64,000 nt of DNA from Cenococcum geophilum 1.58 (lineage: Eukaryota; Ascomycota; Dothideomycetes; Gloniales; Gloniaceae), in the NCBI GenBank assembly GCA_001692895.1, contig KV748176.1:2604001-2668000 (forward strand), written 5' to 3'. This document shows positions 1 through 64,000 of the stretch, one piece after another. A program made the translations under genes and the position numbers. Within the stretch, counting starts at the first letter, position 1. Each line of letters opens with the position of its first letter. The notes beneath the pieces were generated by a model. It worked only from the letters and a program-made list of their open reading frames with translations. It searched no databases and was not told the origin of the DNA.

Positions 1-3000
1 TTTGTGTAGTAGCCATACTTTATCTCCCTCCTTAAGATCTGGTCCCTTAGATCTCTTAGCATTATAGTACCTTTTTATTCTCTGCTATACTACCTTAGCT
101 GTCTCTATAAGGTCTGCATAAAGATTTATTAAATCCTTTATTCTTTCTTTGGCTATACTACTCGTTTTCTTTACTTACTATAGTAACAATGATATTCTTA
201 GCTTATATCCATAATTTGCCTTAAATAGTAATATGCCTATTCCTTCTTAAGGTGTTACATTATACGCAAACTATATAACTAGTAATAGCGATACCTAATT
301 GTTCTGTGTATGATTAACATAATGCCTTAGATACTGCTCTAGCGTTTAATTTAATCTTTCTATTTAACCGTCTGTCTATAAATAATATGCGGTGGAAGTT
401 GCTGCTTAAACTCCTTACTCTGCTAAGAACACTTCCCAGAATGCTGCTATAAATCTTAGATCTCTATCTAATATGATTTTGCTTAGTACTCTATATCTTA
501 TAAATACTTCTTTAACGTAGATTCTAGCGACATCTTCCGCTAAGATTTCTTCTGTATATACTATAAAGTATCCCCACTTTATAAGCTTATTTACTATTAC
601 TAAAATTACGTCATAATCTTATCCGGTGATAGGATCTTTTAATTTTGGCAACTTAATAATAAAGTCCTATAATATGACCTCCTATAGTCTCTCTAGTATT
701 TTAATAGGTTATAGCCCTCTATATAGCTTATGCCTCGTTAATTTATTCCTTTAGTAATTTAGACATTCCTTTATAATTTTTCTGGCTATCCTCTAGATTC
801 CGTTAATAATGTATTCCTTTTAAAGTCTTAACACTAAGCCCGTAGCCCCATTATGTCCTTAAGTTAGTCCCTTATAGAAGTCTTCCATAAACTACTCTGC
901 TATACTTCTTAGGATGTACTTTACTTTTTGATTTTTATACATATCCGTCTATAGATCTTTTAGCTATGCTTTTAGAATTCTTTATACCTAAAAGCTTTCT
1001 AGTATCTCGTAGACTTTCTCTAGTTCCTTATTTTCTTAAGTTGCTATAATTTTCGGATAATTATACCTAATTAATCTATCTATATCTTTTCGCAATAAAG
1101 CCCCCAATGGCTTTTCCTTATTTTATAGTTTAGCTTTACGGCTTAGAGCATCTGCCCGCATATTGTCTATACCTTTGGTATGCTAAATCTTAAAATAGTA
1201 TTCTGTAAGCATCTCTGCCCATCTAACCTATCTTTAGTTAAGTTCCTTTATTATTAGGAATCCTGTTAGGTTCTTATAATCCGTCTTAACTATAAATGGT
1301 TTCTCTATACCTTATAAGAATGCCCTTTATTCCTTTAATGCTGTAACTATACCTAATAACTCCTTGTTATAGATGTTATAGTTTAACTCTAGTGGTGTTA
1401 TCTTCCGACTATAGTATGCCACTGGGTGCTATCTATCTTAATATCTTTATATAAAGTACGCCCCTAGTATATAGTCTAATATATCTATCTTTACAACCGT
1501 CTCTAGTCCTAGTTAATAGATTTTAAGAACTGGCTCCTAGGTAAACAACTCTTTAACTTTCTTAAAGAGTTCTCTTTGCTCCTTTCCCTATGCCTATAGT
1601 TCTTCTTTCTTTATTAACCGCGTAAATGGCTTAATGTCCTTTAACTACTGCGCTATAAACCTTCTACAGTAATTGTAAAACCCTAGGAATAATCTTAACT
1701 ATATAACGTTCTCTAGTTCCTACCAATTTACTATAGCCTTAATCTTTTTTAGATCTATGCTAAGTTGGCCTAGTTTAATAATAAATCTAACAAAATCGGT
1801 CTTTCTGGTAAAGAACTCGTATTTCTTAATTGCTACTAGCATCTGTTCTTCCTATAGTCTCTTTAAGACCTATTTAATGTATTCCCCGTATTCTTCCTTA
1901 GTTATTAAGTAGATAATAATATTATTAAGATATACTATAATAAATTCATCTAAGTATTCTCCTAATATATTGTTAATACGTTTCTAGAACGTTACTAGTG
2001 CGTTTATAAGCCTAAATTGTATAACTAATAGTTTATATAGTCCTTCCTTTAACCTAAAGGCTACCTTCTATTTGTCGCCTTTCTTAATCCTAATCTAATG
2101 GTACGCCCATCTTAGATCTATTTTCGTAAAGATTTGCGCATTACCTATTCTGTCTTAGATTTCGCTAATTAAGGGTAAAGGATACCTATCCTTCCTGGTA
2201 ATGCTGTTTAACTATCTATAGTTAATATATAGCCTTAGTTTACTATTCTTCTTTAGTATAAATAGTACTGGATAACCTACTGATAACTGTGATGGTCTAA
2301 TATATCCCTTTTATAGATTTTTCTGGATAAACTCTTTTAACGCTCTACCTTCTTCTTTGGTAAGCTTGTAGATTGGAAAGAACTTTAAACTTATTATTAG
2401 TTCCAACTCTATCTTATAGTCCCATGCTGCATATTCTAACAGCTTTTTACTTTTTAGTGACTATAGTTTTTTACTATACTTATAGTATCTCTTTGGTATA
2501 TAACTTAGTCCTTTTTCTATTTCTTTATAGGTTGCTTCTACTTAGTACTATACTAACTTAGCTTATTGTCACATTTTGCGGCGTTAAGTATCTTTAATAT
2601 TGACCTAACCTGTAATCTAATTAATCCTTAGATTATATTTCTGTAACTAAGGCATATTTAATACTACCTCGTCCTGTCCTAATGGTAGGATATCGAAAGA
2701 TATCTTAATTTGTCTTCCTTTAATAGTTATTTAAATAGGTCCTATTTTAAGATTAATGATCCCTCCTCTATAGGTTATTAAATCCCCTAAAATCGTAACT
2801 AATAGGTAAGGTTACTCCTTTTGTCTATAAGGTAGTCCTATTCTCTTAACTACTATTAGTAAGATGTGGTTTTACGTTACTCTACTATCTATTAGCGCTT
2901 TAAACTGCTAATCTTGCCAATTAATTTATAAATTTAGGTATTGTCCTTAAATTCCTTTAAGGGTTTAAGGCTCTACTACTAGCTCCCTCTAGTCCTATAG

Positions 3001-5963
3001 GCCTCTACTTTTCCTAACTATTAGCTGCTTAATCCTGGTATACTTAGCTTACTCTTTAGCTAATGCCTAGTTTGCTTTTTATCTTTAATATACTATAGAT
3101 ATATATTTTCTGGGTATTTCCACCACTGTTATCTATCTAAGCATTCTTTTATAAGGAATCTTCCTGGTTAAAGTACTACGCTTCCTTCCTCTTAGACCTC
3201 TGCTAGATGCCATCTATATATATATTTAGCATTTCTATACTGTTGCTCGTCCGTTATCTAGTATATTCTTATAGGGTATTTCCAATTCTTTTCCTTTGGA
3301 TTCTTGTATATTTCGCATATATTGTCTATATACGCAATCTATAATAATGTATAGTATACTAGGTGCTTTAGGTTAACTTTTAGCTCGTCTTTGTCCCTAA
3401 GTTTAAACCTTTGTTGTGCTGATCTAAACGTTACGACTTTATTCGTAGGTACTAAGATGCGTCTTTTGCTTCTTTAGTCCTCTAAACGTTCCTTTAGATC
3501 CTTTAATGTTATAATTAAGGCTCCTTTAATATGCATTATAGCCTTTTCTATAATTGGGTGGTCTTGGATAACTTTTTCATCTAACCACATATAGAAATCT
3601 TCCCACTTATTATTATGCCTTTGCCTATACCACTTTTAGTACAGCTGCTAAAGTGTATACAGTCTGTCCGTAAGGAAGTATCTTCTTATTACTATATTAT
3701 AACAGCCCTTTATATGTCGTTCTTTAAACCTAGTTAAAATCCCTAGATCCTCTTTACTTTTTAGTTTAATAAGCTACTTAGCTCTTAGTATGCCTGCTCT
3801 CGGCCTATTAGTAATTCTTTATACTAGTGCTCTGTCCTTTATACGTCCTAATGTGTTAGATCTCTTATCTAGTTTCTATTCTTACTATGCGATAATTCTT
3901 TGCCTAAACTCTTCTATGGTTTTTTTTTGTTTATGCCTTACGCTCTAATTCTTAAAGTCGTCTTGCTTTTTAATCCTAGTATTAAACTTTTAATCTTTAG
4001 GCTGAATACTACGTTCCCCTAATAAGTCTTCTAGGTCTATATATCTGTCTCCTAGTCTAACTGCTATTTATATTATAGATTCTCTAATCTATAAAGAAGC
4101 TCCTTGCCTCTTACCTATAGGTGTCCTTATTTATACTCTAAAATCTTAGTCCCTTAGATTCTTTAATCCTGAGCTTGCTTTTAACTTAAGCTTAGCTCCC
4201 GCCTTAGTCTAACTAGGCGTCCATAGTGTTCTTATCTTATCTTAAGAGTCTTAAATCTCACTTATCTCGTTTTAAGAATCTTGTGCCGTGGGAAACTCTT
4301 ATCCCGAGCTTATTTATATATTTTTAAACTAAGCTACTACCCTGCTCTATCGGTTTTCGTCTATTATAGGTCCTTAGGTATACCTTATCTCGTCTTAAGA
4401 ATCTTAGTTGTCTCTTATCTTGTCTTAAGAATCTTAAGTCTTTAACCTTTTGCCTTTATTAAGTGCCGAAGTAGTTTGCTATCCTACTTCTCTTATATTT
4501 CGCGAAGCGATAGATATTATATTTAGTGGGGTCTCAATCCCTACTAATATTCCCTATTCTATAGTAGAATTATTCTTTACCTCTAGTATAACATCTCCAA
4601 GGTTTGCTTGCTCCTAGTAAGCGGCCCTTATTACCTTATTGTTATAAAATGTTTTACCTATATTAAATTTATTGTCCTTAATATCCAATCTGCGAACTAG
4701 TTCGTTGGTTCCTCTGTATTCTATAGGTGCTAGCTCTTATAGCTAATAGCTTGCGCCGTACTTAGCGTCCTTATAAATTTGGTATACGTTATTATAATAA
4801 AACGTAAAACTTTTAATTAAATATTCTTTTGTTCCTTGTAGTATATTATAATCCCTCTATACATATATATCGTCTACTAGTCTTATGCCTTTTACTACGT
4901 AGTAACTCTGCTCACTTCTATAGTCTCTAATATAATAACCCTATTTTCCGCAATTTATATAAGCTCCTTTTTTAAACCATTTCTCTTGCTATAGAGTCCG
5001 CCTAAATGTCTTCTACTATTAAGATCCCTAATTCGGCCTTTGCTCCTTAGACCTTTAATTACTTAATCCTTATCCTCTAGGTTTCTATAGTTTACTCTAT
5101 CTCTTATAGGCTTCTTTAGTACTACTTAGGTCTATTAGCTCTGCGCCATACTATAGTTTCTAACTTAGCTTTTGTTGTTGCGTACTCTGCGCCTTATATA
5201 ACTATAGAACTCTATCCTAGCCCTTCTTAGCCTGTTCCCTTTAGAAGATCCTATTATTAATCTTAATCGCTTAATCTATTAATTCCCTTAGGGTATCCAC
5301 ATCTTCTATTAGAATAATTACGTCCTAGACTTTAGCCTTAAGTCCCTGTTTATACTATGCTATAAGCGCCCTATTATTTTACTCTACTTATATTACTAGT
5401 GTCTGGAACTGTATTATATACTTAATTACTAAAGTTTGTTATACGAGGTTCTGGAGTTTTCTTTCCGCTATAGTTGTTCCTTCTAGGTCTCTAAATATCT
5501 GCGTAAGTTATTCCGCAAATCCTTCCTAACTTAAGAATATAAATTACACGTTTTAGTTAATGGTCGTTATTCTATTTGCCTATATCTCCGTAAGGTAAGG
5601 TTTAAACCACTTAAGTGCTTTTCCTAATAAGAATAGTCTTATATAGGCTATCCGATCCACAAGTATAGGTAACTTTACTCCCTTCTATAAGACCTTAAAG
5701 TGTATTTACGTAAGGAATCCTTTAAGCTTTAACCTCTCTCCTATAAATCTCTTAATTAATAGTAGCTTAATCTTTACTGCTTCTATCCCGTTAAGTCTTT
5801 CTTCTAATACTATATTATTAGCTATTAGCTAGTTAACTATTTCCTATAGCTATCCAACCGTTACAGGTTGCTGTGAGTTAGTATCTACTATACTGGTATT
5901 ACCTCCTGTCCTTAAAGTAGTTGCTACCGTTAATGGCGTTATGGTGGCTGCTTTTAGTGGCAT
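1..5963 (-). pseudogene. gag-pol polyprotein remnant of the Gypsy element
   Basis: Reading the minus strand through many in-frame stops gives: a gag-like start MPLKAATITPL at 5963; a capsid-like stretch ending KWFKPYLTEI near 5590; a retropepsin remnant ALIDS near 2890 (family consensus D-S/T-G); the reverse transcriptase hallmark FTKIDLRWAYH near 2130; a YLDD-box remnant YLNNIIIY near 1915; and the integrase C-terminal motif LKEGDKVWL in the first 45 bases. Domain order is that of Ty3/Gypsy. The gag-to-protease distance (about 3 kb) is long, so an extra domain or insertion could lie there; I did not recognise one. It encodes no functional protein. Confidence 0.85.
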
Positions 5964-6007
5964 GTTGTTTAACTTTTTATATTAATATTATAACTAGGTA
6001 GTAATTG

Positions 6008-6273
6008 TGTAACGGAACCTTGTAGCAAGAACTACGATAGGCTCGTTATTGGGCTAGGTGTGTAGGAAATGTAAGTATAAAAGTTAACAACGTAATAATA
6101 ATTGGTGGAGTAGTTGCCTAACAGATTAACTCTAATTATATTCTAAGAATTACTATAAGGAAGAAACTATCTAGGTAGGGACTAAGGGTCCTTAAATACA
6201 TAACCGTACTCCTATAAAATCCTTCTTATACGTAATGTACGTCTTATCTATATTAAACGTGACGTCCCTTACA
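6008..6273 (-). repeat. 5' LTR of the minus-strand Gypsy element
   Basis: On the plus strand the segment begins TGTAACGGAACC and ends CCCTTACA, giving TG...CA ends with imperfect inverted termini. It lies immediately upstream (on the minus strand) of the gag start. The second LTR is outside the window, so the outer edge at 6273 is inferred from the terminal motif only. Confidence 0.55.
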
Positions 6274-7246
6274 TTTAACGCAGCCAATACATTTAACTAT
6301 TATGTGACTCGCTTACTATTCCTCGTTATATGGTTCTACGGGTTCTATCCTAGTCCGTGCCTGTATTAACCAACTAGCTTCTTCCAACTCCTCTCTAAGT
6401 AGTCGTAACATCGTACTTAAAGCGTTTGTAACACGCAGCCTATAAGACGCTAGTACTAAAGTATCGCGTTTCTTCCTTATAAATAAAGCGAATAAGCGCG
6501 TCTACTTTATCTCCTAGAAAGCTATAATCCTATTCGGGTAATATCTGCTTAAGGCCCTTATAAGTTAGCGGAGGTTAAATATAGAGTATATGGATTTAAT
6601 TGTCGGATATAATATAACTAGAAATTAGACTCTAAACTGCATCCTAGTATATTATATTAAGCCATCCTTTAATCTACTTCTTAATACTTATAAATAGATC
6701 CTTTAAGTACTTACTCTTTATAATATTCCTAGTATATAATGCAATAATATTATACTCCTTATAAGCCTATAACAAATTATTATAATTAGAGTAACAGCGT
6801 AGACCTCTAGATAACGGACTCGTCTCCTTATATAGCTTAAGTAGAATATTGCGTAGACATCTAGTAGCTTTATTCGCAAGCTCGTACAATATATCTAGAA
6901 GTACCGCCCGTTTCTCTGTATTAGTCTTCGCCCTCTTTTATTTTTCTATATACTTAATCGGCAGGGCTAATAATATTATATTCTTATTAAGTATTTAATC
7001 CTCCTCCTCCTAAGTAGATACCTGCGAGATAATATTACTGTTAATTATAACAAATAAAGCCAGATTGCTGGCGAAATCCGCTGCCCTATCCTCCTATATC
7101 GCCATCCTAGCAGTAATAAAGTTACGGCCGAGTCGGGTAGACAGAGGGGCTATAGGTTTTTAAGACTTTCGCTTTAGCAGTGCAATATCTATAAGAGCGC
7201 CCTTATACTAGTCTTTAATAAGAATAATTGTATATCCGGTAACACC

Positions 7247-7497
7247 TGTCACGGGACTCACACGCTCTCACGTCCCTGCGCGTTTTGACGTTCTTGACCC
7301 GTGCTCACGTTCGTCCCGAGACACCTACGCACGTTCCCCTACAACCCCTATTTATACCCGACCTGGCACACAAAGAATCTTCTTTCTTCATCTAAATGTC
7401 TTTGTATCAACCACGCATAGTTACGCGTACGTAGCCTTCTTCCAATTACTACCCTGTTTAGTACATTGTATTCCAGCTCGTGCCCACTTCCGTGACA
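7247..7497 (+). repeat. Left LTR of non-autonomous element
   Basis: Starts TGTCACGGGACT and ends TTCCGTGACA. It matches 9147-9395 along its length with a few substitutions and short indels, for example GTATCAACC versus GTATTAACC. Confidence 0.9.
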
Positions 7498-7599
7498 CTA
7501 CATTTGGATCCCTTTTCTATACCTGCGGGGCCTGTGGGCTACTGGTCGCGGAGCATGCCTTTCTACGCCTAATACGAGGGTAGATACAGGAGCTGCTGG

Positions 7600-8680
7600 C
7601 TGCGGGTAGACTGGGACGCTGGGGTTCTGAACTGGTACGACAAGACATCGCGCCGATACGCCTGCGACCTCGATGGCTTGCACCCTACTGCTACCGATTT
7701 TGAACGAGCACGTTACTGCCCTCCGGTTTGACCTCAGATGGCTCGCATCCTACTGCACGACGACCCGAACCCGAACCCTGCGCTAGCATCGTACTGCTGT
7801 CCTACCAACCTGGCCCCGTTACTGCCGTACGAATCTGACAAGTTCCGCGCCGATACGCCTGTGGAATCACGACCTGCCGACAAGACATCGCGCCGATACG
7901 CCTGCGGACTCGATGGCTTGCATCCTACTGCTATTACGAACAGGCACGTTACTGCCCCTCGGTTTGACCTGATGGCTCGCATCCTACTGCTACACGAACA
8001 CGAACACGAACACGAACACGGAAGCTGGTATCTTACTACTGTCCTACCGACCTGCACGCACTGCCCTACGTACCGACAAGCCTTGTTGCGATACGCCTAC
8101 GAAGCCGAATCTGTCGCTGGCATTGTACTGCTACCTACCCGAACCGATAAGCCTCGTGCCGATACGCCTACAAGATAACCCGTCGCTGGCACCGTACCTG
8201 CTACCGTCCGAACTTGCTGCCGAAGCTCTCTGCATCTGATTACCCGAATTATCCTAAGCCGCCCGAACCTGTCGCTAGCATTGTACTGCCGCCGCCGAAG
8301 CTATTCGCATCCGATACCCAGACTGTCTTAAGCCGCCCGTCGCTCGCTTGCATGTACTGCTACCTGAACCGGACAAGCTCGTGCCGATACGCCTACAAGC
8401 CGAACACAACTAGGTAGAGCCTCGCTCCCTAGACCCCCAAACCCGTCGCTTGCATTGTACTGCTGCCTGAACCGGACAAGCCTTGTGCCGATACGCCTAC
8501 AAGATGCCCCGTCGCTAGCACTGTACTGCTACCACATGAACTGATAAGCTCCGTGCCGATTCGCCTATGGAACCCAAACACGTTGCTAGCACCGTACTGC
8601 TACCCGAATCTAATAAGATCCCGTGCCGATATACCTACGGAACCTACGCTGGCACCGTACTGCCACCGACAAGAACTACC
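7600..8680 (+). repeat. Degenerate internal tandem repeats of the LTR element
   Basis: Units of very roughly 70-110 bp recur many times with variation. Each couples a segment like GCCGATACGCCTACAAG to one like CGCTGGCACCGTACTGCTACC. Clear matching pairs are 7638-7695 with 7877-7932 and 7734-7756 with 7970-7992. A six-base microsatellite (CGAACA) occupies about 7993-8020. The array fills most of the element's interior. Confidence 0.75.
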
Positions 8681-9146
8681 TACGATACGAATACTGCACC
8701 GCACTAATAAGACCTACTAAGAATATGCCTTACTACGACCACGAACACCGTACTAACCCATACTATACTGCCGTTTAGGCCGATAAATACTGCCTAAAAC
8801 GGCCCATTTTGGACCAAAAATTGGGGTAATTTTTTAGGGGACCTGGAGTATAGGAAGGGAGGCGCGTGAGCTGCTAGAAGCGAGAAAGGGACTATACAAG
8901 CTTCAGCAATGCGTCTCCAAGCGGCGAGGACAGGAGTGTAGCTGGCGACGGAAGCTAGGCTATACTTTAGGCCTAACAAGTTAGTAGCCCAACAATTAAA
9001 TATAGAAGGACCGAACTGGAGGAGCCTGTGGCAACGGAGGACGTAGAAGGGCGGAGAAGCTAATAATTTTTTTTCCGTATTGGGTTTTTTTTTAGTATAT
9101 ATAACACGATATGCCTCGCAGGAGCTCGGAAGTAAGGGGGGGGTAC

Positions 9147-9395
9147 TGTTACGGGACTCACACGCTCTCACGTCCCTGCGCGTTTTGACGTTTCTTAACC
9201 CGTGCTCACGTTCGTCCCGAGACACCTACGCACGTTCCCCTACAAACCCCTATTTTACCCAACCTGGCACACAAAGATCTTCTTCTTTATCCAAATGTCT
9301 TTGTATTAACCACGCATAGTTACGCGTACGTAGCCTTCTTCAATTACTACCCTGTTTAGTACATTGTATTCTAGCTCGTGCCCACTTCCGTGACA
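9147..9395 (+). repeat. Right LTR of non-autonomous element
   Basis: Starts TGTTACGGGACT, directly after the polypurine tract, and ends TTCCGTGACA, followed by the duplicated ACACC. The first bases TGTTACGG versus TGTCACGG in the left copy are a C/T difference. Confidence 0.9.
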
Positions 9396-10870
9396 ACACC
9401 GTCGCGTCAGGCAGCCCGTCTGAATTACTGCAGTATTATATTTAGGCTTTTATTAGGATAATAACCGTATATAATAGAACGGACAATATCTAGAATATTC
9501 GCACTATGGGCTAGGGCGTCCGACGTAATAAGAATGCGGGTAGGTAAGTCTTCTATATAGAAATTTCGATACTCCCTACTCTTATTATATTTAAATAATA
9601 TTATATAATAACTCCGCACTACTATTTTAGCCTACTTTATAGTATAGCCCTTAGTTATAAGCTATAAACGGATTATATTCAGACACCTATGGATATAATT
9701 TTTAATATAAAGAAAGATAATTATCTTAGGAATTAATTTGGGGCTTAGAACCTTTCGTCCCTTTAGCTATATAGTGCCTTCTACCAGATTTTAGATCTGC
9801 CCAACTAGTTAATAAATAGAGGTAGCGGGTATTTAACTGGAAGATACAAATATCCTACTAGGCGCTATAGGCGTTTAACTAGATAATATAGATATTTCAC
9901 TAGACCTTGCGGATATCTAGCTAAGGGTTACGGATATATAATCCTCCTCTACTACCGCCTCCTTAAATGCCTCTTTAATAATAAAGAATAGTGCCTTATA
10001 ATTATTCTTATCCCTCCTCTTAATATAGCCCCTAATAATAGATAGGTCAGGCCGATTAATATTCATTTATTTAAGATCCGTTATACTCTAATAAAACCCC
10101 GCTAGCTTTATTACCTTCGTATATATCTCCTTATTAAGTATTACAGTATATATAAACCACGGCACTATTAAACTAAGCAGTAATTAGATCTTAAAGAGCT
10201 ATATATAATAGGGCTAGAAGCTCTTACCCTAGTTAGCAACTAGATAATACTTATTAATTATAACTAAGGAAATATACGAGCGAAAAGCAGGCTAAGTAAG
10301 GATATAGTAAAACCGTTTACTTAATAGCAACTCTAGCAATACTAGAATATGCGTAAACCAACCCGCCTTAATATGTTTTAGGATATCCGTATACGCTTTT
10401 ATTACCTCCGCATATATAAATACGGGATTTGCTCCTAGAATGGCCCGTATTTTTAATAGCTACTCCTCTCTAATTGCGTTTAAAGGCAACATAATAATAG
10501 CAACGGAAGCTTAAATTAGTAATAGAATCGCCTACATTATTATGCTCTTACCCTATAATATCTTTACCGCTAGGAACAAGTTCCTTTACCTATATATTAC
10601 CCGTCTTAATACCTTAATTTAACTAGGTCGTCCGCTGTACGGATATAAAAGCTTAATAGCTCTATCTATTAAGCTTAACTATTCATCTTTACTTACCTCC
10701 CGTAAGGCCAGAAGCTTATCTTACACGTCCTATAACTGCCTCTCTACTAGGGACATAAGATCCTCCCATAAACGATTATCTAGCTCCCACAAGCTCCGCG
10801 AGACCTCCTAGCATTCCCGTTTAACTGCGGTCTTCCGACCCCAGCAGCTAGTGCTTTTCTTCTGAGCCAT

Positions 10871-11371
10871 AGTGGGTTTTCTATGCGGATATAACGCCTA
10901 GCAGTAGTGGAGGCACTTTAGGCTAAGGGAGGATATTTTTAAGAAAGGACCTAACTATAGCACCTACTAAGTGTTGCAATGGCTTTAAGTAGTAGATATC
11001 TATATATCTGTATAGTTTTATCTATATTAGCAGACTATTCAATAAGATATAATATGTGCTTATACTTTTAATAACGCGTTTTTTAACTTTAACGAAATTA
11101 ATATTAGGACCGAGCGATAGCCGTATTATAAAATTCGTACCATTTAAAAGCCCTAGTTCTTAAAAATATTGTATTAACTTTTGGTAATAATAACGCGTTA
11201 TATAAATAAATGAATTAGATATCCGCAATATCCGTTTTGCGGATTTTGCTTATACTTTTAACAAAACTCGCCAAAGCCTCTCAGACGTGATTTTGCAATT
11301 CGGAAGACGGCGTAGGTTATTCTAATGCTAGCTAAAAAATCGCGTCTGAGCTCGCTGAGGTAAACTACAGC
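10871..11371 (-). other. Untranslated leader and outer end of helicase element copy A
   Basis: This non-coding stretch between the helicase start and the element edge aligns, in reverse complement, with 57615-58107 upstream of the second copy. Its outer edge reads (minus strand) TTACCTCAGCGAGCTCAGAC. An inverted repeat of about 15 bp, CTCAGACGCGATTTT against AAAATCACGTCTGAG, forms a subterminal hairpin in both copies. Beyond 11374 the two copies no longer match, which places the boundary there. Confidence 0.7.
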
Positions 11372-11417
11372 TAGCTAGCAGCTCGCTGCCTTAGTAATAA
11401 TATTTGGTAGTGAGTTG

Positions 11418-11649
11418 AAGCTTTTGGTAGAACTCCGTCCAGAGCTTTAGTAGAGCTCCGCCCAGAGCTTCGGTAGAGCTCTATGTAGGGTTTCGGTAGA
11501 GCTCTATGTAGGGTTTCGGTAGAGCTCTATGTGGAGTCTTAGCAGAGCTCCGTACAGAGCTTTAAGGGAGCCTCATAGAGCCTCTCTAGCAGAGCTCCTG
11601 GCAGAACCTTTAGTAGAGCTCCGTGCAGAGCCTCTAGTAAAGCTTTAGT
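11418..11649. repeat. Minisatellite, about ten units of roughly 23-24 bp
   Basis: The unit is approximately GTAGAGCTCCGTCCAGAGCTTTA, repeated with substitutions (GTAGAGCTCTATGTAGGGTTTCG twice in a row near 11473-11520). It lies directly outside the helicase element end. No function can be read from it. Confidence 0.8.
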
Positions 11650-11924
11650 AGCTAAGGAAATTGATTATAAAGTCTAGCTTTAAGCTAGAATTATTATAGA
11701 TTAGTAAATTCTTGGTTAAATACAGCACACGCCAAAACCGAGTCAGAGGCTCTACCAAAGGCTCTGCCAGCTATACCACTTGCCTAATTGGGACAGCTAG
11801 CTAACAGCGTGACAGTCAGTGGACAGCCAGCGATCCAATTGACGCAGTCAGTCAGCTATAAAGGCTGAAGCTCGCAGCTAGCTGGCTGTTGGACTCACTG
11901 GGCCGCTTGATGAGGATATGTAGG

Positions 11925-12096
11925 TGTCACGGAGCGCGGTCAGTAGGCTCTGGGAACGTCGTAGCATTGGCTATGTACACGACAGGATATTGCACGAAGG
12001 TGCAAAGAGGTGCGAAGGCACCGTGGCTCTATATACTGTGGGTGCCAAGGCTCGCTAGGCGAGCCCTTGGCGGTGCTACGGTCGGAATCCGTGACA
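11925..12096 (-). repeat. Left (3') LTR of the TRIM
   Basis: It contains a near-perfect palindrome at about 12047-12072, CCAAGGCTCGC against GCGAGCCCTTGG, that could form a stable hairpin. It is followed on the right by the polypurine tract of the minus-strand element. Confidence 0.88.
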
Positions 12097-12622
12097 CTAC
12101 CCCCCCCTCATACAAAGCCGAAGTCCCTTGAGGCAGATCCTCCCTCCGTACGGTGCTGTGGTGCTCGCTAGTGACTGGCAGAGCTTATCAGAGGCGTTCG
12201 CTGGCAGAACGTAGCTCGAACGGTTAACGAGGGTGATGACGATTCGATAGGTAGATTGATGACTCGATGTCTGAGGTATCTTATGACTGTTCTTCCAAGC
12301 TCGTTGAGTCGTAGATGACTGTTTGCAGTCCTAGGTCGAAGTAGTATCCTCACAGCGGGACAGCAGAGGTGCTGGTCTTGCTCGGTCGTGAGCGCACAGC
12401 GGGAAAGCGGAGATGCTGCTATTGGATAGGCATTGTCGAAGTTGTGTACGCAGGCAGGTAGAATCGTAGAGGCAGTAGTAGGCAGAGACGTTGATGCGGT
12501 AGAAATTGAGAGGTAGAATTAAGGGTATCGAATCGTCGTCCAACGGTCGGCACGGGTCAAAGTCGTCGTACCGGCTCCATAGGCGGTAGGCAGGCCTATG
12601 CGAGTCGTTGGGTGCAATATAA

Positions 12623-12794
12623 TGTCACGGAGCGCGGTCAGGAGGCTCTGGGAACGTCGTAGCATTGGCTATGTACACGACAGGATATTGCACGAAGGTG
12701 CAAAGAGGTGCGAAGGCACCGTGGCTCTATATACTGTGGGTGCCAAGGCTCGCTAGGCGAGCCCTTGGCGGTGCTACGGTCGGAATCCGTGACA
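12623..12794 (-). repeat. Right (5') LTR of the TRIM
   Basis: Identical to the left LTR apart from one seen substitution and carries the same palindrome near 12745-12770. The duplicated GTAGG follows directly. Confidence 0.88.
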
Positions 12795-12799
12795 GTAGG

Positions 12800-13473
12800 A
12801 TTCAAGGCGACAACTAAAGTTCGAATTCAAGCTATCGAAGCAGACTTAAATATACAAGCGTATGGCCGGAAGGCTTACGCGTCGCAAGATGGTGAAATGG
12901 TAAGGAAATGGGGGTAATATAGTGCTGCAAGGGGGTAATACAGTGAGGCTAAAACAAGGCGCTTATTCCATCTACCTATCAGATTGTAGAATAGCCATTA
13001 TCTCGGCCGTCTAGGGTTATCTTAGTCCTAGACCTTCTAACTAAGGCTGGCTTGCTAAGACGCTAACCGCTTTTTATAAGACCTTAGGCTAAATAAACTA
13101 ATCTCCCGCTAGATTATTAGATCCCTATACCCTACTATCCTATATAGGCTTTATATTTCTATAAAACATATAATCCACTCCCTAGTATATTAGAAGTTCA
13201 GATCTAATCCAAAGTTTTGTAACCGAACACCCCCTTATACATTTTGATTTTGGTGTTCTCTCGCACGGACCACCTAGGAATAATGGTTTAGCCTTAAGTA
13301 AAGTATAAAGACAACCTTATAGTCCTCAAGAAAACCCCTTTTATTAGTAAAGAGCTGGGCGAGCGATCTATTGGTTTTTGTTTATAATATTAAGACAGGC
13401 TTGTTAACTACCGTTAAAAAGTAGTTATAGTGTTTTTATTAGTATTCAGTACTGATTATACTTGTTAAAATAT
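12800..13473. other. Unclassified repeat-like sequence, no gene
   Basis: Joined across the TRIM, 11650-11924 and 12800 onward form one continuous older sequence. Two purine runs, GGGGGTAATATAG near 12911 and GGGGGTAATACAG near 12931, resemble the polypurine tract plus LTR start of the Gypsy elements further on, so part may be an LTR-element remnant. The rest to 13473 is AT-rich with many stops on all frames. I recognise no protein. Confidence 0.4.
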
Positions 13474-13478
13474 TAAAT

Positions 13479-13610
13479 TGTGAGGTGACAGGCTCCGCAC
13501 CACCCAGCCACGGCACAAACCTCAGCAAAAGGTAAGCGAGTGACTGGCAAGATGCCAGCCACGGCTGTGCTGAACAACATATATAGGTGAGGTGACTTCG
13601 TCACCTGACA
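13479..13610. repeat. Solo LTR (132 bp)
   Basis: The segment begins TGTGAGGTGACAGG and ends CGTCACCTGACA, so its ends are inverted TGT(G/C)AGGTGAC. It is flanked on both sides by TAAAT (13474-13478 and 13611-13615), a 5-bp target duplication. It is GC-rich within very AT-rich DNA and has no second copy nearby, which fits a solo LTR left by recombination between two LTRs. Confidence 0.82.
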
Positions 13611-13615
13611 TAAAT

Positions 13616-14981
13616 ATTAAAATTTAATACGATATATTCGATACTGAAAGTTATTAAATATTTTTAGAGATAAGGTAGTAGAAATACGGCCTAGAGGCTC
13701 GATAAATAACTCTTAAGCCTTTTAGTAATATGTATACACTTTAAATTTATTAGGTAACCCCATATAAAGCTAAAATTACTAAATATCAAACATAGTTTTA
13801 CACGTTATTGTATCTAGTATCTTTGAATTTCGTATCCCTATACGTATCCCACATAATATATACGTCCTAATCGACTACACTAATTCCCATTTCCGCATTC
13901 AGATCTGAGCAAGGCCGTTTTAAACGGAAGCTATTAGTAAGAAATCCTGAGCTGCGGCGGTGCATCCTGAGTTATGTCCGAAGCATCCTGAGCACCCCTG
14001 AGTTTGGGCCGGAGCTCCTTAGTGGGGCCCAGTTTCGGGAGCCTTAGCCACAAGTATATGACCTAATTCCGGGCCATCCTTCTGATCCCTCTTTTAGCCC
14101 CTCTTTTGTTTGGCTGACCTCAGTCTTCGGCCAGCCGCTTTATATGGACAGCCTTTTCTGTTCGTCTACTCGGCCAGTGGAAGAGGTATTTTATTCCTTA
14201 TTCGGGTGCATCGCCCGAGGGCTGCTTAGGTATAAGCACCTCGGGTTTGCAGCCCTCCTGCTCTCCTCATCGTTTCGTCTCTGTACGTGGCTATTGATAT
14301 GCTCTTTACCATATCGTCCTCTTCCATCGACTCTCCTGTGACTCATGCTCGGCTTGCTTGCTCCCTACCGTACACCTGGGCAATATGCCTTACAGCCAGC
14401 TCTACTCTTCGGCTAGCCTAACCCTTCGTCTAGCCTAACCTTTTATATAGCCTAGACCTTCGTCTAGCCTCAAAGAGATTACCATATCTGGCTTATAGAA
14501 ACCAAGTAGACCCTCAATATAATTATTCTGACGTCTAGGCTACTAATGTATTATACGCCTTAATAGCATATTCCTCGCGCCGAATTACCTTAGGCTACTG
14601 AATGGTCTAGGTACTATAAGCAGAGATTAGCTTTGTCCTAGAGCGAGCCTTTCCCCATTGGCCCAACCCAGGTGCTCCGTGGTCGATAAACTTTGCACCT
14701 AATTCAATCGATCTTAGATCGGTTGCCGCGAAAAGTTAAGTTTGTGACCTTTATTTTGCGAGGGTGTCCTTCTAGGACACATCTGAGAATAGTAAACCGT
14801 GTCAAGGCGAATCACAATATTAGGTTCTTGAAATCTTCCAGCTTCTTTTTTCTTATGATGAGCTGGGAATTTGATGAACAGCTTTTTATTCGAAATTTCG
14901 ACAGCCGATGCAGGGAAATTACAGTAGCTCTCGGCGTAAACCCCCCCCAGAGCTGAACTCCTTACTCCCAAGACTGACTGC
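13616..14981. other. Intergenic DNA between solo LTR and PRE2
   Basis: 13616-13890 is AT-rich and featureless. 13900-14060 repeats CATCCTGAG-like words, and 14400-14471 repeats CTTCGTCTAGCCTA about three times, so part may be an unclassified repeat. The last 300 bases presumably include the 3' untranslated region of PRE2. The short frames at 14144, 14693 and 14714 have no recognisable content. Confidence 0.5.
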
Positions 14982-15999
14982 CTACTCCATCTCCGCTGTC
15001 ACATTTGAAAATTCGCCTTTGTTCAGCTTGATGTCCCAAAAGATAGGGTTCATGTCGCTGAAACCGTGCTTGACCCATCCATCTTCCTTGACATGGTATA
15101 GATTGACAAAGCCGCCAGAGTAGGCATCCCGGTGCATCGCCTAAACAGAGAGGTCAGATTAGTCAACGCTCACGATGATTTTGCTTCTGGGGTTACTCGC
15201 AGCAATAATTGCACGGCGGCCTAACTCAAGGGCTTCTTCTGTAGTAAGATCGTAGTGGTATTCCGCATCAAGAACACCATAGGCGAATGTTTGACCACTA
15301 CCAACGCAGAATAGGTTCCCACTCATCCTTGTACCATCGCTATCGACGTAGTACAAGGCAGGGCCTTCACTTGGAGTTACTCCTGCGCACATTGTACCCT
15401 GGAGAAAACAGAAATTAGAAGAAGCTTCACAGATCGAATGGAATGGCACTCGTACCATGCTGAGTCCCATGCCCTTGTAAGAGTAAGTGAGATTTGCAAG
15501 GATCTTTGATGCTGCGGCGACAGTAATGCGACGCTTATGTCGGAGCTCGTGAAGCCGACATTGCATACCGAGATACCCAAGCCAGTATTGGCAATCGGCA
15601 GCTCCGCCAGCCATTGTTCCCAGTAAGCAGCTGTTTATTTCAATGACCTTCTTAACCGTCTGACTTGCAATCCAGTTTCCAGCCGTCGCTCTAGAATCCG
15701 TACAGACGATGATGCCGCCCTGGAATCGGAAGGCAAGAGTGGTTGTCCCATGAGCCAACTTGATGGGGACATTTGGATTGGAATGGTCATCTGTCATCGC
15801 GCGAAGCCAAGATGCGGGCTACAGAACGTTAGCTAGAGCTTCTTTAAGTTTTAGGAAGTATCGCAGATACCTGTGCTATTGGAGGAATGGCAAACTTCAA
15901 GTTTAAGGCCGTTGCCTCATCTTGTAGCAGCTCGGCCAGGTCCTCCGGGGCTTCAGGCTGGAAGATCGGTCGGCTGTACTGAGCTACGAGAGCGTCCAT
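14982..15999 (-). CDS. PRE2: 20S proteasome subunit beta type-5 (chymotrypsin-like)
   Basis: Four exons on the minus strand: 15999-15871, 15818-15456, 15398-15201 and 15140-14982, together 282 residues, close to yeast Pre2. A propeptide precedes the family autocleavage site HG|TTTLAF, which leaves the catalytic N-terminal threonine. Further family hallmarks are [14 protein letters not shown] (with the Asp next to the active site), a Lys in [22 protein letters not shown], the GLSMGTM junction across intron 2, [11 protein letters not shown] and HRDAYSGG near the C-terminus. Introns 1 and 2 are GT-AG. Intron 3 only keeps the family sequence if a GC donor (GCT|GCGAGT) is used; the GT alternative at GTGAGC gives an intron of about 33 bases and eight extra residues. 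In the cell it performs the chymotrypsin-like cleavage of the core particle. No neighbour is functionally linked. Confidence 0.95.
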
Positions 16000-16180
16000 T
16001 GCAACTCAACAATTCAAAATTTGGGTAGTAAGACAGTTGTGATAACGGGAGTTGTTGAGATGGAGTCGAGAATCCAATGTTGTCAGTCTGGAGGTGTTGG
16101 AGCTCTAGGCAAGCTGCGTCGTCGCGTCAGGGCACGAAGCGGAATGGAAAAACCGTGGCACCGACGTCGCCCTTTGCGCC

Positions 16181-16294
16181 TTACCTCAGCTTACCTCAGC
16201 AAGCTCAGACCGTAGAATCAATTAGCGGACATACGTATATCCGCAAGCGGATATCGCTAACCTTTTTTGTTAAAAAGTTGATTCTATGGTCTGA
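16181..16294. repeat. TTACCTCAGC duplication plus hairpin resembling helicase-element ends
   Basis: TTACCTCAGC occurs twice in tandem (16181-16200) and runs into AAGCTCAGACC, close to the outer end of the helicase element (TTACCTCAGCGAGCTCAGAC). Next, TCAGACCGTAGAATCAA (16205-16221) is repeated inverted as TTGATTCTATGGTCTGA (16278-16294), enclosing a smaller GCGGATAT-type hairpin. Layout, outer motif then subterminal hairpin, matches the helicase element although the inner sequences differ. Confidence 0.6.
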
Positions 16295-16327
16295 CTTTTA
16301 TAGATTTTATTAAGCGACGCGACTTAT

Positions 16328-16668
16328 TTTGTATGCAGAGCAGTCACCTTTTTCAACGAAATTGTTAAAGCCACCCAAGTAAGGTCTAGGGCCGCATATT
16401 GGCTTAAAAAAGTCGTAAGAACCAGCTCTACAATCGATTAACTTTTGGGCCTTATACATACACCCGTTGCGACGTCTATTGCGACGTCCGTTGCCTAAAT
16501 TTGTATGGGGATATATATAATTTTTAACAAAGTTAATAAAGCCAACTACATAAGGTTTAGGGCTGCATATAGGCTTGAAATAATCGCAAGAACTAGCTCT
16601 ATAATTGATTAACTTTTGCGCTTTATATATATAAACCTGTTAGGACATAGCTAAGCCTATAAGCCCAA
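16328..16668. repeat. Two-copy direct repeat of about 172 bp, RIP-like divergence
   Basis: 16349-16470 and 16520-16641 align over about 122 bases (for example AAGTCGTAAGAACCAGCTCT against AATCGCAAGAACTAGCTCTA), and the similarity seems to extend left to TTTGTATG in both. Differences are mainly C/T and G/A. No coding content is seen. Confidence 0.7.
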
Positions 16669-16799
16669 TACCGTAGCCAGTTGTGGGCTAATTTAAACCC
16701 GATATTCATGAAATATTAAGTCGTCTCTCTAATCAATCGACTTTTGGTAGTATTTTAGGCCGTTGTGGTTGAGCAACTCGACCGCGAATATAGGGAAAA

Positions 16800-17276
16800 T
16801 CATGAAATAGGCTGACGCCGTCTACAAGTGCTACGAAACTTTATCTCAGTTGACTCGGACCCTCGGAGAGGAATTCGGCCCACCCGACGATCCGTATGTT
16901 TGTGATGCTTGACAGATTGCAGTACGGAGCTTGCATTATCAGCCAACGATGGTCCGACCGATGCACTCAAGCGATTAAAGATCTCCTGGGATTCTCGAAG
17001 AGGCCGTTGCATTTCGTCTTTGTGTTTCCTACACCTTTCGCACGCGACTGCAACCGCCACTCGCTTCGCGGTCCTTATAGGCTGTGATCTGCTAGGCTCC
17101 GCAACTGTAATGTCATCTTTAGGCAGTAGGCGTCTTGGTGTAGAGTTCATCGGCTCGATCTGGCCATAGAGATTCATGTACGCAATGTGGGGGATTCTTA
17201 ATGTTGATTTCACCAGGCCCGCTCTTGTGTTCCGCGGCTTGCTTCTCCCTGCTGGGTATGGGTATTCATATATCAT
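16800..17276 (-). pseudogene. Possible Zn(II)2Cys6 transcription factor fragment
   Basis: A 158-codon open frame contains RVAVAVACERCRKHK, the usual opening of a fungal Zn2Cys6 DNA-binding domain (C-x2-C followed by basic residues). The remaining four cysteines are absent: the sequence continues DEMQRPLRESQ, so the zinc cluster cannot form as written. Either this is a truncated relic or an intron joins it to an exon I did not find. The basic segment before the cysteines fits the family. No activation domain is present downstream, because the broken RNase H gene and PRE2 lie on either side. Confidence 0.35.
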
Positions 17277-17320
17277 TAATCGTAACTGCTTATGCCCTAG
17301 AACTAAATGAATTGTGTTCC

Positions 17321-17907
17321 TCAGTATGCTTCACACTCTATTTTGTCAAGCTCCTCAGTACAATATCGATCCGCAAGCTTATTTTTTGTCCTTGGCATCC
17401 ACATATACGTCACGCGTCCTAGCTTCCGCAACCGATCATCCAGGCCAGACGCCTCTTCCAACAGATCTCGGTTCACGACCTCCTCTCCCCTCGCATTCGT
17501 CCATCTATTACTTGACCACTTGTATATCCATTCGTTCATGGATTTCACAACGTACTTCGAGTCTGAACTGATGGTAACGTTGAGACGAGGGTATGAAACT
17601 AGCCTGTTATCCTTCTCTAATGCAAGCTGCAGACCCAAAATCATTGCAGTGATTTCGGCACGCTGATTTGTTGGCTTGAGATGGTAGGAATTGTAGAGTC
17701 GTTGTATCTTATGGGTGTATTTGCCTTGTTTCGACGCGAGAACGGCGGCGGCACCGATTGCCTGGCTGCCACCATTTCTACGTATAAACCATGCTTGCGA
17801 GGATAAAAGATGTGTAGCTTGCGCGGTGGGTCACCGGTGAGGTCAGGGAGCCTTGGTACAATACCGCCGCACTTTGTGTTCGTCAGAAGAATAGGAGTTT
17901 TGGACAT
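17321..17907 (-). pseudogene. Ribonuclease H1-like gene, frameshifted
   Basis: The minus strand from about 17830 to 17321 gives an RNase H fold: GAAAVLASKQGKYTHK, then QRAEITAMILGLQLAL (second catalytic acid, Glu), VTISSDSKYVVKSMNEWIYK (third acid, Asp), the NRDLL helix, and KNKLADRYC (fourth acid, Asp). The first strand, where families have a D-G core, reads GLYV in one frame and RNGGSQ in another, so a frameshift near 17785 has removed or displaced the first catalytic Asp. The upstream frame starting at 17907 (MSKTPILL) supplies the N-terminal half. It resembles stand-alone fungal RNase H genes rather than the LINE RNase H domains in this window, and it shows no RIP. Very likely non-functional unless an unseen intron restores the frame. 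Confidence 0.6.
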
Positions 17908-18382
17908 GCGCTGGTTGCAAACCTTCGCTCACCGAAGACCTGCATGATTAGGCAGCAGCGCACCAGATGATCTGTGTTTGGTGGAAAGTACTGTAACGTC
18001 CCGCCCTGCTCAGCGACCACCCCTGCTCACCTCGCAGTGCTCTAGATTACGGAGGTGCTCTCATAATATCTATCAGCAGTATCGGATTTGGATAGCGATT
18101 GTATACTTGTCTTGACCATCAGAGCTTGTGGCTAGCCTAAAAGAGACCCATAGACCGTTGACAATTCGAGCTACAGCAGAATGTCCAGTAGCAATTCTAT
18201 ATATATTATGTGGTTATACCTCGTATCATACACCGCCTCCTGCCAATGAACCCAGTTGAACCTCGTCCCAACGCCTGCGCCGCCGTATGTCAAGCATAAA
18301 CATATGAGACCCCTAATGCTAGAGCCTATCAACAGTGTCCATCATGATGCGCGTTAGATGTCAGTAGAGCGCAAATGCACAA
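17908..18382. other. Intergenic, no gene seen
   Basis: About 475 bases of average composition separate the broken RNase H gene from the 3' end of the hydrolase/ZZ gene. I see no open frame, repeat or RNA gene. The right part should hold the 3' untranslated region of the neighbour. Confidence 0.5.
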
Positions 18383-21170
18383 TTAGAGGCCGAAGAGCTT
18401 CCTCAACGCTTCCGCTGCTTTCCGCTCCTTTTCTTGCTCTTGCAGAAGCAGCGCAATCCTCAAAGCTTGCCTCCGCCGTTCCTCCTCTTCCCTCTGCTTT
18501 CTAAGTTGAGCTTGTCTCTCTTCCGCTGCTGCTTGCTCAAGCACAGCACCTGCGACCAGCATACCGAATGCTTCTGCGACTTGATTCGCAGCCTCATCTG
18601 TGTTACCGTAACCGTCGCTGTCGCTTCCATCGTTAGTCCGCCGCGTCGCAGTCGATGTAGTGCTAGATTGCACTTGCCACTCGAGTAGATCTTCCAGGCT
18701 ACAAGTGAAAGTCAGCTACGATATATGGACAAAGCCGTGCTTAGACTTACCGCAGCTGATGGATCGAAATCTGTGCAATAGCATCGTTGCAGACTTTGAA
18801 GCCTTTCATATCCGTCCACTGTAAGAGTACGCCGATTTCACTGTCCGCCTCATTGACATTGAATACAGTTGTCTCTGGAAACTTAATCAGCGTGATAGCT
18901 GTCACAGGATTGATCACCAGCTCTTTTTGATCATATGCTTTAAACAAGCTGTCCTTCAGACTTGCTGCCTCTGGATATGCAGTATGCAGGAAATCTCGCT
19001 TGCTTTTCGGGAACCCGACAACAACCCGGAGCTTGCCCACATTCTGGTCACTAAGTCCTCGTATCAGATCAGCGGTAAGTTTCTCGGACATCTTCAGGTG
19101 CAAGTATAGGTGCAGGGCATAGTGTCCAGGACTGACGTTCGGGACAAGATATCTGTCATGGCTGTTCACTTTGCGGAGGTGGTTCCAGCGGGTATAATTT
19201 TCACCAATCGTCCATTTTGGAAGACCTGTTTCGGAATGAACATCAGGATTGACTATCTCGGAAGGATGACAGAAGTCATCGGGATAGCAAACCATAGTTC
19301 TCTTAATCCTCCTTACACGGTGCGCTGAATTATGGGACTTAGAGGTTCTGTCAAGCTGGTAACAACGGACGCAAAGATCGTAATCATCACAGACGGTGCA
19401 GTGAATTCTTGGTTCCTGGGAGGAAATAGTATCCATACAGGCGTCGCAAGTCCAGAGATTTCTATCGCCGCCATCGTCTACCACTTCGGAGACCGTAGGA
19501 ATAGTGGGCTCCGATCTGATGGTTCTATAAGCTGAAGATGGACCTGGAGTGGGTGGTGGCCGCTCCATTGGTGGCACTGAACTTGATGTGGGCGGAGGTT
19601 GAGGCATGACTGCAGGCTGTACCTTTGAGCCCGCGTTTTTGGCCGGCAACTCACGTCCGCGAGAGCGAGAACGTTCCCGTGACCCCGATGCATCTACGGA
19701 GGGCCAGCCATTTGAACGCTCCAAGGGATGGTTCTGCGGCGGGCAACTTGTGTAGCCCCTGCCTGAGGCGCTAATGTTGGGGTACTCTCTACGAAATTGG
19801 GGATCTGCTCCCGGGCTCCTTTGGCCTGCTAAATCTTGTGGACCTTCTCTTGATCCGTGAGTGTTATCTGAAGTCGCAAGTTCGGGCGCTGGTCGTTCAC
19901 TCGCAGGTGAAGGTACGGGAACTCGAGGGATTCCTGTGTTCGAGGGATACGACGGCTGATTCGCAGCATAGCCTTGGGTGTAGACCATATAAGGTGGTGT
20001 AGGGGGATAAGGAGGTGTCATACGGGTAACTGCGGCAGACTTTCAGTTAGGGTCTTCATGACTGAGATATCTACTCACCCGGTGGAGATTTCTTGGGTGC
20101 CGTATATCTCATGAGTTCGCGAAGCGCATTGCGGATCTTGGTATAGTTCGGATCTTGTCGGTCACTAAACTTGCACAGGTCTCCATGACGTGCGTCCAGG
20201 GACTGGAGGATCTCGCCAGGTATGTATGTTGTCGCGCTATGAAGTTCAACGATCTGTTCGATTTCAGTCAAGATTCCTGGATGGCCTCTTTTTTGCACTT
20301 ACTATGGTGCCCCTAGCTTCATAGAATCCGAACACACGAACCCCTTTACATATATTTCCAAAAGTACTTGCTCGTTCGTACAGGCTATCGCAATTCTTCT
20401 TCAGACCACTTATGGCGGCCTTGCGGCTGTATGCACCGACAGACACAGCTTCTGCAATCTTTCCCGCTAGATCGGCAATGTTTGCATAACGTGAGCCTTG
20501 ATGCGGCGTGCCCACAAATAGTACGCCGATTGTAGATCTGAGGATAGATGTATATCGTTCGTTGTTATTTGCTTGTACCAAGGCCTGGCTGTGTTAAAGT
20601 CTGGTGGTTCACAGCAAGGGGGGACTTACAGTCTTCACAAGTATACCTCCAAGCGAATGGCAGATCCAGATAATCTTGTGACGCTGAATTTGTAAGCTTT
20701 GGACGGTATGCAATATGCATTTGCTCGCGTACCGGATTCTGCACGTTATGCACCAGCTCTAGCATGTCATTGGCATAAGTGAACGCAGTTCTGTTGCCGG
20801 CATTTTGAAAAGCGAGATCCGCATCGTACCCATATATCCATATACGAGCATTTGTTCGAAACTTGGGATCAACTACTTCCTTCGGTAGAAAGTCATGAAA
20901 CCAGATGGAGCCAGTTTTGGGGTGAGCGAACGTCTTAGCGGTGCCTCCATTGAGACCATGGACAATGAAGATGCTAAATCATAGGTTAGTGTACAGCAAA
21001 GCGGTGTAGCTAGACACGACACATACTCGCATGTATATGGGACATCCGTAGGGGGTGCTTGAACTAGATACAGGCCAATTCGATCTTGCGGCTCGTAGTA
21101 TGTGTGTTCGGTCTAGTCGGTCCTTTTGTTAGCTTATGCATTCAGTGAGATTGTAGTCTGGCCGCACCAT
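18383..21170 (-). CDS. SERAC1/DUF676-like alpha/beta hydrolase with ZZ zinc finger
   Basis: Eight proposed exons (21170-21168, 21112-21027, 20973-20733, 20683-20630, 20584-20303, 20253-20079, 20029-18751, 18698-18383) encode 811 residues. The N-terminal third is a serine hydrolase: IFIVHGLNGG (oxyanion strand), the nucleophile elbow ICHSLGGILVK, and FVGTPHQGSRYA, all typical of fungal SERAC1-like proteins. A proline-rich linker with an RERSRSRGRE stretch follows. Then comes a ZZ-type zinc finger (WTCDACMDTI...CTVCDDYDLCVRCY...HSAHRVRRI), a conserved C-terminal region of unknown function, and a charged coiled coil (EERQAQLRKQREEEERR) at the end. ZZ fingers bind peptide N-termini or other proteins; the substrate is unknown. 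The start is uncertain: the frame fits if the first intron follows the ATG directly. Separate hydrolase and ZZ genes are possible but the introns read through in frame. Confidence 0.82.
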
Positions 21171-21889
21171 GCTGAGCTCCTCGCGATTGGAACCGAGGAC
21201 AGGGTTAAAGCAGTCTATGATCGCGTTACCTAGAGTCGAGAGGAGAACGAAGCGAAGTAAAAGTCGCGCGCGATTTACTTCTGATCAGGCTGTGAGCAAG
21301 CAGCTGAAACGTAGTCCCTAAATGGCTAACGTGTTTATGCAGGGGATGCAACTGTGACGGTTCGGAACCTGGCTGCAGATGCAATATATATAGAATGCCT
21401 AAAAGCTCTCAGTTCAAGCCAACAATTGGTCGGCGGTCGCAGTGTCGGTATCGGAGGCTTCGATAAGCGTGTTGCAAAGGGGCTAGATCTCTGGGCGGGA
21501 GGCCGCAGTCAAGCGAAGCTTTTCAGCCTTTACTAGCTATAATTGGGGTTTTGGTGTTGGAGCATCCAAATTCGGATGGTTTGGACGCTGCTTTGGAGGC
21601 TCCAACACTGCGTCGAACCCTGCCCTGAGGCGTGTCACCCCTGTCACCGCCCTCACCCCTGGTCACTCTCACCCGTAAAACCTCAAAAGTCGACCCGGTC
21701 GGCACCACGGAGAAAGGGTAACATGCGGATCGTTGGTACCCCCCAACGAAAATTTTGACCCGAGTTTATAAGTAATAAGCCAATCAATTAACCCGAAGCT
21801 TTAATTTAGAGCTTTATTATATAGACTTTAATTAATATATATAGAGATAAGGTTTTCCAGGGGGAGACCCCCTGGGACCCCCCTATATG
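21171..21889. other. Intergenic spacer with a small hairpin
   Basis: The first part is the promoter side of the hydrolase/ZZ gene. At 21554-21608 the sequence GTGTTGGAGC is matched inverted by GCTCCAACAC, with ATCCAAA/TTTGGA next to it, giving a 55-base hairpin. Another short palindrome, CCAGGGGG/CCCCCTGG, sits at 21858-21875. Composition shifts from balanced to AT-rich at about 21760, the edge of the repeat block. Confidence 0.5.
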
Positions 21890-22034
21890 CAAGGGGGCCA
21901 CCTAAGCGGGCTGCCGGCACACTCCCTGCAAGTTTGTGGCAATATAGTAATCTCTACGAAAATAGTGTGGATACGACTAAAATGCTACAAAACTTGCGGG
22001 GAGCGGGCGGCAGCCCGCTCAGGTAGCCCCCTTG
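21890..22034. repeat. Inverted repeat, 52-bp arms, MITE-like
   Basis: Left arm 21890-21941 (CAAGGGGGCCACCTAAGCGG...) pairs with right arm 21983-22034 (...CCGCTCAGGTAGCCCCCTTG) with several mismatches and a loop of about 41 bases. It is GC-rich inside AT-rich flanks. No target duplication could be fixed, so the class is undetermined. Confidence 0.7.
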
Positions 22035-22066
22035 TAGAGCTTTTGCTTAATTTAGAAGTAGTAGTA

Positions 22067-23680
22067 CAGTACCACGTCAAAAGTGTCCGTGCCGAGGTCA
22101 CGCCAAAAATGACACTTTTTGCCAAAATGCTATATAAAAGTTACATAATTAATTCTAGAGCTTAAAAAAACATCTAAAGCTACTTATAGATATATAATCT
22201 AGTAATCGCGATACTTTTTTAGTATTTAAAATCTATAGTCCTTTGTTAAAAGCCTCTAGGTTTTACCGCCTTCCTATTAAAACTTACTATACTTAGTATA
22301 TATTTTCTATTAGAGGTCAGCAAAGACAGCAAGACAGAGAAAGGAGCCAAAGTAGAACACGCAAGAACGCCGGGAAACCATCTACCGCAATGCAATACTG
22401 GTTGGACCAACGCTGGAGAGGCGAATGGGAGTCGAAGGTATAGAGGCTGACTTAGGCAAGACGAACCCAAGCCATAGCATAGTCAACGCCATGGGGGGTA
22501 AATACCTAAGGGCTCCGAGAAGGCCTAACAAAGGCAGAAAATATAATAGCAACACTCTTAAGAATAGGAATAATAGGACTAAAAGATTGGCTTTACTGGG
22601 TGGGTGTCCTAGTAGGTAGCCTAAGATATGAATGTGGCTGGCCAAAACAGACACTAAAACACGTAATACTGCTATACCCCCTACGCACCAATTAAGAAAT
22701 AATACTCTCAGCAGCTGGCATAGAGAACTATAATACACTGCTCTTAATATAAAAAGGCCTTAAGGCGGTCACCTAGTGGCTTATTAGTTAAAATGTGCTA
22801 AATTAGTTCCAGGTTGCAAGGGAAATAGTAATAAAAGGCAAGGGGGCAAGTAATAGGTGCCCCCTAGTAACTCTACAGTAGTAGAGTAATAGTTTATAAT
22901 ACTAGCGCGTCCGTAGGCTTGTTACGGCAGCAGTGGTTCCTAAGGAGATTAAANAGTAAGGTAGTAGAGCACTATAGGCGACTTGTAGGCGCTAAGTAGG
23001 CGAGTCCTAAAAGGCGGGGAGATGGATCACGGGGTTTTCTCATTTTTCTTAAATAGAGTTTTCTCCCTATATGTAAATAAGGAGTAGTCCGCGTGGGCCC
23101 AATAGGGATCTAAATTGGACGTTAAGCAATGAATTATTATTATATATTTTCTATTACTAGATATTAAAAATATTTCTTAAAAATTTAATATCTTATAGAA
23201 ATTTGCTTTTACTAAAACTCTCTCTACTTTAATTTTTATTTAAAAAGTATAAAAAATTGTTATAAGGTTATAGACTTAAAAAAGAGTAAAAAAATGCAAT
23301 TTCCCATACAAATTTGAAAAANTAAGGGTTTAAAGGGTTATAATAAACTTTCATACTTTTAAAATAAAATTTTAAATAAAAAAAGTTATAGTAAAAGTGA
23401 ATATCTGTAATATATTAAATTTTTAAAAATTAATTTTAATATTTAGTAGTAGAAAATATAGATTATAGATTATAGATTTTAGTAAAGAATTAATAGAATT
23501 TCTAAAGGAGTTATAGGTTTTAAATTTCAAAAAAGGGTATAATAGCTAGATTTTATATATAATATAAACTTAAAATATTTTTTATAGCTTTAGAATTAAT
23601 TATGTGGTTATTATATGGTAATTTAGCAAGGTGGGTTGTCTAAAAAAGGCGCTCGCACGGAGACTTTTGACGAGGGACTG
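22067..23680. mobile_element. Tc1/mariner-like non-autonomous element with long inverted repeats
   Basis: The ends are CAGTACCACGTCAAAAGTG (left) and the inverse of CAGTCCCTCGTCAAAAGTC (right), each bordered by TA (22065-22066 and 23681-23682), the mariner-type target. The inverted arms are long: 22067-22312 continuing at 23157-23260 on the left, and about 23345-23680 on the right, roughly 340 bp, aligned with many transitions. The left arm is interrupted by a truncated LINE. No transposase frame lies between the arms. Confidence 0.78.
22313..23140 (+). mobile_element. 5'-truncated Tad-like LINE, copy 1
   Basis: The insertion lies between 16-bp target duplications TATATATTTTCTATTA (22297-22312 and 23141-23156) and ends in an ATT-rich tail, as expected for non-LTR retrotransposition. 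Reading through stops, the plus strand gives the end of the Tad-clade ORF2 protein: GIIGLKDWLYW, a cysteine-histidine remnant ECGWPKQTLKHVILLYPL (C-x-W...H pattern of the ORF2 C-terminal knuckle), then ENYNTLL. The coding part ends near 22830 and about 300 bases of 3' untranslated sequence follow, also found at 41180-41464. This copy is less mutated than copy 2. Confidence 0.85.
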
Positions 23681-23747
23681 TAACGTAATCCACCCCCAAG
23701 CTGGCCACCCAACCCAAAACGCGGCGCGTTACTTAGCTACTGCGTCA

Positions 23748-24380
23748 ATGGCTACACCACAACAACAAGAAGCCCTTTTTCGAGAGGGCAGAATTAATCT
23801 AGCTATTTAGGCGCACAAGTAGGGCCAAATTCCAAGTTTCCGAGCAGCTATTACTACCTACGATGTGCCCTAAAGCACCGCCTAACTACGCGTTAAAGGC
23901 ATCAAATTAAAACGCGATTCTATACCCAAAAATTAACTCCTTGCACTCGTACAAGAAGAGGCTCTTAAGTAGTAGATTTTATTAATAGATTAACGCGGTA
24001 TACTGCCCTAGATTGCAACTATAGGGTAGATAGGTGCTATTCTAGCTACCTAAAACGTATTACTAGCTACTTTATAACCTATTAGTAAGAATTAGATATA
24101 GAAATATATTAACCACTATAATAGCCTAAAATTGTAGTTTAATTGCAAGTATAACTACTAGTATATTAAGTGCGAAGATCCTATACTTATTCGAGCTTAG
24201 TTTAAGCGCGTTTAAGATATAAAGATTTAATACGGCATTCTTAATAAAGATATTTAGAATTTTAATAAAATCGGCTTCTAAATAGGCGTTATTATAACTA
24301 TAAAAGTTATTATAGGAACTAATAGGGCTAGCTAGCCTTAAATAATATAGCTAGGCAATTAAGAGTGGGTTATTGACCTA
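23748..24380 (+). pseudogene. pogo/Fot1-type transposase, N-terminal half
   Basis: Start codon at 23748 (MATPQQQEALFREGRINLA). Reading through RIP stops, the expected Fot1 order appears: an HTH region with the ITTYDVP core, the CENPB-type HTH with LLALVQEEALK and GILP, then NFNKIGF (family consensus N-F-D-E-T-G-F, first catalytic Asp lost) and a GN-EWV stretch. After about 24375 the frame no longer matches the family. The missing C-terminal part is found in the same orientation at 42960-43450, so this is probably one transposase gene split by later insertions. Inactive. Confidence 0.8.
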
Positions 24381-24474
24381 AGGTACGAGTGGTCTATATT
24401 TTTGGGTCCTAGAATTCAAACTTTGCTAAGCTAGCTTCTAATTGGTTAGAAACAAAACCACGCGCGGTAAGTTA

Positions 24475-26450
24475 TGGCAGAATTTACGTAACAAACATTA
24501 AAATATTATAAACATTAAAATATCTTAGTATTACACCTTCCTTTTTGTTAATACTTCTATTAATACTGCTATATAGTAGATCCTACTGTAATTAAGTGTA
24601 GTAAGTGCCATATCTATAAGCCCCGCCTTAACTTTATTAAAGATGGCCCTTTAAAGAAGCTTTCAAAGCTATGCCAGTTATATCGGTCAAAGGCGCGTCT
24701 TCCCTATATATTACTTCTACTTTTACTTACTTTTTTAGATCTCCAAATATAATTTAAATAAGTAAAGAGCTCTTATAGAGCTAGGTTTTGCTACTAAGAC
24801 TTATCCTATAAGGCGTTAGCGAACTACTCTACCTAAAAAAGATACCGAGAACACCTTCCTACCTTATGGCCAGAATAGCTAAGATACCCCTAAAATAGCT
24901 TAACGGCGGAAAATAATTAGGGTAATATAACGGGAGCACCGTATTCTTAATCGGCGGGGTAAAGTTTATTTACCTACTCCTCCGCTATATACTATAGATA
25001 AAGCTCTATACAGTAGAAGAGGCACTCTAGATGGCCTAAATACGTCCTTACAGGAACTAGCTCCTATGCCTACTCTACTACTAATACCTACTCCAACTAC
25101 GGCCACACCACTACTTATTTTAGCTATTAATTGGGAGCAAATTAAGAAGTTTAGGAGTATACTATAGGCTAAATGTATAGAGACGTGCAGTTATTATAAG
25201 GAGTAGTAGTTCTAAATAGGCCTTGCTATAAAGGGTAATAATATAGGTATATATAAAGCCTATATTAAGGACGCTAATAATCTTAAAAATCTAACCCTTT
25301 CTCCCCTATTTAGTAAAGGTAATAGGCTTAATCTAGGGCCTATTCCTAGCTTCCTACCTATACTTATCGCAGTAAAGGAGCTTCTAATTGCGCGCGTATA
25401 CGTTTATCTATAAGTCGTGCGTATACGCGGCCAGCAATATCGCTATACTGGCTATATCTGCTGCTTTAGCTAGAATATATTAAAGACTTAGAAGCAGCTA
25501 CTACGGCTACCTACTAAACTTAATATACTAGTCGTAAGGCCTACGGTAGTAGATAGTGACAAATACCTAAGTTGGCGGTTTACTAAACGGTATACCGTAA
25601 GGCGCTCTACTATATTACTGTAGCTTTACTTTCTAAAGGCTAATTATCCTAATTATCGCGACGTTAAAATATATAGCACTTAGCTTACTAGCTTACCCAA
25701 AAATAGCTCTATATTAAATTAGCTACATTATATTAATAAGTTAGAGTCTAATTATAGTGGCCTAACAGCTTACCCTACTGCTCCTATATAACGTCCTTCT
25801 GCTATTAATCCTCTGCCTACTAAGCTTGGCAGTAATATACTAGACGGTAAATTTAATAACGATATACTAGATACTTTGGTTCCTAATCTAGTACCTAACC
25901 TTAATAAATTAGAGCTTTTGGGTCGCGAGGTTTAACACTAATAGGACCTATAAGTAGGCCTAGAGGTTCCCACTATATAATAGACACCTCTCTCTAAGCG
26001 ATTAGCTAGCTTTATTATGCGCGGCGCCTTTCCTACTCTATTTCCTTATAGTAAAGCCGATTTTAATATGCTATAAAGCCGTATAGTTACCCTAGCTGCG
26101 TACGCTAAGCATATGCTTAAGTATTAAGACGGTCGGTTTAGCTGCCACCCCTTATTTCGCTACTATGTGTTTAATCAGATTATAAGAGAGTAAGCTCTTA
26201 ACGCCACCCGCTTCCTTTACGGCTAATTAAATAAAAATAGTCTATTTTTAAATAAGCTTAGTAATCTTATAAATAGTAATAGGGGTAGCTAGTTGCTAAA
26301 TAAGATTATACAGCATATATGGAACCTTGAGGGCACTAGACCTTACTAGAGGTAGAAGAGAAATAATCTTATAGCTTATATTAAGAATATTAAAAGTAGG
26401 TCTCTATTCTTTATACTTAGCGCTAAGCTAGGTATAGTAAGTGTGTCTCT
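24475..26450 (+). pseudogene. Helitron Rep/helicase N-terminal region, RIP-decayed
   Basis: Plus-strand translation with stops ignored gives a zinc-binding start IKCSKCHIYKPRLNFIKDG near 24590, then LGPIPSFLPILIAVKELLIA and RIRGQQYRYTGY near 25340-25450 (as in the DUF6570-type region of Helitrons), and the Helitron-like N domain: FPTLFPYSKADFNM near 26030, LAAYAKHMLKYQDGRF and FNQIIREQALNATRFLYG. The Rep catalytic HUH and Y motifs and the Pif1 helicase are not present; the element is cut at about 26450 where inverted Gypsy sequence begins. A possible 5' terminus TCTATATTTTTGGG lies at 24402 but is not proven. Confidence 0.75.
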
Positions 26451-26451
26451 A

Positions 26452-27088
26452 TAGCCTAATAATTAAGTACTAGTCTATAAGTTCCTTTAGCGTCTATATA
26501 GTAGTAAAAACTAGTAGTACGGCTCGCTACAGGTCTAGGGTAAGCTTATTAAATAGGTCTAGCATTAAATCTTCCTAGGGAATTTAAGCCTAGCCGGCTA
26601 AGTGCAGAAAGCGGGTTTAAAAGGCTAAGAAAGTCTCTATCGTTTTTATATTTAGGCTTTTATAATTAAGTTAGGCGTTTTATACTTTAAAGGGGTCCTT
26701 ATAAATAGAAGATAGGTAAATAATTATCTCTTTTTTAGAGAGGAAGGAATCTACTAAGTCCTATACATATTACGGACATAGGTGCGTCTATATATCCCCG
26801 CTGGTACAGCTAAAGACATAGGCTACTTTAGCCTAAGTAACAGGGAAGTAGTCTATATTAACTTTAAGCTTATTCTATAATTAAAGCTTCTAATTATTAA
26901 ATATAGGGTTGGTTCTATCTATAAGCAATAAGGGGTCTATATCCTTCGCGGACCATAACATACTAATACTATATATTAGGCTAGGGCATTAAGGACTATA
27001 GCAAGTCTCTAGGTATTTAATAACTCTTTACTAGGTATAGGGGATTCTCTAGCTTTAAGCAGCTCTTAAAGTTATTTAATTTCGGTAT
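26452..27088 (-). mobile_element. Gypsy-3, gag fragment (left half, split by Gypsy-1)
   Basis: In reverse complement this stretch matches the gag of Gypsy-2 (33600-34230), for example ATTTATAAGGACCCCTTTAA. The match ends at about 26452. It stops at the GGTAT target duplication of Gypsy-1 (27084-27088) and resumes at 39124 on the other side. Confidence 0.85.
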
Positions 27089-27298
27089 TGTAACGGCGCT
27101 ATTGCACGTTACCTACCAAATTCTGCCATATTCTGCCAACCTATAATTGGCTTGCCCAAAGCTAGCGCCTTGGCGGCTTGCCCTATATATTTGTTTACAT
27201 TAGTTCTAGTAACCCCTTTTCCTTCTCCTTAGCTTAGTATCTTTATAATACAGCATTCTACAAGCTTCGGTTTAGAGGCATTTGTATAAGCCGTGATA
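27089..27298 (+). repeat. 5' LTR of Gypsy-1
   Basis: Begins TGTAACGGCGCTATTGCACG and ends AAGCCGTGATA where the 3' copy reads AAGCCGTAACA. The two LTRs otherwise align throughout with scattered C/T and G/A differences. Confidence 0.9.
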
Positions 27299-27528
27299 TT
27301 ATACTAGCTTACCCTACTTTACCTAGAAAGGCCTTAATAATATCCCACCCTAAAGAAACTTCGTCTGCAACAACGCATTAATATACTATACTTAAACATT
27401 AAAATAACTTTATATTACCTAGGAAGGCCTAGATAATATCCCACCTTATAAGCTAAATAGGACTAGACCTATACCCCTAGAATTAAAACCAAAGCGTATA
27501 ATACTAATAAACCTTAGGAAGCTAATAA

Positions 27529-30500
27529 TGGCACCTAAAGTAAGCTTATTTAAGAGAGCTGCCTTTACCTAAAAGGAACCTGAGATCTAATTAGGATCAG
27601 AAATCAAAGACAATGATGACGTTATAGATGTACATAAGCAGATTCGCGTCCTTGTAGCCAGCTAGGAAGCCGATCGTCTTAAAGCAAGAAATATATAAGA
27701 GACCCTATAAGAGATCCTAGAAAGCCTCGCGGCCCTATAAAATAGCCCAGCTTTCCCTTCTTAAAGCCCTAGCCGACCTGTTTACTCTACTAAATACGAT
27801 ACACTAGGGAGTACGGATATAATAACGAAGTAATTAAAGTCCGTTAAGCTCCCTAACCCCCTACCACTATCTAACGGGATAGACCCCACCTTTAAGAATT
27901 AGAGGATTTAAGTATAAGGAAAGCTCCACGTTAACCACAACCATTTCCTTTCTAAAGAAGCTAAAATGCTCTACCTCTTTAGTTAAACCACTAGGGACGC
28001 CTAACAATACCTTTAAGCTAAGTTTGAGGATAACTCCCCTATCTAATTTATATCTATTAACGAGATAATACGGGCACTTAGCGGCTATCTATATTAACCT
28101 AAACAAAGTACGGGACGCCTAGTATAACTATAATCGCCTAATAATAAAACTGAACTAACCCTTTGCTAAATTCTAGACTTAATTTCTATACCTTATAGGA
28201 GAAGGCCAGGTTCCCCTTAAGAACTACTAATTAGACCTATACAATAAGCTAACAATTTAGCTATAAAAGAAGATCGCTATAACCTTAAATAACCTACTAA
28301 CTTATAATAGACTTATAGCTTATTACCTATTATTAGACTTAGAACTAAAGCAAATTAAAGCCCGTTCTAATCGGCAGAAGTAACTCTATAGTAATTAGAA
28401 CTCACTAGCCACACCTATAGAAGCTAGAGCAGGAAGATAAGCTATAACTACTCTTACACTAAAAGCGGTTATAAATACGTACCGGCGAGCGACGCCTAAC
28501 TAACTACGTACCACATTATTAACTAGTATTTACTGTAATACTCTAATCAACCCTGCCTCGGCTATATGCTATAACTATAATAAGGAGAGTTACTTTGCCT
28601 TATCTTGCCCGGAGCTAAAGGATATAGGCGATATTAAGGANATAGAGGAAGGAGAAANNTNTAATAAGTNNGGAAAAGAAGAACCCTAGGNAAAGACTCC
28701 CCCCTANNGTACCCTATTAATCTTAAAGAGATTAATCTTAGTTAGTTAATAGGTAGAAAGCATTTTACCGTTCTATATATAGTATCTTAAAATAGATATA
28801 AAGTAAATACAACCGCTCTTATTAACACTGGAGTAAATAGCTTCGCCTTTATAAATACTACCTATGCGAATAATATTACTAAGTTTCTAAATATAGAAGC
28901 TTCCGACTAGAGAAGCCTATCTAGGTAAAGGGCTATAATAGCTAAGCCGGTTAGCCTGTTACCCACGTCTTAAAGTTATATATCGCTCTTAACGGACGAC
29001 GCTAATACGGTATTCCCTTTTACATTCTAGACCTAGGGTCCCACAATATAATCCTTAGACGAAAATAGATATCCTATTTTAATATTTAGTTAAACGTGTA
29101 ATAAAGACAGTTTGTCTAGCTAGAGGATAGATTAAGGTTACCCTCCTTTATTAGGGAGATCTAAACCGACCATAAGACACTAGCCGTAAGGGCTAACCCT
29201 ACCTACTAGTAGGATATCCAGGCCCGTGACCTAGCCTTTACCTAAGAGGACGCCCGCTATAAAGCTAGAAAGAACTCCGTACTAATAAAGATACTCTCCT
29301 AAAGCGCTATATTTAAAGAGGACTCTATATATAGAAGCGGGATAGATAGTAATATAAATAATATCTAAATTGCGTAGATCTAACTAGTATAGAAAAAAAC
29401 GCATTAATAAAATATAAGGGATAACCTCCGAAAGATATAATAGGAGCTAAAAGGAGTAATAATAACGCTAGTACCCTGAAAGTCCCTAAAGTTATATACG
29501 CCCCTATTGTTAGGTAACCCCCCCGCCGTAAATATTGCCGTAATTAGCGCTATAGCGTTCCACTTTAATATATACCAGAAGGATAATAAGGTCTTTATAA
29601 CGAGCCTATATAAAATTAACCAAATTATTAATAATAGGGAGGAAGAGCCAGCTAAGGAAACTAACGAGGAACTAGTTAAACGCCTCCTTTTTACTATTTA
29701 TATAGATTATAAGGATATATTCTTAAAGGCGGCTTTAGATAAGTTACCTCCTTACCGGACGTATAATTATAAAATTTAATTAGAAGCTAATAACTCGCTA
29801 GGTTATAGCCCCCTCTACTAATAATTAATAGATAAGCTAAAAGTAATAAAGTAGTACTTAATTAATAATCTAGATAAAGGGTTTATTAAGCTAAGTTAAA
29901 CCCCTTTTACTTCCCCTATCCTATTTGTAAAAAAGCCTAATAGAGGCCTCCGCTTTTGCATTAACTATTAAAAGCTAAACGCTATTACTTAAAAGGATTA
30001 GTATCCTATTTCTTTAATTAATAAGACCCTTATATATTTAAGCTAGGTAAAGATCTTTACCAAACTTAATATCCGTTAAGCTTTTTACTAAATTAGGATA
30101 GACCCCACATCTAAAGATTTAACTACGTTCCGTACCCGTTATGGCTCCTATAAATACAAAGTTCTTCCTTTTAGACTAATAAACGGACTAGCTACGTACC
30201 TAAGGTATATAAATTATATTCTTTTTAATTACCTAAATGAATTCTACATAGACCTAGACAATATTCTTATATACTTAGGCGACGAACTTAAGTATTAAGT
30301 TTATATTAAGAAGGTCCTAAAGAGACTACGGAACGCGGGCTTATAAGTTAATATTAAGAAATGCAAGTTTGGGGTAAAACATATAAAGTACCTCGGGTTT
30401 ATTGTAATTATAAAAGGAATTAAGGTTAACTCTAAGAAGGTAGAGGTAATCCGCAACTAAAAGCCCCCTTATATAGTAAAAGGAATCTAATTCTTCCTTA

Positions 30501-32760
30501 GCTTTTATAACTTCTACTACCAGTTTATCTATAACTATAGAATTATAGCAAAACCTCTTATATAACTAACTAGGAAGGACACGCCTTTTACCTTTAATAA
30601 TAGCTGCATAGAAGCCTTTAAAGAGATAAAGGATTTGCTTATCTCTTCCCTAATCCTTTATTACTATAACTTAGACTTTAAATTAATGCTAAAAACGGAC
30701 GCCTCTAATAGGGTTATAGCAGGAATCCTATTATAGTTATATCTAGACGGTAAATAGTACCCTATTACCTTCTTCTTAAAAACAATAGACCCGGCTAAGT
30801 ATAACTATGAAGTATATAATAAAGAAATGCTAGCTATTATTTAATTACTCTCCTAATAGTGCGTAGAGCTTAAAGGTATAAACTCCTAGATTAAGATATA
30901 TATAGATTACAAAGCCCTAGAGTACTTTATAACTATAAAGCAGCTTACTAAATAACAGGCCCGCTAGGTTAAAATATTCTCCTAATTTTTCTTTATAATT
31001 ATATATTGTTCTAGCAAGTAAAACTCCAAGGCTAATACCTTAACCCGAAGAGAATAAGATATAGGACCCTAGAATAAGCTAAAGACCTAATATTAGACGC
31101 GCGCTCTTCTCTATCTAGAGCAGCTCAACCCGCGGATCCTTAAGGAGCTAAACTCCTAGTAAAATAAGCTAGCATTAATAGAGGAGTCCTTAGATAAGCT
31201 AATAGGGCTAATTAACCGCCTCCTAGCTATAAACCGCACGGCTAACGCCCTAAGGGCCCTCTATAATTAAGCCGTAAAGGGAAACCCCAATTTTAAAACG
31301 GAGGAAGGATTGCTTCTATACTAAAAGCGACTTATAGTCCCTAATGTCGATAATCTACGGATAGAACTAATCCGCAAAGCTTATTACTAAGTCTCTATAG
31401 TATACCCCGGCAAGAATAAGACCCGTAAAATTATTAACTACCGCTACTACTGGCTAAGAATAGTTGTGGATATTAATTAATATATATGGAACTGCGAGGA
31501 CTGCTAAAGAGCTATAACCCCACGAAACAAGACCCTAGGACTACTTAAGCCACTCCTAATACTAGAGCGCCCTTAGCAGCATATTTCTATAGACTTCCAC
31601 GAACTACCTATAGACCGTGACGGATACGATATAGTTATAGTTATAGTTAACCGCTTTAGTAAACGCCCGTTCTCCATTCCCTATTATAAAAACATTAATA
31701 CTAAAGAGGCAGCCCGGCTATATATCTACTACGTCTACTAAATTTACGGACTATTAGATACTATCGTGTCTAATTAGGGGCTATAGTTTATATCGGCCTT
31801 CTAGAACAAGTTTACCCGGATCCTAAATATTAAGCTAAAGCTTTCTATAGCTTACTACCCCCAGATAGACGGTTAAACGGAGATTATAAATTAGTACCTA
31901 GACTAGAGGCTTAGGCCCTTTATTAACTACTTCTAGAATAACTAGTTTAAACTACTACCTTTAATAGACTACGCCCAAGCAACCCAACCCTACGACTTTA
32001 TAGGGTTTGCCCTGATTTAGCTAAAAATAGGATACTTACCCCGCATAAGCTTTAACTAGAAAAGGCCAGAAGAACCCTAAACTATATAAGAGAAGCTATT
32101 CTATAATAAGGCCTAACAGTACACCAAACGCTTAGAGGAAGCCTAGACGGTAGCCTATAAGAACCTAAGAAAAGCCCAAAGGTTAATAAAACAGTAGGTA
32201 AACAAACACCGTTAAGAACCCGACTTTATCCCTAGCGATATAGTCTAGGTTATAACAAAGAATTAAAAAACTAAACGACCTAGCCGTAAGTTAGATTACC
32301 AGATAGCAGGACTATATAAAGTTCTTAAGAAGTTAGGCAACTTATATAAGGTAAAGCTCCCGGATTTAATTAGGGTGCACCCTATCTTCTTACTAGATAA
32401 GTTATGGAAAGCTATAAATAACCTATTACCCGGATAAAAAAACGAGCTCCCCTGCCAATTTAAGTAAACAGTAACAACGAATAGAAAGTTAATGAAATAC
32501 TAGCCTGTAAGATAGTATGGGGAATATTAAAATACTATATTTAATAGAAGGGCTATAACTTGGACCTAACCTAGTACCCTATATAGAACTTTATAGGCTG
32601 CCCCTAAAAGCTTAAAGAGTTTTATAACTAATACCCTAATATACCTAGACCCCTAAAGTACTTAGACAAGTGGATGGAATGCTAGTATAATAAAGATAAT
32701 AAGTTACTAAAGGAGTATAGGGATAAGAACGCCCCAAAGCCCTAATATAGCTGTCTGCCG
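27529..32760 (+). pseudogene. gag-pol of Gypsy-1, RIP-inactivated
   Basis: From MAPKVSLFKRAAFT at 27529, read through stops: a gag zinc knuckle remnant at 28562-28620 (Y-N-Y-N-K-E-S-Y-F...C-P-E); a protease remnant LINTGVNSFAF near 28815; reverse transcriptase with FTKLNIR near 30055, YGSYKYKVLPF, a DLDNILIY YLDD-box region near 30255 and KIKYLGF-like HIKYLGFIV near 30385; RNase H with LKTDASNRVIAG near 30690 and YNKEMLAII; integrase with HISIDFHELP near 31580 and YYPQIDG near 31855; and a C-terminal region near 32490-32700 that corresponds to the chromodomain seen better in Gypsy-2. Ambiguous bases occur at 28641-28708. Confidence 0.88.
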
Positions 32761-33058
32761 TTTTCTACTATATTCTGCCATTTTCTGCCAGTACCGTAAA
32801 ACTTTAGATGTCTAGGAACTTCGATCGCCGGTTAAAGTTATTTAATTAGTTAGATCCTTACTAAGACTTTTAGCGGCTACTTTTCCTAGCCTAGTGCTTT
32901 TACTTAACCCACAGTCGCCTTTTTAGTACTTAGTCCGGACGTACTTATATCTTCTTTCCTCCTTATCTTATATTTTGTAATCTTACGTTTTATAAGCCTA
33001 GTGCTATTATATTTCTAACTAAGCCTAAGGGCAGGCTCTCTTTTAAAGAGGGGGGTAA

Positions 33059-33083
33059 TGTAACGGCGCTATTGCACGTTACC
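33059..33083 (+). repeat. First 25 bases of the Gypsy-1 3' LTR
   Basis: Reads TGTAACGGCGCTATTGCACG then TTACC, identical to the 5' LTR start. The last five bases TTACC are the target duplicated by Gypsy-2. Confidence 0.92.
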
Positions 33084-33283
33084 TGTTACGGCACTGGCAG
33101 AACTTGGCAGAACTTCGCGGTTACGTGACTAGAGGACCGTATAAAAGAACCCTACTTCGACCGGCGCTGCTCTTCTTCTCCTTTCCTTTCTTTAGCTTTA
33201 GATCCTCGTTTATAGACTACCAATTATATAGGCTTACGCGTCCCTCTTACCGTGCTCGTGCCTTGATTAACAAGTCGCTAACA
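33084..33283 (+). repeat. 5' LTR of Gypsy-2
   Basis: Starts TGTTACGGCACTGGCAGAAC and ends AAGTCGCTAACA. It carries TATAAAAG at 33140-33147 and a pyrimidine-rich stretch (CTCTTCTTCTCCTTTCC) downstream, as in active Gypsy promoters. Confidence 0.9.
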
Positions 33284-33487
33284 TTATCTAAAGCTTAACT
33301 ACCCTTTCTTCCTAAGAAGGAACTTAAATATATTTATAGATTACGAACTAGAATAGAATATAGAATTAGACCTAAAGAATATTACTAGAACTAGAAGAAT
33401 AGAAAAGAATAATAAGACCTATAGAATACGCACAGACCAGAACCCCTATAGAATCCTACTAAAGGTTACCCTAATAACCGTACCACG

Positions 33488-36400
33488 ATGCTAAGAAATA
33501 TAGTAGCCGGTAAAGCAGCTGTAGGACCCTTAAATACCTCTAATAGTAAAACAGCAACTAACTCGAACTCCTAAGTAGAGCTTACAGCAGCTAATGCTAA
33601 AATTAAACGACTTCGAGAGCTGCTTAAAGCTAGAGAACCCCCTACGCTTAGTAAGGAATTATTAGACACCTAGAGACTTGCTATAGTCCTTAAGGCTCTA
33701 GCCTAATGTATAGCATTAGCATCGTCGCGGTCCGTAAAGGTCGCGGACCCCCTATTGCTTACAGACGGAACCAACCCTATATTTAATAATTGGAAGCTTT
33801 AATTATAGGATAAGCTTAAAGTTAATGCGGACCACTTCCCTACTACTTAGGCTAAAATGGCTTACGTCTTTAGCTGTACCGGTAGGGATATACAGACGCA
33901 CCTATATCTGCGGTACGTATAGGACTTGGCAAAGCCCTTCCTCTCTAAAGAAGAGATAATTGTCTACCTGTCTTCTATTTATAAGGACCCCTTTAAAGTA
34001 TAGAACGCCCGACTTAATTATAAAAGCCTAAATATAAAAATAATAGAGACCTTCTTGGCCTTTTAGACCCGCTTTCTACACCTAGCCAGCTAGGCCTAAA
34101 TTCCCTAGGAAGATCTAATGCTAGACCTATTTAATAAGCTTACCCTAAACCTGTAGCGAGCCGTACTGCTAGTTTTTACTACTATATAGACGCTAAAGGA
34201 ACTTACAGACTAGTGCTTGGCTATTAACTAAGGCCTCTACTAAATTAAGGCACGCGCCGAACGGTATAAAGCTAGAAACCCTTTAAATTAGACTATAAGT
34301 AATATAAGAACGGCCCGTAATGCCCCAGCACAATCAGCAACCCCCGCAGCACCACCCATATAGCCTACCGCCAATTTAGCAGCTAGCCGTGCGGCTAGCC
34401 CTACTATGGGTCCAGCGAATGCTCGGCCTATATATAGTAACCCCTGTATATAGGCCCTTAGTAATTAAGGAGCTTATTTCTCTTACGGATAGAAAGGTTA
34501 TTATATAAAGGATTGCTTAATAAACGCGAAAGCGGACAAGGTTTTATTAATCTAGGAGGACAGCGCGGAGTCAGAAAAAGAGGAACCCTAGAGGAAGACT
34601 TCTTTTTAGGGTTAAAAGGAATTAATATATTAGATGTTAATCTAGGTTGGCTAGTTAATAGAAGAAGCTATACTATCCCTTATACTTTATTCCGTAATAG
34701 ATACTAAGTTTTAACCTCTACTTTAGCTAACTCTAGAGTAAATACCTTTGCCTTAATAGATACCTAGTATACCGTAAAGCTAGCTAACTTTTTAAATGTA
34801 CTTATTAAAGAACTGCCTAAACTAATTCCTATCCGTGGGTATAATAGGCGGATAGAACCACCTATTATAACTATTTTGTGGATTTACCTCTGTATTAACA
34901 AACAAAGGCAGTATAACGCCCCCTTCCTTATTATAAACCTAGGTAGCTATAATATAATCTTAGGGCGAAAATAGCTAGCCTATTTAGGCTTATAGCTCGA
35001 TATATAGAGTAAACGGCTTACCTAGCCCGAAACCCTACCCCCAACCCCTTCCTTTATAAAAGAAATCAGCATTATAATAGAAAACCTCATATGGCCCTAG
35101 ATTAATACTATTTACTAGGCTGATACTATGCGTAGGGACTAGGCCTTTAAGAAAGATATATAGCTTAATTCGTAATAGATCTGTATACTATGTCGCCCCC
35201 AAACTACCTATATTACGCCACCCGCATTAAAGACCTAGGAAGTTAGTAGTGACCTAAAAAAGCCCCCTATAGAGAGCTTAGACCCTATACAGCTATAAAG
35301 AATAGTAAGGGATATTAGACGTTATACTAAACTAATAGATTAGAGGGATAACCTACGGAAGATGGAATAGGAGCTAAGAAAGATTATAAACCCTAAACCG
35401 CAAAATATGGTCTGGAAAATAGCTATAAGGAAACCAGCGGACCTCCCACCAGTTAATATTTACTATATTGGTGCCGTAGGATTCTACCAGAACTTAGTTT
35501 AGCCTAATACTATCGCCTTTATAATAAGCTTATACAAAATTAATTAAATAATTAAGGAAAAGGAAAATAAGCTTAGCGGATAAGAAAGCGAGCTTATAGA
35601 TAAGAAACTAGTAGAATAAAAGCTGCCCTATTAACACCAGAAATTTAAGGATATATTCTTTAAAGTAGCGTCTAATATACTTCTACCTTACCGACTATAT
35701 AACTATAAGATTAAAATTAAGCAGGGCAAAGAAAATACCCTTAGCTTTAGCCCCCTTTATAAGCAGTCTATTACCGAATTATAGGCTATAAAGTAGTATT
35801 TTATTAATAACCTAAATAAGGGCTTTATTAAGCCTAGCTAAGCCCCTTTTACCTTGCCTATTCTCTTTATTAAAAAGCTAAATAGAGGACTCTGCTTCTG
35901 TATTGACTATTATAAGCTAAATAATATAACCCATAAGGATTGCTATCCGCTGCCCCTACTTAATGAGACTTTAGCCCAAATAAGTAGAGCTAAGGTTTTT
36001 ATAAAGCTTAATATCCGCTAGGCCTTCTACTAAATTAGGATAGACCCCGGGTCTAAAGATTTTACTATATTTTAAACCCGTTACGGAACGTATAAATATA
36101 AAGTGCTCCCTTTTAGACTGACTAACGGACTAGCTACGTACTAGCGGTATATAAATAATGTACTCTTTAACTACCTTAACGATTTCTATACGGCCTATTT
36201 AGATAATATTATAATCTACTTTAAGAACGAGCTAGAATACGAGGAGTATATCTATAAAGTCCTATAACGGCTCCGCGAGGCTAGCCTTTAGGTTAATATT
36301 AAGAAGTTGGAGTTTAGTGTTAAGCGTATAAAGTACTTAGGTTTTATTATTAGTATAGACGGAATTAAAACCAACCTAGAGAAAACGGCCGTAATTAACT

Positions 36401-38680
36401 AGTGGGCACCCCTACGGACCGTAAAGGGGGTATAATTTTTTTAGGGTTTTATAACTTCTACTGACGCTTTATTAAGAACTATAGTAGGATTGCCCGGCCT
36501 CTTAACCGTCTTACTAAAAAAGACCAGCCCTTCTACTTTAACGCCATATATAGGCAGGCCTTTAATAAGCTTAAGAAATAGCTAGTATCAGCTCCCCTAT
36601 TTGCCTATTTTAATCTAAAACGGCCCTTAATACTAGAAACTAATGCCTTAGACAGCGTAATAGCTAGTGTTTTTTCCTAGAAGTAACCGGACGGAGAGTA
36701 GCACCCTATTGCATACTATTTAAAGACTATAATAGATACTAAGCTAAATTACCACATCTATAATAAAGAAATGCTGGCTATTATCTCTAGCTTTTAGTAC
36801 TGGTGTGTATAGCTAGAGGGGACCCCTAAGCCAATTAAGGTAGTTTTAGATTATAAGGCCCTAGAATACTTTATAATAACTAAGGCCCTTACGGCCCGGT
36901 AGGTATGCTAGGCAGATACCCTATCTTAGTTTAACTTCTTAATTATATATAGACTAGGCGCTATAAACCGTGCNGACGCTCTTATAAGGCGNNANNAAGA
37001 CCTAGATAACNAGANNGNTNTNAAGATCTTANTATANACCTAGACGCTACTATAACTAGAATACCTTAACCCCTAGATATAGGCAGAACTAAGCACAGAC
37101 TCCTTAGGCGCCGAGATATGTTCTATTAACTCCTCTAAACTTAACCTTATTAATAAACTACTATAGGCTAACCGATCAACCCCTTCTCTATAGGAATACT
37201 GTGAAAAGGCAAAGAATGTTATTAGCCTATGGTCCCTTAAAAACGGACTACTTAAGCACTAGGAACGGCTAGTAGTAGCTAAGGAATAGAACTTACGGAC
37301 CCGGCTTATTGCCGAAGCTTATACCTAGGTCTCTACGGCCTACCCTGGAAAAAATAAGACCTGTAAGATTATTGGTGACCGCTACTACTGGCCCGGAATA
37401 GTTATAGATATTAACCGTTATATACGGAACTGCGACAGCTGCTGTAGATCTATAATTCTACGAGATAAGACCCTAGGACTATTAAAACCTCTTCTAATAC
37501 CCGACTGCCCCTAGTAGCATATCTCTATAGACTTCTATAAGCTACTAATAGACCGCAACGGATATAATATAGTTATAATTTTAGTTAACCGCTTTAGTAA
37601 GCGCCCGTTTTTAATTCCCTATTATAAAAATATTTGATGCTAAGGAGGCGGCCTAACTGTATATCTACTATATCTACCGTATTTACGGACTACTAGATAC
37701 TATTATATCCGATCGCGGCCTATAATTTATATCGGCCTTCTAGAATAAGTTTACCCGGATTTTAGATATTAGGCTAAAGCTCTCTATAGTATACTACCCC
37801 CAGATAAACGGCTAGACGGAGATTATAAATTAATATTTAGATTAGAGACTCCGGCTTTTTATTAACTACTTTTAGAATAACTAAGGCAAACTGCTACCCC
37901 TAATAGACTACGCCCAGGTGACCCTACCCTATAACTCTATGGGATTTGCACCTATCTAACTAGAAATAGGGTATTTACCCCAAATAAGCTTTGACTAGGA
38001 TAGACTAGAAGGACCACGGACCGTACGCGAGAAACTGTCTTATAAGGAAGCCTAGCAGTACGCCAAGCGCTTAGAGGAAGCCTAGACGGTAGCCTATATA
38101 AATCTAGAAAAGGCCTAGAAATTAATGGAATAGTAGGCAAATAAGTATAGGCGCGAACCCGACTTTACCGTAGGCGATATGGTCTGGGTTATAATAAAGA
38201 ACTAGAAGACGGAACGGCCTAGCCGTAAGCTAGACTATTAGATGGCGGGACCGTATAAGGTCCTTAAGAAGATAGGTAACTTATATAAAGTAAAGCTCCC
38301 GGATTTGATTAAGGTTTACCCCGTTTTCTTACCAGATAAGCTATAGAAAGCTATAAATAACCTATTGCCTAGACAAAAGAACGAACCTCCCCTACTGATT
38401 TAAGTTAATAGCGACAACGAACGGGAAATTGAAGAAGTACTGGCCTGTAAACTAGTAAGGAAAACGCTAAAGTACCGCGTTAGTTGGAAAGGCTATAACC
38501 TAGATCCTACCTAGTACCCTATATAGAACTTTATTAGCAGTCCCTATAAGCTTTAAGAATTCTATAACTACTACCCTAATAAACTAGGACCCCTAAAGTA
38601 CCTAGATAAGTAGATGGAATGCTAGTATAGTAAAGACGATAAGCTACCGGAAGAATATAAAGATAAAAACGCCCTATAAG
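33488..38680 (+). pseudogene. gag-pol-chromodomain of Gypsy-2, RIP-inactivated
   Basis: From MLRNIVAGKAAVGPL at 33488, with stops ignored: gag with TDGTNPIFNNWKL near 33765 and a zinc-knuckle remnant near 34460; protease region near 34730; reverse transcriptase with FIKLNIR near 35998, FKTRYG-like and YKVLPF near 36100 and a LDNIIIY YLDD-box remnant near 36200; RNase H near 36640; integrase with HHCC-region YYWPGIVIDI near 37385, HISIDFYKLL near 37520 and YYPQING near 37793; and a chromodomain with LKYRVSWKGYNLDPT near 38470-38515. The chromodomain marks it as a chromovirus, which in other fungi directs integration toward heterochromatin. Ambiguous bases at 36974-37037. Confidence 0.88.
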
Positions 38681-38732
38681 CATAATATGGACTATAAAGC
38701 CTAAGGGCAGGCTTTTACGGAGGGGGGGGTAA

Positions 38733-38933
38733 TATTACGGCACTGGCAGAACTTGGTAGAACTTCGCGGTCACGTGACTAGAGGACCGTATAAAAGAACC
38801 CTACTTCAACCGGCGCTGCTCTTCTTCTCCTTTCCTTTCTCTAGCTTTAGATCCTCGTTTATAGACTACCAATCGTACAGGCTTGCGCGTCCCTCTTGCC
38901 GTGCTCGTGCCTCGATTGACTAAGTCGCTAACA
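38733..38933 (+). repeat. 3' LTR of Gypsy-2
   Basis: Same length as the 5' copy. It starts TATTACGG (a G-to-A change from TGTTACGG) and ends AAGTCGCTAACA before TTACC. Confidence 0.9.
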
Positions 38934-38938
38934 TTACC

Positions 38939-39123
38939 TACTAAATTCTGCCATATTCTGCCAACCTATAATTGGCTCGCCTAAAGCTAGCGCCTTGGCG
39001 GCTTGCCCTATATATTTGTTTATATTGGTCCTAGCGACCCCTTTTCCTTCTTCTTAGCTTAGTATCTTTGTAATACAGCATTCTATAAGCTTTGGTTTAG
39101 AGGCATTTATATAAGCCGTAACA
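38939..39123 (+). repeat. Remainder of the Gypsy-1 3' LTR
   Basis: Continues the LTR after the second TTACC (38934-38938) and ends AAGCCGTAACA, followed by the duplicated GGTAT. Confidence 0.92.
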
Positions 39124-39698
39124 GGTATTAGCTGCTATAAGCTCTACCTAAAAGTTTAAGTTAGTTACTATTTCGCCGTTAAAGGTATTTAAGGGACCTA
39201 CGGCTGCTTTACCGGCCGCTGTATTTTTTAGCATAGTAGTATAGTTATTAGAGTAACTTCTAGTAGGATTCTATAAGTCTTATTTTTTTTCTTCTATTTT
39301 TTAAGTTCTAGTAATATTCTTTAGGTCTAATTCTATACTCTATTCTAGTTTATAGTCCGTAAATATATTTAAGTTCCTTCTTAGGAAAAAAGGGTAATTA
39401 AGCTTTAAATAATATTAGCGACTTAGTTAATTAAGGCATAAGCACAGCAAGAGGGACGCGTAAGCCTATATAATTAGTAGTCTATAAAAGCTAAAGAAAA
39501 AAAAGGAGATAGAGGGTGGCGCCGCTTAACGTTATATATAATCTTCTAGTCACATAACAGCAATTATCTAAAACTATATAAAACTATCTACGGCTATCTA
39601 CAACTGTCCGCCATAATTTACCAATATCCACTAATATCTATTAGCTATAATCTACCAGTTCCCACTAATATCTATTAGTTTCCACCAGCGCCGTAATA
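39124..39698 (-). mobile_element. Gypsy-3, LTR plus gag start (right half)
   Basis: In reverse complement: an LTR (39413-39698, about 286 bp, ending GTCGCTAATA) followed by a leader and gag start that match Gypsy-2 33284-33600. The LTR is longer than that of Gypsy-2 because of repeated CCACTAATATCTATTAG-type units at 39628-39680. With 26452-27088 this is the older element into which Gypsy-1 inserted. Its pol and other LTR are missing. Confidence 0.85.
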
Positions 39699-40139
39699 TT
39701 TAAAGAAGGGGCGACCTAGGGAATAGGCTTTATTAATTATATAAACCCAATTATATACGGTCTAATAGCTATAGAGAATGGCAAAACACTAGAGAAAGCC
39801 TACAACACCTATATAGAATAGGTAAGATAATATAGAGTCTAATTCTTACTAGAGAAATACTAGCTAATCTATTTTATAAGAAAACGTAACCAATTTGTAG
39901 ATCTTTAGTATATAATTTATATCTAAGGCTTTAGGGGTTAACTAGTTTAAGGCCTAAGGGTATTAGGAGTATAGGTAAATAGTAAGCTTTAGTAGAGCGC
40001 ATATATATTATAAGCGGCCTATAAGGGCTAAGTATAGTATATTATAATATCTAGGATTGCTAATTCTATATAGGGTCTATACTTTTAGAGGTTACGCCTA
40101 CTATATATAGTAGTTATCCGGCTAACTATAACGTATAGA

Positions 40140-40262
40140 TGTAACGATCGCCCACCGAGCTAAACAAACGCAACTGGCTAAAAAGGTACAATGTTAAACT
40201 AAATGGTTTGACGGGCTCGGTAACCAATATATATATATTCGTGCCTTTATCGTTACCTAACA
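40140..40262. repeat. Solo LTR (123 bp) in the LINE
   Basis: Begins TGTAACGATCGCCC, ends CGTTACCTAACA, and is flanked by ATAGA on both sides (40135-40139 and 40263-40267). Removing it restores the LINE reading (IRLTITYRSNIWAI). A run of TA repeats lies inside. Confidence 0.85.
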
Positions 40263-41464
40263 ATAGATCTAATATTTGGGCCATTAGAGAAACCAAAAAA
40301 GGCCCCCCTAAATTACTCCTTAAACCGCTCTAAAAGGTCTAAATAGCTTACCTTTAGAGTATTATAGGCGGGTATAAGCGAACGGCCACAGCACTGCTTA
40401 AGAAGGAAGCTAATATCCCCCCCCGTATAACTATATATTAAAGCCGCTATAATATAAAAGGCGTAAAAGGAACGCAACTCTAATATTATAAAGTATATTA
40501 AGACACGCCTAAATAAACTATAAAGGGATCTTAGGGTACCCTATAGGAGAACGAACTAATAACCCCAAAGTAGGGAAAATATATTAAAGAAACAGGTAGA
40601 GAAAGTAGAAAAAGAATAGTGCCGCGTTAGGGCCTAGGCCTATATAAAGGAGGAAGGGAAACGCATAAGAGACTAGTAAAGATAATAGTAAAAGAGAAAA
40701 AGGAGCTAAAGTAGAGTATAAAAGAGCGCTAGGAAACTAGCTACCGTAATATAATACTAGTTAGACTAATACTGAAGAGGTATATAGAAGTTAAAAATAT
40801 AAAGACTAACTTAGGCAAAAGAAACCTAAGCCGTAGTATAGTTAATACTATAGGGGGTAAATATCTAAAGGCTCTAAGAAGGCCTAATAAAGGCAGAAAA
40901 TATAATAGCAACACTTTTAAGAACAGGGATAATAGAACTAAAAGATTAGCTCTACTAGGTAAGTGTTATAGTAAATAGCCTAAGATGCAAATATAGCTAG
41001 CTAAGATAGATACTAAAATATATAATACTATTATCCCCCTTACGCATTAACTAAGAAGTAATATTCTTAGTAGCTAGTATAGAGAACTATAATACACTAC
41101 TCTTAATATAAAAAGGTCTTAAGGCGGTTACCTAGTAGCTTATTAGCTAAAATATACTAGACCAGTTCTAGGTAGCAAAGGAAATAGTAATAAAAGGTAA
41201 AGGGGTAAGTAATAGGCACCCCCTAATAGCTCTATAGTAGTAGAGTAAGTTTACAATACTAGCGCGTCTATAAGCTTATTACGGCAGCAGTAGTTCCTAA
41301 AGAGGTTAAAAAGTAAGGTAGAAGAGCACTATAGGTAACTTATAGGCGCTAAGCTGGTAAGTCCTAAAAGGCAGGGAGATGTATTACGGGGTTTTCTTAA
41401 ATAGAGTTTTCTCCCTATATATAAATAAGGAGTTGTCTATGTGGGCCTAATAGGGATCCAAATT

Positions 41465-42888
41465 AAAGGACTAGTTAAAGAAGTAAGAGCTCTCCGTAAG
41501 GAGGTAGCCCCTACTAAAAAAACCTATATAGGGAGATTAAAGAAGGACCTCCCTTCTTCGTCCTCCCTACCCTCCTTATTACTACTACTATCCCCTACCC
41601 CTTCTACTTCTACTAGAAGTAAGAAAAAGCAACTATATAAAAGAAAGCTAGTTTTAATTATAGACGAAAAGGACTAACCTTTAAATACCTTCTCTATACA
41701 AAACAAAGTTAATTAACTATTTATATTAAAACTGTAAGTAGAAAAGCCAGTTCTAGGGTCTATAGCTAGAACTAGAGGAAAATAAAATATTCTTCTTATA
41801 ACTACAGAAGAGTATAATATAGATTTCCTAGTTAAATATAAGGAAATCTAGTATAACTGCTTTACCTTTTAAAGAAAATAAAAACTAGAACCTTAGGTTT
41901 AAATTATAGCCTATAGGGTTCCTACTCTACCCTTTCTAGGAAAGGGGGGCTCTAAGCTTCTAAAAGAAGAAATTAAGACCTTTAATCCTATAGGGATATA
42001 AGGACTACCTAGGTGGATCTTATCTAGTAAAAAAAGACATAATCTATAAACCAGATTTGGCTTTATAGTTTTTACTATAGAGAATAAGGAGAAAAGATAA
42101 GAAATTCTTAAGTAAAAAGATATTCTAATTGCGGGTACAGCTACTAAGGTGTAAGAGTATATGTATTAGATCCCGCCGCGCTTATAACAAGTTCGCAAGC
42201 ACTCTTAATCTTTTTAGCCATATGGCGACGTGAGGCGGGACACGTTACATAAGGTAGTAAAATACCTAGAAGTCTCTTTTACTACGCAGTGTACTAGCTG
42301 CTAAAAATTTGGCCATATAGGAGACAGATACTCTACTAGGGCCTATAGATTTTATGCGGCTGTACATTTATCTAAAGACCATTGCTGTCCTACTTGCTTA
42401 ATAATGGGCAAGCCTTGCAAACATACTACCCCCCTTTGCATTAATTATAAAGAAAAACACTTTACTAATAGTAAAGACTGCGAGACTCTTAAAGCAGCTA
42501 AACTAGTGGATACTAGCTTAGAGGATTCTATAGAAGAATAAAATTAATAGATTTTAGAAGGAGGTAACTCCTACTAGGCTTCTAGGTAAAAGATAGTAGA
42601 GAGTAAAAAAGATAAAAATTAATTGCAAAAGGACAGAGACAAGGGCTAGAATTTCTTAGAATTTTTCCTACTGTTTTCTTATTCTCTAGTAGTTATAGTA
42701 ACTTGGTATTTTACTAAGGAACTATAAACTCCTAGTTTAGGGGTTTATAAACTACTAGGATATAGCTACTAGTATATATTAAGCTGCCTAGAAAGGATTT
42801 ATGTATATAGAACTATAGCGCCATAGCCTAAGGCTGCATGCGCAATATTGTACGTAATATAATACAATAGATAAAAAAAAAAGGGATT
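41465..42888 (+). mobile_element. ORF1-only retroposon with poly(A) in the LINE 3' region
   Basis: The segment interrupts the LINE 3' untranslated region between two versions of GGGATCCAAATT (41453-41464) and GGGATTTAAATC (42889-42900), which look like a 12-bp target duplication altered by RIP. It ends in a run of about ten A. Reading through stops it encodes a LINE ORF1-like protein: a coiled-coil start KGLVKEVRALRKEV, a serine-rich linker, and three CCHC-type knuckles at about 42295-42500 (FGHIGDR, HLSKDHCCPTC, CINYKEKHFTNSKDC). No ORF2 follows; 3' non-coding sequence runs to the poly(A). It therefore looks like an ORF1-only transcript copied by LINE machinery. Confidence 0.7.
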
Positions 42889-42959
42889 TAAATCGGATGT
42901 TAAGCAATAAATAAATATTATTATTATATCTACTATAGCCGCTAGATATAGGCTGTTTC

Positions 42960-43450
42960 TTGGCGCTAAAGTAGGCCTATAGACGCGGCGTTAAATAGAT
43001 AATAGCCGGCGGCGTTAATTATATTAATAAATACAAATTTCTGCCGCTATATAGGTAGGCTAGGCAAATAGTACTATATTAAAATAATATATAGGCAGGA
43101 TTTACAGCCACTAGCCTTATTCTATATAACCCTAATCGCGTGCTAGTATAGCTATATACTAAATATTAGATACTACCGCCCTACCTACTATTAAATGCAT
43201 CTTAGATAGCCGAAACACCATATAATATTACTAAATTGCAGCAGTAAATAGCCTCACTAAAGCGCTATTTTAAGCGCTATACGTATAGCCTACTAAGTCC
43301 AATAGAATAAGCCCTTAGCTAGCTTATAAAGGGGTATAAAATAGCAATATTAAGCGCTATACTACTTGCAAGCAAAAACAAGAAGCTATAGATGGAAAAC
43401 TAGCGCTAAAAAAAAGAAGAGGGTATAAAAGCGCACCTATATAGCTAGGG
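42960..43450 (+). pseudogene. pogo/Fot1-type transposase, C-terminal part
   Basis: Plus-strand reading with stops ignored gives the end of a Fot1 transposase: SLILYNPNRVLV near 43110 (family G-L-x-P-x-x-P-x-x-V-L), AETPYNITKLQQ near 43210, IASLKRYFKRYTY, ALSQLIKGYKIAILSAILLAS near 43312 and the basic KKKKRGYKS end. Orientation is that of the N-terminal half at 23748. The middle catalytic region (about 150 residues with the other two acids) is not visible, so it is deleted or mutated beyond recognition. Confidence 0.72.
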
Positions 43451-43499
43451 GAGGGGTGCTATTAGGTATAGAGGGTGCCTTTTATACATCTACTACCTA

Positions 43500-43951
43500 G
43501 AAAGGGGCAGAGCACTTGTAAACTAGATTTCAGATGCTTATGAAAACATTAATCGAGGAACACAGATTCCTTTGAAGATCTTGAATCCCCATTTTATATT
43601 GCAGCCTTGAAAAACATGGAAGGAGTCAGAGTTCCCAGAACCACCATAATCACTAGCTTGATCTCCGCCTACCGAAGGTCAGCACTCTTGTGACATTACC
43701 ATTCACATTTCAGATCTGAAGAGCTAAGACACAGAAAATTGAGTAGACTTTATATCTACGAACTTCTTTATAAAATTACTGAAATTATTCCTTGGCTCTT
43801 TTCGTCTGCCCCTCTTGGCGGTTCCAATCCGCTCTTTCAAAAACTCAGCATTTAAACCTCTCTGCAATTCCGCTTGTTACGCACGCTTTGAGCCCAAAAT
43901 GGCTGGTGTATTCGGTGGTAGAGGATGTGGCTTTACTTTCCTTAGTCCTAG
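43500..43951. other. Boundary of repeat block and 3' flank of the basic-protein gene
   Basis: Base composition returns to balanced at about 43510. No repeat or RNA gene is recognisable. The open frame 43792-44004 on the plus strand overlaps the 3' end of the large minus-strand gene and has no known content. Confidence 0.5.
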
Positions 43952-46900
43952 TCAACTTCGTTTCGATGAAAAGGATTGAGATCTGGGCTTACAGATTTTT
44001 GTAAGGATTTTTCCTTTCAATGTAGGCAGTGTCGGTTTCTCTAACTTCTTTGCCGCCGCAACTATTTTCGGTTTGACTGGCACTTTGACAGTTGATCGAG
44101 AAATCGCTGTTATTGTATCGTTCTCCGATGATTTACCCTTCACCTTTGTAGATGTTTTGGCTATCTTGCGCGTCTTCTTAACGGGTGGCATAAGCTCGAT
44201 ATTAGACGCATCAAGTTTAATTATATCCGCCTCGAAAGCTTTATTATCCGGCTTCTTCTTCTTAGGCAATATGAAGACTGGGACTGGCTTCGCTTTTGTA
44301 CTCGAGGCGTTGGTCTTGGCAATCTTCTTCTTTGGCTTATGCAATGGAGAAACTCCATCGCTAGTCTCTGCAAGACTAACCTTGCGGATTCTGAAGGGAT
44401 GATCATGCTTCTTTGGCTTATGCAATGGAGAAACTCCATCGCTAGTCTCTGCAAGACTAACCTTGCGGATTCTGAAGGGATGATCATGTGGTTTACGTTT
44501 TGGAATACGTAGGACTGGTGAGGGCGTGGTTGGCGAAGGGGAAGGTGAGTCTTCGTGGGTTGGATCGATATGCTGAGTCTTCCTGTGACCAGTCCTAGTT
44601 GTGGTTGAGCGGACTGTAGTGGTGGTAGGACTAAGTCTGTGGACTTTCGAAGATGATGTTTTTTTGGCTTTCATTGCTGGGGGAGCCATGACTTCAACAG
44701 TGGGACGACAGAGTACGGACTTTATAGGGTTTGCGGCAGCTGAGGTAGTCCTTTTGGTGTTCGACTTCGTAGACGCTATCGGTGTGTCAAGATCTCCATC
44801 TGCAGCAACATCATCGACATCGCCGACGTTGTCATTGTACGCAGTCCTCTTCTCAACGGTACTTAGAGCGAATGACACATTTACCCCAAGCCCAGCTGCC
44901 TTCTTCCCCTGAGTCGTTTTGCGAGTTGAAATACTGGTTGCTTGACCGTTGAGATCGTCGAAGGGCCGTTGCAGGGGCTGTTCGCCATCATAGCACTTGC
45001 TGTCATAGGCATCTTGATGGAATCTTAGGCGTTTGCATGGGAGGTCCTCACTGCTGCACAAAGATGTACGACGCTTGCGTTTTCGGGCCACATCATTCAA
45101 GAATCCTAATTTTTCGTCTGGAATCGGGCGTTTTCTGACAATATCCCAATACCTATCATCATTTCTTGTCCAGGGTTCGTCACCTCTCAGTGGTGAAGGA
45201 GGTTGTCCATTCTCGAGTTCTGCAATCTTCAAGGCGACAGATCCATCCCGCATCTCTTTCACGTGGACAGGAGGGGCTTCCGGAAGTTTACCGGCTGGAT
45301 ACAGTCTTAGTAGACGTTCTGTAAGCTGGTCCCAGTGCTCATGGTCTCCTGCATCCGCTTCATAACGTTTTCTCAACGCACCGAGTGTGTACCTCAGGCC
45401 CTTCCTTATTAGCATTTCCTCGGCCACACATATTGCTCGCTCGAGTTTGGGATCCTTAAATTTAGAATAGTACTTGAGATCTGTACTTATAGGACCCAAA
45501 GTTGTTCTGGGTTTCCTAACACGCACTCTGGTCCTGGAGAGCGGAACCGGCTGGAACCACATCATGTTAGATTCCAAGTCTTCTGCTCGACCCCATGCAT
45601 CATCTGTTTCTCGCTGTACTATCTGTGAATCAAGAATGTCTTCTTCTATCTTGGCATTCTCTCTATCTTGAGCCTTCCAAATATTATATTCTGGGTTCTC
45701 CTGCGTCGGATCTTCCCAGTCGCCGGGCCTCGTCCAAAAGAAGAAGTGAGGCATCTCTTGATCAAGATAGGTTATATAAAAGAGCCTATCCAAGGTGTGT
45801 GGGAATCCGTCATCATTATCCATATCCAGGCAGGCTGGTAAGTACAAAACTGGGTTCTTGCTTCTAATTGTCGATGAAGCAGCCTCGAGAGCTAGCTGCT
45901 TTCTATTTCGTTCTGAGGTGTTTTGGCCTCGTGCAGGCTTTGATTTCAACTGTAATTTTGCTTTTGATTGTAATTTTTTCGATCTAGATCGGGATCTGGA
46001 TTTGGATCTTGACACCGATTTAGACCGCGATGTAGGGCTCGTCGTCTCGGCCGCACCGGGGGATGGTGCTTCCGATAAAGACGGCTGATCAGCATCCCAC
46101 TCTTTAGGGATCTGAAAATCTTCAAGAAACATGCCGCCATTCCACCATTGCAACTGGGTACGTTTGTTCCAGTCTTTCCCGCTTTCAATCTTAGTTCTTC
46201 GAAGCTGCTTGATTCGGACGCCGTTGCGCGCCGCCTGCACGGCCTCAGGGGAAGGCCTTGGCACGAAATCTGGAGACAAGTTTGGCGGCGTTTTCTTGCC
46301 GGGCAAAGCCACCCCTTCGTTTGACTTGGTCGTTTGGAGAAACATGTATTTGTATTTCATCCTTACTGGTTGGATCGGCGGAGTCGACGCTATGAGATGC
46401 ATGGGTGAGTCTAGGTCATAGTGCGGCGTGGTAGGTGTTTTCGGGGGGCTTGGAGATGGCAGCTCAGGATAGGGCCACTCAAAGACGCTGAGCGTCTGAT
46501 ATGGGATGTTGGGATGATACGGTGATGACATGCTACTACGCGTGGCCGTCTCGGTCGTAGTAGCTGTGCCGCTAAGCGTAATAAGCTCCCCTGTTATCCC
46601 TCTGTCATATAAGTTAATGAGGTAGCCTTCGTCTGTTTCGTTCCCTCCTTCGTTGCGTTGCTGCTCCCGCTGAGCTATCCTCTCCGCCTTGTCTACTTCT
46701 TTCCTCTTCCTTTCGACTTCCTCCTGAATCTTCTGTTGTGTTTCCCGCCGCCTCTTCTCCACTGCTGCAACATCGTTTCTGGCATCATCTTCCGCTAACT
46801 GTTTAGCTAACTGTGCCTTCTTCAAGTTCCTGTGCAGAAGTCCACGTTCTCTGCACCCCCTTCTTAATGTTTCATAGTTTTCATTATCCCACTTTGTGCC

Positions 46901-47083
46901 AGTCCTGTCTTCACCTTTTACTTGATGAGTAGTTCCAATACGTTGTTTCTTTGGTTTCGGGGTTGCGGCACCAGCAGATAAAGCTATGTTGCCTTCTTTG
47001 GCAGACTTTTCACGCTCTCTCTTGGCCTTGCCTTTCCCAGAGGCACCCTTGGGAGTCTTTGGCGACATTTGGGGTCTTAGCAA
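43952..47083 (-). CDS. Large basic protein with SAP-like motif, function unknown
   Basis: A single open frame of 1043 codons without introns; MSPKTPKGASGK five codons in is an alternative start. Residues 1-40 are Lys-rich and nuclear-signal-like. Residues about 67-101 (NYETLRRGCRERGLLHRNLK, then KAQLAKQL) resemble a SAP motif, which binds DNA in other proteins. A charged helix (residues 100-145), a Ser/Pro-rich segment and an SRSKSRSRSRSK stretch near residue 380 follow. The middle (about 430-690) has more hydrophobic, ordered-looking sequence (LFYITYLDQEMPHFFFW, then RAICVAEEMLIRKGLRYTLG). The end is Lys/Ser/Thr-rich and contains a perfect 27-residue tandem duplication (HDHPFRIRKVSLAETSDGVS...). 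No enzyme motif is recognised. A chromatin or RNA-related nuclear role is an inference from composition only. Confidence 0.8.
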   Translation of the reverse strand: MLRPQMSPKTPKGASGKGKAKREREKSAKEGNIALSAGAATPKPKKQRIGTTHQVKGEDRTGTKWDNENYETLRRGCRERGLLHRNLKKAQLAKQLAEDDARNDVAAVEKRRRETQQKIQEEVERKRKEVDKAERIAQREQQRNEGGNETDEGYLINLYDRGITGELITLSGTATTTETATRSSMSSPYHPNIPYQTLSVFEWPYPELPSPSPPKTPTTPHYDLDSPMHLIASTPPIQPVRMKYKYMFLQTTKSNEGVALPGKKTPPNLSPDFVPRPSPEAVQAARNGVRIKQLRRTKIESGKDWNKRTQLQWWNGGMFLEDFQIPKEWDADQPSLSEAPSPGAAETTSPTSRSKSVSRSKSRSRSRSKKLQSKAKLQLKSKPARGQNTSERNRKQLALEAASSTIRSKNPVLYLPACLDMDNDDGFPHTLDRLFYITYLDQEMPHFFFWTRPGDWEDPTQENPEYNIWKAQDRENAKIEEDILDSQIVQRETDDAWGRAEDLESNMMWFQPVPLSRTRVRVRKPRTTLGPISTDLKYYSKFKDPKLERAICVAEEMLIRKGLRYTLGALRKRYEADAGDHEHWDQLTERLLRLYPAGKLPEAPPVHVKEMRDGSVALKIAELENGQPPSPLRGDEPWTRNDDRYWDIVRKRPIPDEKLGFLNDVARKRKRRTSLCSSEDLPCKRLRFHQDAYDSKCYDGEQPLQRPFDDLNGQATSISTRKTTQGKKAAGLGVNVSFALSTVEKRTAYNDNVGDVDDVAADGDLDTPIASTKSNTKRTTSAAANPIKSVLCRPTVEVMAPPAMKAKKTSSSKVHRLSPTTTTVRSTTTRTGHRKTQHIDPTHEDSPSPSPTTPSPVLRIPKRKPHDHPFRIRKVSLAETSDGVSPLHKPKKHDHPFRIRKVSLAETSDGVSPLHKPKKKIAKTNASSTKAKPVPVFILPKKKKPDNKAFEADIIKLDASNIELMPPVKKTRKIAKTSTKVKGKSSENDTITAISRSTVKVPVKPKIVAAAKKLEKPTLPTLKGKILTKICKPRSQSFSSKRS
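44327..44488 (-). repeat. Perfect 81-bp tandem duplication within the coding region
   Basis: 44327-44407 and 44408-44488 are identical as far as I can read and keep the frame, adding 27 residues. The copy number may vary between strains. Confidence 0.9.
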
Positions 47084-48068
47084 CTGTATCTTACCAGCAG
47101 TAAGCTGTACTTGACTCGAAAAATGTCATAAATTAGCGATTTCCAGCAATTCTCAGAATTCGAGATTTAAACGAATGGGACAACCCTGAAACAAGGAAGA
47201 CAGGTAAAAAGCAAGTCTCTGTATTTTATAGTACTTGTCATGACTGCTGTCCACTAGACGTATCCCGCTTTTAGTTTCCGCTTCTAGATAAGGGGCACAA
47301 TCGGACAATGAAATAGAGATCGGCTTCGAAACCGCAACCGGATATAACGGGTACGATGATCCTTTGTTCGCATGACGAGCACATGAGAGTTTGTTAGGGG
47401 AAGGGTTAAAATGTCTTTGAGAGATGGAATCCTACAAGCCGTAGTCGTGCCACTCGTTGATACTCGGAGGAGAAAGGCAAGCTCCAGGCGGGCTCTGTCC
47501 TCAGAAGCGAGGAATGCAGTTCCCTGAAGGCGAGCCAATCGCCATAGCCAATTGCTTCCCATATAATCTTTGCATTCCTCGCGATGTATCATCTAGCCTC
47601 ATTTGAAAGTCCATATTACCGTTGCGGCCCGCTCCATTAGCTGATACACATATGCCTAACGCTACTCATAGTAGTCACCCGAGCAGCACTCCAGTAAAAT
47701 GCGTTCATACGAAGCCAAATGGTTTCCAGATAGAGCAGGAGAGCCGTTGGAAATGCTTGGCTTGAAATTCTAGGCCTGCTAGAAGCTTCATAGCTGTGAA
47801 GCGAAGACTCGCGGCTGACGCTCACTTAAGATGCGTGCTGCTTGCCTGGTCCTGCATTGCATGCAATTCTTGGCCCACAAAACTAGTCCGGAACTGCCAC
47901 CGATGCAACGAGGAGGCGTAAAACTTTCATCACAATCCACTATATTTGCAGCATCGGGCTCGGAAGTAATTTTGAAAGACTTGATTATCGTGGCTCAAAT
48001 CTCAACCTCGAGTGTTTCACTGCCAAAAATCAACCCAGGTTCGACCTGGCACATGCATCAAAGGACAC
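47084..48068. other. Intergenic, 985 bp
   Basis: Lies upstream of the basic-protein gene and downstream of the glutaminyl cyclase gene, both on the minus strand. It should contain the promoter of the former. Short frames at 47284, 47637 and 47831 show no domains. No repeats are seen. Confidence 0.5.
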
Positions 48069-49361
48069 TCACAACTCAGTCCTGCTGGTGGGTTTCCTCC
48101 TCTTCTTGTCATTAGCCTCGTTCTCATTCCACTCTCCTCTTGCTATGACTTTCGCTGCATCAAAAAAACCCTCCAGCTCCATCCATTCTCCGGCAAACGC
48201 TGTAACGAGCTTCGCCCAATCCTCCACTGTATCTAAATCCAAGTGATCACCATCGTCATCCATCTCGTGCCATACCCTTGGAAAAGGAGTCGGGATAATG
48301 TGCAAGACCTCAACTCCCCTAGCCATGAATGGAATATGGTCGTCTTGCACCATCCATCCTCGGAATCTATCGTCTGACTTGTCCGCTTCCACAAGGAAGA
48401 CGGGCTCTTTTCGTAGCTCGTTCTCGCGTTCTTTCAGCTTGGTAGGGTGATTTGGTGACGATTTGAACTGTTCGAGATTGCGTAAGCGGGTTTCTAGAGC
48501 AGCCATGTTTTTGTAGGCCCAATGTGTTGTTTTAAAGTATGACGGAACGGTTGGGTTGGCGGAACCGAGGAGGTCAAGGAGTAGGAAGAGGGAGATGGAT
48601 GCGAGAGGGGTGCGGTAGGTCGACATTGCGGGGTGGACGGTGTGTTCCCAAGACTCTGCGAGAGCGCTGAAGAAAATTAGCGAACTCCAATCTCAAGGTT
48701 TTCGTCTGCGCTGGAAGTCAAGAGCATTTAGGGAGCTTGCAAGTACTCACCGTGCTCCATAAAGACTATCCGTATCTGTCCAGCTCAGAAATGCCTCCTC
48801 TCCATCAAGGAATATTATCTGGACTCCTTTCTGCTCCTCGAGCTCTTCCGTTCCGTCCGCAGCCATGGCCTCCCATTTCTTCGTTAGCACCTCATCAATG
48901 CTGCGCGCGGTGTGCATCAGCATCGCACACGGGGCCGCGCTATCCGTCGCCCCAATGAAGCCCGCTGGGGTGATTTTACTGTCATAATGAGCAACCAGCG
49001 CCAATCGCCCGACTTCTCCAACTTGGGTTCCGGGTGGGTCGCGGGTTGCAATTAGGTTAACAAAGGGGATTTCCTTGCCATTACTTGTAGGGGTCGTAGA
49101 GGATGAGTTCTGAAACTCCAACGTCCATTTTGGGAGATGGGTGCGGAAAAAATCGACGAAATGATTCAGCACGGCGGTCGAGCCAGGCGTACCTGAGACC
49201 CGTGTGCGCAGTATTGGCGATAATAGGGCGCCATGGTGGACATTAAAATCGTCTCCGGGGCTGGGTAAGCCTTTAAGGGTGTCGTCTGAGAGAGTACTAT
49301 ATGCCGATGCGAGGGAAAGGAGGAGGGCCAGGAGGCCAAGGAGAGACTGGAAGGTTGGCAT
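48069..49361 (-). CDS. Glutaminyl-peptide cyclotransferase, secreted M28-type
   Basis: Two exons (49361-48751 and 48666-48069, GT-AG intron of 84 bases) encode 402 residues. The start MPTFQSLLGLLALLLSLASA is a signal peptide; an in-frame start at 49544 would bury it, so it was not used. The zinc ligands of the family are visible: Asp in FIGATDSAAP, Glu in FLDGEEAF, and His in VQDDHIPFM. LALVAHYDSK also fits. The enzyme converts N-terminal Gln to pyroglutamate in the secretory pathway and is related to M28 aminopeptidases. A short hydrophobic stretch (ASISLFLLLDLLG) is part of the fold in homologues. It shares a 307-bp divergent upstream region with the mitochondrial-type gene at 49669. Confidence 0.93.
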
Positions 49362-49668
49362 TGTACAGTAAGCAATGATAGTTAGTATTGCACAAGAAGT
49401 TGTGTCATATTTGTGGAATAAGAAGCCGTACGTGCTCGAATGGAGAGCGCGCAGGTAGGTTAGTAGCAAGTAAGACGATGCGGTCTCAAGGCCTAATAAA
49501 GAAGTTGCAATATGCGATGGTTGGTCGGTCCGCCGGGCGGTCATCTTGGCAACGGCGGAACCCCCTGAGTCTATGTACCTAGCTGGAATTTAGCGTCTGT
49601 CAATCCGTAAAACTCAATGGGTGCGGTTGCTTCTTTCCACTACATGCCAGTTCATCCATCACAATAAA
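49362..49668. promoter_or_regulatory. Divergent intergenic region between cyclase and membrane-protein genes
   Basis: 307 bases separate two start codons pointing outward, so both promoters must lie here or overlap the transcribed leaders. I see no convincing TATA box or known binding site. Confidence 0.5.
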
Positions 49669-50614
49669 ATGATAATTCGATCAAGAACTGTCTCTTCTAT
49701 ATACAGGGCATGCTCTAAGCTACGTCCTAGCCCAGTGCAGCCATGCACCATACTATATAGCTCGAGTATACCCATTCCGAGCACAGCCAGACTTCATACC
49801 TTTGCACAAACCCCAATTCGACGACAACAGCAGTTGTCTCGAACACAATATACACCATCCAAATCAGGTCAGCTGACTCCAGGTCTGTCGCTTGAAAATA
49901 AGTTGACGTTCCGCAGCATATCCTTCTCGACTTCTCATTTACAATGCCGGCACCGGAAAGACGACTTTCATTTCCTTCTGGAAAGTCACAACTATTTTCC
50001 TGTTTGGTATCTCATGCGTCTTTATGGCCCCACGGTTTTACTATGCCCCTAATGAGCCACAGCCCGTCCTAAAGACTGTTGGAGGTAAATACTCCTTTCC
50101 AGTTATTCTTTATTCTCAATTCTTACCTTCGCCTTTCCTCACCTTCATTTGTATCGACCTGACATCCCCTGCAGTCATATGCATGGGCGCGATTCCTATG
50201 ATCGTCGTGGGCCTTGCTACAGCGCCTTTCGTCAACTCAGTCAATCTCTACATTCCTGAGTTCGCTCGTAGATCTCGTGATGTACTGATCCGATATTCAC
50301 AAAATCTTCCCAAAGATGCGCAGCTAGAATTCGTCACTGCGCGATTGTTTGGGCTTCCAAAAACCACCGGCGTGAGGGTGTCAGAGATACGAGCCTTGCC
50401 CAGTCGCTGGGGTCGACTGGCTAACTTGGAGCGCATAAGAACTCCTCGCCTTCAGAAAGAGCTCGCACAACGATCGGCCTGGAAGAAGGCTTTAGGATTT
50501 TTAGCTGAACCCAGGTTCAAATTCTATGTCACGGATGACGTGGCAAGTATGAGAAGGAGCCGAGCCCCGGGGGTGTGGGAGAATGTTCTGAAGGAAATTC
50601 GTAAGAGCTCGTAA
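49669..50614 (+). CDS. Mitochondrial-type two-pass membrane protein, uncharacterised
   Basis: Three exons (49669-49867, 49917-50084, 50175-50614) join in frame to 268 residues. The first about 60 residues (MIIRSRTVSSIYRACSKLRP...) are rich in Arg and Ser and free of acids, as in mitochondrial presequences. Two hydrophobic segments follow: FWKVTTIFLFGISCVFMA and VICMGAIPMIVVGLATAPF, joined by a short loop with PRFYYAPNEPQP, then a soluble basic C-terminus (RFKFYVTDDVASMRRSR). This two-helix hairpin plan is reminiscent of the TMEM70/TMEM186/TMEM223 group of inner-membrane assembly factors, but the similarity is structural and unproven. The GTG-initiated frame at 49621 was not used. Confidence 0.75.
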
Positions 50615-51779
50615 CCCTAAACATGCACCCGTCTTTGCATAAATAGTGTATTACTACAGTTCGGCTTTCATGAATGGTGCAAACGTTCCGTGCCGCGTCT
50701 TTTGTAATATTTACTGAATTCGTTGGAACAATTGTAAAGGAGGCTCGAATCTGCCGTACGGTCAATCGTAGGGATTCAGCGGTACAGTATCTACTTGATG
50801 TATATGCAATGAGATAGCGTTCTCCACAGGGAGAAAATATCTACGCGGGATTGTGTGCTTAGGTGGGAGCGAGGGGGTGTACTGCGCAGCTGAAGAGTAA
50901 GCAATACCGACAGATCAGTGAAACTGGGCGATGGAGATCAAAAGAGAGTATAATAAAGTCAATGCAAGCCACAGCCTCAGAGATGAGAATCCCATGGGCG
51001 ACAACCGATTTGTGGTGTTTGATTTCCGTTGGTCGCTAATGAGAAAAGGTAAGAGCTCCTTTAATATCTGCGAAATCTTGCAATAATGATGGGCAGAAAT
51101 GCTTTGATTTCTCTCAACCAGGCCTTACATTAGTCTATATTTTATTAGTATTTGGTCAGATCTTTCATTGGAGACAAGCATTACGTGGATTGCAATCAAA
51201 CTTTTCATCTACGGCGGGAAGCTAAATCGACGTCTGGTGCGGCGCCCTTGATCTGCTGGAGGCGAGGGTGTGTGGAGACACCGCAAACGGCCAACCAGAT
51301 GGCGGGAAATCATTACCGGCCCCTGATGTAGGTAGGTAGCATGAAGGCCCAGCCCGAGCAGCCCATGTCAACCCTGTTCCATTCCTTTTTACCCTAAGGG
51401 ATTTTTTTTTCGTGATCGGAAGACATGGTCTTTGAAATGAAACAATTTTCGCTGACAGACTAGTTCGAATGTCTCTGAAATGCTTGAGCAGACATCGCTT
51501 TTTCCACAAACATGGTCGAGATTAGTGGCAAGAATTGCACCTCCCCAATTCACACCCCTGCCTTTGCCGCATTCACATTCTACTTTCACGCTCCGTTTTC
51601 GAATCACCGCAGCTATCTCCCTATTTAAAAATCTCAAAATTTTCTCTTCTTTTCTCGCCTTCCGTTCGGTACCTCCGCCCGTTGAAAACCTCAACCCCTG
51701 CCGACCAACATTCCCCCGCTGAACCACTTTGCTTGGAACAACTCTGCTTTTCCTTTCAGATCCGTAAGGCCTACCCCTC
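50615..51779. other. Intergenic, no gene seen
   Basis: About 1.2 kb of balanced composition. Overlapping frames at 51222-51834 on both strands show no domains; the pyrimidine-rich stretch 51540-51720 on the plus strand may be the old promoter or leader of the broken arylsulfotransferase gene. Confidence 0.5.
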
Positions 51780-53187
51780 CATCCTTTCAAAATTTCAAGT
51801 AAAGCTGACGTCCAACCCAAGCGCCCTGATCTGAATCCTCAGCCGATCGACTTCATTACCTATCACAAAGGCCTAGTCAGCCAAGAAGATGGTTACATAT
51901 TTCTCTCCTCTTATACCCAAAATCCCTCTCGAATACCAGCCTGACGTCCAAGCCATCCCCCACCCCGGTGGTCTACGACATCGATGGCAATCTTGTTTGG
52001 TCGGATTACGGGGAGGAACCGCATACGCCTTCAACGTCAAAGCCGAAGACTACAATGGCGAGCCTCATATCGCTTTCTTCGCTGGAGTTCTCTTTGAATG
52101 GAGTGCTTTGGATCATGTTGGTCTTGAGGATTCCAACTCCAAGATTGACCAAGACCCTTTCACAGGAGATGGCGAGAGACTTATTACGGCCTATGATTAC
52201 TTGTACGTTGCGCACCACCCCGCCGTCTCTCAACTGCACTCTCAGCTATAGTCTCAAACATTAACTGACACGCTTCCAGTCATCTAAACTCAGCTGCAAA
52301 CGACCCACCTGGTAACTATCTCGTGTTCTCTCGGCACCCCTCGACTATATATCTCATCTCCGCTTATGACGGCAGCGCTCTCTGGCGCCTAAATGGCAAA
52401 AACTCTACGTTCGACTTGCAAAACTTAACATTTAGCTGCCAGCATGACCTCATCCTACACACCTGAACGGCCAACAATCTCACAATCTCAATCATGGACA
52501 ATGCCTCCGGTGGTCTTCCTAGCACTAACGCGTCCGCCTGTTATCCGGTGAATTCATCTCGATCGACCCACAAAGACAGCCACGCTCCTCAGGGAATACA
52601 TCTCCCCGGAACGCTTACTCTCGCCCTCGCAAGGCGACGTGCAGACGCTCTCGAGCAGGGACCAGTTCATTAGCTAGGGCGACCTCGCCTTCTCCGAGTT
52701 CATGCCCAATAGGACCTGCGTTCTGCACGCGCAGTTCGGCGCCGTGACTGACGATGCCCACACAACTACCTGCTCCTATTCAGTCCACCGCGGCAACTGG
52801 ACTGGCGTGCCTGATAATGGTCCTGCTATCTTTACGGATTGGGACCAAGTTGCTAGCAAGACTGCTTTCTATACCAGTTGGAATGGCGCTACGGAGGTTG
52901 AGAGTTGGGAGATCCATTCGGTGGCCAATAATGAGAAGCGTGAGGCTACGGCTGCAGTAGATAGCATGCTGGGCACGGTGGTGAAGAAGGGGTTTGAGAC
53001 TGTTCTTGATCAACCGGTTCGTGGGGCAGGGGTATGCGGTTGCGCTGGGGAAGGACGGGAATGGGTTAGGGCAGACGGTGGTGGTCGCCCCGCTCTTTGT
53101 GCCGAAGGCCTGCGGTGTTTGATGAAGAACTTGCTTGAGGTGAGGAGGTGCGCCATGCATCACAAAATTGTTGCTGTTGTCACTTGA
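51780..53187 (+). pseudogene. Arylsulfotransferase (ASST)-like gene, broken
   Basis: Pieces of a fungal ASST-family protein occur in order but in different frames: KRPDLNPQPIDFITYHKG and GYIFLSSYTQNP (51815-51925), VVYDIDGNLVWSDYG (51968), AFNVKAEDYNGEPHIAFFAG (52027), VLFEWSALDHVGLEDSN (52086), a likely GT-AG intron (52204-52279) before HLNSAANDPPGNYLVFSR, then SALWRLNGKNSTF, SCQHDLILHT-stop, ISIMDNASGG, FIS-stop-GDLAFSEF and AFYTSWNGATEVESWEIHSV (52865). There are at least two frameshifts and two stops, and about 90 residues normally found between FFAG and VLFEW are missing. Damage is by indels, not the C-to-T pattern of the repeats, so it decayed as a single-copy gene. Confidence 0.8.
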
Positions 53188-54340
53188 CAAAGCTGTCCAA
53201 GCTAGATCCGGATTTGGCTTTTGAGGAGCGCCAATTGGGAGTTTTTCATGGGCTTCAATAACAGGTAATGATAGGGTGACAGATAGGTATACATTTCCAT
53301 TCATCATAGGGCTCTGTACCATTATCAACGTGATCCCCTCCCCTACTGACTCTGCCGCCTTGTATATCGGTCCCGTTCATGACAGCTTCATCGATATCTG
53401 ACGTTCTCACCAACATTTTGTCAAACGGAAGATTAAGAATGAGAAGTCGGTCGATTAAAGGTGGCTCTAGGGCCTCTATATATACACTGGGTAGGTAGGC
53501 AGCAAGGTAGGCAACAGGATTGAAGCCTACGAAGAATTCAAATCTAGTCTTGATAGTCAAGCCACTAGGCAGACATGCTCCAACATTTCAAGCAAGCCAT
53601 AGGTATATTAAGATTCTAAATATACCAGTTCCTTGAACCTCGGTGTAGTTTAGTGGGTATAATACGTGACAGCTGGTTCACGAGACGTAGGTGTGATTCC
53701 TACCATCGGGCAGCCCAATTTCTTTGAGATTGTCAGCAGAAGGTGTGAAACTACCACCCTTGCGCCGGTTTTTATTGCTTTGCATTTGATCTTTGTCCCA
53801 TTGTAAAAGGCGTTGAAAGCTCAGACTGCTTCTTAATTATATGAAATGGCCATCAATATATCAATTACTTAAACTTAACGTTAACTCAACTAGAAACTCG
53901 GTGCGATTTAGTGATTTATAACAACACTCGAACGCCAATGTACTCTTTTTGGCTGCAGCTTGAGGAAACATCTACTATAGTTTCTGCATGTTGTTCCCTC
54001 CTCGCCAGCTTATTTTTTTGTGAGTGTAGTAGGAAGAAGTAGTTGACTTAGTACTAATATTAGCATTAAAGCATATTAGGATGAGAGAACAAGCGGGATG
54101 ACTGAGTGGCTGGGTATTGAAGACATAAACGGTCAACTGAAGTTGTAGGGCATCAATTACTATTCAGAAATATGTTGGATTGAGAGAATGACTGATCAAA
54201 TCTTCGGTATTGTGACATGCAGTCTAGTCTGAGAGAATTTCACAGAACTTTTATCCCCACCCCACACAGATCCGCCCAAATTCCATAACTCCCTCCTGCA
54301 TTGCTGCTTTTTCTCAGTCTTATGCCACGACTTACTCGCT
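53188..54340. other. Intergenic with degenerate tRNA
   Basis: Apart from the tRNA-like sequence at 53639-53710 I see no gene. Moderately AT-rich, with no repeats noted. Confidence 0.5.
53639..53710 (+). pseudogene. tRNA-like sequence, probably a degenerate tRNA
   Basis: A 7-bp acceptor stem forms between CTCGGTG and CATCGGG (two G-T pairs). The A box TAGTTTAGTGG fits the Pol III consensus. The T stem GTAGG/CCTAC is intact, but its loop is TGTGATT instead of TTCRANN, so the B box is damaged. The anticodon arm has stem CGTGA/TCACG but an eight-base loop, CAGCTGGT, so no anticodon can be assigned. No intron is evident. Likely a decayed tRNA of the Val/Asp/Glu D-arm type. Confidence 0.5.
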
Positions 54341-56547
54341 CTACTCCGCCGCCGGCTCGTAATGAGTCTCGCCATTCGTCCTCGCTGGCTTCCCGATCTC
54401 TATCTCTTTCACCTCTTCCTTCATACCTTTCTCACTTCCAACATCAATGCCTCCTAGGTCAACCAGCTGCTCCAAACCCACCTCCCGATTGACCTCTCTC
54501 CATCTCTCACGCTCCCTCTCCGCCATACCAATGCTCCCGAACAAGACGTCCATTTCCTCAAGCGAGAGCCCTTTAGTTTCGGGGACGTAAAGCCAGACGA
54601 ATAGTGCACCGCCGAAGGTAAGGAGGCCAAAGAAGATATAGGTACCATACGTCATTCCGGAGAGCATGTCTGGAGTCACTTGGCCGACGATGAAATTGTT
54701 CATCCTAGTAAGAGGGGAAGTAAGACATTAGCTTCGTCCGGCACTGTAGAATTTTGAGAAGAGCGCTCATTTTGAAGGTTTACTACGTACCAGTTGCTCG
54801 ATGCGCCAAGGGCGATGCCGTACGATCGATTTGACAAGGGCCAGATTTCCGAGATGACGATCCAAGCGCAAGGTCCCCATGAATATCCGAAGTGGATGAC
54901 GAAAAGCCAGACCATGGCGACGGCGGCCCAACCTGCAGATTGGTGCGTAGGCCATTGATATTGGTTCTTGGCGGTGATGGCGGCCTTGAAAATGCCAGTC
55001 AGTGAGCGCAAAGACCACGGAAATTAATCAAGGATGATATGAGAAATAGAGCTTCGTACAATGATTATGTGACATGTGGCCATGCCGAGAGCACCCCAGA
55101 TGAGGACTGGTTTACGGCCCCATTTATCAACCCACATGATAGCCGGTATCGTAGCCTATGGCGTAGATTAGCATAGCATTTCTGGGGTTGGAGTTCTGCC
55201 CTTACAATGAACATGGCAATTCCAACCACACCAGTAGCCAAGAGGGAAACTGCATTGGAGGAAAGACCCAAGCCATTAAAAATCTTCGGGGCATAATAAA
55301 GGATAGCGTTGATGCCAGTCCATTGCTGGAAGAACATGATTACTGTGGCTACGATCACGCGTCGGAACATTGGCATGGACTTGAAGAGAGAACCGATGGC
55401 AACGAATTGGCTAAACAAATCCATTAGTTTTGTTCTACACGTTAAACCTGAAGTTTCTGAAAATCTTGATACTTACAGTTTGAGAATATTCCAAGCCGTC
55501 TGTTCCTGCAAATGCGGGAAGTTTTCTTGGAGTGACCGTTTCTCAAACAGGGACTGGGCCTTGATCTCCATAAATTCGAGCTCTATCAATTCGTGATCTT
55601 GAGGTAGGTCTCTAAGCCTAGCAAGCACGCCGCGCGCCTCGGCTTCTCGTCCATGATGAACAAGCCAACGAGGAGAGAAGGGCATAAATAGCATTCCTAA
55701 TCCAAGCAGAACCGCAGGTACAAGCTGCAAGCTTAAAGGTAGGAGCCATGCACCATTGTGCTGTCCCTTGCCTGTACCTCCAATAAAATTCTACTCTTAT
55801 CAGCATCGTCGTTTCTTAGAAATAGTTTGGGGATTGAACTCACTGTGCCATAGTCGATCCAGAAACTGATCATAATTCCTAGTGTGATGGACATTTGCTG
55901 TAACCCAACCAGAGCACCGCGGACTTCAGGTGGTGCAATCTCGGCATTATACATTGGTACAATCATGGACAAAGAGCCAACACCCATACCTATGGTCATG
56001 GTAAGCCTGTAGATTCCGGTGTTGAAGATGCGAATTTGATGTACCAGTAATAAATCTACCCCCCAGGATAGAGCTGTGGCCGGATGGGGTGATTGCAGTT
56101 GTCTGAACGACGACTCCAATGACGAAGATAGTGACGTTGACCAAGATAGCGTATTTTCGAGACAGGATCTCAGCGAGAAAGCCGGAGTACATTGTCCCAA
56201 ACCACGCACCCAATTCGAGGATGGATACCAGCCATCCCTGCTTGGAATCATTCCAAGTCAAAGTTGCCTCATCCTCGATATAGCTGCCCATGTCTGCATG
56301 AATTAGTTGTGATATGTGATCAAAAGGATCAAGACGAACGTTTCTTGAAAGCGGTCATGGTGAGGACACCGCTGAAAACACCCTGATTGTAGCCATATAG
56401 CAAACCTCCAAGACAAGCAAAGCAGGCTATGCCAAACACGCGTAAATTTCTGAGCAGGGCCAATGGACCAGAACCACCCGAAAGAGCTTGACGGCGTGCC
56501 AGCGCCGCAGCTTCGAATTCTGTGGCTGTCCCACCGACTGGAGCCAT
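54341..56547 (-). CDS. MFS sugar transporter (hexose/quinate-permease family)
   Basis: Eight exons: 56547-56340, 56293-56045, 55989-55844, 55790-55477, 55434-55206, 55155-55060, 54984-54791 and 54704-54341, together 599 residues. Family signatures in order: GLLYGYNQGVFSGVL in helix 1, QGWLVSILELGAWFGT, GGRFITGMGVGSLSMIVPMY, EIAPPEVRGALVGLQQ, FMPFSPRWLVHHGRE (PESPR variant), FFQQWTGINAILYYAP in helix 7, WVDKWGRKPVL, and VPETKGLSLEEMDVLFGS after helix 12. A charged cytoplasmic tail follows (EEVKEIEIGKPARTN). Proton-coupled import of a sugar or related polyol/acid across the plasma membrane is expected; the substrate cannot be read from the sequence. Introns are GT-AG, the first with a weak donor GTTCGT. 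The start at 56547 gives a 40-residue cytoplasmic N-terminus; the GTG two codons earlier was not used. No linked catabolic genes. Confidence 0.93.
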
Positions 56548-56826
56548 GATCACTGCAAAATCCGATGTTTGTAGGAAGTTTGGAGACTAGAAAGGCAATT
56601 AACGCTTCACCAGGTTTGAGAAAGGAAGACCAGGCCACTTCTATAGCCGGTAGCCCCGGTAGGGGAGAATGTCATGACTAGATTGTAGGACTAACTAACG
56701 GCGCGGCCATACGGAAATAGTAGGGACCTTTCGCACGAAAATATAACTCAATATTGCGCTATTTTGGCGCGCATAACGTAGGTGATGGGGTTATGAAGGC
56801 GACAGGGTTGTGGCGGTGGATCTACC
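56548..56826. other. Upstream region of the sugar transporter
   Basis: About 280 bases between the transporter start and the long hairpin. It presumably holds the transporter promoter; no specific site is recognised. Confidence 0.45.
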
Positions 56827-56957
56827 GCCTTCTTGGTGTAGATGGAACACCGAAATACTGCCAAATGCCTCAGAAGTAGCCGTTGGGTCGTGCACGCCTA
56901 ACGGCTACTTCTGAGGCATTTGGCAGTATTTTGGTGTTCCATCTACATCAAGAAGGC
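56827..56957. repeat. Long near-perfect hairpin (61-bp arms, 9-base loop)
   Basis: 56827-56887 (GCCTTCTTGGTGTAGATGG...) pairs with 56897-56957 (...CCATCTACATCAAGAAGGC) with only about three mismatches; the loop TCGTGCACG is itself nearly palindromic. There is no coding content and no clear target duplication (flanks TCTACC and TATCAC). It could be a tiny foldback MITE or the template of a hairpin RNA. Confidence 0.9.
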
Positions 56958-57614
56958 TATCACCCACGTTAGCCAGAGTCTAGGCCCAATTGAGGACACA
57001 GTATTGACGAATTCAATCCCTTTATGTGGCAACGAATTCTTGCACTTTTCGTATATGCACGCCTTATAAGGATCTAGGGGCTCTATACCGTATATAGCTT
57101 GGTGTTGAAGCTTGGTCAACGCAGTTACTCGGCGGCAGGGGTGCTGGCGCCTCATTGACATACATCTCATTTGACGTATACAGCACTTCTCCTTATAACC
57201 TTAACCTGGTCCTTCACCGCCTTATCCTCATCGACGTCAAGAATGTGTATAAAGCGTACAGGTGGCAGTAATTCGGCGGACTTTGATGGAGGATTTTCCT
57301 ATATAATCAGCAGGAGGAAGGGTAGAAACCTACGGACATGGCATCATATATTACGACTTTTTGCTCAACTTTCTCAAAAAAAAATATATATATTGGTGTT
57401 TTTAGTGGTGGCCTTGTGCAACATTTTGTTGGTCGACGTGTTTTGGTGGGGCTTGCTAATAAAACCGCAGCATGTTAACCTAAGCAAAAACGCCAAAAGC
57501 GCCCAATACGAAAAGTGACTTCTGCCGCACGAAGAGATATAGAGTTTGACAGCTGCTTTTAGCTGCTTTTGACTAGATCTTGATAACTAAGCATGATATT
57601 TTGACGGCGTATTA
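56958..57614. other. Spacer between hairpin and helicase element copy B
   Basis: Balanced to AT-rich sequence. Short frames at 56943-57170 (minus) and 57171-57518 (plus) have no recognisable domains. Near 57550 the word AGCTGCTTTT is repeated in tandem. Confidence 0.45.
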
Positions 57615-59049
57615 TTACCTCAGCGAGCTCAGACGCGATTTTTTAGCTAGCATCGGAATAACCTACGCCGTCTTCCGAATTGCAAAATCACGTCTAAGAG
57701 GGTTTGGCGAGATTTGTTAAAATTCTAAGTAAAATCCATAAAACGGAGATTACGGATATCTAATTTATTTATTTATATAACGCGTTATTATTAAACCCTA
57801 TAGTTACTTTTTTTTTAAAAACTTAGGGCTTTTAAATAGTATAAATTTTATTATACGGCTACTACTTAGTCTTAATATTAATTTTATTAAAGTTAAAAAA
57901 CACGTTATTAAAAGCCTAAGTATATATTATATCTTATTAAATAGTTTACTAATATAGATAAAACTATACAGATATATAGATATTTATTACTTAAAGCTAT
58001 TATAACACCTAGTAGGTGCTATAGTTAGGTTCTTTCTTAAAAATATTCTCCCTTGGCCTAAAGTGCCTCTATTACTATTAGACGCTATATCCGTATAGAA
58101 AACTACTATAGCTTAGAAAAAAATACTAGTTATTAGGGTTAGAAGACTATAATTAAATAAGAACGCTAGTAGGTCTTACGGAGCTTATAGGAGCTAGATA
58201 ATTATATATAGGAGGATTTTATATCCCTAGTAGAGAGGCAGTTATAGGATATATAAGATAAGCTTCTGGCCTTATAGGAGGTAAGTAAGAATAAATAGTT
58301 AAGCGCAATAGATAGAGCTATTAAGCTTCTATATCCGTATAGCGGATAACCTAGTTAAATTAAGGTATTAAGACGGGTAATATATAGGCAGAGGGACTTA
58401 TTTTTAGCGGTAAAGATATTATAGGGTAAGAGTATAATAATATAGGCGATTTTATTACTAGTTTAAGCTTCTATTACTATTATTATATTACCTCTAAATA
58501 TAATTAGAGAGGAGTAGCTATTAAAGATATAGGCCATTCTAAGAGTAAATCCCGTATTTATATATGTGGAGGTAATAAAAGCGTATATAGATATTTTAAA
58601 ATATATTAAGGCGGGTCTGTTTATATATATTCTAGTATTGCTAAAGTTGCTATTAAGTAAACGGTTCCACTATACCCTTACTTAGCCCGCTTTTTACTTA
58701 TATATTTTCTTAATTATAATTAATAAGTATTATCTAGTTGCTAACTAGGGTGAAAGCTTCTGGCCTTATTACGCACAGCTCTTTAAGGTTTAATTACTAC
58801 TTAGTCTAATAGTGCCGTGGTTTATATATACTATAATACTTAATAAGGAGATATATATAAAGGTAATAAAGCTAGTAGGGTTTTATTAAAGTATAACAGA
58901 TCTTAAATAAATAGATATTAATTGGCCCGACCTATTTATTATTAGGGGCTATATTAAGAGGAGGGATAAGAATAATTATAAGGTACTATTTTTTGTTATT
59001 AAAGAGGTATTTAAAAAATAGTAGTAGAGGAGGATTATATATCTATAAC

Positions 59050-59249
59050 TGTCGGTATCACCCAGGGGGTACTGCAATTGCAATATATGGTAACTGGTTC
59101 TTTGATTTATTCGTGTCTGTCCTTCGCAGAGGATCGTAAGGATCGCAGTGCCTAAATAGGGGGGGGTTGATGAGTCACCATAAGGATAACTAATTAGGGA
59201 CACATAACTACGCAACCTGTCCATACATTCCAATATATACATTCCAACA
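59050..59249 (-). repeat. LTR of gag-only element (left)
   Basis: Begins TGTCGGTATCACCCAGGG and ends ATTCCAACA. It matches 61451-61650 throughout without indels. Confidence 0.92.
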
Positions 59250-59354
59250 CTGGCGACATTTACAAAAAGGGAAAGAAGGTAAGAAAGTATAAAGGAGAAG
59301 TATATAGGTCAACAGGTACTCAGGGCAGGAATCGCGGATATCTTAGGTGTTGTA

Positions 59355-59432
59355 GGCGTTGCGGATATTGTTACGGATATTGCGGATATCGCTGCGGATA
59401 TTGCGGATATTACGGATATCGTAAATATTGCG
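59355..59432. repeat. Short tandem repeat of GCGGATATT type
   Basis: About eight copies of a 9-base unit (GCGGATATT, TACGGATAT and variants) lie after the gag stop inside the gag-only element. Confidence 0.75.
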
Positions 59433-59467
59433 GAAGGTGTTGTAGGAGTATCTAAGTATCTATAGTC

Positions 59468-61162
59468 CTATCCGTCGTCGTTGAAATGATAGTTAAGGAA
59501 GTCGATATTAAGAGTAAGGTTCTTAGATTTTATACTACCAGGTTCCGTACCACCAGGTTCCGTACCACCAGTAAGGCTATAGGTAAAGGCATTGTTATTT
59601 ATAGACATGACCATATTCTTAGCGGTTTCAATTGGTATTAGTCCATTTAAAGTCATAAAGTGTTTAACACCATAGTCGTCATAGAAGAAATTACCGCTAG
59701 TGATAGTTGGAACTATGTCCTTGTCAAAGTCGTCGTTAATATTATTGTCCGCAAGGTACTGGTGGACACGTCTCTTAAATCCTTCTCTTACTTCGTCACA
59801 TTCTTCTTTAGTGTGCTTAGTTAACTAATAGTCTCCTTTCTTACACACGAAGCACGTCCTAGCATTATTGCCGTAATGATTATTTAATAAACTTGGTCGG
59901 GATATCGGTTAGTAATAGTAACGGTTAATAAAAAACACGTCCGTAGGCTGTTCTATAGGCTATAAGAACATATTAGTAGGTTATCTTATAGTACCATTAA
60001 TCTTCTTATAAGTGATAATTAATAATCGTAGGCTGTTTATAAGGCTAGTAAGTATAGTAGGTGGGTTCGAGCAAGCTACCTAGTAAGCAGCAACGTCTTA
60101 ACAAGCGACGATGAGCTTATTATGTAGGAAATTGTTATTATAGAGGTTAGCGTTAAAACCATACTATAAATAACGGAGGTTGTTAAGCAGTAGCTATAGG
60201 CAGTCCTCTATAGACTTGCCCTTACTCTTTATTATTACTATCTTAAGAGTTATAGCGTTCTACTTTATTAGAACTCCACACTTATATTTTAGTCCTTTAA
60301 AGTAGTTGCGTATAGCGTTATAGATGCTATTAAAGGTGGTATAGGTTGCCTTATTCTTATAGTAGAAGTTAAAAGTAATACTATATAGCATTGTTGGAAA
60401 GCCTTTAATCTTTGCCTTTTGTGGTATACCAACTCTATTACAAAGGTCGTTAAAAATCGTAAGCTTACGGTCAAAGTTATTATCCTCTTCGCTATATTTA
60501 CTTTCCTCTATGTATATCTTTACCAGGGTTGCTAAGTCTCTACCGTAGTTAATAGTGGCTATAACTTTTATAGAAGGAGCTGCGGCGTTTATAGAGGAAG
60601 CTGTAACATTTGTAGAGAGAGCTGTAGCGTTCGTAGGGGGAGCCGTGACGTTCGTTAGGGGAGCCATAACGTTCGTAGGTAAGGGGGGCTCGGCCGTAGG
60701 GAGGTCATTTAAAATAGCTAGGGTTAAGGTAGGTGACGTTAAGGGGGTTAATAAACGTAATTTAAAACGGCGGTTAATAACGTATAAATTAAAGGGTCCT
60801 TTATTATTGATATATAGCTTAATTTCTTCATCTAACCATTCCGTAGGGTTGTCCTCGTGGGCGATATTATACAGTGCTTATAGTACTGACTTACTCTTTT
60901 TGTTAAAGACCCATACTCCATTACATTGGAGTAGTTATTTAAGTTCCTTAATTACGGACCTATAAGCGTCCTTAAATATCTATACCTTAAAATTGTTAAA
61001 GTCCTCTTAGTATAATTCCTATAAGCTTTTATCCTTAAAGTTGCGCTTAGTATACTTATTAATTTTAAAGTTAATATAGTTAGTGATATCTTTTGCGGTA
61101 GTCTTATTGGTTAGGGTAATCCTATTGCCCTAGTCCGGACGTTAAATTCCTATATTGGACAT
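59468..61162 (-). pseudogene. Gag protein with zinc knuckle of the Copia-type element
   Basis: Read through stops from 61162 (MSNIGI) the minus strand gives about 565 codons. The part 60667-60260 is open, with the repeat N-(V/A)-(T/A)-A-P/S near its start. SIYNAIRNYFKGLKYKCGVL and the following LRYLQYGFN-type region match the gag of fungal Copia elements, and a zinc knuckle CFVCKKGDY...HTKEEC lies near 59820-59875. The C-terminal segment ends in TGGTEPGGTEPGS and a stop at 59468. Family naming rests on the gag pattern; no pol is present to confirm it. Confidence 0.68.
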
Positions 61163-61450
61163 AATTGACTAGCGTAGATCGTGGTGTAGGTCGTAGTGTA
61201 GGTAGGGGTGCTGCTGACGCTGCTGGGTGTACTGGCGCTCAGTAAAGAGGTCGTACTGGGTATTAATTTGCGTGGTGGACGCGAACCGAACAAAGCCTTA
61301 GCAGGAGTCGGTTCTTTGAGTTCCCAGGGCCTATGTAGGAAGGGTTCTCCTTAGCAAACGCGACGAGATTAACGGGCCTTAGTAGGAGCGATCGCGTATT
61401 ATCTCTCTTCGTAATAACACCGGATTCTAATCTGTGATATCACTAATCAG

Positions 61451-61650
61451 TGTCGGTATCACCCGGGGGGTACTGCAATTGCAATATATGGTAACTGGTT
61501 CTTTAATTTATTCGTGTCTATCCTTCGCAGAGGATCGTAAGGATCGCAGTGCCTAAATAGGGGGGGGTTGATGAGTTACTATAAGGATGACTAATTAGGG
61601 ACATACAACTACGCAACCTGTCTATATATTCCAATATATACATTCTAACA
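61451..61650 (-). repeat. LTR of gag-only element (right)
   Basis: Begins TGTCGGTATCACCCGGGG and ends ATTCTAACA. Directly followed by the duplicated ATAAC. Confidence 0.92.
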
Positions 61651-62619
61651 ATAACCTTTAGCTAAATATCCGTAGGGTCTAAAGAAATATCTATATTATT
61701 TAGCTAAACGCCTATAGTACCTAGTAGAATATCCGCTACCTCTATTTATTAATTAGTTAGGCGGATCTAAAATTTAATAAAAGGTACTATATAGCTAAAG
61801 AGATGGAAGGTTTTAAGTCCCAAATTAATTCCTAAGATAATTATCTTTCTTTATACTAAAAATTATATCTATAAGTATATAAATACTATCTATTTATAGC
61901 TTATAACTAAGGGCTATACTATAAAGTAGGCTAAAATAGCAGTATGGAGTTATTATATAATATTATCTAAATCTAACAAGAGTAGGGAGTATCGAAATTT
62001 CTATATAGAAGACTTACTTACCTATATTCTTATTATGTTAGACGCCCTAGCCTATAGTATAGATATTTTAGATATTATCCGTTCTATTATATATAGTTAC
62101 TATTCTAATAAAAGCCTAAATATAATACTATAGTAATTTAGATAGGCTATTTAACGCAATAGTATTACTGGATATATAATTATCCTTATTAAAGACTAGT
62201 ATAAGGGTGCTTTTATAAATATTATACCGCTAAAGTGAAAGTCTTAAAAACCTATAGCCTCTTTGTCTACCCGACTTAGTTATAACTTTATTACTACTAG
62301 GATAGTAATATAGGAGGATAGGGTAACGGATTTCGCTAGCGATCTGGCTTTATTTATTATAATTAATAGTAATATTATCTTATAGGTATCTGCTTAGGAG
62401 GAAAAGGATTAAATACTTAATAAGAATATAATATTATTAGCCCTGCTAATTAAGAATATAGAAAAATAGAAAAGGGTAAAGACTAATATAGAGAAATAGG
62501 TGGTACTTTTAGATATATTATACGAGCTTATAAATAAAGCTACTAAATATCTATATAATATTTTACTTAAGCCGTATAAGGAGACGAGTCCATTATTTAA
62601 AGGTCTATACTATTACTTT

Positions 62620-63075
62620 TGTTAGTCACACAGGGTGACTCACCAATAACGACTACTCGAGTAGGGTTACAGTGATGTTGGTTAATAAAGCTTTTTGATT
62701 AGAATGAGGAAGGGCGAGGAGCTTAAGGCTCCTCGCCACGCTAGTGCCGCGGCGACACGTGACGACCGCTTGCCTCATTCCCGACACTAGCAACTCTTCT
62801 TTTATGGTTGCCCTCTATATATAAATACTGCTTGACTATCATAACAAATATGGATCCTTTTTACTTACTATTGCCATTGTAATATAAGTCTCGCTGTCCT
62901 AAAATTTGCCTCTTAGCACGTGGTGCTTTCTTGCTAAGGAGTCGTGGGTAGACATCATATTAGGGCCGTCAGGGCCGCTAAGGCGCTAGCTATAAGCGAG
63001 CCAATAGCGATTTTCCATGCTGGGCATGGAAAATCCTAATTGGCTGGTTAAAATTAGGGTCTATAGAGCGTTATA
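62620..63075 (-). repeat. 3' LTR of the Copia element
   Basis: Begins TGTTAGTCACACAGGGTGAC; the inner edge GAGCGTTATA is inferred from the polypurine tract (AAAAGGGAGTAAGAG on the minus strand) next to it. It contains a perfect palindrome GATTTTCCATGC/GCATGGAAAATC near 63011-63038 and a TGCCTCATTCC region that lacks RIP. Confidence 0.65.
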
Positions 63076-63089
63076 CTCTTACTCCCTTT

Positions 63090-64000
63090 TAACCTAACCT
63101 TTAACTTATACACGTAAAGTATTTGTATTAACAAACGTTTCTAGAGCCTTATTTAGGTTTGCCTTTATTATTACATCTACTAGGTTATCTTAACCGTTAA
63201 TCCATCAAATCTTAAAGAGTTCTCGCCGTTTGTAGGATTAATAAAGTGCTATAATATCAATTATAAGGCGCTTCTCCTTTATAGTACTAAGCTTAACTAA
63301 GCACTTATAGAGGGAGTATAAGTTGGTATATACGATTATAGGGATAACGGGAAGTTTAAGTTAATCTGTAATTATCTTTAGGGTAGTTCCAATTATAATT
63401 GCTATATTAACTCCGCCAACTATTCTATATATCTCTAACACTAGAACGTTTTAAGTAACGCGCTTACTCTTAATTAAGCTCTAATAAATAAGATTGCCGT
63501 GGATTATAAAGTTATTCTCTTTGGTAGATTTGTTTATAATAATAATCTTATATCCTAGCTAGGAGCTAAAATCTTTATTATTTATAAACGATCTATTAAT
63601 AAATATAAAGAGCTTAGTGGTAGGAAGATTAATAGGTACGTAGAGTAGTCCCTAGTCGAGATAGTTTATTTACTAAAAGAAACGCTTATTTAGGGCAAGG
63701 ACGTTATCCTTAGTTAGTTCCTAGTGTTAAGCGGCAATAAAGAGATTAAATAAAGCCTTAGGTTAATAGATAGAAGTAATATAAGCTTCATAAGCGCGTT
63801 ACTCTACGTATCCTTATTTTGGAGAATTAACGTTAATAACGTTAATCTTCTTGCCTTAACCCTTTTGGTATAAAGCAATGGAATCCTCATTTAGGGAGAG
63901 AATATATCTATTAAAGAGTAATGGTGTTATTAAATTAAGCTTTTCCTTTAGCTTTGCTATAAGATTTGCCTTTACTAGCTTATCTTCTTTAAGAGCTAAG
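63090..64000 (-). pseudogene. Copia pol C-terminal part (reverse transcriptase end/RNase H)
   Basis: Minus-strand reading with stops ignored ends KIWWING...NLVDVIIKANLNKALE (63215-63155) and FVNTNTLRV...KGWVKRE (to about 63090). This matches the W-I-x-G...x-A-D-x-x-T-K...V-E-G-W-V-K-R tail of fungal Copia RNase H. Sequence to 64000 continues the same frame region with many TAG/TAA stops. Inactive here. Confidence 0.72.

What the first reader, a model, noticed from the sequence alone, without database searches (positions are those of the whole stretch)
6316..11374. Helicase-bearing mobile element with conserved outer end, two inverted copies
Two long copies (A, minus, 6316-11371; B, plus, 57615-62619) share a roughly 500-base leader, a subterminal hairpin and the same outer edge TTACCTCAGCGAGCTCAGAC, beyond which similarity stops. 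Their only recognisable gene is a two-domain SF2 (RecQ/DEAD-like) helicase. No transposase, recombinase, Rep or reverse transcriptase is visible, so either the helicase element is mobilised by something unusual or it is a displaced subtelomeric TLH-type gene. Both copies are flanked by ordinary single-copy genes on one side.
Basis: partly seen in the sequence, partly recalled or inferred. Interest (0 to 1): 0.82.

Follow-up and report, generated by a model that had tools for sequence, protein, structure and literature searches.

The report
Decayed helicase-carrying DNA transposon (AcademH type)
The two copies are pieces of a 12-kilobase cut-and-paste DNA transposon of a filamentous fungus that carries both a helicase gene and, in a part lying outside the window, a transposase-like gene; it looks like a member of a kind already described, inactivated by mutation in the copies examined.

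Summary
The two copies (A, minus, left end at 11363; B, plus, left end at 57615) are left portions of a 12.09-kb DNA transposon. In three full-length copies elsewhere in the genome the outer edge TTACCTCAGCGAGCTCAGAC is one arm of a 20-bp terminal inverted repeat, and 17 of 19 paired copies carry a 9-bp target duplication (0 of 342 mismatched pairings). Copy A spans 31.7 kb with nested insertions and has an 8/9 duplication. The helicase (RecQ-like SF2) occupies element positions 503-4036; the gene missing from the window is on the opposite strand at the right end and matches Pfam DUF6589 (E 2e-42). A homologue's model resembles P-element and Hermes DDE transposases. Helicase plus 9-10-bp duplications is the published signature of AcademH (passage read). 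The copies show RIP-type decay (955 transitions to 3 transversions in one pair) and are dispersed: 2 of 30 left ends lie within 50 kb of a contig end. Known kind; the DUF6589 link may be new (no paper of the held library contains the word).

The parts
11344..11363 (-). Copy A: left terminal inverted repeat (20 bp, exact)
   Evidence: same 20-mer inverted at the right end of full-length copies
11364..11372 (.). Copy A: target-site duplication ACTACAGCT (partner ACTGCAGCT outside the window, 8/9)
9395..11363 (-). Copy A: element positions 1-1969 (leader plus first part of helicase gene)
9392..10870 (-). Copy A: helicase, residues 1-486 of homologue P0006, with in-frame stops
7247..9395 (.). LTR element nested in copy A (LTRs about 7246-7497 and 9146-9395, 5-bp duplication ACACC)
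6433..7246 (-). Copy A: element positions 1964-2777 (helicase, residues 484-754 of P0006); similarity stops at 6433, element resumes outside the window
57615..57634 (+). Copy B: left terminal inverted repeat (20 bp, exact)
57615..59043 (+). Copy B: element positions 1-1431
58116..59018 (+). Copy B: helicase, residues 4-304 of P0006, with in-frame stops
59050..61650 (.). LTR element nested in copy B (LTRs 59050-59249 and 61451-61650, 5-bp duplication ATAAC)
61654..62617 (+). Copy B: element positions 1436-2420 (helicase, residues 338-631 of P0006 at 61723-62604)
62618..64000 (.). Second interruption of copy B, running past the window; element positions 2419-3044 resume 6.2 kb on

Best explanation
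A and B are the left parts of copies of a 12.09-kb TIR DNA transposon of the AcademH type. Anatomy (shown): 20-bp TIRs; a ~500-bp leader; on one strand a RecQ-like SF2 helicase gene (element 503-4036); in the middle a tandemly duplicated ~1.95-kb stretch of unknown content; on the opposite strand, at the right end, a DUF6589 gene (element about 10944-9112, probably with more of it upstream in another frame). Mechanism (inferred): the DUF6589 protein is a DDE transposase that binds the TIRs and perhaps the subterminal inverted repeats, excises the element and joins it to target DNA with a 9-bp stagger, giving the 9-bp duplications; the helicase assists by unwinding ends or helping repair or replicate the gapped product. 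The step the helicase performs is not shown by anything here. Short copies (1.57-1.93 kb) that keep both ends but no match to either gene, four of five with 9-bp duplications, were probably moved in trans. RIP-type mutation then inactivated the copies, and LTR elements nested into them.
Confidence: 0.85

Rival explanations
1. Subtelomeric TLH-type RecQ helicase gene family, duplicated by recombination between chromosome ends and displaced inward.
For: RecQ-like helicase, RIP-decayed and repeated, as in subtelomeric RecQ repeats of Stagonospora and Zymoseptoria (PMC3017866, PMC4522978, passages read).
Against: 2 of 30 left ends within 50 kb of a contig end; TIRs at both ends and 9-bp duplications in 17 of 19; transposase-like gene on board.
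Confidence: 0.03
2. A Mutator-like (MULE) transposon that captured a helicase: 9-bp duplications and TIRs are also MULE-like (recalled).
Against: Pfam gives DUF6589 and no MULE domain; P element and Hermes match better.
Confidence: 0.05
3. A DUF6589 transposon superfamily of its own, with a helicase gained independently of AcademH.
For: DUF6589 has no assigned function in Pfam and no paper in the held library contains the word; helicase and transposase lie on opposite strands.
Against: Helicase plus 9-10-bp duplication plus fungal host is how AcademH is described.
Confidence: 0.1

Closest known systems
AcademH lineage of Academ DNA transposons (Kojima 2020; paper not held, known here from passages in PMC10045372 and PMC10799480)
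   Same: Helicase encoded in a DDE DNA transposon; 9-10-bp target duplications; fungi including Ascomycota.
   Different: High copy number against 'low-copy' in PMC10799480; helicase and transposase on opposite strands (arrangement in AcademH not seen by me); Academ descent of the transposase untested.
KolobokH
   Same: RecQ helicase with a DDE transposase; fungi (PMC9587614, passage read).
   Different: Helicase is downstream of the transposase domain there; Kolobok duplications are TTAA (recalled), here 9 bp of varied sequence.
Telomere-linked / subtelomeric RecQ helicases (TLH) of fungi
   Same: RecQ-like helicase, amplified, RIP-decayed.
   Different: Location, TIRs, target duplications and a transposase-like gene.
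Helitron
   Same: Mobile element with a helicase; subterminal hairpin.
   Different: Helitrons lack TIRs and target duplications and use a Rep/PIF1 protein (recalled); here TIRs, duplications, an SF2 helicase and a DDE-like protein.

Membership tests
AcademH | 9- or 10-bp target-site duplications | tested here: met
   17 of 19 paired copies at >=8/9, best length 9; definition from PMC10045372 passage
AcademH | Encodes an SF2 helicase | tested here: met
   P0006 (DEAD + Helicase_C) aligns to element 503-4036 in three of three full-length copies
AcademH | Encodes a DDD/E transposase | tested here: met
AcademH | Transposase falls in the Academ clade | not testable with these tools
   No Academ reference sequence held; AcademH paper not held
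AcademH | Terminal inverted repeats (recalled as a feature) | tested here: met
   20-bp TIRs, 19/20 in three full-length copies
KolobokH | TTAA target duplication (recalled) | tested here: not met
   9-bp duplications of varied sequence
[quoted passage not shown]
   Helicase and DUF6589 genes lie on opposite strands at opposite ends
MULE | MULE transposase domain | tested here: not met
   Pfam finds DUF6589 alone in the element's right-end frame at E<=1; in 5 of 5 longer homologues DUF6589 and no MULE domain, two of them with a weak Zn_SUZ12 match (0.032, 0.024)
TLH subtelomeric helicase | Copies at chromosome ends | tested here: not met
   2 of 30 left ends within 50 kb of a contig end, median 600 kb
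Helitron | No TIRs and no target duplication (recalled) | tested here: not met
   TIRs and 9-bp duplications

The most novel reading that the evidence does not exclude
DUF6589, a fungal protein family without assigned function, is a DDE transposase lineage of its own, distinct from Academ, that travels with a RecQ-like helicase encoded on the opposite strand; elements of this kind would also be a source of the amplified RecQ genes that fungal genomics calls telomere-linked.
Probability: 0.12. Interest if true: 0.55.

Novelty: new member of a known kind. Interest (0 to 1): 0.33.

Why it matters
It shows that the apparent paradox (a helicase element without a transposase) came from nested insertions and a window edge, and it gives precise ends, duplications and gene content for a large helicase-carrying transposon family in a repeat-rich fungus. 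It also gives a testable identity to Pfam DUF6589: a DDE transposase. That would let annotators recognise such elements, and would help separate mobile RecQ genes from telomere-linked ones.

Tried and rejected
Subtelomeric TLH origin, Helitron, KolobokH and MULE were considered and set aside for the reasons in the membership table. Pfam on six frames of the middle region (L036:4600-9401, stops as X) gave only a chance-level Img2 match (0.045); the duplicated middle stretch stays unidentified. The left-end hairpin is not significant by energy. Foldseek alone gave no match at E<=0.001 in PDB or BFVD; its first PDB row is an unrelated channel protein (4.5e-2), Hermes and P element follow at ranks 2, 3 and 5; the best BFVD row is a hAT-like protein of a pandoravirus (9.8e-3). 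A genome-wide count of DUF6589 genes could not be made (tool unreachable). Paper searches with little use: DUF6589 with transpos (0 papers), Academ with several terms (120 papers, 20 listed), Academ with Cenococcum (314 papers, mostly 'academic' or similar by the listing), AcademH alone (7 papers), TLH terms (84 papers, 12 listed), Academ phrases (12 papers). Passages looked at without bearing on the verdict: PMC12730594, PMC12210899, PMC8290104, PMC10294476. The right end of copy B was not found, so its duplication is untested. The output was cut; I used the parts shown.

Full report
What was checked. Self-comparison of the window finds the two inverted copies at 86-88% identity. The window lies at 2604001-2668000 of contig C1 of a 177-Mb, 162-contig genome. 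Its size fits Cenococcum geophilum (178 Mbp mapped; PMC11799279, passages read), an ectomycorrhizal ascomycete, but the host identity is an inference and was not tested.

Ends. A 571-base query across the left end gave 42 matches (40 of 469 candidates scored, so a lower bound). Apart from copy A itself, 40 of 41 begin at query positions 52-58, i.e. at TTACCTCAGCG. Twenty-one of the 42 run to the query's end (569-571), 20 stop at 524-539, one is a fragment. A 400-base right-end query gave 41 matches, the query's own place included (40 of 368 candidates scored); 40 of 41 reach the last base. Three copies were read through: 12,090, 12,081 and 12,093 bp, with 20-bp TIRs matching at 19 of 20.

Target duplications. 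For 19 copies whose two ends I paired, 17 have identical flanks at 8 or 9 of 9 positions, best at length 9; 342 mismatched pairings gave none, best 6 of 9. Copy A is one of the 17 (ACTGCAGCT / ACTACAGCT). The two failures are C20, where the pairing is doubtful, and C48, a nested head-to-head pair.

What happened to the copies in the window. Copy A runs from window 11363 to contig position 2583699, 31.7 kb. It holds an LTR element (7247-9395, duplication ACACC). Element similarity stops at window 6433, and window 1-6432 has no further match to the element; the stretch between the window's left end and contig position 2593599 was not read. Further on, element 5301-7482 and 7462-12090 are found, separated by a 3.1-kb insertion (L060 10000-7819 and 4707-100). 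Copy B holds an LTR element (59050-61650, duplication ATAAC) and a 6.2-kb interruption from 62618, after which element positions 2419-3044 resume. Its right end was not reached.

Genes. The helicase: in the three full-length copies a 1173-aa homologue, P0006, aligns from residue 4 to 1173 over element 503-4036 at 65-67% identity in one frame. P0006 carries DEAD and Helicase_C domains; the element's own frame matches RecQ5 chains in the PDB at 1.3e-7. In the window, copy A holds residues 1-754 of it and copy B 4-304 and 338-631. The transposase: on the opposite strand at the right end, a frame of one full-length copy matches Pfam DUF6589 at 2e-42 with stops read as X. P0001 aligns at 71-73% over element about 10809-9112 in three of three full copies. 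A profile search lists 114 DUF6589 relatives (the 7995 best candidates were scored); those shown with an organism name are fungal. Between the two genes lies a ~1.95-kb stretch repeated in tandem, whose parts are 73-81% alike, without a Pfam match beyond chance.

Decay. The three full copies differ by 955:3, 1032:3 and 1035:2 transitions to transversions, with C-to-T changes most frequent before A (174 of 359 such sites with constant context) and the mirror pattern for G-to-A (206 of 342 after T); TpA/ApT is 1.5-1.6 in the element against 0.73-0.97 in two G+C-richer stretches of the window. This is the mark of repeat-induced point mutation (recalled).

Short copies. Five copies of 1.57-1.93 kb keep 467-470 bp of the left end and about 320-400 bp of the right end; their interiors do not match the full-length element, and the one stretch I printed (C30) is a minisatellite. 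Four of the five have 9-bp duplications. They are best read as non-autonomous derivatives moved by the full element's proteins (inference).

Position. Of the 30 left ends for which contig lengths were listed, 2 lie within 50 kb of a contig end and the median distance is 600 kb. This goes against a subtelomeric family; telomere repeats were not searched for.

Comparison with the literature. PMC10045372 states that AcademH makes 9- or 10-bp duplications and AcademX 3 or 4, and links the difference to helicase versus nuclease (passage read). PMC10799480 describes AcademH as low-copy in Basidiomycota, Ascomycota and Mucoromycota (passages read). [quoted passage not shown] The original AcademH paper is not held. 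The word DUF6589 occurs in no paper of the library, which is not proof that the link is unpublished.

Verdict. An AcademH-type transposon is the best reading (0.85). What the helicase does in transposition is unknown here. What would be new, if confirmed, is the identity of DUF6589 as the transposase and the high copy number with short derivatives.

Noticed in passing
window 16191-16210 (+): A third TIR-like 20-mer (1 mismatch) preceded by a partial tandem copy; similar doubled ends occur in L001-L004, which look like sister families sharing the TIR but mostly not the interior (L004 is 64% like element 10551-11131).
   Followed up: partly
window 11925-12794: A short LTR element with 172-bp LTRs (99% identical) and duplication GTAGG, 0.87 kb in all.
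   Followed up: no
window 11423-11644: A minisatellite of the GAGCTC / AGAGCTTCGGT kind just outside copy A, similar by eye to the interior of a short non-autonomous copy; copy A may have inserted next to or into such a copy.
   Followed up: no
window 22336-41464: Further repeats (22336-23116 with 40695-41464, 31377-32748 with 37315-38688, 26465-27082 inverted with 33600-34218) in an A+T-rich block; TpA/ApT is 1.83 over 24001-43000.
   Followed up: no
C48:750190-751131 of the genome: Two copies head-to-head one base apart, one apparently inserted in the leader of the other, without a clean 9-bp duplication.
   Followed up: partly
full-length copy on C124 (L036), element positions about 4817-8738: A ~1.95-kb tandem duplication inside the element; the translated frames show a cysteine-containing stretch that may bind zinc, seen by eye only.
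   Followed up: partly
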